From Armatimonadota bacterium (lineage in GTDB: Bacteria; Armatimonadota; UBA5829), in assembly GCA_029907315.1 (NCBI GenBank), contig JARYME010000017.1, positions 1 through 41,701 of the forward strand: a DNA stretch of 41,701 nt. The letters are read 5' to 3'. The position numbers and the translations under genes are program-made. The notes beneath the pieces are model-generated. The model did not search any database and was not told where the DNA came from. It saw only the letters and a program-made list of their open reading frames with translations. This document shows positions 1 to 41,701 of the stretch, piece by piece (the first letter of the stretch is position 1; every line of letters starts with the position of its first letter).

Positions 1-167
1 TCCCTCCGCCTATCTTGTGCACCGACAATGCAGCTATGGCAGCCGCTGCGGGCTATTTCCGGTTCTGCCGAGGTGAAACGGCTGGGCTGGATCTCGATTG
101 TTTCGCAACGGAGCCCTTGGAAGCGGCAAGTGCAGCAGATCTGGAATCCGGTTCCACGCCGGATTAG
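1..167 (+). CDS. tsaD: TsaD, tRNA N6-adenosine threonylcarbamoyltransferase (C-terminal fragment)
   Basis: The frame is open from the left edge to the TAG at 165-167, so only the last 54 or so residues are in view. The fragment opens with PPPILCTDNAAMAAAAGY, which matches the conserved C-terminal region of TsaD/Gcp/Kae1, including the Asp and Asn of CTDNAAM that lie near the metal and nucleotide site. TsaD transfers the threonylcarbamoyl group from TC-AMP to A37 of ANN-decoding tRNAs. The tail after that motif is acidic and ends in TPD. The gene runs toward ribF and the two stop codons are only 21 bp apart, with no clear terminator between them. The identification rests on one strong motif; the rest of the gene is outside the window. 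Confidence 0.88.
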   Translation, partial: PPPILCTDNAAMAAAAGYFRFCRGETAGLDLDCFATEPLEAASAADLESGSTPD

Positions 168-188
168 CTCGTAGTAGTCGAAGCTTTG

Positions 189-1115
189 CTATTTCAGCTC
201 GCTCATAGCTCGCTGCATGTCTTTGCGTATTTGTTCTGCCAGTTCGTCTGCGGATTTGAAAACCATTTCTCCTCGCAGCCGCCGCAGAAAAGCTACATCG
301 AGAACATGGCCGTAGAGGTCTCCGCTGTAGCCCATCACGTGAACTTCAACCGTTTCACGCGTGTCCCGAAACGTGGGTCTTCTGCCTATATAGCAAAGGC
401 CGTTGTATACGGAACCATCTATGCGTGTCTGGACCGTATATACGCCGTGTGCCGGAATCAGCTGTCGCGGTTCAGTCTGTATGTTGGCTGTCGGGAATCC
501 GATAGTTCTGCCGATACGATCTCCGGGAACGACCGTTCCGCGTAAAACGAACCAGCGGCCCAAAAGCTTGGAGGCTAACTCGACGTCTCCTCTGGATATG
601 ATCAATCTTATGCGAGTACTGCTCACCGGCGCTCCGTCAATAATCACTGAGGGTACCACGCTGAGCTCGAAGCCGAATTCTGTGGCTACGGAGCTAAGGT
701 AGCGAATATCGCCTTCCCTGTTTCTGCCGAAGCGAAAGTTGGATCCGACCACCACGTATTTCGCAGAGAGAAGCTGCGAAACTATTTTGCGGAGGAACTC
801 GTGCGGAGTAAGCAGAGCCAGGTCGGGTTCGAACTCGGCTATGAGTATTCGCTCAACCCCGGCTTCGCGAATGAGTTCTATGCGCTGGGGTAGGGTGGTG
901 ATGTACGGCGGAGCAGCTTCCGGAGCCAACAGTTCTGCGGGATGCCTGTCGAATGTAAAAGCAATACCACTTATGCCGGCATTACGCGAGACATCGAGCA
1001 GTCGGTCGAATATGGCTCGATGGCCCCAGTGGACACCGTCAAAAAATCCGATCGCGATGGCGCCGCCCTTGAAACTTTGCGGCACGTTCTTCAGGCCGTG
1101 AACGACCTCCATCAT
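189..1115 (-). CDS. ribF: RibF, bifunctional riboflavin kinase/FAD synthetase
   Basis: 308 residues, the usual length for RibF. The N-terminal nucleotidyltransferase domain (about 15-180) has GFFDGVHWGH, the HxGH-type adenylyltransferase motif, and a second conserved segment with SSTRIR near residue 165. The C-terminal riboflavin kinase domain (about 185-308) carries GFPTAN, the flavokinase ATP/Mg site. The enzyme phosphorylates riboflavin to FMN and adenylates it to FAD in the cytoplasm. The start codon overlaps the truB stop in an ATGA (1112-1115), so translation is probably coupled. It is the last gene of the nusA-infB operon, the position it has in many bacteria. Its 3' end faces tsaD. 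Confidence 0.95.
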   Translation of the reverse strand: MMEVVHGLKNVPQSFKGGAIAIGFFDGVHWGHRAIFDRLLDVSRNAGISGIAFTFDRHPAELLAPEAAPPYITTLPQRIELIREAGVERILIAEFEPDLALLTPHEFLRKIVSQLLSAKYVVVGSNFRFGRNREGDIRYLSSVATEFGFELSVVPSVIIDGAPVSSTRIRLIISRGDVELASKLLGRWFVLRGTVVPGDRIGRTIGFPTANIQTEPRQLIPAHGVYTVQTRIDGSVYNGLCYIGRRPTFRDTRETVEVHVMGYSGDLYGHVLDVAFLRRLRGEMVFKSADELAEQIRKDMQRAMSELK

Positions 1116-2053
1116 TGCCCTCGGTTTTCGGGGATAAATACCTTTTGGGGATGCACACCGGTCTTGCCGTTGTAGCGAAATGTTTTGCCTACTGCGAGCA
1201 GGGTGCCGTCAGGTGCCAGAATCCGAACCGCAGTGCCGTCTTGTCCTCTAAAGTCGCAGCGTATGCGTCTACCGTTCAGGGCTGCAGCGACGCATTCTTG
1301 GTCCACTTGCACGCTGGGCATTTCCGCCAATTCCAATGCGCGGTCCAGGCTCATAACGTAATCTTTCAGACGACCTTCGCTCGCGGCAGATTCAAGCTCG
1401 TCCAGAGTGGCAGCATCCTCAGCTCTGAACTTTCCCACACACGTGCGCCTCAGTGCTGATACGTGCGCTCCGCAGCCGAGCCTGCTTCCGATGTCTGTGC
1501 ACAGCGATCTTATATATGTGCCGCTTGAACATCTGACCACCAGTTCTGCCTCTCTGGTTTGGGGTTTCCGCTGCGCTTGCCGATCTCCGTCGAAGGAAAC
1601 AACCTCTATGGAATAAATGGTTACCTTTCTAGCTGAGGGTTGGACGATCTTACCCTCCCTGGCAAGTTCATAGAGCCTTTTCCCGTCGTGCTTTACAGCG
1701 CTATAAAGCGGCGGCACCTGTTCAATTTCGCCCACGAAAGACGAGACGACCTCCTCGAATGCGGCTCTCGTAATACCCGAGGCGTCGTGTTCGGCCGTCA
1801 CTTGCCCGACGGCATCCCCGGTATCAGTCTCCACGCCCAGAATCATTCGCACGCGATACTCTTTCCAAGCCGACATCAGATACTCGACGATCCTAGTTGC
1901 CCTGCCGATGCATATAAGCAGAACACCAGATGCCAGCGGATCGAGAGTGCCCGCATGTCCAACGCGTTTTTGGCCGATTAATTGTCTTATCCGGTCGACA
2001 ACGTCGTGCGAAGTCGGACCGCTCGGCTTGTCTACGTTGATGACTCCATCCAC
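1112..2053 (-). CDS. truB: TruB, tRNA pseudouridine(55) synthase
   Basis: 313 residues. The N-terminus reads MDGVINVDKPSGPTSHDVV and is followed by GHAGTLDPLASGVLL, whose Asp is the catalytic nucleophile of the TruB family. The segment VPPLYSAVKHDGKRLYELAREG is the second conserved TruB block, and the C-terminal part (about 245-313) fits a PUA-like domain. TruB isomerises U55 in the T-loop of tRNAs. The gene starts inside the 3' end of nrnA (22 bp overlap) and ends in a 4-bp ATGA overlap with ribF, a tightly coupled operon. Confidence 0.95.
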   Translation of the reverse strand: MDGVINVDKPSGPTSHDVVDRIRQLIGQKRVGHAGTLDPLASGVLLICIGRATRIVEYLMSAWKEYRVRMILGVETDTGDAVGQVTAEHDASGITRAAFEEVVSSFVGEIEQVPPLYSAVKHDGKRLYELAREGKIVQPSARKVTIYSIEVVSFDGDRQAQRKPQTREAELVVRCSSGTYIRSLCTDIGSRLGCGAHVSALRRTCVGKFRAEDAATLDELESAASEGRLKDYVMSLDRALELAEMPSVQVDQECVAAALNGRRIRCDFRGQDGTAVRILAPDGTLLAVGKTFRYNGKTGVHPQKVFIPENRGQ

Positions 2054-3015
2054 TTGAGCACTTCCCCAATGAGCAGCTCGCGTGCGCTGTCAAGTGATCC
2101 TTCTATCGTGCACCCTGCGGCTGCCTTATGTCCTCCTCCGCCGAATACTCTGGCAATCCGTTCCACGTCGAAATCGTCGGTAGAACGCAGACTTATGCGT
2201 ATCGAGCCGGGTTTCGTCTCGCGAAACAGTATGGCGACATCCGGTCCTTTGACCCATCTAACGAGGTTGACGATGCCTTCAGTGTCGGCATCGGTAGCGT
2301 CGAGTTCGTCCAGGTCTTTCTTCGTGACTTGTGCCCATACAATACGTCCGGAAGGATGCATGGTCAGAGAGCACAACGCTCTTCCTAACAGTCGCATAGC
2401 GGGAAGCGAATGGCTTTCGTAGATCTCTCTGGCAATATCTGAGGCCCGCGCTCCCGCGGCAGCCAGTCTCGATGCAATGCGGAAGGTGCGGGCGTTGGTG
2501 TTGGCAAATTTGAACGCGCCGGTGTCCCCTACAATACCAGCCATCAGCTGTGTTGCCAAGTCCCGATCTATTGGAATGCCGTTAGCGGAGAATAGTTCAA
2601 AAACCAGCTCCGCTGTGGCACTTGCTTCTGGATCGATTATTCTGATGTCGCCGAACTCGCCGTTCGGCAGGTGGTGATCAATACACGCGGTAATAGACGA
2701 ACTGAGCAGGGCGTCTTTAGCTGATCCAATGCGCTTTACCGATTCACAGTCGACGAGCACGCCTACGTCAAACCCGCGCCGGTTCGTCGAAAGAAGAACT
2801 GTGTCTGAGTCGGGGATAAATCTATAGTTGTCGGGGACGCCGTCTTCACAGACTACAACAACATCCTTACCTTGTCCGCGAAGTACCCGCGCCAGTGCCA
2901 GTGCGCTGCCAAGAGCGTCGCCGTCTGGTCTTTGGTGACAAGCAAGAACGAATGACCGGCCTCGCGTAAGCTGAGCCCAGGAGTCCCTAAGCTCCCTCCT
3001 TCTTTCCTTCCTCAC
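2032..3015 (-). CDS. nrnA: NrnA-type DHH/DHHA1 phosphoesterase (oligoribonuclease / pAp phosphatase)
   Basis: 327 residues, DHH superfamily. Metal-binding motifs are visible: RPDGDALGSALAL near residue 29, the VDCES block near 90, and DHHLPNG near 115. The DHHA1 domain has the glycine-rich GGGGHKAAAGC near residue 297. NrnA degrades short RNA oligonucleotides and removes the 3' phosphate from pAp. The start is GTG at 3015, 29 bp inside rbfA. No other in-frame ATG, GTG or TTG precedes the first conserved motif, and AGGTGA lies 4 nt upstream. Its place between rbfA and truB is the classic one. Confidence 0.93.
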   Translation of the reverse strand: MRKERRRELRDSWAQLTRGRSFVLACHQRPDGDALGSALALARVLRGQGKDVVVVCEDGVPDNYRFIPDSDTVLLSTNRRGFDVGVLVDCESVKRIGSAKDALLSSSITACIDHHLPNGEFGDIRIIDPEASATAELVFELFSANGIPIDRDLATQLMAGIVGDTGAFKFANTNARTFRIASRLAAAGARASDIAREIYESHSLPAMRLLGRALCSLTMHPSGRIVWAQVTKKDLDELDATDADTEGIVNLVRWVKGPDVAILFRETKPGSIRISLRSTDDFDVERIARVFGGGGHKAAAGCTIEGSLDSARELLIGEVLKWMESST

Positions 3016-3349
3016 GTTTCACCTGTTCCAACAGCTCGAATATCCGCACGCCGCGCTCCACGGACGTGTCCAGTTTGAACTCTATCTGCGGCAGGATCTT
3101 CATCTTGACACGCTTCGCCAGCGCCTGGCGCGTAAAGCTCTCTGCGTTCTTCAACACTGCCATATTGCGCTGCTTTTCCTCTTCGGAACCCATTATGCTG
3201 ACGAATATCTTTGCGTGGCGCAGGTCCGGCGATATCTCTGCGCCGGTAACCGTCACAAAACCCAGCCGCGGGTCCTTGAACTCGCGCCTTAGTATATGGC
3301 TTACCTCTTCACGCAGGAGCTCATTCAGCTTCTCTTGTCGCGTGCTCAT
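2987..3349 (-). CDS. rbfA: RbfA, 30S ribosome-binding factor A
   Basis: 120 residues, typical of RbfA. The N-terminus has the RQEKLNELLREEVSHIL pattern, followed by DPRLGFVTVTGAEISPDLRHAKIFVS, the KH-like core characteristic of the family. RbfA binds the immature 30S subunit near helix 1 of 16S rRNA and aids late maturation. The ATG at 3349 overlaps the TGA of the upstream DUF503 gene in an ATGA. The C-terminus is highly charged (KREEGKKEG) and overlaps the start of nrnA by 29 bp. Confidence 0.95.
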   Translation of the reverse strand: MSTRQEKLNELLREEVSHILRREFKDPRLGFVTVTGAEISPDLRHAKIFVSIMGSEEEKQRNMAVLKNAESFTRQALAKRVKMKILPQIEFKLDTSVERGVRIFELLEQVKREEGKKEGA

Positions 3350-3627
3350 AAGAACTCCATTTCCGCCTCAGCTATCTCGCAGAGGGGATTTGACTCAACA
3401 AATCCCATAAGTTTGTCAAGGACGCTGTTTGCAACAGCCTTGTCGTTGCTCACACATGCGAACGCTATTCCCGCGCGGCGGTGCGAATCCAGATGGTCTA
3501 TTTCGGCGGCTGAGACATTGAACCGCCGTCTTGCGGTGTCTAGAATGCTTCTGACTACCTGTCTCTTGTCCTTTAGTGAATCACTGCCCGGTATGGAAAG
3601 CACTATTACCAGGGTTCCAACTGTCAT
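3346..3627 (-). CDS. DUF503 family protein (YlxP-like)
   Basis: 93 residues. The start MTVGTLVIVLSIPGSDSLKDKR and the block VVRSILDTARRRFNVSAAEID match the DUF503/YlxP family, small ferredoxin-like-fold proteins almost always encoded between infB and rbfA. The molecular role is not settled; the genomic link suggests ribosome assembly or translation. It starts 62 bp after infB and shares an ATGA with rbfA. A purine-rich GGTGGTGA precedes the ATG. Confidence 0.9.
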   Translation of the reverse strand: MTVGTLVIVLSIPGSDSLKDKRQVVRSILDTARRRFNVSAAEIDHLDSHRRAGIAFACVSNDKAVANSVLDKLMGFVESNPLCEIAEAEMEFL

Positions 3628-3689
3628 GGCTCACCACCCGACCACTTCATTATGGCCGCGGTACGTGTGTACGGACGTGAGCAAATGTG

Positions 3690-5648
3690 CTAAATAGTTC
3701 GAGCTACACGCTTCTTGGTGTATACCTCGATGATGTCGCCCACCTGAAAGTCCTGAAACGCCTGGCAGAATATTCCGCATTCAAAGCCTTGAGCCATTTC
3801 TCGGACTTCGTCTTTCAGGTGCTTGAGGGAATCGAGTTTGCCTTCGTTGAAAATGACCTTGCCGTCCCTTTTTACTCGCAGGTATTCGTTTCGAACGACG
3901 CGCCCTTCGGTCACGTAGCAGCCCGCTACAATACCAGTGTTCGGAACGCGGAACACTGCTCTTACCTCAGCCGTGCCCAGTTTCTCTTCTTCGTAGACCG
4001 GTTCAAGCAAACCCGCCATCGCTGAGCGAACGTCGTTGGTGAGCTCGTATATTACGTTGTAAGTACGAATCTCGACGTGCTCCATTTCTGCCGTCTTGGC
4101 TGCCTGCGGGTCTACTTTCACATTAAAACCGATGACTATTGCATTTGATGCTGAGGCAAGCAAGATGTCGGATTCCGTGATGTTTCCCACGCCAGAATGG
4201 ATTATGTTTACGGTCACTTCCGGATGCTGTATCTTGCTCAGCGCCTGTCTCACGGCCTCCTCAGAACCTTGCACGTCTGCCTTCAGAACTATGGGCAGTT
4301 TCTTGACCTCGAGTTTGCCGTCTTTTATTTGCGCCGACAGATCCTGAAGCGTAATTCTCTTGGTGCCGGCGATGCGCCGCTGGCGTTCCTCCTCTGCGCG
4401 CTTTTCGGCAATTGCCCGTGCTTCCTTTTCGTCCTTGACGGACTCCAGCTTATCTCCTGCCTGAGGAGGCGCACTCAGACCCAACACTTCGACAGGAGTG
4501 GCTGGACCAGCTTTGGTCAACCTCTCGCCCTTGTCGTCGAACATGGCTTTGACTTTTCCATAGGCATGCCCGGCCACAACCGGAGTGCCGACTTTGAGGG
4601 TTCCGCGCTCAATCAAGACAGTAGCGACCGGCCCTCGGCCCGTGTCGACACGCGACTCGATTACAGTACCGGAAACCTTGCTTGCCGAGACTTCTGCGCG
4701 CAGATCGAGCATCTCAGCTACTAGGAGAATCATCTCCAGCAGTTCGTCGATTCCCTGTCCAAGCTTCGCGGATATCTTGACGGTCACGGTGTCGCCGCCC
4801 CATTCTTCGGGGACAAGACCGTGCTCCGCAAGCTGCTGCATTGTTCTCTCGATGTTGGCATCCGGTTTGTCGATCTTGTTTATCGCTACGATTATCGGAA
4901 CGCCGGCTGCTCTGGCGTGATCTATGGCTTCAACGGTTTGCGGCATTACAGCGTCATCGGCGGCAACTACGAGAACGACGATGTCCGTTACGCTCGCACC
5001 TCTCGCTCTCATAGCAGTAAACGCTTCGTGGCCCGGTGTGTCCAGGAAAGTGATTTTTTTGCCCTGCCATTCGACTTGGTATGCCCCAATGTGCTGCGTA
5101 ATGCCGCCAAACTCTTGCTCGGTAACATTGGTCCGCCTGATTGTGTCCAGCAGCGTGGTCTTGCCGTGGTCGACGTGACCCATCACCGTAATAACAGGAG
5201 GCCTGGGAACCAGCTTCCCCGCGTGTTTCGGCTTCGGCTGCGGTGCTAGTTTTGTGGGCTTAGGTTCGCGAACCAATACACTCGAATCAACCTTGACGGT
5301 GTAACCCCATTTTTCCGCTACCTTGGCGGCAACATCGGATCCTATCTGCTGATTGACGCTTGCCAGGACGCCCATTTCAACCAGCCGCTTCTGGATGTCG
5401 GCTGGCTGCAATCCCATTGCCTCAGCCAGCTCACGTACGGTCAAGACTTGAGGGATAGTAATTGTTTTGGCTTGACTTATGATTCCTTTGTCCTGAGCGA
5501 TTATCTCTCGAACAGCTTCCGCTGTGGACTCCTCCAGGTCGGCGGAACCCCCGGAAACGGACACGCCCAGGTCTCTCAGCACCGCGATCAGATCGCTGTT
5601 GCTGATTCCAAGGTTCTTTGCTAGCTCGTAGACTTTGATTGAACCCAT
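3690..5648 (-). CDS. infB: Translation initiation factor IF-2
   Basis: 652 residues from the ATG at 5648. This start is preferred over the upstream ATG at 5669 because AGAGG lies 10 nt before it and the protein then begins [17 protein letters not shown], a standard IF2_N start. Two IF2_N-type modules occupy about residues 1-50 and 65-115. The GTPase domain begins near 150 with [12 protein letters not shown] (G1), then DTPGHEAF (G3) and NKIDKPD (G4). Domains II, III and the fMet-tRNA-binding C-terminal domain follow. The long low-complexity linker of many IF-2 proteins is missing, so this is a short form. It delivers initiator tRNA to the 30S subunit. Confidence 0.96.
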
Positions 5649-5826
5649 ATTTGCGAAACCTCTTTCCAAGGCAGCGGCCCGTTTCCAATGTAGATTCGGA
5701 CGGGCGTGTACCTACCTTCCAACAAAGAATAGAAAAACACCACAACCGCGAGCAGCGGGGGAAGAGGAGGAAGCAAACGGGGGCAACAGCGGGGTGTAAC
5801 CTGCACAACAGCACTTTATTCAGCTT

Positions 5827-6126
5827 TCATTGCGCATTCCCCGTTGCCATAGCAGCCTCTTCCTCACTGCTGAGATTCAACAATTCAGTTTTCAGGCTCT
5901 CCGGCACCTCGCATCTGAGAGCCTTGCTCAACTTATTCTTCTTAATTGCCTGGACGGTGCATTCCTTCGATCCGCACAAGTATGCGCCGCGTCCCGGAGC
6001 TTTTCCGGTAGGATCAATGCGGACCTGACCGTCTGGGCTCCTTACGATCCTAATCAGCTTTTTCTTCTCGCAGTGCACTCTGCACGAAACACAGCTTCTT
6101 ATAGGGATTTTCTTTTCACCGGCCAC
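5827..6126 (-). CDS. ylxR: YlxR family RNA-binding protein (DUF448)
   Basis: 99 residues. It shows the YlxR signature: PIRSCVSCR at the N-terminus, KKLIRIVRSPDGQVRIDPTGK, and then GRGAYLC with a second Cys pair. YlxR is a small nucleoid- or RNA-associated protein usually encoded between nusA and infB; work in B. subtilis and cyanobacteria links it to transcription regulation and RNase P. The C-terminal 25 residues are Glu/Ser-rich and outside the usual fold. It follows nusA by 35 bp. The next 178 bp (5649-5826), where ylxQ often lies, contain no gene that I can support. Confidence 0.92.
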   Translation of the reverse strand: MAGEKKIPIRSCVSCRVHCEKKKLIRIVRSPDGQVRIDPTGKAPGRGAYLCGSKECTVQAIKKNKLSKALRCEVPESLKTELLNLSSEEEAAMATGNAQ

Positions 6127-6161
6127 TCGACGTCCTCAGCCAAAAACATGTCTCAATGACG

Positions 6162-7295
6162 CTATTGGTCGGATTCCGTCTCTGCGTTCTCATAGTCGTC
6201 TGGATCAGGCGATGCCGAAGCCACAGGTTCTGTTGCCTCAGCTCCGCCTCCGGCCTCAGCCTTTGCCTGCTGAGACTCGCTTCTTATGTCGATACGCCAG
6301 CCCGTCAGTCTGGCAGCCAATCGAACATTCTGACCAGCTTTGCCAATGGCGAGCGAAAGCTGGTTGTCAGGCATTATAACGAGCGCAGTCTTGGTGGATT
6401 CGTCGCAGGTGACGGATAACGCCTTGGCCGGCGATAGAGCCTCGGCGATGAATTTCTCTATGTTTTCGTGCCAGCGAACGATATCTATCTTTTCGCCATA
6501 GAGTTCATTGACCACCGATTGGACTCGTGTTCCTCGGTGCCCGACGCATGCACCCATAGCGTCTACTTTCTCGTCGTGAGAGTATACTGCCACCTTTGTG
6601 CGGGCACCTGGTTCTCTGGCAACCGACTTGATCTCCACAATCCCTTCCGCTATTTCAGGCACCTCAAGTTCGAAAAGTCTGCGTATGAGACTAGGATGCG
6701 TTCTCGATACCATCACCTGAGGCCCTTTGGGCGTCTTGTCGATCTTGTAAAGGTATACCTTCAGTCTGTCGTTGAATCTGTAAGGTTCAGTTGGCACTTG
6801 CTCAGCGGGCGGAAGGATCGCGTCGACCTTCCCAAGGTTCACGATCACATTTCTTTGTTCGCGCCGCTGGACGACGCCGGTTAGAACCTCACCTATGCGT
6901 TCGCTGAACTCCTCGTAGACTCTTTTCTTTTCTTCCTCCCGGATTTGCTGCACCACGACCTGCTTGGCTGTTTGTGCAGCAATGCGGCCGAAATCTTCCG
7001 GAGTAACTTCTATCTCGATAGTATCGCCTATGCGAACGTCAGGGTTGTGTGTTCTGGCTTCCTCCAAGCTGATCTCAGTGTGCGGGTTTTGGACTTTCTC
7101 GACAACTTCTTTCTCACAAAACACGTGAAAGCCGCCCTTGCTCGAGCTTACCCGTACGCGCACATCGCCTGACGCTTGGTACCTTTTCTTGTACGCGGTG
7201 GCCAGCGCGTTTTCTATAGTAGACAGCAAAACCTCGAGAGGTATTTCTTTTTCCTTTTCGATCTGCCTTAGGGCATCCAGGAACTCTGCATTCAT
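6162..7295 (-). CDS. nusA: NusA, transcription termination/antitermination factor
   Basis: 377 residues, close to the Gram-positive-type NusA without C-terminal acidic repeats. The N-terminal RNAP-binding domain (1-125) begins MNAEFLDALRQIEKEKEIP. An S1 domain lies at about 135-200 (GEVLTGVVQRREQRNVIVNLG), followed by two KH domains with VGHRGTRVQSVVNELYGEKIDIV and AIGKAGQNVRLAARLTGWRIDI. The last 35 residues are low-complexity Ala/Glu. NusA modulates pausing, intrinsic termination and antitermination. It is the first gene of the operon because rimP is not upstream. The ATG is preceded by GGGAG about 12 nt away and by a leader hairpin. Confidence 0.96.
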   Translation of the reverse strand: MNAEFLDALRQIEKEKEIPLEVLLSTIENALATAYKKRYQASGDVRVRVSSSKGGFHVFCEKEVVEKVQNPHTEISLEEARTHNPDVRIGDTIEIEVTPEDFGRIAAQTAKQVVVQQIREEEKKRVYEEFSERIGEVLTGVVQRREQRNVIVNLGKVDAILPPAEQVPTEPYRFNDRLKVYLYKIDKTPKGPQVMVSRTHPSLIRRLFELEVPEIAEGIVEIKSVAREPGARTKVAVYSHDEKVDAMGACVGHRGTRVQSVVNELYGEKIDIVRWHENIEKFIAEALSPAKALSVTCDESTKTALVIMPDNQLSLAIGKAGQNVRLAARLTGWRIDIRSESQQAKAEAGGGAEATEPVASASPDPDDYENAETESDQ

Positions 7296-7335
7296 GCCAA
7301 ATAGGTTCTCCCGCCCCTATCGTCGTAAACTGAAA

Positions 7336-7357
7336 AGAGTGGGCTTTGACCCACTCT
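7336..7357 (-). terminator. Leader hairpin of the nusA operon, possible attenuator
   Basis: AGAGTGGG (7336-7343) pairs perfectly with CCCACTCT (7350-7357), an 8-bp stem with a 6-nt loop. Read on the minus strand, the stem is followed by TTTCAGTTT, a short imperfect U-tract. It lies between the predicted transcription start near 7379 and the nusA start codon at 7295, so it sits in the 5' leader. A weak intrinsic terminator here could let NusA, which promotes hairpin-dependent termination, control its own operon. The hairpin is seen; the regulatory role is inference. Confidence 0.5.
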
Positions 7358-7385
7358 CAAAGCAATGCCAACCAGTTTCACATCC

Positions 7386-7414
7386 AGTATACCAAATGGC
7401 GGGCTCGTTTGCAA
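7386..7414 (-). promoter_or_regulatory. Promoter for the nusA-infB-ribF operon
   Basis: Minus-strand -35 TTGCAA (7409-7414) and -10 TATACT (7386-7391) are separated by 17 bp. A TG dinucleotide one base upstream of the -10 gives an extended -10. Transcription would begin near 7379, leaving a leader of about 84 nt. It is back to back with the promoter of the PSP1 gene. Confidence 0.6.
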
Positions 7415-7421
7415 TGGCGGT

Positions 7422-7451
7422 TTGCCGAGGGTTTCAGCTATGTGCTAGAAT
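7422..7451 (+). promoter_or_regulatory. Promoter for the ricT/PSP1 gene
   Basis: TTGCCG (7422-7427) and TAGAAT (7446-7451) are 18 bp apart, with TG one base before the -10 (extended -10). Expected start near 7458, about 50 nt before the ATG. AGAGG at 7494-7498 is the ribosome-binding site. Confidence 0.5.
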
Positions 7452-7506
7452 GATACCAGAGAGTAAAGTTACTTAACATACCCTTCTGAACTGAGAGGAT
7501 GCGCAT

Positions 7507-8679
7507 ATGCCCCTCGTAGTTGGTGTAAGTTTTAGAAGGGTGGGAAAAGTCTACTATTTCGACCCTGGTGAGCTTGAGCTCAAAGAGGGTGATTTTGTTA
7601 TAGCGGAAACTGCGCGCGGCCTGGAGTTTGGTGAGGTAGTAGTTGAGCCGCGTGAGGTTCCCGAACACGAATTGGTAGCCCCACTCAAGAAAATAGCGCG
7701 TATTGCCACCGGCGAAGACCTGGAAAGAGAGGCATCCAACCGCGAGCGCGAGAAGGAGGCGTTCGAACTGTGCGAGCGTAAGATTGCAGAGCATGGTTTG
7801 CCAATGAAGTTACTCGATGCTGAAATGGCGTTTGATGGCTCGCAGATAACGTTCTCTTTCTCCGCGGAGGGTAGAGTCGACTTCCGGGAACTGGTTAAGG
7901 ATGTGGCGAGCGCCCTTAAGATTAAAGTCCAGTTGCATCAAATAGGTGTCCGCGATGAAGCCAAGCTTATCGGCGGATTCGGACCCTGTGGTCGTCAGCT
8001 GTGCTGCTCCACATTCCTAACCACCTTCGAACCTATCTCGATGAAGATGGCGAAGGATCAGAGTCTGTTTCTGAATCCTGCCAAGTTTTCCGGCGTGTGC
8101 GGCAAGTTGATGTGCTGCCTGCGTTACGAGCATGACTTCTACAAGGAGGCACAGAAACAGCTTCCCGCTATTGGAGCAATACTGCAGACCGAAAAGGGCA
8201 GGGCAAAGGTAATAGGAGTGAACTTCGTTACAAACACGCTCACGCTGGAAACTGAGGACGAGCTGCAGTTTCACGTTAAGGCCGACCAGCTTAACCTCGA
8301 GGGCCTGTGCAGGAAACACGGTATTGCGTGCAATATGACTGAGCCGAACTGTGCACCGCTGGTCGTTGGAAACGGAAGCACGAGCGCAGATGAGTTCGAC
8401 AGCGAGGACGATTCGGAAGACGAATCCTTCGAAAACGGAACAACCGCCGATTCGTATGAAGAAGAGCTGTCCGTTGCAATCGAAGCCGCTCCCGGCGAAC
8501 AAGATGTGTCGAGCACCGGTCTGAGTTCGGGGTCTGCAGATACTGGTGGTCAGGCGCCTGCGCGGGGCGACAATCGTCGAAATAGGAAGAATCACCGGCA
8601 GTTCAAATTTAGGCGTGGGGGCCGCGTGCTGCGATGGCGTGACGTGGATAGCAACGACAACGGACGCGAAGAGGTTTGA
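7507..8679 (+). CDS. ricT: PSP1 domain protein, RicT (YaaT) family
   Basis: 390 residues. The PSP1 core (about 1-265) has the family's Cys signature, CGRQLCCSTFL and CGKLMCCLRYE, which in the B. subtilis Ric complex (RicT-RicF-RicA) helps bind [4Fe-4S] clusters. RicT acts in mRNA maturation with RNase Y, in competence and in sporulation. The C-terminal 110 residues are unusual: an acidic Ser/Glu/Asp stretch (about 295-345) followed by a basic tail (RRNRKNHRQFKFRRGGR) resembling an RNA-binding extension. The FmdB-type gene follows after 3 bp. No RicF or RicA partner gene is in the window, so involvement in a Ric complex is inference. Confidence 0.88.
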   Translation: MPLVVGVSFRRVGKVYYFDPGELELKEGDFVIAETARGLEFGEVVVEPREVPEHELVAPLKKIARIATGEDLEREASNREREKEAFELCERKIAEHGLPMKLLDAEMAFDGSQITFSFSAEGRVDFRELVKDVASALKIKVQLHQIGVRDEAKLIGGFGPCGRQLCCSTFLTTFEPISMKMAKDQSLFLNPAKFSGVCGKLMCCLRYEHDFYKEAQKQLPAIGAILQTEKGRAKVIGVNFVTNTLTLETEDELQFHVKADQLNLEGLCRKHGIACNMTEPNCAPLVVGNGSTSADEFDSEDDSEDESFENGTTADSYEEELSVAIEAAPGEQDVSSTGLSSGSADTGGQAPARGDNRRNRKNHRQFKFRRGGRVLRWRDVDSNDNGREEV

Positions 8680-8682
8680 GTT

Positions 8683-8910
8683 ATGCCTATATACGAGTAC
8701 CGATGCGGATCTTGCGAGAATCGCTTTGAGCTCTTGACGACTATAAGTCGCGCTGACCAGGCTGTTTGTCCAAAGTGCGGTTCCGATAAGGTCAGGCGGC
8801 TAGTCTCGAGTTTTGCAAGCAGGGTTTCAGGCGAAGACGGCAGTTATTCGTCTGGCTCTGGAAGTTGCTGCGGGTGTAGCGCGTCAAGCTGTAGTTCTTG
8901 CCGTCGATAG
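8683..8910 (+). CDS. FmdB-type zinc ribbon protein
   Basis: 75 residues. MPIYEYRCGSCENRFELL and the CPKCGS pair form the four-Cys zinc ribbon of the FmdB/CxxC_CxxC_SSSS family. The tail is Ser/Gly/Cys-rich (GSGSCCGCSASSCSSCRR), as is usual for this family. The function is unknown; members were first noted beside formamidase genes and are often described as putative regulators. The start is 3 bp after the PSP1 stop with GAGG upstream, so the two genes form an operon. Confidence 0.88.
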   Translation: MPIYEYRCGSCENRFELLTTISRADQAVCPKCGSDKVRRLVSSFASRVSGEDGSYSSGSGSCCGCSASSCSSCRR

Positions 8911-9360
8911 ACGCTGTCGACACCACTTGCGCCCGAGTGATTTGCGCCTTCATGGATGGCTGGGGTGCGTCTGTGTTTGTAGAGTAGGTTGCTGGTTGTA
9001 GGAGGTTTCTCGGGCGATAAAGTACCAGCGTATGTCTGCGCTTTCCATCTCAGTGTGAATGTGAGTTCTTGCTAGGACTCTGTAGTGGGCTCAGACGCCG
9101 CTTGCGAACTTAGCGAGCGGCGTCGCAGCTTTTGTATAAGTAAGGCCAGTTTGCTTGTAGAGTTAGGAGAAGTGTGTCTGGGAAGCTGTGGTGGAGCGCG
9201 GCGTGTACTTCAGCCCGGGACGCGTGTAGTTTATATCGTCGCCTTAGCACGACGATGCGGCAGTCGAGGAGACCATTTCGGCTTCAGACGAAGCGATGGC
9301 TGAAGTGGTACGCGGGGTTTAGGCTGAGTGTGACGAACGGGAGAGTTCCGGTGGCATAGT
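8911..9360 (+). other. Non-coding stretch between the FmdB-type gene and the thiamin promoter
   Basis: About 450 bp without a supportable gene. Open frames here are short, rich in Arg and Cys, and lack conserved motifs. The only structure I see is the long hairpin at 9094-9124, listed separately. Confidence 0.5.
9094..9124 (+). terminator. Strong hairpin downstream of the ricT-FmdB pair
   Basis: GACGCCGCT (9094-9102) pairs with AGCGGCGTC (9116-9124), and three more inner pairs extend the stem to 12 bp with a 7-nt loop. The sequence after it, GCAGCTTTTG, has only a short T-run offset by five bases. It may end the transcript from 7458, but it is 184 nt past the last stop codon, so it could also be a stability element. 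Confidence 0.4.
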
Positions 9361-9389
9361 TTGACAGGTGCCGGGGCGGGTATTATACT
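9361..9389 (+). promoter_or_regulatory. Promoter for the thiE-thiC operon
   Basis: TTGACA (9361-9366), a 17-bp spacer, then TATACT (9384-9389): almost exact housekeeping-sigma consensus. Transcription should begin near 9396, about 34 nt before the riboswitch P1 helix. Such a strong promoter fits control by premature termination further down. Confidence 0.82.
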
Positions 9390-9429
9390 GATTGGTGGAA
9401 GAAATTATGCCAAAAAGAGAATAGGCTAG

Positions 9430-9525
9430 CCGCTGGGGGTGCCCTTAGAGGCTGAGATCCTGAAGCTTTCAGGAAACCCTTAGAACCTGGTTCCCAATGC
9501 GTCGGTTGGGGCGTAGGGAAAGCGG
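9430..9525 (+). ncRNA. TPP riboswitch (THI element) aptamer
   Basis: The conserved THI-box segments occur in order: GGGGGTGCC, GGCTGAGA, ACCCTTAGAACCTG and GCGTAGGGAA. P1 is CCGCT (9430-9434) with AGCGG (9521-9525). A variable P3a hairpin has the stem TCCTGAA/TTCAGGA, and P4/5 includes CCCAA/TTGGG. The aptamer binds thiamin pyrophosphate. It lies directly upstream of thiE and thiC, both thiamin biosynthesis genes, and is followed by a terminator and a competing helix, so it most likely works at transcription termination. Confidence 0.95.
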
Positions 9526-9560
9526 AGATGGATACCTGGGCGCCGTGAATCCCGTCTCCG
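9523..9560 (+). promoter_or_regulatory. Antiterminator helix of the TPP riboswitch
   Basis: CGGAGATGG (9523-9531) can pair with CCGTCTCCG (9552-9560), nine pairs with one G-U. The 5' strand shares CGG (9523-9525) with the 3' side of P1, so ligand-stabilised P1 prevents this helix. When it does form, it traps the 5' arm of the terminator (9542-9549) in its loop and blocks terminator folding. This is the expected logic of a TPP-off switch. It is read from complementarity only. Confidence 0.6.
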
Positions 9561-9584
9561 GAGGTGGTTCACGGCTTTGTTTTT
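9542..9584 (+). terminator. Intrinsic terminator of the TPP riboswitch
   Basis: GCCGTGAA (9542-9549) and TTCACGGC (9568-9575) form a perfect 8-bp stem followed by TTTGTTTTT (9576-9584). The T-run ends 6 nt before the thiE ATG, so termination would occur just ahead of the coding region. Confidence 0.85.
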
Positions 9585-9590
9585 AGCGAG

Positions 9591-10247
9591 ATGCGCATAG
9601 AACTTAAAGGACTTTACGTGATTACTGACGAAGAGCTGCGACCAGGCAGATCTCATGTGGACATAGCTTCGGCTGCGATCGAGGGCGGGGCTCGCATCAT
9701 CCAACTGCGCGACAAGAAAGCTTCAGACCGCGAGTTCTACTTGATAGCCTGCCGCCTACGGGAGATGACGCGTCGTGCTGGAGCGCTTTTCTTTGTGAAC
9801 GACAGAGTAGACGTGGCTGCGGCCGTGGAGGCCGACGGTGTGAACGTGGGTCAGACGGATCTGCCGGTTGACGTTGTAAGAAAACTGTTGGGCGGCAGTG
9901 CAGTCATAGGAGTCTCTGTGGATTCGCTTGAGCAGGCGCTTGAAGCTCAGAAGGCTGGTGCCGACTACGTCGGCTTCGGTCCCGTTTTTCCTACCACTAC
10001 CAAGGTTGATGCTGGGGAAGCTGTGGGACTCAGCGAACTTGTTCGTGTCTGTGAAGTCGTTGAAATACCCGTAGTAGCTATAGGAGGTATTTCGGCGGAA
10101 AACATCTCCTCGGTTGCTGCTGCAGGAGCAGAGTGTGCTGCCGTGGTGTCGGCAGTGGTTTGTGCTGACGACATGGTGAAAGCAGTTCAGGAGCTGCGGA
10201 GAAAGTTTGAGGAAGGTGCTGCACAAACTATCGGCATAGGTAGGTAA
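9591..10247 (+). CDS. thiE: ThiE, thiamin-phosphate synthase
   Basis: 218 residues. It joins HMP-PP and THZ-P to give thiamin phosphate. The TIM-barrel motifs of ThiE are visible: GLYVITDEEL, IQLRDKKAS (pyrophosphate and substrate binding), FVNDRVDVAAAVEADGVNVGQTDLP, DYVGFGPVFPTTTK and VAIGGI. The ATG at 9591 is preferred to the GTG at 9564, which lies inside the terminator loop and would add residues absent from the family. The Shine-Dalgarno for the ATG is weak. thiC follows after 6 bp, and both genes are under the TPP riboswitch. Confidence 0.94.
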   Translation: MRIELKGLYVITDEELRPGRSHVDIASAAIEGGARIIQLRDKKASDREFYLIACRLREMTRRAGALFFVNDRVDVAAAVEADGVNVGQTDLPVDVVRKLLGGSAVIGVSVDSLEQALEAQKAGADYVGFGPVFPTTTKVDAGEAVGLSELVRVCEVVEIPVVAIGGISAENISSVAAAGAECAAVVSAVVCADDMVKAVQELRRKFEEGAAQTIGIGR

Positions 10248-10253
10248 CGCAAA

Positions 10254-11558
10254 TTGACACAGCTCGAATCAGCGCGGATGGGCAGAATAACACCGGAAAT
10301 GGAGCAGGTGGCGCGCCAGGAAAACGTCGACGTCGACATCCTGGTGAAGCGCGTTGCGGAGGGCAGCATTGTTATTCCGCGCAACGTGAACAGAGATCTC
10401 AAGGAGGTCCGAGGAATAGGCCGCGGTTTGCGGACCAAGGTAAATGCAAATATCGGCACGTCTCAGGACTTCTGTGACGTAGAAGAAGAACTCAACAAGC
10501 TGCGGGCTGCTGTGGAGGCCGGCGCCGATGCAGTTATGGATTTGTCTACGGGTGGCGATCTGGGTTCCATTCGGCAGCGGATATTGGAGCGCTGTCCCGT
10601 GCCACTTGGGACCGTGCCGATATATGAGGCTGCTGTTCGAGTTGGGTCTGAGCGCGGATCAATAACGCGCATGACCGCTGAGGATCTCTTGGATGTCATC
10701 GAGCGCCAAGCCAAGCAGGGCGTAGATTTCATGACAATCCACTGCGGTGTTACGCGTGAAACAGTTGAGCGACTACGGCGTCAGGGCAGGGTAGCGGATA
10801 TTGTCAGCCGCGGCGGTGCCTTTTTGGTGACTTGGATGCTCACAAACAACCGGGAAAACCCTCTCTACGAACGATATGACGACATCCTTGCAATTGCCGA
10901 AAAGCATGATGTTACACTGTCGTTGGGCGACGGGCTGCGCCCCGGCTGTCTGGCTGATGCGACAGACCGTGCGCAGGTTCAGGAACTCATTGTGTTGGGC
11001 GAGCTGGTTAGACGAGCAAGGAATGCCGGTGTCCAGGTGATGGTGGAAGGACCTGGGCATGTACCGCTCGACCAGATAGCGGCGAACATTCAGCTTGAAA
11101 AACGCCTCTGCGAAGATGCTCCCTTCTATGTTCTTGGGCCTATCGTAACCGATGTCGCACCTGGTTACGACCACATTACCTCTGCTATAGGCGGTGCGAT
11201 TGCGGCAAGTGCAGGCGCCGACTTCATATGCTATGTGACGCCCACCGAGCACTTGGGCTTGCCGACGCCTGAGGATGTTCGAGAGGGTGTAATCGCGGCG
11301 CGCATAGCAGGTCACGCAGCCGACATCGTGAAGGGTATTCCCAATGCGCTGGAATGGGATCTGGAGATGGCACGTGCTCGCAAAGCGCGCGACTGGAGCA
11401 GGCAGTTCGATCTGGCGATCGATCCGGAACGTGCTCGGCGAGTAAGGAGTCAGCGGGCTTCAGCTGACGAGGACGTCTGCTCTATGTGCTCAGAGTACTG
11501 CGCGATGAAGATTGTGGAAGAAGCACTTGGCGGCACCAGTGCCTCTTGCTCGGTCTAG
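10254..11558 (+). CDS. thiC: ThiC, phosphomethylpyrimidine synthase (radical SAM)
   Basis: 434 residues, the short ThiC form without the N-terminal extension. It converts AIR to HMP-P using SAM and a [4Fe-4S] cluster. The TTG start at 10254 is chosen because the protein then begins MTQLESARMGRITPEMEQVA, the conserved ThiC start; AGGT lies upstream. Core blocks include DAVMDLSTGGDL, FMTIHCGVT and EGPGHVPLDQI. The C-terminus has CSMCSEYCAMK, the cluster-binding Cys motif. It is translated just behind thiE and controlled by the TPP riboswitch. Confidence 0.96.
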   Translation: MTQLESARMGRITPEMEQVARQENVDVDILVKRVAEGSIVIPRNVNRDLKEVRGIGRGLRTKVNANIGTSQDFCDVEEELNKLRAAVEAGADAVMDLSTGGDLGSIRQRILERCPVPLGTVPIYEAAVRVGSERGSITRMTAEDLLDVIERQAKQGVDFMTIHCGVTRETVERLRRQGRVADIVSRGGAFLVTWMLTNNRENPLYERYDDILAIAEKHDVTLSLGDGLRPGCLADATDRAQVQELIVLGELVRRARNAGVQVMVEGPGHVPLDQIAANIQLEKRLCEDAPFYVLGPIVTDVAPGYDHITSAIGGAIAASAGADFICYVTPTEHLGLPTPEDVREGVIAARIAGHAADIVKGIPNALEWDLEMARARKARDWSRQFDLAIDPERARRVRSQRASADEDVCSMCSEYCAMKIVEEALGGTSASCSV

Positions 11559-11710
11559 TGGCTTTTGTTCTACCAAGAGCTTTGCACATCCTCGACCTGT
11601 CGACTTCCCTGCTAAAGTATCTGTGCTGAGCAGGACTCGGGTTCTCTGCGCACAAATATAACCCTTGTATCACTCATACACAATCATCAGTGGAGAGGAG
11701 ACGGGACCTG

Positions 11711-13771
11711 ATGTCATACGCGTTGGCTGCACTGGCCGTCTGTGGGGTCGTCGCTTTTCCGCAACATCCCCGGTTGCTTCTCAGCAGAGAAGGCGTCGAC
11801 AATCTTATTCGGCGGATATCTGATTGCGACTGGGCAAGAGCTTGTTGGGAGGTGCGCAAGAAACGCGCAGACGGGTTACTTCAAAAGAAGTTCGAGCCTC
11901 CACCCCGCGGTGGCAACTGGTACCATTGGTATGCTTGTCCGAAACACGGCGATAGGTTGATTACTGGGAAGCAGATTGGGCCTTGGGAGTGGGAACACGT
12001 GTGCCCGGTCGACAAGGAGGTTTTCCGCGGGGATCCGTCCGATCCTGCTCGCGACTACGACGGCTGTGCGATTGCTTCGGTGCATTCTGATTGGTCCTAC
12101 GCCGTTCGTGACTTGGGTGTAGCCTATCAGGTAACTGGTGACCGGCGGTATGCCAACAAGGCGCGGGAGATTCTATTGGGCTATGCAGAGGTGTACGAGA
12201 AGTACCCTCTCCATACGGTTAGGAATGAGCCGAAAATCGGCGGTGGCAAAGTCGGTGCGCAGTCGTTGGATGAGTCCGTTTGGCTGATTCCGATTTGTCA
12301 AGGCGCGGATCTGATTTGGGACACGCTTTCCGAAGACGAAAGGCAAACCATAACGCAGAAGCTGCTTCTGCCAGCCGTAAATCAGGTTATCTTGCCTCAT
12401 AAACTCGGCATACACAATATCCAATGTTGGAAGAACAGCGCGGTCGGTTTGGTGGGTTTGCTGCTGGGCGATGAGGAGCTTGTCAAAGCGGCCGTTGATG
12501 ATCCCGAGCGCGGTTATCGCGTGCAGATGGCCAAAGGGGTTACTGCCGACGGTCAATGGTGGGAAGGAACGTGGGGATATCATTTTTATACTATGTGGGC
12601 GCTCTGGCCGCTGGCTGAAGCTGCCAGAAACTGCGGCATCGACTTGTACAATCCGGAGCTTCGACGAATGTTCGACGCGCCTCTCAAGTTTGCAATGCCC
12701 AACTTGCGTCTGCCCGCATTCAGCGACAGCCGCGAGTGTGATTTAAAGGCTTCGAGGGGGATCTATGAGTTGGGTTATGCGCGATATCACGACCCTGCTT
12801 ACCTGCCTCTGCTGCATTCCGGCGATCGCATTAGCGACTATGCATTTTGGTTTGGTGAACCGCAGCTGCCATCAGCATCGCGACAGCCTACGAAGAGTGC
12901 AAACTTCGAAGCATCAGGTTACGCGATATTGACAAGGGGCGACGACGAAGATGCTACCTGGCTGTGTCTCAAGTATGGTCCGTACGGAGGTGGACACGGC
13001 CACCCCGACAAGTTGAGCTTTGTGCTTTATTCGCGCGGAGAGGTTGTAGCTCCCGACCCGGGAACAGCATACTACGGTCTTCCGATTCAGGCAGAGTGGT
13101 TTAGGACCAGTTTGGCACATAACACACTGGTTATAGACGAAACTTCCCAAAACGCAGTCGACGGCAAAATGAAAGCATTCGGCTCGAAAGACGATGCAGA
13201 CTTTGTCGTAGCCGACGCCGGATCCATATACGATGGCGTCAAGTTTGTGCGCACTGCGGTCCTTCTGAATAAGAACTTGCTGGTAGTTGCGGACCAGGTA
13301 TCAGCGGATAGACCAAGGATTATCGATATAGCTTATCATCAGCGGGGCGAGTGGGTGGATTTGCCGCCTGGGCGATCTTGGGAACCACCGGATAAGCCGG
13401 GGTACAAGTGCTTGGAAAACGTGGCTGTGCGCGAGATTGAATCACAAACTGTTTTGGCTACGCGTTTGGGAGGCGCACAGACCTTTAGGGTATGTGTTGA
13501 CGCACCGCGTTCGTCACAGCTCATAACTGCCATGGGTCGTATTTGTGATAGCCAGGAGCGTGTGCCTTGCGCGATTGTTCGGACAATTGGTAAAGAGAGC
13601 ACGGTCATTTGGGCGATTGCTTTGGATGGAAAACTGCCTCGTATCGAGCGCCTTTCTCAAGAGCCGTTAGCCAAATCTGAATTGCCTCCGCTTGCGTTTC
13701 GCGTAAAGGCCGCAGACGGCAGCATGTGGCGGATAATCGCCGGTTCTACCAATCCTGTGCGGCGGTGGTGA
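11711..13771 (+). CDS. Heparinase II/III family polysaccharide lyase, exported
   Basis: 686 residues from the ATG at 11711, which has GAGGAG 10 nt upstream. A GTG at 11690 would give a better signal peptide (MERRRDLMSYALAALAVCG) but has no Shine-Dalgarno. The alpha/alpha-toroid domain runs to about 390, with HNIQCWKNSAVG near 233 and WWEGTWGYHFYTMWAL near 283. These resemble the Asn/His and Tyr segments of alginate-lyase/heparinase folds. The beta-sandwich starts near 400 with GPYGGGHGHPDKLSF, where the His is a family hallmark. It probably cleaves a uronic-acid polysaccharide by beta-elimination outside the cytoplasm; the substrate cannot be told from sequence. It stands alone after thiC. 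Confidence 0.82.
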   Translation: MSYALAALAVCGVVAFPQHPRLLLSREGVDNLIRRISDCDWARACWEVRKKRADGLLQKKFEPPPRGGNWYHWYACPKHGDRLITGKQIGPWEWEHVCPVDKEVFRGDPSDPARDYDGCAIASVHSDWSYAVRDLGVAYQVTGDRRYANKAREILLGYAEVYEKYPLHTVRNEPKIGGGKVGAQSLDESVWLIPICQGADLIWDTLSEDERQTITQKLLLPAVNQVILPHKLGIHNIQCWKNSAVGLVGLLLGDEELVKAAVDDPERGYRVQMAKGVTADGQWWEGTWGYHFYTMWALWPLAEAARNCGIDLYNPELRRMFDAPLKFAMPNLRLPAFSDSRECDLKASRGIYELGYARYHDPAYLPLLHSGDRISDYAFWFGEPQLPSASRQPTKSANFEASGYAILTRGDDEDATWLCLKYGPYGGGHGHPDKLSFVLYSRGEVVAPDPGTAYYGLPIQAEWFRTSLAHNTLVIDETSQNAVDGKMKAFGSKDDADFVVADAGSIYDGVKFVRTAVLLNKNLLVVADQVSADRPRIIDIAYHQRGEWVDLPPGRSWEPPDKPGYKCLENVAVREIESQTVLATRLGGAQTFRVCVDAPRSSQLITAMGRICDSQERVPCAIVRTIGKESTVIWAIALDGKLPRIERLSQEPLAKSELPPLAFRVKAADGSMWRIIAGSTNPVRRW

Positions 13772-13842
13772 TGCGCGTTTGGTGTACGTAAAGGGTGCTG
13801 TACACCGCCGACAAAATTTTTAAACAGCACTCGGCCTGTGCC

Positions 13843-13871
13843 TTGACATATTTGCGTTTCTGATGGATACT
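13843..13871 (+). promoter_or_regulatory. Promoter upstream of the 418-residue secreted protein gene
   Basis: TTGACA (13843-13848), a 17-bp spacer and GATACT (13866-13871). Transcription would begin near 13878, giving an untranslated leader of about 240 nt, long for this window. Confidence 0.6.
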
Positions 13872-13877
13872 GCCATT

Positions 13878-14117
13878 GGACCAATAGGTGCCAAGAGGAC
13901 ACGGGGCGGGTGGCCGGGCCCCCATAAGAGATCCTCAGGTTGGCGACCGCGTCAGGTGCGCGGAAGCGCAAATCTCTGCGTTGTAGCAGGTTACAATCAT
14001 TGAGCGGCGCTGTTGGTCAGCGCAGCTGTTTCCCGCTGGGGCCGGGGGCGGGAGATCGTTTGACTCAACAGTATGAGGGTCCGCAGATTCTGAAAAGAAA
14101 GGAAGGGAAGGACTGCT
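13878..14117 (+). other. GC-rich structured 5' leader, unassigned
   Basis: Several helices can be seen. TGCGC and GCGCA enclose the GNRA-type tetraloop GGAA (around 13957-13970). GCGCTG (14007-14012) pairs with CAGCGC (14018-14023) around TTGGT, extended below a G-A mismatch by AGC/GCT. A G/C-rich stretch lies near 13900. There is no T-run, and I cannot match it to a riboswitch class I know. The segment ends in a strong purine-rich ribosome-binding site (AGAAAGGAAGGGAAGGA) before the ATG at 14118. No coding frame in it is convincing. Confidence 0.35.
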
Positions 14118-15374
14118 ATGACACCGGTTAGATCACGCTTCCTTGTACTGGCTTTCGTCTTCCTACTTGCTGCTTCCTCGTGCTGGGCTCAAGTTAAGGT
14201 GATTACTCCCAGCAATATGCAGGACATGATATTGGCGACAGTGACGAGCGCGAACGCTTGGTTTGCCGATCCTGCACCGCCAGGTGGCTTGGGTGGTTCG
14301 GGTGCCTTGTTTATGTCGCTGGGCGGGGATGGCAGTTCCAGCACAGGTAATTACTGCGGTCAGGTATGGCTTGGGACCAACGCGTTTGCCGGAGTCAAAC
14401 TAACTGACCTGACTATGCTTTCATATCAAACGTGGTGTTCCAACTCAGGGATTTGGAACGCTGCGCAAGGCACTTGGTCGCCGCCAAGGCAGCCTTGCAC
14501 GCTTAGGCTGGTCATAAACACCAATGATCCTCTGGATCCGACGCCTATTCGAATGCTGATGTTTCGTCCCATTAAGCTCACAGGCGCCAGCGAACCCGGA
14601 TACGGCTTAGCTCCGTACCCTGAGGATTTCAATTACCTCAACTTGTGGAAGACGCAGGACTGTCTGTATGGAGGTGACGGGTGCTGGGCGGAGTTCTACT
14701 ATGGTCAGACCCCGTGCCTTTGGACAGGAACTTGGGGCGAGCTGCTTGCGAAATACCCGAACGCTACCATCACCATCCCCGAACTGCAGGTTGGCGGCGA
14801 GTGGCCTGAGGCATATCCCGTCAATACTCCCAATGGGTGCGGTCTGAGCCTGGAATGGGGTGCCGAATCTCGGGGCGGAGGCGACTGGCCTACCCAGCCG
14901 TGGAAGAATTGGTGGAGGGAAGCACTCAACGCTGTCGGATTCGTTGACTACCTACAGGTCGGAGTTGGTGCAGACTATGTGGTATACGATTTCGAAGCAG
15001 ACAGCAAGAATCCCCCTGTCGCGATGAACGGGAAAGCCCTCCAAGAAGGAGCATCTCGCACAGGTGCCCAGAATTGGCCTTTCGTAGTTTACGGACGGTG
15101 CGTCGAGAGAACGCTGCCGGTGCCTTCGTACCCACCGTGGCGAGACGATGCTCACTTCTACCTGGAGGACGGCAGCGGTCAGCAGATTGAAGTGGTTTGT
15201 CTGCAGCACGAGTATGCGGGTGTTACGCTCGGCAAGTACTACCGCGTGCAGGGCCGCGCTTTGCCCAGGTATTCCATAATGCCCAGTGGACAGCCGACCC
15301 CCATGCGGATTCACACAGACGCTTGGTCATATCCGCCGCTTATTGTGGAGCTATCCGAAGGCGAACCGCAGTAG
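14118..15374 (+). CDS. Secreted protein of unknown function with C-terminal OB-like domain
   Basis: 418 residues with a clear signal peptide (basic start, FLVLAFVFLLAASSCWA, cleavage before QVKV). The body (about 25-295) is rich in Trp, Cys, Gly and Pro and looks like an extracellular beta-sandwich; I do not recognise it. The C-terminal segment (about 325-400) contains FVVYGRCVERT, FYLEDGSGQQIEVVC and GKYYRVQGRA. Its strand and glycine pattern resembles the OB-like repeats at the C-termini of the proteins at 30669 and 32723. The gene is monocistronic, with its own promoter, long leader and terminator. A role in binding extracellular polymer is possible but unproven. Confidence 0.7.
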   Translation: MTPVRSRFLVLAFVFLLAASSCWAQVKVITPSNMQDMILATVTSANAWFADPAPPGGLGGSGALFMSLGGDGSSSTGNYCGQVWLGTNAFAGVKLTDLTMLSYQTWCSNSGIWNAAQGTWSPPRQPCTLRLVINTNDPLDPTPIRMLMFRPIKLTGASEPGYGLAPYPEDFNYLNLWKTQDCLYGGDGCWAEFYYGQTPCLWTGTWGELLAKYPNATITIPELQVGGEWPEAYPVNTPNGCGLSLEWGAESRGGGDWPTQPWKNWWREALNAVGFVDYLQVGVGADYVVYDFEADSKNPPVAMNGKALQEGASRTGAQNWPFVVYGRCVERTLPVPSYPPWRDDAHFYLEDGSGQQIEVVCLQHEYAGVTLGKYYRVQGRALPRYSIMPSGQPTPMRIHTDAWSYPPLIVELSEGEPQ

Positions 15375-15400
15375 TTGATGCAGTAGCAACGGGTGAAATG

Positions 15401-15438
15401 AAAGGCGCCGACTCACACAATCGGGTCGGTGCCTTTTT
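15401..15438 (+). terminator. Intrinsic terminator after the 418-residue protein gene
   Basis: AAAGGCGCCGAC (15401-15412) pairs with GTCGGTGCCTTT (15425-15436), a 12-bp stem with one G-U, followed by TT. The opposite strand also carries a T-rich end, so it may serve the sigma-factor gene that ends at 15465 from the other side. Confidence 0.8.
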
Positions 15439-15464
15439 CTGCACTTACAGGTGAGCCGCAGATG

Positions 15465-16133
15465 TCAGTTGTTGTCGGTGATTCCAGGCCACGGATGCGG
15501 CGCGAGAGAGATCTTGCGTTTGATGCGAGCCAGCGCGTTATCCACGGACTTCGTTTTGCACTGGAGTTCACACGCTATCTCGCGGTAGGACTTGCCCACT
15601 TGGTACCCCGTAAGCACTCGATACTCGAAGTCCGAGAGCATTCTTCGAAGCATATGTTCCAATCGCGCTCTGTCTTCTCTCTTCAAAACAAGCTCCTCGG
15701 GATCGACCGTATCATCGGAAACCAGCACATCAGCAAGGTTCCACTCGGAATCACTATCGTCGGACGGATATTCGAGGGAGACCGACGTATTTAATGGGGT
15801 CTGTTTGCGTCTGGTAGCCGTCTTGATTGCAGTTATTACGTGGCGCTCGATGCATATCCTGGCAAATGAAATGAAGGAAATGTCCTTCTCGGGACGATAG
15901 TCCACAATGGCCTGCCACAAACCGATCATTCCAATTTGCAGCAGGTCTTCCTTCTCAGCGCCCATCAGGAAGTAAGATCTTACTTTGGTTCTGACTAAGC
16001 CTCGGTACTTATAGAGCAGGTATTCCGCAGCCTGCTCATCACCTGCTTGGGCAATCTTCACTATCTCCTGGTCGCTGAGGAGAGCATAGCGGGAATTGGA
16101 CAGATTTCGCTCTTCCTGCAATTCTTCTTGCAC
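15465..16133 (-). CDS. RNA polymerase sigma-70 family factor, SigH-like
   Basis: 222 residues. Region 2 (about 35-115) has LLYKYRGLVRTKVRSYFLMGAEKEDLLQIGMIGLWQAIVDY, SFISFARICIERHVITAIK and PLNTSVSL, the pattern of the SigH/Sigma-30 group. Region 4 (about 165-215) has the helix-turn-helix KSYREIACELQCKTKSVDNALARIKRKI. In sporeformers SigH drives early stationary-phase genes, but SigH-like factors also occur in non-sporeformers. The linker between regions 2 and 4 is acidic (SDDSDSEWNLADVL). The gene lies 24 bp downstream of a DUF4342 gene and is probably transcribed with it. Confidence 0.9.
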   Translation of the reverse strand: MQEELQEERNLSNSRYALLSDQEIVKIAQAGDEQAAEYLLYKYRGLVRTKVRSYFLMGAEKEDLLQIGMIGLWQAIVDYRPEKDISFISFARICIERHVITAIKTATRRKQTPLNTSVSLEYPSDDSDSEWNLADVLVSDDTVDPEELVLKREDRARLEHMLRRMLSDFEYRVLTGYQVGKSYREIACELQCKTKSVDNALARIKRKISLAPHPWPGITDNN

Positions 16134-16157
16134 CAGTTCACCTCTTTCTCAACTGGC

Positions 16158-16451
16158 TCAAGTCTCGTGCTCGACCTCGACTGCAAGTTTGGTCAACACA
16201 ACAGCCGCCAGTCCGGCAGCTATTGCCATTGCCGCAGTCAAAGCGACGGGAATTTCAGCCAACAGTTTGTCCCCGAAGCGAATTCGGAGTTTCTTCGGTC
16301 GACCGCTCGAGACCACCTTTTGGATATCCTCGAGCAAGTCGATGACCAGGTCCAAGGCATCTGCTGCTCGCGATGCAACTTTGCTGATCGGCTCTTCCTC
16401 AGTTACGAGGTTTTGTGCCGATGTGGCTTCCATCTCGTTCATGGCTGTCAT
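16158..16451 (-). CDS. DUF4342 domain protein
   Basis: 97 residues. The C-terminal two thirds match DUF4342: VASRAADALDLVIDLLEDI, a basic strand GRPKKLRIRFGDKLLAEIPV, then a hydrophobic segment (ALTAAMAIAAGLAAVVLTKLA) that may be a membrane helix, and an acidic end VEVEHE. The N-terminal 25 residues are acidic. The function of the family is unknown. The ATG at 16451 is only about 2 nt from the predicted transcription start; Mets at 16442 and 16433 are alternatives, but neither has a good Shine-Dalgarno. Its position directly before a sigma factor makes a regulatory or anti-sigma-like role worth considering. Confidence 0.72.
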   Translation of the reverse strand: MTAMNEMEATSAQNLVTEEEPISKVASRAADALDLVIDLLEDIQKVVSSGRPKKLRIRFGDKLLAEIPVALTAAMAIAAGLAAVVLTKLAVEVEHET

Positions 16452-16459
16452 CGCGATGC

Positions 16460-16489
16460 ATTATATAACAGTAGAAACAGGGTTGACAA
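16460..16489 (-). promoter_or_regulatory. Promoter for the DUF4342-sigma factor operon
   Basis: Minus-strand TTGTCA (16484-16489), an 18-bp spacer and a perfect TATAAT (16460-16465). The predicted start is near 16453, leaving almost no leader before the ATG at 16451. Confidence 0.7.
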
Positions 16490-16581
16490 CCCATTTCCAG
16501 CACAAGTTACGCAATTTGAGAAGAAAATGCCCGAATAAATCGGCTTTCGAGGCTTTCGTTCTCCAAATACTCCCGCGGGAT

Positions 16582-16590
16582 TGCTATAAT
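16582..16590 (+). promoter_or_regulatory. Extended -10 promoter for the plus-strand run starting at 16651
   Basis: TGCTATAAT (16582-16590) is an extended -10 element with a perfect TATAAT. No good -35 is seen at 17-18 bp. The expected start is near 16597, about 54 nt before the GTG start codon. Confidence 0.55.
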
Positions 16591-16650
16591 TGAACTGGTA
16601 GGGAGTCGCAGTCTCCCGTATTTCAGTGCAGCTCACGGAGGAATTCAGAC

Positions 16651-17742
16651 GTGAGGCTACGCGTGATCCGAGCCTTCTGGGCGGCGGTTCTTTTTTGCGC
16701 TGTGCTTTCGGCGGTTCAGGCGTCACCCGCCGCTTTGGTTATAGACGCCGGCAGCCAGTCAGTCAAGTGTGACGACGAAAAGTTAGAGTCCAGACTGCTC
16801 AAACCTTTCGGCAGTCAGGTAGGCGCGTTCGTACAAAACACCACGACTGAGCCGAGAAAACTGCAGGTCAAGTTCTGCGGTTTAAGCGAGGCGAGATACG
16901 ATCTATACGTGAACGGCAAGTACCTGGGCGTCAAGGATGCAGCTGAGCTAGAAAAAGGGTTCGACCTGACGGTTCCTGGGCGAATCGTAGACCCGCGCTT
17001 GGTCCTGTGTTTGGAAACTGTGAAGCCTCTTATTGAGGCTGAGTATTCGCGACTCAAAGATATCAGAAGTCCCGAACCTGCGAGGATCTGTGCAACTCTG
17101 CAGCAGGCGATAGGGTGGGTGAGGTCCAGCTTACAGATAGAAAAAACTTACCGTTCACTGACGGTAGTCGCGGTTCCGGAGGGACGCGTGCTGCAGCGTC
17201 CGAATGTTCCTACCAGGCTTGACGACGAAGACACCATGGCATCGGTAAATAGGGCCTGCTCACTGCTGCACGAAGCGCGTTCCAGAATGTCTTCGGTGAT
17301 ACAGGATCCGGACCTGAGAAACTCCGCCGTGATGTGTCTGACGCCGGTCGATTTTGCTGCGAGCTTCGCCGTCAAGAATGGCAAACCGTGCATAGCCGCA
17401 TCCGTTACCAACTACTGCAATCTACCCGTTTCAGGGAAAATAGTTGTCACTGTTCCGGCCGGCTGGAAGTGCGAGAAGACCACATGGCCATTTTCGAACT
17501 TGGCAAGCGGCAAGTCTGTCCGCGCTGATTGCATCCTGACCAGGAATAAGCCCAATGCTCCGCTTCCAGAAGGGGTGAAGGTAGCGGCTGACCTAAGTAT
17601 GACGCATGACGGCCTGCGTGCGCACTGGGTTATACCTGCAATTGCACGGACTCCTGAGCTTCAGTCAGCCGTAATGCCGAATTCTGGAAGTCGCAAGTCA
17701 TCGTCCAGTTCAGTAGGACCAAGTACTGACACTGGCAAGTGA
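16651..17742 (+). CDS. Secreted protein of unknown function
   Basis: 363 residues from a GTG with GGAGG 9 nt upstream. The signal peptide is clear (MRLRVIRAFWAAVLFCAVLSAVQA, then SPAAL). Residues 40-130 contain YDLYVNGKYLG, a phrase seen in GDSL-like or carbohydrate-binding contexts. Residues 225-320 (VTNYCNLPVSGKIVVTVPAGWK) look like an Ig-like NEW3-type domain. The C-terminal 25 residues are Ser-rich and disordered. I do not recognise a catalytic domain. The next gene, a URO-D-like protein, starts 21 bp downstream, so this exported protein heads a run that otherwise encodes cytoplasmic enzymes. Confidence 0.7.
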   Translation: MRLRVIRAFWAAVLFCAVLSAVQASPAALVIDAGSQSVKCDDEKLESRLLKPFGSQVGAFVQNTTTEPRKLQVKFCGLSEARYDLYVNGKYLGVKDAAELEKGFDLTVPGRIVDPRLVLCLETVKPLIEAEYSRLKDIRSPEPARICATLQQAIGWVRSSLQIEKTYRSLTVVAVPEGRVLQRPNVPTRLDDEDTMASVNRACSLLHEARSRMSSVIQDPDLRNSAVMCLTPVDFAASFAVKNGKPCIAASVTNYCNLPVSGKIVVTVPAGWKCEKTTWPFSNLASGKSVRADCILTRNKPNAPLPEGVKVAADLSMTHDGLRAHWVIPAIARTPELQSAVMPNSGSRKSSSSSVGPSTDTGK

Positions 17743-17763
17743 CACACGCGAGGTTTAGTTCTG

Positions 17764-18831
17764 ATGCCCCAATTTGCTTACAAACCCAACTTCGAAGACG
17801 CGCTGCGTCACTGGCATGCATTCTGGGCACAAGAGATTATCGATAGACCGTGTGCCAAGATAGTTGTTTCGGCGACGGGACGCAAGGACCTTCAACCGCT
17901 TTCCGGGGTGCAGTATCCCGGCGAAGACCTTGCCACATATATACGAGCATTTGACGAATGGGCGGCCGACACATACTTTGCAGCTGACGCTGTGCCGTTT
18001 TTCGTGCCCAACTTCGGACCTGACGTCTACGCGGCGTTCTTCGGCGCGGAACTGAAGTTCGCAAAAGATCACGCGACAAGCTGGGCTGTGCCCTTTGTTA
18101 CCGACTGGGAGAACGTGGCAGAGTTATTCTCCAGTCCGAAAGGTCGGTGGTGGGATGCGGCACTGGACTTCGTCAGCAAGGCGCGCGAAATAGGACGCGG
18201 CAAATTCGGGGTTGGCGTGTTCGATCTGCACTCCAATTTGGACTGCCTGGCAGCTATGCGTGGTCCTGAGCAGCTTTGTATGGATCTGCTCGACTGTCCG
18301 GATGCCGTCGAAGAAGCGCTTGTCTGTGTGCGCCGAACCTATCCTCTTGTGTTTGAGGCGCTTTACGAAGCTTCCGGTCAGAACGAGACCGGATGCACGA
18401 CCTGGCTTCCGATGTACTATCCAGGCAAGTTTGCAGTGGTGCAGTGCGATTTCATCTGTATGATAAGCCCTGAGCATTTTCGCAGGTTCGTAATGCCCGC
18501 TCTAGAGGAGGAGGCGGCGTACCTGGGTCATTCGTGTTTCCACTTAGATGGTCCAGAGGCGTTGGTTCATCTGGAGGACATATTGTCGATCAAAGAAATT
18601 CAGGCAATTCAGTGGGTTCCGGGAGCAGGCAATGCCCCGTTAATACAATGGATGGATCTGCTCAAGCGCATACAGGATGCCGGTAAATCAGTCTACGTCG
18701 GCTGCACGGCCGAAGAACTTCCTGTTTACCACAGGGAGCTTGCTCCAAACAAAGTCTTCTACGATGTTCACGGCGTTGCGTCCGCAAAGGACGCAGACAA
18801 TCTAATCCGGTGGCTCATAGAAAATACGTAA
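17764..18831 (+). CDS. URO-D superfamily protein (uroporphyrinogen decarboxylase/methyltransferase-like)
   Basis: 355 residues, TIM-barrel. The family pattern of the divergent URO-D-like group is visible: FEDALRHWHAFWAQEIIDRPCAKI at the N-terminus, FGVGVFDLHSNLDCLAAMRGPEQLCMDLLDCPDAVEEAL, ISPEHFRRFVMPALEEEAAYLGHSCFHLDGPEALVHL, and a C-terminal block with IQWVPGAG. It lacks the HemE N-terminal arginine motif, so it is not the haem enzyme. Relatives such as MtaA and CmuA transfer methyl groups from corrinoids, but the substrate here is unknown. It lies between a secreted protein gene and a phosphohexomutase gene on the same strand. Confidence 0.78.
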   Translation: MPQFAYKPNFEDALRHWHAFWAQEIIDRPCAKIVVSATGRKDLQPLSGVQYPGEDLATYIRAFDEWAADTYFAADAVPFFVPNFGPDVYAAFFGAELKFAKDHATSWAVPFVTDWENVAELFSSPKGRWWDAALDFVSKAREIGRGKFGVGVFDLHSNLDCLAAMRGPEQLCMDLLDCPDAVEEALVCVRRTYPLVFEALYEASGQNETGCTTWLPMYYPGKFAVVQCDFICMISPEHFRRFVMPALEEEAAYLGHSCFHLDGPEALVHLEDILSIKEIQAIQWVPGAGNAPLIQWMDLLKRIQDAGKSVYVGCTAEELPVYHRELAPNKVFYDVHGVASAKDADNLIRWLIENT

Positions 18832-18856
18832 CTGCAAAGACCCTTACTGATCTGCC

Positions 18857-20674
18857 ATGATGATGTCGCTACTGAATTCAGCTCTGGCTAGCCCAGACCT
18901 TGTACAATCCTTTTCCGGGGTCCGAGCGATACTTGGGCTCGGCCCGGGGATTCCTGAGGCTTTCGAGGCTTTATGCGTAGCTTACGGTTGGGCATACGTA
19001 CGAGCGACGGTCTCTTCACGTGCCCCCGTTTTCATCATAGGGCGTGATCCTCGGCCTACTGGCGAAGCTGTGGCATTTGCTCTCGCAAAGGGTTTTCTGG
19101 CTGGAGCTGCTTCGCGCGGTGCCGACCTGCGAATTATCGATCTGGGAATAATAACAACGCCTCTTGCTCAAACGGCCGTGCGAGCTTTGGGCGCCGACGG
19201 CGGTGTGATGGTAACTGCGAGTCACAATCCGTTGGATCACAACGGCTTCAAGTTTCTGACCGGTGCCGCATATTCCGATCCATATTACCTCGCCAATGCG
19301 GCGAGCACTAATACGTCGTTTGTTGGGAGTAAGCACGTTCAATCGGCACCGTGTGGAGCGCTTCTGTCGGCGTCGGCCATGGCAAAGGTAATCGATGCTG
19401 TGAGGCAGTTGGCTAATGGTGTAGATGCCGATGAGTTCGCAAGATCGGTGAAGCAGGTTACTCGAGAGCGTGTGGAGTGCGCGCTTCGCTCGCCGGATAA
19501 TGATTCGCCGAGGGTCAAGGCGGAGCGAGCATATCTGGATGAAATCGGTCGTGACTGGGGTATCGCTCCACATTGTTTGAAGCCACTTACACTGGGACCG
19601 GCTTTGCTAGATCCAAACGGAGGAGCCGGATCTGGGGTTGTGGCTCGTGTGCTTGAGCATTTTGGTGTGCGCACGATTGAGATTAACGCCGAGCTGGGAT
19701 TTCCTGAGCACGGGATCGACACTGACGGAATCGATCCGGCAAGCGGTAGGCATATGCTCTTGCGGGTTGCCCGTGCGGCGGCACGGCACAGGGCACGGTT
19801 CGGCGTGGCGTTTGACTACGATGCAGACCGCGGAAATCTTGTACTGCCGGGACTAGACGAATCCGCAATCATCCCTCCTCAGCGCGTTGCCACGTTCAAC
19901 ATAGGGTTTGCGCTGGCGCGGCACAAACTGAGGGGCAAAACGGACAAGCCTCTTGCGGTTGTGCTGTCGGACGCCACTTCACTGGCGTCAGTTAGGGTTG
20001 CAGAGTCGTTTGGTGCTGAAGTGCACGTGGTGGAGACGGGAGAAATAAACGTAGTTACGAAGATGCATCAGCTGCGGGCAAAGGGGTACGAGGTGCCAGT
20101 TGGCGTCGAAGGTCCTAACGGGGGTACTATTTTTGGTTCCAGCACTTGCCGAGATGGCCTGCAGGTTGCGATGGCTGCCGCATTGGCTGAATCACAGCCG
20201 GAAATAGCACAAGAGTGGTTTCGGGTTGCATCTGAGTGTTGTCGGGGCCGAGAAGATTACAGCAGCAAGCCCCAGAGGCCTTGGGATCTTGGTATGCTAG
20301 TTTCCTCGGTGCCAACCAACTCAAATGTAATGCTTCGGCTGTCTGCACCTTCTATTTCACAGGCTGAGATGAAAAAGCGCTTGGAGGATGTGTTTGTCAG
20401 AACCGCTTGGCCTCGTCTTTCTTCGCGCTTCCAGTCCTACCAATTCGAAAACTTCGAGGGTACTGAGTGTGTTCCGCAGAGGACCGGTGATGAGAGTGGT
20501 GCGTGGCGCGTGATGCTTATTGCGCCGGGGCGACGGGCGTTCGTGTTTGTGCGAGGTTCGAGGACCGAAGCAGGTGTCTGGCGCATGGTTGTAGACTGCG
20601 ACGACGCTTCGGATTTTGCTGTTCTCGAGCCGCTCGCACGTCAGGTTTTCTCGCAGGCTGCGGGCAGCGAGTAA
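18857..20674 (+). CDS. Phosphohexomutase (phosphoglucomutase/phosphomannomutase family)
   Basis: 605 residues, longer than the usual 450-550. The catalytic phosphoserine loop VTASHNPLDHNG is near residue 121, the metal-binding DYDADRGN near 320, and the sugar-binding loop GVEGPNGG near 416, all intact. A phosphate-binding domain follows at the C-terminus. Extra sequence lies between the Ser loop and domain 2 (about 140-250). It probably interconverts hexose 1- and 6-phosphates; the preferred sugar cannot be told. It is 25 bp behind the URO-D-like gene and ahead of 6-phosphofructokinase, which points to processing of imported sugars. Confidence 0.85.
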   Translation: MMMSLLNSALASPDLVQSFSGVRAILGLGPGIPEAFEALCVAYGWAYVRATVSSRAPVFIIGRDPRPTGEAVAFALAKGFLAGAASRGADLRIIDLGIITTPLAQTAVRALGADGGVMVTASHNPLDHNGFKFLTGAAYSDPYYLANAASTNTSFVGSKHVQSAPCGALLSASAMAKVIDAVRQLANGVDADEFARSVKQVTRERVECALRSPDNDSPRVKAERAYLDEIGRDWGIAPHCLKPLTLGPALLDPNGGAGSGVVARVLEHFGVRTIEINAELGFPEHGIDTDGIDPASGRHMLLRVARAAARHRARFGVAFDYDADRGNLVLPGLDESAIIPPQRVATFNIGFALARHKLRGKTDKPLAVVLSDATSLASVRVAESFGAEVHVVETGEINVVTKMHQLRAKGYEVPVGVEGPNGGTIFGSSTCRDGLQVAMAAALAESQPEIAQEWFRVASECCRGREDYSSKPQRPWDLGMLVSSVPTNSNVMLRLSAPSISQAEMKKRLEDVFVRTAWPRLSSRFQSYQFENFEGTECVPQRTGDESGAWRVMLIAPGRRAFVFVRGSRTEAGVWRMVVDCDDASDFAVLEPLARQVFSQAAGSE

Positions 20675-20808
20675 AACTGGCTTGCTTTCCAAGGGAGCAC
20701 TTATTACTGCAGGATAAAACGAAACCTCTGTCAAACTTACCCTAGGGCGTGCGCAAACGGCACCCTCTTACAGTATTTCCTGCTGATTCATTACTAGGAG
20801 AATCCCCA

Positions 20809-21780
20809 TTGAGACGCATAGCAGTGTTGACCAGCGGCGGAGACGCGCCGGGAATGAATGCTTGCATCAGATCTGTGGTGCGTTACGGTCTTGCCGCAGG
20901 ACTCCAGGTGTACGGTGTACGTCAGGGCTACCGGGGGCTTATTGACAATCAGATCTTTCCGTTAGACTCCCGAGCTGTGAGCGGCATACTCCGCGCCGGT
21001 GGTACGATACTTATGAGTGCGCGCAGTCAGGAGTTTCACACCGAGGCTGGTCAGTGCCGTGCTATTGAAGTGCTGCGCGGCTGGGATATCGACGGACTCG
21101 TGGTGATAGGCGGCGACGGTAGCCTCCGCGGAGCGCTCGAGCTTCACCGTAAAGGTTTTCCTGTAGTGGGTGTGCCGGCGTCGATAGATAACGATATCGC
21201 CTGCACTGAGATGTCAATCGGCGTGGATACTGCTCTCAACACTATCCTAGAGGCCGTCGACCGAATCAAAGATACGGCTGCGGCGCTGCAGAGGGCTTTC
21301 GTGATAGAGGTTATGGGTCGCAGCCACGGGTATCTGGCTCTGATGGCAGGCATAGCAGGCGGAGCCGAGATGGTTGTGCTGCCGGGAACCCAAGTGGATC
21401 GAGACAAAGTAGTTGATGAAGTTAGATCGGCTTTCCTGCGCGGCAAACCGCATTTCATAATAGTCGCTGCTGAGGGCGCATCGAGCGCCGAAAAAAGTAT
21501 CTCTCAGTTGCTGTCGGAGTATGTCCAAGCATCGGGCCACGAGGTTCGTACCACTGTGCTGGGACACGTCCAGCGTGGAGGCAGCCCTACTTGCTACGAT
21601 CGTCTTCTAGGTACGCGTCTAGGAGCGGCAGCGGTTGATTGCTTGCTGAAGGGAAAATCCGGCGTGATGGTCGGCATCCAATCGGGTGAAATTGCCGTCA
21701 CCGATCTTGAAACAGTACTGAGTGCTGCCCCTGAGCTCAGCAAGGAAGCCTTGCGTCTGTCCGAGCCGCTTGCGCATTGA
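20809..21780 (+). CDS. pfkA: 6-phosphofructokinase, ATP-type
   Basis: 323 residues from a TTG at 20809, preceded by AGGAG with 8-nt spacing. This start gives MRRIAVLTSGGDAPGMNACIR, the normal PfkA N-terminus; the upstream GTG at 20749 would add an unrelated 20 residues. GGDGS near 101 has Gly in the position that favours ATP over pyrophosphate. The catalytic loop reads PASIDNDI, with Ser replacing the usual Thr of TIDND and the Asp kept. MGRSHGYLA is the substrate-binding block. It phosphorylates fructose 6-phosphate in glycolysis. The malic enzyme gene starts 32 bp downstream. Confidence 0.93.
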   Translation: MRRIAVLTSGGDAPGMNACIRSVVRYGLAAGLQVYGVRQGYRGLIDNQIFPLDSRAVSGILRAGGTILMSARSQEFHTEAGQCRAIEVLRGWDIDGLVVIGGDGSLRGALELHRKGFPVVGVPASIDNDIACTEMSIGVDTALNTILEAVDRIKDTAAALQRAFVIEVMGRSHGYLALMAGIAGGAEMVVLPGTQVDRDKVVDEVRSAFLRGKPHFIIVAAEGASSAEKSISQLLSEYVQASGHEVRTTVLGHVQRGGSPTCYDRLLGTRLGAAAVDCLLKGKSGVMVGIQSGEIAVTDLETVLSAAPELSKEALRLSEPLAH

Positions 21781-21812
21781 TCATTGATGCTGGCTAGCTA
21801 CGGAGGAGTGTG

Positions 21813-23246
21813 ATGAGAATTACCCCTAGTCCGGGAAACAGCATATCGGTTCTTTTGCGTCACCCCAATACCGCTCAGGCGTTTGCTGAGGTGGTTCGTG
21901 TCATCGCTGAATCTGGTGGGGGTATAGGGCCGATAGAGGTTACAGATTGCACCACCAGGTCAATAACGAGGCGAATAGCTATAGACACCACTGGCGGGGA
22001 CCATCCGGATCGTATAGTAGCTGCGCTGCGGGGTTTGGCGGGGATAGAGGTGCTGGATGTCTACGACCGCACGTTCAAGCTGCATGAGGGTGGGAAACTG
22101 GAGGTGGTTTCCAAGGTTGCGCTGCGCGATTCGGCAGACCTTTCGATGGCGTATACGCCTGGGGTCGCTAGAGTGTGCCAGGCTATCCATTCACGGCCGT
22201 CGGCTGCGCGCGACTACACCATAAAGCGCAGTACGGTTGCTGTATTGACGGATGGGTCGGCAGTTCTTGGACTAGGCGATATCGGCGCTGTTGCCGCGCT
22301 TCCGGTAATGGAGGGTAAGGCTGTCCTGTTCAAAGAGTTCGGGAAAGTTGACGCTTTCCCAGTGTGTGTTGACACGAAGGACCCTGAGGAGCTGCTTGCC
22401 TGTGCGCGTGCCGTCGCTGCAACGTTCGGTGGGATAAACCTGGAAGACATAGCGGCCCCGAAATGTTTTGAAATTGAGCGTCGGTTAACGGATGCCGTAG
22501 ACATCCCTGTATTCCACGATGATCAGCACGGCACGGCCGTAGTTGTCGGTGCGGCGTTCATCAATGCTGTCAAACTAACCGGAAAAGAGCCTTCGAAGAT
22601 GAGAGCGGTTATTTCGGGTGCCGGAGCTGCTGGCGTGGCTTGCACGCGGGCTCTTTATGATCTTGGCATTGGCGATGTTATCGTGTGTGACAGACAGGGT
22701 TCCATCTACCGCGGACGCCAAGGAATGAATCCTGCGAAAGAATGGCTTGCGCAGGTCTCTAATGCGCAAAACTTCAAGGGCACTCTTCAGGAAGCTCTCG
22801 TAGGTGCCGACTTGTTTTTGGGCGTTTCCGGTCCGAATTTGCTAACCGGAGACGACATCCGGAAAATGGCACAAGCTCCGATAGTTTTTGCACTGTCCAA
22901 TCCAGTTCCAGAGGTTGCCCCAGAGGCAGCAGCCGAATACGCTGCGGTCGTAGCCACTGGAAGGTCGGACTATCCAAATCAGATTAATAACGTTTTGTGT
23001 TTCCCCGGATTGTTCCGCGGACTGCTGGAGTGTGGCGCGAAGCGAGTGACGCGAGAGATGTTGACGGCTGCAGCAAGGGCAATTGCGTCGGTTATCTCGG
23101 AGGACGAACTTCGCCCGGATTTTATAATCCCCAGTGTTTTCGACAAGAGAGTCAGCGAGTCCGTGGCCGGCGCAGTGGTCCGAGTGGCTTCCGATCCGTC
23201 TGCTGCGCAGACGCCGATCTATTTTGACTTTGCTGCTTCTCGGTAA
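21813..23246 (+). CDS. NAD(P)-dependent malic enzyme with N-terminal ACT-like domain
   Basis: 477 residues from the ATG at 21813 (GGAGG 6 nt upstream; a GTG three bases earlier is less well spaced). Residues 1-85 look like an ACT domain (SISVLLRHPNTAQAFAEVVRVIAESGG). The malic domain has SMAYTPGVARVC, GLGDIGAVAALPVMEGKAVLFKEFG and FHDDQHGTA, covering catalytic Tyr, Lys and metal-binding Asp positions. The NAD domain has ISGAGAAGVA. It decarboxylates malate to pyruvate. The ACT-fused form suggests allosteric control. The last 28 bp overlap the convergent PEP-CTERM-type gene. It is the last gene of the run from 16651. Confidence 0.92.
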   Translation: MRITPSPGNSISVLLRHPNTAQAFAEVVRVIAESGGGIGPIEVTDCTTRSITRRIAIDTTGGDHPDRIVAALRGLAGIEVLDVYDRTFKLHEGGKLEVVSKVALRDSADLSMAYTPGVARVCQAIHSRPSAARDYTIKRSTVAVLTDGSAVLGLGDIGAVAALPVMEGKAVLFKEFGKVDAFPVCVDTKDPEELLACARAVAATFGGINLEDIAAPKCFEIERRLTDAVDIPVFHDDQHGTAVVVGAAFINAVKLTGKEPSKMRAVISGAGAAGVACTRALYDLGIGDVIVCDRQGSIYRGRQGMNPAKEWLAQVSNAQNFKGTLQEALVGADLFLGVSGPNLLTGDDIRKMAQAPIVFALSNPVPEVAPEAAAEYAAVVATGRSDYPNQINNVLCFPGLFRGLLECGAKRVTREMLTAAARAIASVISEDELRPDFIIPSVFDKRVSESVAGAVVRVASDPSAAQTPIYFDFAASR

Positions 23247-24040
23247 CGCATCTTCAGTGCCACGGCGACTGTTCCTGCCAAGAGCGAGAAAGCAGTTTGG
23301 GGCTCCGGCACAATCGGCGGCTGCTGTTCGTGGTCCGAGTGGTTATAGATAAGGAGTAGCGGCAGCAGTCCTCGTGCGAGTTGGAGGAATGGTACAATCT
23401 GTGTGCTTTCCGTAATCAGCGGCTCGGAGGCTATCGGCGTCAGACTTACTTGCGGCTCGACAAGCCTCAGAAGCACCTCTTCCTCCGACGGCTGTGCCAC
23501 TGCTACGGTGAACACTTCGGCTGGTTCTGTTTCAGGAGGAGTCTCGTGTGCGCCTTCGGGTATGGTTACCGGCTTTTCTTCTCTTGCCTCGGCTGATATC
23601 ACCTGCGTAAAGCCCTTGACCTTGCTTTGAATTGCCGGGAGTGTTTCCGTTATAGGGTTTCCACAGCCGATGTCCAGTACTGGCTCGCCGGATCGATTTG
23701 CAAATACTTTGTGGTTGGCAGAAAGCCAGCAGTTTCTGCAAAGTATAGCACCGGTCTTGGATACGAAGTGCATCCTGACCTTTACAGGCTTGGCAAGCTT
23801 GATTACTTGCAAGTTCTCGCGGAAATACTGAATCACGTGTTCCTGAGACACCTTGAAAAACTGGGAATAGCGCCTGCCGACTACCTTTTCTTGCGAAACC
23901 TGCTTGACCAATTCCTCAACAGTGTCGGCAGCGTATTTCACGAATGAACCAGGCCGCGGCGGTTTGCGCGCGCTTGCCGACGAGGACGCTGCAACTGCCA
24001 GTGTCAACACCATTGTCAGCCAAATCTTTGAGGTAAGCAT
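23219..24040 (-). CDS. Exported protein with PEP-CTERM-type C-terminus
   Basis: 273 residues. The signal peptide is MLTSKIWLTMVLTLAVAASSSASA. A conserved-looking module (about 30-135) contains VRMHFVSKTGAILCRNC and LDIGCGNPITETLP; I have no named domain for it. A Pro/Glu-rich linker (about 150-235) follows. The end reads VPEPQTAFSLLAGTVAVALKMRYR: a PEP motif, a hydrophobic helix and basic residues, the layout of PEP-CTERM sorting signals recognised by exosortase. The basic cluster is weaker than usual and about ten residues follow the helix. It could be cell-surface sorted. The gene ends inside the 3' end of the malic enzyme gene (28 bp overlap). AGGA lies 9 nt before the ATG. Confidence 0.75.
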   Translation of the reverse strand: MLTSKIWLTMVLTLAVAASSSASARKPPRPGSFVKYAADTVEELVKQVSQEKVVGRRYSQFFKVSQEHVIQYFRENLQVIKLAKPVKVRMHFVSKTGAILCRNCWLSANHKVFANRSGEPVLDIGCGNPITETLPAIQSKVKGFTQVISAEAREEKPVTIPEGAHETPPETEPAEVFTVAVAQPSEEEVLLRLVEPQVSLTPIASEPLITESTQIVPFLQLARGLLPLLLIYNHSDHEQQPPIVPEPQTAFSLLAGTVAVALKMRYREAAKSK

Positions 24041-24345
24041 TGGTTCTAGTCCTGTAGGGTTCTTTTTGATCAGCCACGTACGCGTTCCGCTACTTGTTGT
24101 GTTGCAAGAAACATACCACTAGCCAACTTTTGTCTGGCCGGTCTCTGCACGGAGTCACGGCAATTCGACGCTCTACAACTGTGTTTGAGTGGCAATCCCA
24201 AGCTTAATTACATCAGGGTCGGTAATTTTCCTCCCGGAGTGTTGCAGCAATTTGTCCACCGAGCACGTGATCAGATGAAGGAGCGTTGGGCAAATACGTT
24301 GAATCACCTCGATGGTCAATTCTGTCATTGAAGGTAGGTGTTGAT
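24041..24345 (+). other. Intergenic region between the divergent PEP-CTERM-type gene and the fucosidase gene
   Basis: About 305 bp. It should hold promoters for both directions, but I see no convincing -35/-10 pair. A stop-free plus-strand frame across about 24060-24331 has no plausible start codon at its head. Confidence 0.4.
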
Positions 24346-25701
24346 ATGTCGTACTTGCATAGTGTTGGAACAGTGGGCGCTGCGCTCAGTTTGTCGGCGG
24401 TAGTTGCTGCTTCCGCGGTGACGGGCGACGCTGGCAGCGTCCTGTCCGAAACACCTGAGCAGCGTGACGCCCGTATGAAGTGGTGGCGGGAAGCCAGATT
24501 TGGGATGTTTATTCACTGGGGGATATATTCTGTGCCGGCCGGTGTCTGGAACGGCAAGGAGATTCCTGGCATAGGTGAGTGGATTATGCACCACGCCAAG
24601 ATACCAGTGGCTGACTATGCGAAACTCGCGGAGCAGTTCAATCCCGTGAAGTTCAATGCCGAAGAGTGGGTGCGAATTGCAAAAGAAGCTGGTATGAAGT
24701 ACATCGTGATCACTGCAAAACACCATGACGGCTTCGCGATGTTTTGTTCGAAGGCATCCAGTTTCAATATCTGCGACGCCACGCCGTTTAAACGCGATCC
24801 TTTGAAAGAACTTGCCGAAGCGTGCCGCAAATACAACATGCCCTTGGGCTTCTATTATTCTCAGGCTCAGGACTGGCATCATCCAGGCGGGGCTGCCTGG
24901 GGCAACACTCACTGGGATCCTGCTCAAGACGGCGATATGATGGATTATATAAAGAAGATAGCCGTGCCTCAGGTTAGGGAGCTTCTTACCAACTATGGCA
25001 AGGTTTGGATAATTTGGTGGGACACGCCTGTGGGAATGACGCCAGAAATGGCGCAGGAGCTACTGCCGTTGCTAAAACTGCAGCCCGGCATCATAATGAA
25101 CAACCGTTTGGGCGGAGGCGTAAAGGGTGATTTTGATACTCCGGAACAGGAAATTCCTCCGAACGGCATCCCAGGCCGCGATTGGGAAACTTGTATGACA
25201 GTAAACGACACGTGGGGTTACAAATCGACGGATACGAACTGGAAGTCCACCGAAACTCTGCTGCGCAATTTGATCGACATTGCGAGCAAGGGTGGCAACT
25301 ATCTCCTCAACGTTGGGCCTACAGCGGAGGGAGTGTTCCCGCAGCCCATAGTCGACAGATTCCTTGAAATGGGCAAATGGTTGAAAACAAACGGCGAAGC
25401 AATCTACGGCACCACTGCCAGCCCGTTTCCTGAGCAGCTCCCATGGGGCAGATGCACTAGAAAGGGGTCAAAACTCTATCTGCACGTGTTTGACTGGCCG
25501 TCAGACGGCTTACTGAGAGTGCCTCTCATGAACGAGATACGGTCAGTTTCGCTGCTTGCCCAGCCCGACAAGACTTTGACATACAGCAGCACAGGCGACG
25601 CGCTGGAGATACGACTACCAAAGGAAGCGCCCGACCCGATTGCCTCGGTAGTTGTGCTCGATATTCAAGGCGAACCGCATGTTACGCAGGCGACGAAGTA
25701 A
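24346..25701 (+). CDS. Alpha-L-fucosidase, GH29, exported
   Basis: 451 residues from the ATG at 24346; AAGGTAGGTG precedes it, and the start then opens a signal peptide ending near AASAVTGDA. The GH29 core is complete: WWREARFGMFIHWGIYSVPAG, ITAKHHDGFAMF, LGFYYSQAQDWHHP, KVWIIWWDTP (Asp of the nucleophile segment), WETCMTVNDTWGY, and KGGNYLLNVGPTAEG. The C-terminal beta-domain is short. GH29 enzymes release alpha-L-fucose with retention of configuration. Together with the lyases and other hydrolases around it, this suggests that fucose-containing glycans are degraded. A strong hairpin terminator follows. Confidence 0.93.
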   Translation: MSYLHSVGTVGAALSLSAVVAASAVTGDAGSVLSETPEQRDARMKWWREARFGMFIHWGIYSVPAGVWNGKEIPGIGEWIMHHAKIPVADYAKLAEQFNPVKFNAEEWVRIAKEAGMKYIVITAKHHDGFAMFCSKASSFNICDATPFKRDPLKELAEACRKYNMPLGFYYSQAQDWHHPGGAAWGNTHWDPAQDGDMMDYIKKIAVPQVRELLTNYGKVWIIWWDTPVGMTPEMAQELLPLLKLQPGIIMNNRLGGGVKGDFDTPEQEIPPNGIPGRDWETCMTVNDTWGYKSTDTNWKSTETLLRNLIDIASKGGNYLLNVGPTAEGVFPQPIVDRFLEMGKWLKTNGEAIYGTTASPFPEQLPWGRCTRKGSKLYLHVFDWPSDGLLRVPLMNEIRSVSLLAQPDKTLTYSSTGDALEIRLPKEAPDPIASVVVLDIQGEPHVTQATK

Positions 25702-25721
25702 TTTACACAGAGGTGAAAAAG

Positions 25722-25756
25722 AGCCCGGCGGCACATATTCACGCGCCGGGCTTTCT
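25722..25756. terminator. Bidirectional terminator between the fucosidase gene and serA
   Basis: AGCCCGGCG (25722-25730) pairs perfectly with CGCCGGGCT (25744-25752). Plus-strand downstream is TTCTGTTCTTG; minus-strand downstream is CTTTTTCACC. It lies between two convergent genes and can serve both. Confidence 0.85.
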
Positions 25757-25779
25757 GTTCTTGTTTCTTCTGCTTGCTT

Positions 25780-27360
25780 TCAGAGGATAACTTGCTTCAC
25801 GCTGTCGATTCCATCAACTTGTGCGATTTTCTCGAGTACGGCGGGTGGCACCTCTGAGTCCACGCTGAGTACCATCAGTGAGTGCTGGCGCGGAGCCTTC
25901 CGTCCCAGGTGCATGCTGGCGATGTTTATGTTTTCGTTGCCCAGTATAGTGCCCACCTGACCAATGATACCGGGCCTATCTGTGTGCGGCGACACAAGCA
26001 GTATTCCCTCAGGCGCAATATCTATTGGGAAGCCATTCATGCGTACAACACGCATATCCTTAGCTCCGAAGAGCGTGCCAGTTATCTCGGTCGTCCCTTT
26101 GTCCGTCTTGACGTTTATCGTTAGTGTGGATGCATAGTCTCCGCCTTCAGGTGATTTGCTTTCAACGACTTCTATACCTCTCTGTTTGGCAATCACTGGC
26201 GCATTTACGGGGTTTACAGATTCACCGACTGCCGGTTTCAGGAACCCGACAAGTGCGGACCTACCGATCGGTCCCGTGTCTATTGACGCCACTTCTCCGC
26301 AGTACCGTATCTCTATTTGTGTGGCTCTTCCCTCTGTAATCTGTGCCGCCAGTGAAGCCATTTTTTCGGCCAGCGGTAGGAAAGGCTGAACGGCCGCCAA
26401 GACCTCAGGAGACAGCGCCGGCATGTTCACCGCGCTTCGCGCAGATCGCCCCTCGAAAACATCTACGATCTGCTCGGCAACGTCTATGGCTACGTTGGTC
26501 TGTGCTTCGACGGTCGAGGCGCCAAGGTGAGGCGTCGTGACTACATTGGGCAGCTCAAAAAGTTCACTCGAGAAGTCTGGCGGTTCAGTGACGAACACAT
26601 CGAGCGCTGCGCCTGCGCATTTGCCGCTTTTCAGGGCCTCAATCAGGGCTGCGTCGTCGATTATTCCGCCGCGCGCCACATTGACGATCCGCACACCGTC
26701 TTTCATGATGGCGAACTGCTTCGCGCCGATCATGCCTATGGTGTCTTTGTTCTTGGGCACATGGAGGGTAATATAATCGCTGCGCCTTAAACACTCTTCA
26801 AAGTCCACGAGTTCCACGCCAATCTGTTCAGCGGTTTGTGTGCTTATGAACGGGTCGTAGGCGATGACGTTCATACCGAACGCCTGGAGTCTTTTTGCTA
26901 CTTCCTGGCCAATCTTGCCCAAACCAATAACGCCCAGGGTCTTTTTGTATACTTCATTGCCGACAAATTTGCTTCGGTCCCATATCTTATTGCGCATCGC
27001 GTAGTATGCTTGCGGGATATTCCTGGCAAGCGCCAGAAGCATTGCGACCGTTAGTTCCGCGGCTGCTATGGTATTTCCGCCCGGGCTGTTTACAACGATG
27101 ACACCTTTTTCGGTTGCGGCTGCTACGTCGACGTTATCAACACCTACTCCAGCCCTGCCTATAATCTTCAGTTTTTTGGCAGCCTCGAGCACCTTGGCGG
27201 TAACTTGCGTGCTGCTGCGTATAACCAACGCATCATAGTCGCCTATTATCTTACAAAGCTCGTCCTCCGAAAGCCCCGTCTTAACGTCTACTTCGCCGAT
27301 CTTTTTGAGTATCTCGATACCTTCGGATGCGATCTTGTCGCTTACCAATACCTTTGGCAT
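25780..27360 (-). CDS. serA: D-3-phosphoglycerate dehydrogenase
   Basis: 526 residues, the long three-domain form found in many Gram-positive bacteria and mycobacteria. The nucleotide domain has GVIGLGKIGQEVAKRL; catalytic residues lie in NVARGGIIDDAAL (Arg), VFVTEPP (Glu) and TPHLGAST (His). An intervening ASB domain (about 320-445) and a C-terminal ACT domain (about 455-526, LVSPHTDRPGIIGQVGTIL) follow, the latter pointing to serine feedback. It oxidises 3-phosphoglycerate in serine synthesis. AGGAG lies before the ATG. It is on the same strand as the URO-D-like and GHL10 genes, 89 bp behind them. Confidence 0.95.
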   Translation of the reverse strand: MPKVLVSDKIASEGIEILKKIGEVDVKTGLSEDELCKIIGDYDALVIRSSTQVTAKVLEAAKKLKIIGRAGVGVDNVDVAAATEKGVIVVNSPGGNTIAAAELTVAMLLALARNIPQAYYAMRNKIWDRSKFVGNEVYKKTLGVIGLGKIGQEVAKRLQAFGMNVIAYDPFISTQTAEQIGVELVDFEECLRRSDYITLHVPKNKDTIGMIGAKQFAIMKDGVRIVNVARGGIIDDAALIEALKSGKCAGAALDVFVTEPPDFSSELFELPNVVTTPHLGASTVEAQTNVAIDVAEQIVDVFEGRSARSAVNMPALSPEVLAAVQPFLPLAEKMASLAAQITEGRATQIEIRYCGEVASIDTGPIGRSALVGFLKPAVGESVNPVNAPVIAKQRGIEVVESKSPEGGDYASTLTINVKTDKGTTEITGTLFGAKDMRVVRMNGFPIDIAPEGILLVSPHTDRPGIIGQVGTILGNENINIASMHLGRKAPRQHSLMVLSVDSEVPPAVLEKIAQVDGIDSVKQVIL

Positions 27361-27449
27361 TTTACGTTCTCCTCTTTGCGTCCTAGTAGACTTTACTTAT
27401 CTTGTTCTAGAGCACGCTTCGGAATACCTGCCTGCGGTACCTGGGAAGT

Positions 27450-28637
27450 TCACTGCCGACGCGTTGCTCTCATGGCGGTTACCTGCAATCCATTCGTCTT
27501 TGCCAAAGCCTCAACGATCATCTCGCGCTTCTTCGAAGCGTTGAATGAGAACAACACAAATCCATCCAGCTTTGATTGTCGGACTGCTTGTATCTGCTTC
27601 AACGTGTTTGGGACAGTATTCGTGTGCACGTCTATACCGACGTAGGTGGGTTTTCCTCCCGACCATTTCTTGAATCCGGACAGCCAATTTCTGAATGCGG
27701 CTGCCTGTTTAGGATTGGCTTCATCCTTGTAATTCATCGGACAGTTTGCATCCAGCAAACCTTCTTCCATCCATCTCTTCCAGTCTTGACATACGACAGC
27801 AAATGGCGACGATGCAGAGAACTCACTTGGGCAATCACCCCAAGCAATCGTGGAAGCCGAGATAACGACCTTAGGCTTGACAGCCTTCACCCTTTTGCGA
27901 ATCTCTGCCACCAATCTTGTCACTTGGTCGCGCTTCCACTGAAGCCATTTCGGATCATCAGTTGCCGGTTTTGCAGTAGTGTTGGTCTCGCTGCGATACT
28001 GCTCCAGTGCCAGGTCTGAATACCCCCAGTTTTTCCCGGGGTAGCGGATGTAGTCGAGATGGATGCCATCAACATCGTAGTTTCTCACGATCTCTTCAAC
28101 TACAGACGCTACGTAATCCCGTGCTTGCGGGATCCCAGGGTCAAGATACAGTCCTTCGCTAGCTCTGGTGTTTCCGTCCTTATCTTTATTGACCCATTCG
28201 GGATGCCGAACCGCAATGTGCTTCGGGTCACTCGGGGTTCCTGAAGACCACATCCGCAGCGTGTTGATCCACGCATGGACTTCTATTCCTTCAGCGTGAG
28301 CTTTCTTGATAATAGCTGCGAGCGGATCGAAGTCTGGTGCGATGCCGCTTCCCTTGGGTTCGGTTTCCGAGTTGTAGTAAGCGTCACCGTTTTTGCGCAC
28401 TTGGACAAACAGGGCTGTGATACCGGCTTTCTTCGCAGCTGCGACAGTAGCATCAATCTCTTCTTGTGTGAAGAAGCCGGATGTCCAGGCGGTTATCCAT
28501 GCTCCTCTGAATTCGGACTGTGCAGATGTGCAACCCGCGGTGAAAAGACACACGAGAACCGCTGTGAGGCACAATTTTGATTGCCTAAGTCCAAGCGCGC
28601 GCAGAGAGTTTTGAATATGGGCTTGTCGTCTATCCAT
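27450..28637 (-). CDS. GHL10/DUF187-type glycoside hydrolase, exported (possible lipoprotein)
   Basis: 395 residues from the ATG at 28637. The N-terminus is a signal with a possible lipobox (LVCLFTAGC, Cys then TSAQS). The TIM-barrel has FRGAWITAW, ITALFVQVRKNGDAYYNS, GIEVHAWINTLR, YLDPGIPQARDYVASVVEEIVRNYDVDGIHLDYIRYP and VVISAST, the standard blocks of the GHL10 (YngK/DUF187) family. These are putative glycan hydrolases of unknown substrate. The start overlaps the stop of the URO-D-like gene by 8 bp (ATGGATAG), so the two are translationally coupled. Confidence 0.88.
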   Translation of the reverse strand: MDRRQAHIQNSLRALGLRQSKLCLTAVLVCLFTAGCTSAQSEFRGAWITAWTSGFFTQEEIDATVAAAKKAGITALFVQVRKNGDAYYNSETEPKGSGIAPDFDPLAAIIKKAHAEGIEVHAWINTLRMWSSGTPSDPKHIAVRHPEWVNKDKDGNTRASEGLYLDPGIPQARDYVASVVEEIVRNYDVDGIHLDYIRYPGKNWGYSDLALEQYRSETNTTAKPATDDPKWLQWKRDQVTRLVAEIRKRVKAVKPKVVISASTIAWGDCPSEFSASSPFAVVCQDWKRWMEEGLLDANCPMNYKDEANPKQAAAFRNWLSGFKKWSGGKPTYVGIDVHTNTVPNTLKQIQAVRQSKLDGFVLFSFNASKKREMIVEALAKTNGLQVTAMRATRRQ

Positions 28638-29709
28638 CCAGGTACCTTTCGATATAACTGCGCTGAGAGTACTCACGGACCAGTTCTTCGTCCAGTGGAT
28701 ACACGCCGAACTGCCTGGCTGCTTCGACCATCGCTCGGTAGTTTGCAGGCTTAACCCCAGGGTGGATCGAGTTGGATGAAGCCAGAATATGTCCTCCACC
28801 TGGGGAACCCTTGGCTATCGTCTCCTTAACCGCGTCGACGACCTCTTCTATAGGCGCATGGGTCAGTATCTCAGTGCAGTCGACATTTCCCACTACGCAT
28901 ACTCTGTCGCCGTAGCGCTCTTTGACCCTGCCTATATCCATGTGGGCGATAGGCTCCAGCGGGTCTATTGCATCGATACCCGCGCTAACCATCTGGTCTA
29001 GTATTCCCCAAATGTCGCCGTCGGTGTGCTTGATAAAAGGCACGCCCTTGCGATGTACCGCTTTTACCAACTTTTCGAGGTACGGCAGTGAATACTCTTC
29101 CCAGTGTTCTACTGACATTATCGTGCCGTGGCGGCTGGCGTAATCGTCGCCTGAGACTATCACATCGGCTCCCAGATCGATAGCAGCTTCAGCCAATTCT
29201 ACCTTGTACTCGCTTACCATTGCTGCCAGCTCGTGGACGAACATGGGGTCTTCGATGTAGTCGATCATTAGGTTGTCCAAACCCCGCAAGTAGTGCGAGA
29301 ACTCGAACGCTTCGTGCGTTAGGAATACGATCGCCTTTTCACCCTTGAATCTTTCTACTGCGGCGTTCAGGTCTGTGAACCTGTGCGGAGCATTGGGATC
29401 AGGTGGCTCGTAGGATTCGAGATCCTCTTTGCTCTTGATTGGCCCGCCGGAAGGGTAATACACACCGAAACCGGCTGTTTTCCAGTGTATACCCCATTCG
29501 TCGACCTGGGCGCCGTCTGGTCCGGGCGATGTCATCTGGTTCTCAAAAATTGTGACGCCGTCAAGCCCCTCACGAGCGCAGAACTCGAGGTAGCCGACTT
29601 CTCCATGAAGTGCGGAAAGCGTCGGCTCGTTAATGATGAGTTCCCAGACCGGGACAACATCCGGCTCCTCGCGGTTTAGTGCAGCAAGAAAGCGGTCAAG
29701 TCCTGTCAT
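28630..29709 (-). CDS. URO-D superfamily protein, methyltransferase-like
   Basis: 359 residues from the ATG at 29709 (GGAG 6 nt upstream and a promoter just before it; the upstream ATG at 29787 would precede the promoter). Blocks: RFLAALNREEPDVVPVWELI, GPDGAQVDEWGIHW, DLGADVIVSGDDYAS, PFIKHTDGDIWGILDQMVSAGIDAIDPLEP and GNVDCTEIL, with PGGGHILASSNSIHPGVKPANY at the end. The His and Asp of KHTDGD fall where MtaA/CmuA-type enzymes bind zinc, but no Cys ligand pair is evident. It is not HemE. It is translationally coupled to a secreted GHL10 protein. Confidence 0.82.
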   Translation of the reverse strand: MTGLDRFLAALNREEPDVVPVWELIINEPTLSALHGEVGYLEFCAREGLDGVTIFENQMTSPGPDGAQVDEWGIHWKTAGFGVYYPSGGPIKSKEDLESYEPPDPNAPHRFTDLNAAVERFKGEKAIVFLTHEAFEFSHYLRGLDNLMIDYIEDPMFVHELAAMVSEYKVELAEAAIDLGADVIVSGDDYASRHGTIMSVEHWEEYSLPYLEKLVKAVHRKGVPFIKHTDGDIWGILDQMVSAGIDAIDPLEPIAHMDIGRVKERYGDRVCVVGNVDCTEILTHAPIEEVVDAVKETIAKGSPGGGHILASSNSIHPGVKPANYRAMVEAARQFGVYPLDEELVREYSQRSYIERYLDG

Positions 29710-29734
29710 TTGTTTCTCCAAGCGGTATGGAAGC

Positions 29735-29763
29735 ATAGTACCGAACAAGGATTTTGAAGTCAA
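29735..29763 (-). promoter_or_regulatory. Promoter for the URO-D-like/GHL10 operon
   Basis: Minus-strand TTGACT (29758-29763), a 17-bp spacer and TACTAT (29735-29740). Transcription would begin near 29728, leaving an 18-nt leader that contains the GGAG ribosome-binding site. This supports the ATG at 29709. Confidence 0.55.
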
Positions 29764-29867
29764 GAGACGTCTATGCACGGTGGGCATCTTTAGATATGTG
29801 GGCTTCCCAAAAGCGATTCGCGACCATGCCCAACAAGATCGAGCTACTTCTTCAAGCTTCGCTCGAA

Positions 29868-29897
29868 TTGACTGACCGCACCCTGATGTGGTAGCAT
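29868..29897 (+). promoter_or_regulatory. Promoter for secG
   Basis: TTGACT (29868-29873), an 18-bp spacer and TAGCAT (29892-29897). Expected start near 29904; GGAGGG at 29921-29926 precedes the secG ATG. Confidence 0.45.
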
Positions 29898-29939
29898 ACT
29901 TATGGGAAGTTACCTCTTGAGGAGGGTTTTATAGAAGAG

Positions 29940-30167
29940 ATGAAATCATTCTTTGTGGCACTGCAGATGATCAGTGCGGTTGCGTTGATCGCGATAGTTA
30001 TGTCGCAGGCCACCAAGAGCGAGGGTCTCACTGGCACTATTGGTGGCAAAGCAGAGTCTGCATTTCAGGGCAAACCGGGCTTCGAGGAGAGACTCGGCGA
30101 GATTACGAAGTGGGCTGCAATAACGTTTTTGGTAATGAGCGCTATCGTCGCGTACGTAGTCCGCTAA
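29940..30167 (+). CDS. secG: SecG, preprotein translocase subunit
   Basis: 75 residues with two hydrophobic helices (about 5-22 and 56-74). Between them lies TKSEGLTGTIGGKAESAFQGKPG, the glycine-rich loop typical of SecG. SecG joins SecY and SecE in the membrane and helps SecA-driven export. The gene appears to be alone, with its own promoter. Its neighbourhood encodes many Sec-dependent exported proteins, although secG need not be functionally tied to them. Confidence 0.88.
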   Translation: MKSFFVALQMISAVALIAIVMSQATKSEGLTGTIGGKAESAFQGKPGFEERLGEITKWAAITFLVMSAIVAYVVR

Positions 30168-30258
30168 GCAGAAAGCTGCGAGTGGATATCCCAGGCTCGT
30201 AGGCTGATCAATCTTTCAGTGCACCAGCCTCCTCAATGTACAGCACGCTTTTAGCTGA

Positions 30259-30438
30259 TCAAGCGGCGCGCTCCACGTTGTAGTCTCCGGACGAACTGAC
30301 TGCAAGAGGACAGTCGGCACAGTCAGTGAGCTTGCACTCCATGCATTCTGGATGCCTAGGTTCCTGTGCCGAAGATACAAGCACGTAATAAAGCAGCGCG
30401 CTGCCGGCAATCCATACTAAGACGAACGCGAGCCACAT
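30259..30438 (-). CDS. Small membrane protein with a CxxC-x4-CxxC cluster
   Basis: 59 residues from the ATG at 30438, chosen because GAGGG lies 10 nt upstream; an ATG at 30459 has no Shine-Dalgarno. Residues 1-24 form one hydrophobic helix (MWLAFVLVWIAGSALLYYVL). The second half has CMECKLTDCADC, two CxxC pairs four residues apart, which suggests a zinc or Fe-S site. I do not recognise a family. It converges on secG with 91 bp between the stops. The clear ribosome-binding site and membrane/Cys layout argue for a real gene; conservation is untested. Confidence 0.5.
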   Translation of the reverse strand: MWLAFVLVWIAGSALLYYVLVSSAQEPRHPECMECKLTDCADCPLAVSSSGDYNVERAA

Positions 30439-30641
30439 TTTCGCTTTACCCTCTAACATCAATTATCGGTTGAAAAGCCCTATTTGTTCAGGCAGGTTTA
30501 CTGCTGATGGCTTCACCTAGGACAATGGATACCCGGGAACGCATCACTCTCCTAACACCTGCGTCAGCCGTCATGCGTTATAAAACTCGCGAATATGTCG
30601 TGCTGCAATGAATGGGCATATATACGCAGAGCGGCCTCTTG

Positions 30642-30650
30642 TGGTATAAA
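30642..30650 (+). promoter_or_regulatory. Extended -10 promoter before the GH5-like gene
   Basis: TGGTATAAA (30642-30650) has TG one base before TATAAA. No clear -35. The expected start near 30657 gives a leader of about 12 nt with AGGT as ribosome-binding site. Confidence 0.4.
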
Positions 30651-30668
30651 TGGTTTTAGGTAGCACAT

Positions 30669-32675
30669 ATGATGAATACGGCAGGTTTTCTCAGAATGAT
30701 AACGGTTTGCGGTGTCCTCGCTTGTGCGGCGGTAACACAGTCCGCCGCCTCCGATTTTGTACGTATCCAGGGCGACCAGTTCGTCTTCCGCGGTCAGGTA
30801 GTCAAGTTCAAGGGAACCAACTACTATCCTCGAGACCATATGTGGGCGGATATGTGGAACAGTTGGGACTGGCAGGAGATGACGCGCGAAGTTGCGATGA
30901 TTCGGGACCTGGGACTCAACTGCGTCCGCATACTGGTTCCTTATAGTCACGGCGGCTGGGGCGGGGCAAACCCGCCTGCGGACCGGCTTCAGAAGCTGGA
31001 AGATCTGGTAAACCTTCTTGGAGACAACGGTATTCGAAGCTGCATAACGCTTTTCGATTGGGAGACCAGTTTTCCCGCTGCAGGCACAACGAAGGAACGG
31101 GATCACCTAAGCTACTTGTCGGCCATAGTCAACCGGCTGAAGAACAACGAGTATGTGTTCATGTGGGACGTTAAGAATGAGCCAGACCACCCTGCGAATA
31201 TCGGCGGTTACGATAACTGGGATTCAAACCCTGCGGCGCGGGACAAGATAATCAGTTGGTTGAACCGCATGTGCAACGCTGTCAGAGCCATAGATTCAAA
31301 CCACCCTGTTTCTGTTGGGATCCGATGGTGGGAAAACGTACAGGATGTGATCGGCTTCGTAGACATCGCTGTATTTCACTCCTACTGGCCTAACGTTGTC
31401 CAGCAAATCTCTGATATCAGGTCTTACATGGGGGCTAATCCTAAGCCCATACTTTGCCAAGAGTTCGGTTGGCCTACTAATCCTACACCTTGTAATCGCG
31501 ACGGTCAGCTCATATGGAGCTACACTGAGGCCGAGCAGCTGAATGTATATACAAACCACCTTACAGCGTTTGCATCTCAGGGAATTGCCGGGTGTCTACA
31601 ATGGATGACTTTCGACGCGCGTATGTACACGCCTGATCCGAATGTAAGCTTCGAAAACTATTTCGGACTGTGGCGCTACGACTACACTCTCAAACCTGCT
31701 GGTGCTTACTACCGCGATAATTTCCCGGTCTCACTATTCCCGTCGCGTTCAGAACCTCCCGGTCCGGTTACACAGTTCGTAGCCCAGCCAACCGACTCGG
31801 GTGTTAGGCTGTCGTGGGTCAATCCTTCGGACGCGAACTTTGCCGGCACAGTAATCCGTGTCAGCACGTCAGGCTATCCTGCCGACGCTGAGTCCGGGGA
31901 GTTGGTCTGCGATCGGCCCGCCCAGCCGGGTTCTCAAGATTCTTTTGTTCACTTGGGTGTTACTCCCTGCACGACCTACTTCTATGCCGCCTTCGCGTAC
32001 AACCAAAACAGACGCTTTTCGCAGCCTGCCAAGACATCTGCTACACCTGGCCAGGGCTGCCTTGCCGCGATCAAGCAACTTCCAGATAACACTTGGGTTG
32101 CTTACAGCGGCGCCATAGTGACGGCAGTGTTTACCGCCGACGGATGTGTCTATGTTCAGACGCCTGACAGGTGCTGCGGAATACGGGTTGTGGTGCCAAG
32201 CTCCGGTTTGGCTCCAGGTGACATAGTTGAACTGACTGGCTATATTGGCACGCGCTGGCTCAGTGGTCAACGTTCGGAAAGACATATCACCGCGCAGACT
32301 ATCAACAAGATCGGTTGTGCTTCGCCTCCTGAGCCGCTGTGTATGAGTGGCAAGTCAGTCGGCGGTGGTCCTGTAGGACTGTGGGTGCCGGGAGTTGTTG
32401 ATGGGATCGGACCCAACAACGTGGGCTTACTCGTCAAGGTCTGCGGCCGTGTCACGTGCCGAGTAGGGAATTATTTCTGGGTGGACGACGGCAGCGGCGT
32501 GACCGATGTTCTCGGTCGCACCGGCGTGATGGTGCGGTGTCTTTTCGACCCCCAGGTATCGGTAGGAGACGTCGTGAGTTGTGTCGGCATCGTTGAGGGG
32601 AGCATTCCGACTGGGTGGACCTCTAACCGTCGGTGCATTCACCCAAGATCGATCGAAGACATCACAAAGTATTGA
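30669..32675 (+). CDS. Exported GH5-like glycoside hydrolase with Fn3-like and tandem OB-like domains
   Basis: 668 residues. A signal peptide ends near TQSAAS. The TIM-barrel (about 30-355) has FKGTNYYPRDHMW, LGLNCVRILVPY, MWDVKNEPD near 168 (Glu in the acid/base position of clan GH-A) and ILCQEFGWPT near 263 (Glu in the nucleophile position). An Fn3-like module (about 363-463) has VRLSWVNPSDANFAGTVIR and DSFVHLGVTP. Two OB-like segments (about 465-555 and 560-668) follow, with YVQTPDRCCGIRV, PGDIVELTGYIG, then YFWVDDGSG and VGDVVSCVGIVEGS. It probably hydrolyses a beta-linked glycan; the substrate is unknown. The gene at 32723 shares the whole C-terminal half. Confidence 0.85.
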   Translation: MMNTAGFLRMITVCGVLACAAVTQSAASDFVRIQGDQFVFRGQVVKFKGTNYYPRDHMWADMWNSWDWQEMTREVAMIRDLGLNCVRILVPYSHGGWGGANPPADRLQKLEDLVNLLGDNGIRSCITLFDWETSFPAAGTTKERDHLSYLSAIVNRLKNNEYVFMWDVKNEPDHPANIGGYDNWDSNPAARDKIISWLNRMCNAVRAIDSNHPVSVGIRWWENVQDVIGFVDIAVFHSYWPNVVQQISDIRSYMGANPKPILCQEFGWPTNPTPCNRDGQLIWSYTEAEQLNVYTNHLTAFASQGIAGCLQWMTFDARMYTPDPNVSFENYFGLWRYDYTLKPAGAYYRDNFPVSLFPSRSEPPGPVTQFVAQPTDSGVRLSWVNPSDANFAGTVIRVSTSGYPADAESGELVCDRPAQPGSQDSFVHLGVTPCTTYFYAAFAYNQNRRFSQPAKTSATPGQGCLAAIKQLPDNTWVAYSGAIVTAVFTADGCVYVQTPDRCCGIRVVVPSSGLAPGDIVELTGYIGTRWLSGQRSERHITAQTINKIGCASPPEPLCMSGKSVGGGPVGLWVPGVVDGIGPNNVGLLVKVCGRVTCRVGNYFWVDDGSGVTDVLGRTGVMVRCLFDPQVSVGDVVSCVGIVEGSIPTGWTSNRRCIHPRSIEDITKY

Positions 32676-32722
32676 CAGCGCTGCAGAGTTGAGGTATTTT
32701 GCGATCAGGTGAAACGTTTTAT

Positions 32723-35062
32723 ATGCTATCGGGGTGGTGTAGCTTGACTATGCGCGGGGTGCCTGGAAGATTCTTTTTTCTCGTTTTTGCTACGGGATTT
32801 CTCTTTAGCGCCTCATTGACATGCTGGGCGGGTTGGTCACCTGCTCGACTATTGAACGACGTGTCGGAGACTGCCACCAAGGGCGGTGAAATTTGGCCCG
32901 CGATCGACGGCGGATTTCACGCGGTTTACGCCAACACAAAACCCAGCTGGCAGGTTGTTTATAAAAGATACAAAGACGGCATTCTTTCACCGCGGCAGAT
33001 CATTCGTAATGGTTTCGTGCCCAATCCCAACTTGTGTCAGGCCGGAAACGGCGACGTTCACTTGGTATGGGAGGATTGGGACGATGGTCTTCAAATCGGT
33101 TGGGCGGTCTCAAAGAATCGCGGCACAAGCTTCTTGCCTTGGCAGGAGATAACGAATACGGGCGACACCAAGTGGCCCTTGATCGTACCTTACGGTCCGC
33201 CCGACAGTCCGACAGTGATCATGAGCTTCTGGCAAGCCAAGGAAAAGAATCTTTACTGGCGGGTATATGACGGCACTTCTTGGGGTCCGCTAATGAATAT
33301 GAACCAGAATGCGGACAATGAGTACGAAGTGTTCGGAATGTGCAGGAGCCTTCAGGATGGTTCGGTCTACCGCAGCTACGGCACCAAAATCGGTGGCGTT
33401 CTAAGTGTTTGCTATAGGCGCTTCAACGGCAGCTATTGGGAACCACAGGTTGTTGTTGCCAGTCCAGGATTCTTCTGTCGCCACGATATCGCAGTGAATA
33501 CTACGGGCCATGTGCTTGTGATGTGGGAGCAGGACGAACGCATATGGACAAGGATCTACACCCCAGGCGTCGGCTGGGGTCCCATTGAGCGCATAACAAA
33601 CGAATCCTCGGGTTTCGGTGGTGTTACTGCTGTGCCTGGCACTGCGGATTTCTACCTGGTTTACCGAAGAGGAGACCCAGGCGCATCCCAGATTTATGGC
33701 CGTCGTTGGCAAGGTGGAGTATGGCAATCGGAGGAACTTGTGTCAGTGGGGATGCCCGCTGGCTTTGTGGTTGATGCAGATGTGTGCGCGGGTCCAGATG
33801 GGACCCTTTACGCATCTTGGGAGTACTGGGGAAGCGGCGAACCGCAGCAGTGGTTCTCGGTCCGCGAAGGAAACCCGCTTCCGGACGCCGTTGTTCGGGG
33901 TTACGTTAGAGACCAGTACGGGCAAGGTATTCCGAATGCGTCTGTCGGTTCGGGAGCTTACGTAACCGTTTCCACAGCCGGTGGATATTATTCCCTAGGC
34001 GTTCCGAGTGGAGTGAGAAGCTTTACGGCATCGAAGACAGGATATGTGGGGCAAACGCTTGAGAACGTTGTTGTGCCGGCTGGAGGCACAATCAACCTGG
34101 ACTTCACGATTACAGCCATACCCGTCTCCGCGCCGTCGGGTTTCGCGGCGATGCCGTCAAACAAACTGGTGCGTCTTACCTGGACAAATCCCTCAGAATC
34201 CTGGTTCCAAGGAACTATTGTAAGGTGCAAGACAGACGGGTACCCCACAGGTCCTACAGACGGAGTTCTGGTATGCGATAAGCAAAATGTGCCGGAGTCG
34301 TCTGACAGCTTTGTTCACACTGGGCTGACAAATGGCGTAACCTACTACTATGCCGCGTTCGCTTACGACTGGGACAGGCATTACTCAGCCCCAGCTTTGG
34401 CTTACGCAGTGCCGGTAAATGCCACGTGCTCGTTCGTCAAAAGTCTCCCGGACGGTTGGCTTGTGGATATGTATTCTCGCGTGGTGAGCGCCGACTTTGC
34501 TTCAACAGATGGGTGCATCTACGTGCAGGATCCAGACGGCACCTCCGGCTTACGCGTTGCAACTACGCAAACCGGTTTTTCGCCGGGGGACGTTGTAAAT
34601 GTGTCCGGCAAGATATCGAGCCGGTTTTTCAGCGGGTATCGTTCGGAGCGTGTGATTACAGAGGCGACGATTACAAGAATTCGTTCTGGTTCCCCGCCAA
34701 AGCCTGTGGCAATGAAGTGCAATAGCGTTGGCGGTGGTCCGGCCGGGCCCATGGTGCCGGGAGTTAGGAACGGAATCGGTTTGAACAATATAGGGCTTCT
34801 GGTGCGTATTGCCGGCAAAGTCACTTACAAGTCCGGTAGCTACATCTACGTGGACGACGGCAGCAGCGTGGAGAACCTGTATGGGTTGTACACACCTGTT
34901 CGCGGGGTCATGGTCAAATGCCCGGGTACTCCTTCGGTAAATGTAGGCGACATAGTAGGCGTGACAGGTGTAGTAGAAGGAAGCATCCCGAGCAGCCCGG
35001 ACTGGACAACCAATCGGGCGTTCATTCAGATGCGCGACTGGAGCGATCTGGTGCGCTTCTAA
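32723..35062 (+). CDS. Exported beta-propeller-like protein with carboxypeptidase-regulatory-like, Fn3-like and tandem OB-like domains
   Basis: 779 residues from the ATG at 32723 (AGGTGA 10 nt upstream); an ATG at 32750 would also fit the signal peptide (RFFFLVFATGFLFSASLTCWA). Residues 40-385 have repeated WSP/W..P and VHLVWEDW-type strands like a BNR-type propeller. Residues 390-462 (VVRGYVRDQYGQGIPNASV) are a carboxypeptidase-regulatory-like domain. Fn3-like (466-562) and two OB-like segments (570-779) match the C-terminus of the preceding GH5-like protein closely, for example SVGGGPAGPMVPGVRNGIG. No catalytic residues are evident; it may bind glycan at the surface. It is 47 bp behind the GH5-like gene, probably the same transcript. 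Confidence 0.8.
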   Translation: MLSGWCSLTMRGVPGRFFFLVFATGFLFSASLTCWAGWSPARLLNDVSETATKGGEIWPAIDGGFHAVYANTKPSWQVVYKRYKDGILSPRQIIRNGFVPNPNLCQAGNGDVHLVWEDWDDGLQIGWAVSKNRGTSFLPWQEITNTGDTKWPLIVPYGPPDSPTVIMSFWQAKEKNLYWRVYDGTSWGPLMNMNQNADNEYEVFGMCRSLQDGSVYRSYGTKIGGVLSVCYRRFNGSYWEPQVVVASPGFFCRHDIAVNTTGHVLVMWEQDERIWTRIYTPGVGWGPIERITNESSGFGGVTAVPGTADFYLVYRRGDPGASQIYGRRWQGGVWQSEELVSVGMPAGFVVDADVCAGPDGTLYASWEYWGSGEPQQWFSVREGNPLPDAVVRGYVRDQYGQGIPNASVGSGAYVTVSTAGGYYSLGVPSGVRSFTASKTGYVGQTLENVVVPAGGTINLDFTITAIPVSAPSGFAAMPSNKLVRLTWTNPSESWFQGTIVRCKTDGYPTGPTDGVLVCDKQNVPESSDSFVHTGLTNGVTYYYAAFAYDWDRHYSAPALAYAVPVNATCSFVKSLPDGWLVDMYSRVVSADFASTDGCIYVQDPDGTSGLRVATTQTGFSPGDVVNVSGKISSRFFSGYRSERVITEATITRIRSGSPPKPVAMKCNSVGGGPAGPMVPGVRNGIGLNNIGLLVRIAGKVTYKSGSYIYVDDGSSVENLYGLYTPVRGVMVKCPGTPSVNVGDIVGVTGVVEGSIPSSPDWTTNRAFIQMRDWSDLVRF

Positions 35063-35098
35063 TCGGTGACGTTTCGTGCCGAAGCGTTCGCTGCCTTG

Positions 35099-38000
35099 TC
35101 AATTGAGCACGGGAACAATCCTTACAGCGTCAGCTATGAAGTACAGCCCGTCTCTTTCCGTAACGTTCCTTGCTTGAACTCTTAGCTCGCCCTTACTCAG
35201 GGAAAACGTTCCCAGCCTTACCCATTCGGCCATAGTTTGTTGGTTGAGAACAAACGTACAGCCTGATTGACTCATGCGTCGTTGCACGATTGGGCCGCTC
35301 GTGGCAGACAGTTCCACAGGCTCGGCATTGATCGTATATTCAACTCGGTCGGACGGTGTTATAGTGGTCACGGGCAGAAATACCTCGACTGCGTATACTC
35401 CTGCTTTCGGGACCTGCAACACGTACTCACCGCATTCGTGTCTGCCAGGGTCGGTTTCGTGCTGTGTGTAGCTGCCTGACCACGCCGCAGGATCAGGTAC
35501 GACGGTCCACTCGTTTGTCTTTGTAACCTTCACAAACCCGTCCAGGTCGTCGGCGACGCAAGCTGCCGGTGCGTTAGGAAACGGATGCACGAAGCCCTTG
35601 ATCACAACGGGTTTTACCAAAAACTTACCGTTGACCACAAACCTCTTTGCGCCCCCGGTCAGAATGCGAATGCTGGGATGGGGTTCGGCGCATTCGACAT
35701 ACAAAGTGCTGCCAACATAAGCGACTGAGAGGCTGGAAATACGCTGCTGCGCCGCTTCCGCTAGCAGTTTGCCGTTGAAAATGAGTTTGCTGCCGTCTGC
35801 CCATCCGAAGCTGGTGATTCTTCCCTTCGTATCGAGTCTTACAACCGCGAATGCGGCATCAGAGATATGGCTGCCGCTGCGGTAGCTCGCGGGTTCTCTT
35901 GGTGAGCCGAAGACAGCCCAGTCCGTGCCTCGAGGCGTACTTATGCGCAAACTGTAGAAAAGGTCCGAAAGCGAGCGGTTGTCAGGTGGTATGCGCTGCC
36001 AGACGATCTTTGGCGGCTTGTTGCCCAAATACGGGAAAAGCAGCGTTTGAAATCTCGGATTTGCCGTCTTGCGAGTGAGCCTGAAGATCGAAGTCTTCGG
36101 GTATTTCGACGCGGCTGTGATTCCCGGTGCTTTTCGGACTTCGAGGTCGGTAAAATTCTGGTTGAGGATAAGCAGGTTGCCGCCTTCGTCAAATGTGGTT
36201 GCTATGACACCGGTTCGAGGGTCGAATCTGGCGTTCGGATCGGTCAGGTTCCAAACCTGAGTCCAGGCGGTATTCCTAGTTGTCTCTGCTGAGTCGTCAA
36301 CCAAGATGTAGTCGGGTTTGACAAATGCTACGCGCCTTCGGACACAGTTTACGTTTCCGAGATAGTTGTAACCGTTGTGTCGGCCATCAAACCAGTCGAA
36401 TGTGCTGTTTGACACCCAACGGTTGGCTCCTGGTTCACGCTTGACGTCGCGGCCCTCGCAGACCATTATTGAATGTATGTTGCTAGTCCAGTAGACGTCG
36501 ATTCCTTCCGGCGGTTTGTAGTCGTATTGGCCGGGATCTATAACGAGAGTTCTGCCATATGCGTATAGATTCAGACATGTGAGGTCCCAGTGGCCGTGGC
36601 TTCCGAACCATCCGCCATTGTGAATGAACACGTGCCGAGCATCCCTGTAATCCGAGCCTTTTTCCCCAAAATCGGACCGCATAATGAAGTAGCCTGCTTC
36701 CGGGTATACTTTACTGGGCCAGTTGGGCGGCGTGCCTTCTTCTCCTTGCGAGGCGATCCACACAATATCAGGCCGAGTCAGCAACTTGCCTGCTTCATAC
36801 AGCTCGCCCGTTGTGTAGGCCTTTGCTATCTCGTTGGGATACGCGTCTTCAATTAACCACCTGTTGATAAAAGCTGTATCCTCGGGAGTTGTGCGAGGTG
36901 TCTTTAGAGCTCGGATGGTCCTTCTGCGCAGATGCACGTTCTTCCAAGCGGCCTGATCGAAGAGGGTATCGCATTTCAAGAGTTTGTTGAACTCAGCGAC
37001 CAGGGCGTCAAGAACAGATTCTGGAACGCCTCTTCCAGGAGTGAATTGCTCAACCAGCTCGCGGGTTTGCGGGCTGAACATAGACTTGATTCGTGTTGAC
37101 ACAGGATCCGACGCGTCCCGCAGCCGAGTGAGCAAGCCAGCCGGATCTCGCAAGTCCGTTTTTGAGAAATTGGGGTTCTCTGTGTAATTTTCGTACCAGG
37201 AATCTCCGCACATTACCACGTAGTTATTGGGTTGCAGTGTGTGCGCCATATGGTCATACATACCGTTCAGTGTTCGAACAAGATCATTGTAGGTATCTTG
37301 CTCGAGCTCGATGGTGCCTTCAACGTGATACTTCAAGAGTCCAAGGAGCCTTCTGGCAACCATCGCATGGTATTTGATGGAACCTTCTACACAGGTGCCT
37401 TCGCCTCTGACACCCTCTTTACTCACCTGTATCAGCGCGGTTGCTCCCCATGTCTTACAAGGTCCACTGATCTTCCATTCTGGAAATGCGATTCCGAAAT
37501 CCAGAGCTGATTTGGCAGCAGTTGCCAGCCAGTTGCCTCCAGACTTGCACTGGTATACCCAGCGTGCATTGTCCTCAAAGAATGAAAGCAGTATCAGCTT
37601 TTCGTCGTTTGTCCAGCCGGAGAAATTGTACAACCGCGCGTATACTAGGTCGCCGTGTCCAGGCATACGCGCGGCGGCCGTGCGGTCGTTCCAAAGTTCG
37701 TGATAGTATGGAAACTCTGGGGAGTTATATATTAACTTGGGGTTGGGGTTATCCAAGATCCATTGGATGCGAATATCTATTGCTGCTCGAGCATACTCAG
37801 GCTTTCCGGTCGCCGTATATGCTGCTGCCAGCACTCGGTCGAAGTCCCACAGGTCGGGGCTGGGCTTGATGCCGTGGCTTGGCATTTTTGCGTCGGGAAT
37901 CTCCGGTGCCCACCAACTTTCCTTGCGCCAGGGAATTGGTTTTCCGGTGTCGGCGTGAAGTACCATCCCTTTGAGTATTAGATCCGCCGTCGATGTGTCT

Positions 38001-38764
38001 GCGTTCGGATCTGGCTGTACCGTCATCACACTGCGCCAAGACTCCCACAAATCCATTCGATTATGGAAGTGCTTTACAGTCTCAGCTATCGCTTGCTCCC
38101 AGTCACCTTTTTCAACCGCGCTCTTTACTGCTGCCAGTTCAGGTCTGGAAAGATCCAATCGTTCGGTGAAGAACTTGCGGAGATTGGCCTCTCGGTCTGC
38201 AACGAGCTTGATGTGACACTCAAAAGAAAGATCGGCTACGCTTGTGTTCGGCACAGCCGAGCCGCCGGGAAATGCGTCGTTGACAAATGCTTGGAAAGCG
38301 ACTTTGCCATCACCGCCGCTCGATGTCAGTTCGAAGTAGAAATTTCGTCTTCCTCCGGTCGGCACTCGGAGTTGGAAGAAGAGAACTCGGTCTCCGGATT
38401 CTCTGAAGTGGGAGCCGTCACCGATAACATATTGTTGTACTCGGCTGGTTGCACCGCTTATGGTGTACTCTCTTAGCTTGGTCTTTTTGTCGGGGCCACT
38501 GTAAAGGCAGAGCGTGACGCTTTCGCTCAGGTCCCAAGAATCGTACACCGGGCGTACGCCTATCCTGTATATTTCGCCGACGTTTGCGTCTACTGTGAAT
38601 GTCTGGCCTATCGTCTTTCCGGGACCGGTAGAAACCGAAGTGTTGCCCGGTCCGGTGCATGGGCCTGGGCGCACAGGGTTTAGGTAGTCGTCGAAAAGGG
38701 GTCCGGCGTTACCAGAGGCGCCGATAAGTAGAGTGAAAAGAAGTGTGCAGACAAACGTTTTCAT
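35099..38764 (-). CDS. Large exported heparinase II/III-type lyase with C-terminal golvesin-like domain
   Basis: 1221 residues from the ATG at 38764 (GGAG 5 nt upstream), opening with the signal MKTFVCTLLFTLLIGASGNA. Residues 25-190 look like a beta-sandwich (IGQTFTVDANVGEIYRIGVRP). An alpha/alpha toroid follows (about 220-690), then a heparinase II/III beta-domain with NGGWFGSHGHWDLTCLNLYAYG near 715 and NIHSIMVCEGRD. The last 140 residues (WSGSYTQHETDPG, VYAVEVFLP, YFIADAVRIVP) match the golvesin C-terminal-like domain. It probably cleaves an acidic polysaccharide outside the cytoplasm; whether all catalytic residues are present cannot be judged by eye. It is downstream of a prepilin-like gene on the same strand and converges on the 779-residue gene. 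Confidence 0.8.
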   Translation of the reverse strand: MKTFVCTLLFTLLIGASGNAGPLFDDYLNPVRPGPCTGPGNTSVSTGPGKTIGQTFTVDANVGEIYRIGVRPVYDSWDLSESVTLCLYSGPDKKTKLREYTISGATSRVQQYVIGDGSHFRESGDRVLFFQLRVPTGGRRNFYFELTSSGGDGKVAFQAFVNDAFPGGSAVPNTSVADLSFECHIKLVADREANLRKFFTERLDLSRPELAAVKSAVEKGDWEQAIAETVKHFHNRMDLWESWRSVMTVQPDPNADTSTADLILKGMVLHADTGKPIPWRKESWWAPEIPDAKMPSHGIKPSPDLWDFDRVLAAAYTATGKPEYARAAIDIRIQWILDNPNPKLIYNSPEFPYYHELWNDRTAAARMPGHGDLVYARLYNFSGWTNDEKLILLSFFEDNARWVYQCKSGGNWLATAAKSALDFGIAFPEWKISGPCKTWGATALIQVSKEGVRGEGTCVEGSIKYHAMVARRLLGLLKYHVEGTIELEQDTYNDLVRTLNGMYDHMAHTLQPNNYVVMCGDSWYENYTENPNFSKTDLRDPAGLLTRLRDASDPVSTRIKSMFSPQTRELVEQFTPGRGVPESVLDALVAEFNKLLKCDTLFDQAAWKNVHLRRRTIRALKTPRTTPEDTAFINRWLIEDAYPNEIAKAYTTGELYEAGKLLTRPDIVWIASQGEEGTPPNWPSKVYPEAGYFIMRSDFGEKGSDYRDARHVFIHNGGWFGSHGHWDLTCLNLYAYGRTLVIDPGQYDYKPPEGIDVYWTSNIHSIMVCEGRDVKREPGANRWVSNSTFDWFDGRHNGYNYLGNVNCVRRRVAFVKPDYILVDDSAETTRNTAWTQVWNLTDPNARFDPRTGVIATTFDEGGNLLILNQNFTDLEVRKAPGITAASKYPKTSIFRLTRKTANPRFQTLLFPYLGNKPPKIVWQRIPPDNRSLSDLFYSLRISTPRGTDWAVFGSPREPASYRSGSHISDAAFAVVRLDTKGRITSFGWADGSKLIFNGKLLAEAAQQRISSLSVAYVGSTLYVECAEPHPSIRILTGGAKRFVVNGKFLVKPVVIKGFVHPFPNAPAACVADDLDGFVKVTKTNEWTVVPDPAAWSGSYTQHETDPGRHECGEYVLQVPKAGVYAVEVFLPVTTITPSDRVEYTINAEPVELSATSGPIVQRRMSQSGCTFVLNQQTMAEWVRLGTFSLSKGELRVQARNVTERDGLYFIADAVRIVPVLN

Positions 38765-38789
38765 AATTGCTCCGCAGACACACATAGTT

Positions 38790-38813
38790 TTGGCCGCCGT
38801 CTGCGGCGGCCAA
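38790..38813 (-). repeat. Perfect inverted repeat between the prepilin-like and lyase genes
   Basis: TTGGCCGCCG (38790-38799) and CGGCGGCCAA (38804-38813) form a 10-bp perfect GC-rich stem with a 4-nt loop. Neither strand has a T-run after it, so it is a poor intrinsic terminator. It lies between the prepilin-like stop and the lyase ribosome-binding site and may protect or partition a shared mRNA. Confidence 0.6.
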
Positions 38814-38844
38814 CCTGAAGATCAGTAGGTGTCAAGGTGTTGGT

Positions 38845-39570
38845 TCAGAGGTTGCCGACTCGATCGTATTCCACAAACTTCACGTGACCATCGGCGAATA
38901 GAGCTGGCGTTCCGCGCTCATGGGAGCCATGTGCAATCTTATCGGGAAACATTTGTCGAATTCGGGCATCGTCCCACGTTATCGACCAGGTTCCCGACAT
39001 ACAGAACAGCATAACAGCCTCACTCGGCCTGCAATTGTATTTTGCCCAGTAGTCCACTGTGTCCGGATTGACCAGGTTCTTACCCTGCGACCAGATCATA
39101 TGAGCTAACCGGCGCTCGCCACCACTTCCCTTAGGCCAAGGCCACATCGAGGGCGTGTAGACAGCGCCGTACCACTTAGTGGGCTTTCGCTCAGAACTGC
39201 CACTTTCCGCCGGATAATACCACAAATTGACCAGGCTGTTCTTTATAGCGAGAATCGGTTTTGCAGGACATATTGCGACGTTGGTGGTCTTCATATACGG
39301 GAAGAGTTCGTCGAAATAGTTGAATTTCAGTGTTGCTGGATTCCCGTAGTCGATGTACCAGATATTGTTTGCCTGGGGAAGGAAGCCGTTATAGTCGCCC
39401 CTGTAAAGGTTTACGGCATTCATGAACTGCTTCATGTTGGAGGTGCAACCGCTCACCCAAGCTGCTCTTCTGGCCGATGAGAGCACAGGAAATAGAATCG
39501 CAGCCAGGATGGCTATTATTGCAATGACTACAAGCAGCTCTATTAACGTAAATCCCTTTTCCCTTTTCAT
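38845..39570 (-). CDS. Prepilin-type N-terminal methylation protein (pseudopilin-like)
   Basis: 241 residues from the second of two adjacent ATGs, at 39570; GGAGGG lies 6 nt before it. The start MKREKGFTLIELLVV is a type IV prepilin leader with cleavage after the Gly and Glu at +5, followed by a long hydrophobic helix. The body is Trp/Tyr-rich and globular, and the end FADGHVKFVEYD matches the C-terminal motif of the large DUF1559-like group common in Planctomycetes and Armatimonadota. It is probably membrane-anchored by PilD processing; an assembly role is unproven. The 1221-residue lyase follows on the same strand with no separate promoter seen. Confidence 0.88.
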   Translation of the reverse strand: MKREKGFTLIELLVVIAIIAILAAILFPVLSSARRAAWVSGCTSNMKQFMNAVNLYRGDYNGFLPQANNIWYIDYGNPATLKFNYFDELFPYMKTTNVAICPAKPILAIKNSLVNLWYYPAESGSSERKPTKWYGAVYTPSMWPWPKGSGGERRLAHMIWSQGKNLVNPDTVDYWAKYNCRPSEAVMLFCMSGTWSITWDDARIRQMFPDKIAHGSHERGTPALFADGHVKFVEYDRVGNL

Positions 39571-39674
39571 CATAACCCTCCGTAATTTCGGCAGGACCGC
39601 CTGGAGCACGCGCTGTCGAGAACTATAACTTAGACGCAGCCGATGCTCATAATGCTCCACACGCTCCCACTTGA

Positions 39675-39703
39675 ATCATACTGCAGACTAAAACGTTTGT
39701 CAA
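39675..39703 (-). promoter_or_regulatory. Promoter for the prepilin-like gene
   Basis: Minus-strand TTGACA (39698-39703), a 17-bp spacer and TATGAT (39675-39680), near consensus. The start near 39668 gives a leader of about 98 nt. It may also drive the lyase gene downstream. Confidence 0.75.
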
Positions 39704-39728
39704 CCACTCTTTTCCAGAACAGGTCCTC

Positions 39729-39757
39729 TTGACAGGCTATTTGTTACGGGATACCTT
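39729..39757 (+). promoter_or_regulatory. Possible promoter for the gene at 39884
   Basis: TTGACA (39729-39734), a 17-bp spacer and a weak -10 TACCTT (39752-39757). It would give a leader of about 120 nt. The rest of 39758-39883 shows nothing except a tandem GTGAGTAG pair (39866-39881) over the ribosome-binding site. Confidence 0.4.
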
Positions 39758-39883
39758 GAAAGTGTGCGCTTATTAAATCACCTGCCCGTTGCTGGGCTAA
39801 AACGATTGGACTTCCGTCAATTGTGTTATCGGCAGAATATCGTTAGTAGACTAGGTTGTGTGTTTGTGAGTAGGTGAGTAGAT

Positions 39884-41701
39884 ATGTTGTGTGTGCGTGC
39901 GCCGGTCTTGTTCTACAGGTCCTTATCGCAAAGTGTGGCAAAATTTACTGCCATCGCGCTCGTTATGGGGTGCATTCTTACCACCTCGGCAAACGGTCAG
40001 TGGAGCCAGCCGATTCAGTGCAGCAATTCATCGAAGGTGTTTACGTATTACCCGTTCTACGACTTCGACGCCGCCGGAAAGATCCACATGACTTGGAAGA
40101 TGTGGGACGACGACGGCACAAATGCCGATCTCTACTATGCCAACAACACGAGCGGCAGCTGGTCGGGTGCTAAATTGGTTACCGGAAGTGACAGCAGACT
40201 GATTATCACACCCGATCAGGTCATTCACTTCTTCTATCGTTACAACAACCATATCTACGAGCGCACAAAGCCAGTAACGGGAGGTTCGTGGTCGTCGCCC
40301 ACGCAGATAGATCAGAATCCGGCAGGGGGTTACATAGCAGATGTAGTTATGGACGGGTCTGGAGGTATTCTTTGTTGCTGGTTGCACCTTTTCGACTCAA
40401 GTACCAATCCTGCCAGCGCAGCTTGGGCTCGATATCGTCCGCTCGGAGGTTCTTGGGGACCTACGGAGTTTGTCGCAGGCGTAAGCAACGACGTATGGCC
40501 GTACGGTCTGAGTTGTGCAGCACTCGGCAGCACAATTCACGTGGTTTACAGGCTGGCAAACACGACCATGTCGCTTTATCACCGGGTGCGCAGCAGCAGT
40601 GGCATATGGGGTCCCGAATTATTCCTGACCGATAACGCCTATGCAGGCAACATCATTGCATCTCCAACCGGTGAGCTTGCCGTAGTCTACTTTAACGCCG
40701 ACCCAACTCCGGAAAGCGGCACTGACTGGAATGTCTACTGTAGATTCTCAGGAGACGGCGGCGTTACGTGGGGCCCGGAGGTAGTAGTAAGAGACTACGG
40801 CGATCTCCAAAGGCATGCCGTGGGCACCTACGACCAAAAAGGCAACCTATACGTCGCGTGGGAAGGACGTGACACAGAGAGTTCGAAGTTCAACTTGTAC
40901 TGTCGAGCCCGTATCGGGTGCGTATGGATGGATCCCGAAATCATACAAACTGATTGCGGCGTGACGCCGAAGGCACTGCGCGTTCACGACAACCTGCTGT
41001 GGTGCGCGTTCAGCCATAAATTCGGCGGCGCCAACACAAACGTCTACCTGAAGTACCGACCATTGTCGGATGACAATACTCCGCCTGCGCCGGTTTCGGA
41101 ACTTAGCTGTGTCGGAGGCGAGAACCGCGTTATGCTCAGTTGGACTAATCCGAGCGATGCGGATTTCCTGGCTACAGTTGTGAGGGCGAGCACCGACGGA
41201 TATCCGGAAGGACCTTTTCAAGGACGAGAAGTCTGTGTCAGAAAAGGGGCTCCGGGAACTCGCGACAGCTTCATCGACTACCGATTGCCGGCCGGTGTTA
41301 CCTACTATTACTCAGTGTTTGCTCAGGACTCAGCAGGCAATTGGTCTGCACCGGTACGCGCGTCGGCTGGAACGACGTCCGACGTTACCCCTCCAGCGAA
41401 TCCTATAGGGTTTTCCGCCACGCCGTATACCTCGAGAGATATAAAGCTTTCCTGGATCAACCCGCCGGATGTGGATCTTAAAGGCGTGCTGATAAGAGTC
41501 AAAACCACAGGGTTTCCGGTTGATCCAAATGACGGCCAGCTGGTTTGCAACCGTCCGGCTGTGCCAAATTCACCGGACTATTTTGTGCACACGGGATTGG
41601 TTCCCGGAATAACGTACTATTATCGAGCATTTGCTTACGATTCCGAGGCAAAACCCAACTATTCGAGCGGGGTGGATGCTGTAGGCGTTCCAGTCGACAT
41701 G
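39884..41701 (+). CDS. Exported beta-propeller-like protein with Fn3-like modules (truncated by the window edge)
   Basis: Open from the ATG at 39884 to the right edge, 606 codons without a stop; AGGTGA is 6 nt upstream. A hydrophobic segment at about 24-38 (FTAIALVMGCILTTSANG) serves as signal peptide with a long basic n-region. Residues 40-400 have repeated strands (IHMTWKMWDDDG, TIHVVYRLAN, LYVAWEGRD, WGPEVVV) like a BNR-type propeller and resemble the N-terminal part of the protein at 32723. Two Fn3-like modules follow (about 405-497 and 503-603), with VMLSWTNPSDADFLATVVRA and IKLSWINPPDVDLKGVLIRV. More domains, perhaps OB-like ones, may lie beyond the edge. The function is unknown; surface glycan binding is plausible. 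Confidence 0.82.
   Translation, partial: MLCVRAPVLFYRSLSQSVAKFTAIALVMGCILTTSANGQWSQPIQCSNSSKVFTYYPFYDFDAAGKIHMTWKMWDDDGTNADLYYANNTSGSWSGAKLVTGSDSRLIITPDQVIHFFYRYNNHIYERTKPVTGGSWSSPTQIDQNPAGGYIADVVMDGSGGILCCWLHLFDSSTNPASAAWARYRPLGGSWGPTEFVAGVSNDVWPYGLSCAALGSTIHVVYRLANTTMSLYHRVRSSSGIWGPELFLTDNAYAGNIIASPTGELAVVYFNADPTPESGTDWNVYCRFSGDGGVTWGPEVVVRDYGDLQRHAVGTYDQKGNLYVAWEGRDTESSKFNLYCRARIGCVWMDPEIIQTDCGVTPKALRVHDNLLWCAFSHKFGGANTNVYLKYRPLSDDNTPPAPVSELSCVGGENRVMLSWTNPSDADFLATVVRASTDGYPEGPFQGREVCVRKGAPGTRDSFIDYRLPAGVTYYYSVFAQDSAGNWSAPVRASAGTTSDVTPPANPIGFSATPYTSRDIKLSWINPPDVDLKGVLIRVKTTGFPVDPNDGQLVCNRPAVPNSPDYFVHTGLVPGITYYYRAFAYDSEAKPNYSSGVDAVGVPVDM

Follow-up and report, generated by a model that had tools for sequence, protein, structure and literature searches.

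Why do two adjacent genes, whose products have unrelated heads, end in the same tail, and what might that tail do for the proteins that carry it? The question is raised by a window of 41,701 nucleotides (the whole stretch of DNA analysed here, contig JARYME010000017.1 of the Armatimonadota bacterium assembly GCA_029907315.1), in which a Pfam scan assigns a GH5 domain to the head of P0001 and gives no match for the head of its neighbour P0002, the name "propeller-like" for the latter being the call of the original prediction. The proteins, their domains and a pair of genes from another locus are listed in Table 1. The window also encodes two heparinase II/III-like polysaccharide lyases (11690-13771 on the forward strand and 35099-38785 on the reverse strand), the second of which has a Golvesin C-terminal domain.

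Table 1. Positions of the proteins and domains discussed in the text, numbered within the window except for the last two lines, which are numbered within locus L070.
Feature	Position	Strand	Description and basis
P0001	30669..32675	+	668 aa; signal-like N-terminus, GH5 catalytic domain, FN3-like domain, double-OB tail
GH5 (PF00150) domain, P0001 residues 72-290	30882..31538	+	Pfam E 2e-13
FN3-like domain, P0001 residues 371-452	31779..32024	+	weak PF16656 match, E 0.089; homologue in P0002
OB1 of the P0001 tail, model residues 6-80	32094..32318	+	modelled strands; 9sf8 profile match, E 5e-5; fold comparison
Conserved inter-barrel linker of P0001 (SVGGGP...VPGV...GIGPNN)	32319..32429	+	tail alignment and model
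OB2 of the P0001 tail, model residues 118-198, up to the stop codon	32430..32672	+	model; RPA14 match, E 0.0022; fold comparison
P0002	32699..35062	+	787 aa; signal-like N-terminus, propeller-like head, CarboxypepD_reg, FN3-like domain, double-OB tail
CarboxypepD_reg (PF13620), P0002 residues 399-471	33893..34111	+	E 4.8e-10
Double-OB tail of P0002	34445..35059	+	51% identical to the P0001 tail
P0003	14118..15374	+	418 aa; exported-looking; family ends in either one OB or PEP-CTERM
Terminal single OB of P0003, about residues 296-418	15003..15371	+	tail profile, predicted structure, fold alignment
L070 natural pair, PEP-CTERM version	5183-6007		PEP-CTERM ending
L070 natural pair, OB version	5973-7421		OB-OB ending

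A tail of two predicted OB folds

BLASTP aligns residues 343-668 of P0001 with residues 460-787 of P0002 (46% identity over 333 columns, E 2e-88). The original prediction had the last 200 or so residues of the two proteins as homologous, which is confirmed for the tails alone (51% identical), and the homology extends further, over about 330 residues that comprise the FN3-like domain and the 190-residue tail. The motifs it had quoted are present in both proteins with a single-letter difference, GIRV in P0001 being GLRV in P0002. An alignment of tails from the same genome (A1, 35 of 39 full-length tails, with split, long or very short ones excluded) gives as the conserved core of the wider family 'Y.E..DR..GIRV', 'ER', 'GG', 'G.NN.GLLVR..GRV', 'DDGS' and 'VTG', while VEGSIP is confined to a few copies, and identity among the copies falls to about 30%. 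The final 180 or so bases of the P0002 tail, which lie within OB2, are 92% identical (166 of 180 columns) to another tail of the same genome (G000), on contig C162 (L051:7-621), whereas the part before them is 60% identical (251 of 420); this step in identity points to gene conversion or recombination, by which tail copies would exchange sequence.

What fold does the tail adopt? With alignment A1 as input, AlphaFold2 models the P0001 tail as two barrels (mean pLDDT 95.6, pTM 0.90), with strands at residues 6-18, 23-27, 34-38, 48-61 and 64-80 in OB1 and at 118-129, 132-136, 150-153, 165-175 and 183-188 in OB2. Both halves of the predicted model superpose on OB domains of RPA, SSB and AspRS; VIA-align places OB1 on 3e0e (Z 10.3, 72 residues, 1.9 A) and OB2 on 4gop_A (Z 10.5, 81 residues, 1.9 A). 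The pair of OB folds that had been suspected from the sequence pattern is thus borne out by the predicted structure and by the fold comparison of each half. With Foldseek, the sole match below 0.001 is the Deinococcus radiodurans single-strand binding protein (1se8, E 7.5e-5), whose superposition is poor across the whole tail length (rmsd 15.6), and the next neighbours are RMI2, HIN, RPA14 and OB domains of aminoacyl-tRNA synthetases.

Relatives are also found by sequence profile. Positions 6-86 of OB1 match 9sf8 and 9sf9, EEP-domain (nuclease-type) proteins (E 5e-5). The region of 9sf8 that is matched, residues 20-118, is close to the start of its 562-residue chain. For OB2, the profile match is archaeal RPA14 (E 0.0022). 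The profiles suggest that OB1, and OB1 only, is related to the OB of YhcR/ExeM-type extracellular nucleases, the ExeM type of 9sf8 being read from its name.

A related single copy had been proposed at the end of P0003, and several lines of evidence agree with it. The tail profile is weak on P0003 by sequence alone (E 0.003) and reaches 1e-6 to 8e-5 on the four best members of its family, in a small set of ORFs; the predicted C-terminus (residues 296-415) aligns with 8aaj_C (Z 11.7, 86 residues, rmsd 1.8) in a model of moderate confidence (mean pLDDT 68.8). This putative terminal OB is related to OB2.

Is the tail a known family? PF01336, the OB-fold nucleic acid binding domain, matches three of 35 tails at E <= 0.01, the best at 6.6e-4, which its E-value places under the curated cut-off of 27 bits; tails scored singly reach 17 bits or less. 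No Pfam match seen on the tails reaches its cut-off, no NCBIfam family matches the 35 tails, and no carbohydrate-binding Pfam family was found on them (ten tails listed singly, 35 in aggregate). Neither a type IX domain nor a carbohydrate-binding module is among the structural neighbours listed for the two models, a listing that does not exclude either. Neither of the outcomes that would speak against the original prediction here, a known carbohydrate-binding module or a fold other than OB, was encountered: the predicted fold is OB, and no carbohydrate-binding family matched. Its view of the domain as undescribed holds for Pfam and NCBIfam, yet OB1 is a recognisable relative of the OB of EEP proteins.

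Copy number, position and heads

The tail profile finds 72 matches at E <= 1e-5 in the genome that contains the window, some proteins containing more than one matched stretch, and 50 distinct ORFs were fetched; a search of the same genome with a single tail gives 48 matches at E <= 1. A reading in which the tail belongs to two proteins only is ruled out by these counts. In one region of G000 (L024, contig C96, 20000-39900), a stretch of about 18 kb contains six tail-bearing genes and, interspersed with them, two PEP-CTERM genes.

Across the class (genomes G000 to G027), 24 of 28 genomes have 22 to 102 tail matches each, the counts being lower bounds in three genomes in which part of the candidates was scored, and the tail is absent from the remaining four: G006, G010 and G012, which belong to one genus, and G024. 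In a scan of the phylum that scored about 13 candidates per genome, at least 39 of 251 genomes have a tail match at E <= 1e-6, namely the 24 of the class and a further 15 in which one or two matches were scored; the ten of these 15 that were fully rescored stayed at one or two. Outside the class, the tail is rare in the phylum. Named relatives, read from the labels of 80 of 189 confirmed stretches in a scan limited to carriers of one short motif, come from metagenome-assembled genomes labelled Armatimonadetes or Armatimonadota (including UBA5829), from one Abditibacteriota and from unassigned 'bacterium' bins, and a tblastn search of plasmid records with one tail as query found no relative.

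Where in the chain does the tail sit? The 3' end is intact in 135 of the 142 tail proteins from the fetched loci, and the number of residues that follow the tail is at most 8 in 97 of these, 9-30 in 26, 31-100 in one and more than 100 in 11, so that the chain ends no more than 30 residues past the tail in 123 and runs longer in 12. The nine carriers of OB1 only again have it at most 8 residues from the chain end. The tail of L031, in contrast, is near the N-terminus (residues 82-249 of 1132).

A strong hydrophobic N-terminal stretch is present in 37 of the 38 carriers of the same genome that have an intact 5' end, by a crude test that used no signal-peptide predictor and whose threshold was set after the fact; in a looser set, a hydrophobic N-terminus is found in 37 of 47 tail carriers as against 44 of 108 tail-less ORFs. 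Judged by N-terminal hydrophobicity, the carriers look exported, and a wide occurrence of the tail on cytoplasmic proteins, which would have counted against the original prediction, is not what we find.

The heads of these proteins are diverse. Their Pfam matches, aggregated over the 43 of 50 tail ORFs in alignment A3 (fragments excluded; top 25 of 69 families) and read singly for 32 of the 43 (P0001, P0002 and 30 others), include papain with a lectin-like domain, two subtilases, GH5, a GH20 domain, kelch, RCC1, FG-GAP repeats, NAGPA, an EEP-like domain, DUF362, beta-helix and F5/8C; eight of the 30 have no Pfam match at E <= 0.001. The EEP-nuclease-like head belongs to L044 (2082-3941, G000 contig C5; 24.2 bits against a cut-off of 24.5) and is the sole nuclease-like head among the 32, with none in P0001 or P0002. 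As far as these matches indicate, no one head function accounts for the tail.

Exchange with PEP-CTERM

The genome that contains the window has 24 PEP-CTERM matches at E <= 0.1, of which 19 are above the cut-off. Within the window, a 273-residue exported-looking protein (23219-24040, reverse strand) has a weak PEP-CTERM end (VPEPQTAFSLLAGTVAVALKMRYREAAKSK) below the cut-off. Additional PEP-CTERM proteins were collected from the class genomes, their heads being picked by sequence pattern, and L110 was left out because of a false motif. Of the 116 non-redundant PEP-CTERM heads, 16 have a counterpart among the heads of tail proteins, and in 14 the match covers at least half their length; grouped by shared partners, the 14 fall into about nine head families, several of the matches being weak (26-31% identity). 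At L070, on a single MAG contig (isolate SJ273), two adjoining genes encode proteins that are 68% identical over 242 residues, through 'LILEIDV', after which one continues into PEP-CTERM and the other into OB-OB (Table 1). A relative in G019 is 53% identical to the PEP-CTERM version and 48% to the OB version, for which reason the OB version looks derived at this locus. A PEP-CTERM protein on contig C97 and a tail protein on contig C157 of the window's own genome share 44% identity over 327 residues, and the P0003 family has a boundary, 'YDFE', that is followed by either module: the members in G019 and G025 end in PEP-CTERM, and P0003 and others have the OB there. A pattern search for a PEP motif, helix and basic end found none on 172 tail proteins, the hit on L110 being a PEP inside OB2.

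The control was a comparison of these heads with 497 further ORFs, each 200 aa or longer, in the same loci; 10 of the heads found a match there, 8 of them over half the head's length. Inspection of the partners found by these 8 showed P0003-family OB proteins that score below the profile cut-off, one PEP protein in a truncated copy, ORFs that run off a locus end and one PEP-CTERM-like protein overlooked by the pattern. Among these inspected partners, drawn like all compared ORFs from around tail and PEP-CTERM genes, where heads with a plain C-terminus are maybe under-sampled, there is no verified complete protein that ends in neither module. Adjacency of the two kinds of gene was examined as well: five of the 24 PEP-CTERM matches lie within 1.5 kb of one of the 50 tail ORFs (1.6 expected, P 0.02) and six within 3 kb (P 0.03), a weak enrichment of adjacency.

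Do the two modules depend on each other? Tail and exosortase are present or absent together in 28 of 28 class genomes, and PEP-CTERM is likewise gone from the same four, save a weak match (E 0.087) in G006. However, CarboxypepD_reg drops in these same four genomes, to one copy in each as compared with 10 to 67 in the other 24, and the co-loss of tail and exosortase is therefore not specific; since three of the four also belong to one genus, we rejected the pattern as evidence of a specific link between tail and exosortase. Secretin is retained in 27 of 28 class genomes, including three of the four without the tail. The simplest reading of these gene counts is that G006, G010, G012 and G024 have lost a large secretome.

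Outside the class, proteins with OB copies may end in other ways. In L140, read by eye, the OB is followed by a hydrophobic segment and then by basic residues at the end, and in L142 and L149 a dockerin-like end appears to come after the OB copies. Beyond the class, the anchor thus need not be the OB pair, and that the tail excludes other C-terminal modules can be said of the class but not of the whole phylum. A script for membrane anchors behind the tail, which required at least 15 residues after the tail and applied a strict hydrophobicity threshold, flagged none, L140 included. In L140, L141, L147 and L148, an OB pair or a single OB1-like match stands behind what we take to be a GHL10-like glycoside hydrolase and a CarboxypepD_reg-like domain, and this combination is perhaps the older arrangement. 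In the three out-of-class genomes that were searched there is also a hint that dockerin may take the tail's place: G029 and G030 have 16 and 33 dockerin matches with no or one (OB1-only) tail match, as against 0 to 4 dockerin matches in genomes of the class and none at E <= 0.001 in the window's own genome.

A probable retention module, its alternatives and known systems

What, then, does the tail do? On balance, we consider it probable that the tail is a folded C-terminal module for localisation or retention, an alternative to exosortase sorting. We favour retention because the tail takes the place of a sorting signal, lies at the end of the chain in nine proteins out of ten and follows heads that are otherwise unrelated. 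Carriers would be exported via an N-terminal signal peptide, as their sequences suggest, and the two OB barrels would then keep them on the cell surface or within the extracellular matrix through a shared binding partner, for which an envelope or matrix polymer is the likeliest candidate. The same tail could in this way serve a large number of enzymes and binding proteins that have nothing to do with each other, at the position where their relatives have the PEP-CTERM/exosortase signal. The original prediction of a common anchoring or ligand-binding job becomes likelier through the exchange with PEP-CTERM, while retention and the binding of a partner are what we infer for it. Against retention count the 12 of 135 carriers with more than 30 residues past the tail and the tail of L031 near the N-terminus, and an exchange of C-terminal modules is equally expected from ordinary domain shuffling. 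The charge of the tails is variable (median pI 5.28, 5-95% range 4.3-9.4, a quarter above 6.8; 115 tails) and is no pointer to one fixed ligand; nor does charge support nucleic-acid binding, the tails being mostly acidic. A wider claim, that the class uses the double OB as a general sorting or retention tag for tens of exported proteins per genome, operating alongside exosortase/PEP-CTERM, interchangeable with it and with a receptor of its own, and thus possesses a new localisation system, we put forward tentatively, as possible rather than probable.

Released enzymes might instead be kept at their substrate, the tail binding extracellular nucleic acid or oligosaccharide without any attachment to the cell. 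We rank this explanation second, as the relatives of the tail bind nucleic acid (9sf8/9sf9 for OB1, E 5e-5; RPA14 for OB2, E 0.0022) and as ExeM, according to passages of PMC6085458, needs its two-OB region for activity; the EEP-like head of L044, at 24.2 bits against 24.5, would fit as well. That head is nevertheless alone of its kind among the 32 carriers read singly, the tails are mostly acidic, although a quarter are not, and the exchange with PEP-CTERM suggests a localisation slot; we consider substrate targeting rather unlikely. The tail could also mark its carriers for secretion by a dedicated machine in the outer membrane, which would recognise it and perhaps cleave it off. The position, the copy number, the folded beta domain and the lack of double carriers with PEP-CTERM are in line with type IX C-terminal domains as portrayed in sections of PMC4804311, but the predicted fold is OB and not Ig-like, and tails also occur inside the chain or close to its N-terminus; a secretion signal seems improbable to us. 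SprA_N was matched in 0 of 31 genomes and also in 0 of 14 control genomes, and hence carries no weight either way. The explanation to which we give least credence is that of a promiscuous accessory domain of the ordinary extracellular kind, comparable to FN3 or Ig repeats, that has spread by duplication and has no common function. The class-wide expansion, the unrelated heads, the apparent gene conversion between copies and their divergence to about 30% identity would all suit such a domain. However, FN3 and Ig domains are found anywhere along a chain, whereas the tail is at most 30 residues from the chain end in 123 of 135 proteins, and among the 497 ORFs none of the partners inspected, those of 8 PEP-CTERM heads, is a verified complete protein with neither module at its end.

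A domain carried dozens of times per genome by a bacterial class is nameless in Pfam and NCBIfam. If it is a localisation tag, it shows which proteins these uncultured bacteria place on their surface or in their matrix, and the natural matched pairs, with the same head and either a PEP-CTERM or an OB tail, allow two fates to be compared. If true, a fold of nucleic-acid type would have been recruited into an exported C-terminal module.

OB folds, two-OB regions of secreted nucleases and C-terminal sorting modules are already known; a double OB in the PEP-CTERM slot, in tens of copies per genome and class-wide, was not found in Pfam, NCBIfam or the open-access literature, and in that literature we found nothing that links PEP-CTERM with an OB fold or Armatimonadota with exosortase. 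Dockerin, like the tail, is a C-terminal module on exported proteins, and its domain is distinct. RPA14 and members of PF01336 resemble OB2 in fold and match it weakly in sequence, with scores below the Pfam cut-off; these OB domains belong to DNA- or tRNA-binding proteins of the cell interior. Closer in setting is ExeM, an extracellular nuclease with two putative OB folds: passages of PMC6085458 report that deletion of the region abolishes activity, for which its authors suggest substrate interaction while also writing of function and/or stability. The ExeM/9sf8 proteins are exported, as the carriers appear to be, and OB1 appears to be a sequence relative of the 9sf8 OB (E 5e-5), but the OB of 9sf8 is near the N-terminus, whereas the OB pair described here is mostly terminal, on proteins other than nucleases. 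The cargo of type IX secretion has a C-terminal domain, which sections of PMC4804311 describe as an Ig-like beta-sandwich of Bacteroidetes that is cleaved by PorU; it is similarly a folded beta domain that terminates many secreted proteins, and differs from the tail with its two predicted OB barrels. PEP-CTERM consists of a short motif, a helix and a basic cluster, and its processing by EpsH has been proposed (Haft et al, 2006; PMC1569441, in part). The tail is instead a folded domain of 190 residues without motif, helix or basic end. Nonetheless, PEP-CTERM as presented in parts of the same source is likewise C-terminal, present in many copies per genome and carried by diverse signal-peptide proteins of outer-membrane bacteria, and in the genomes studied here it co-occurs with the tail, on homologous heads.
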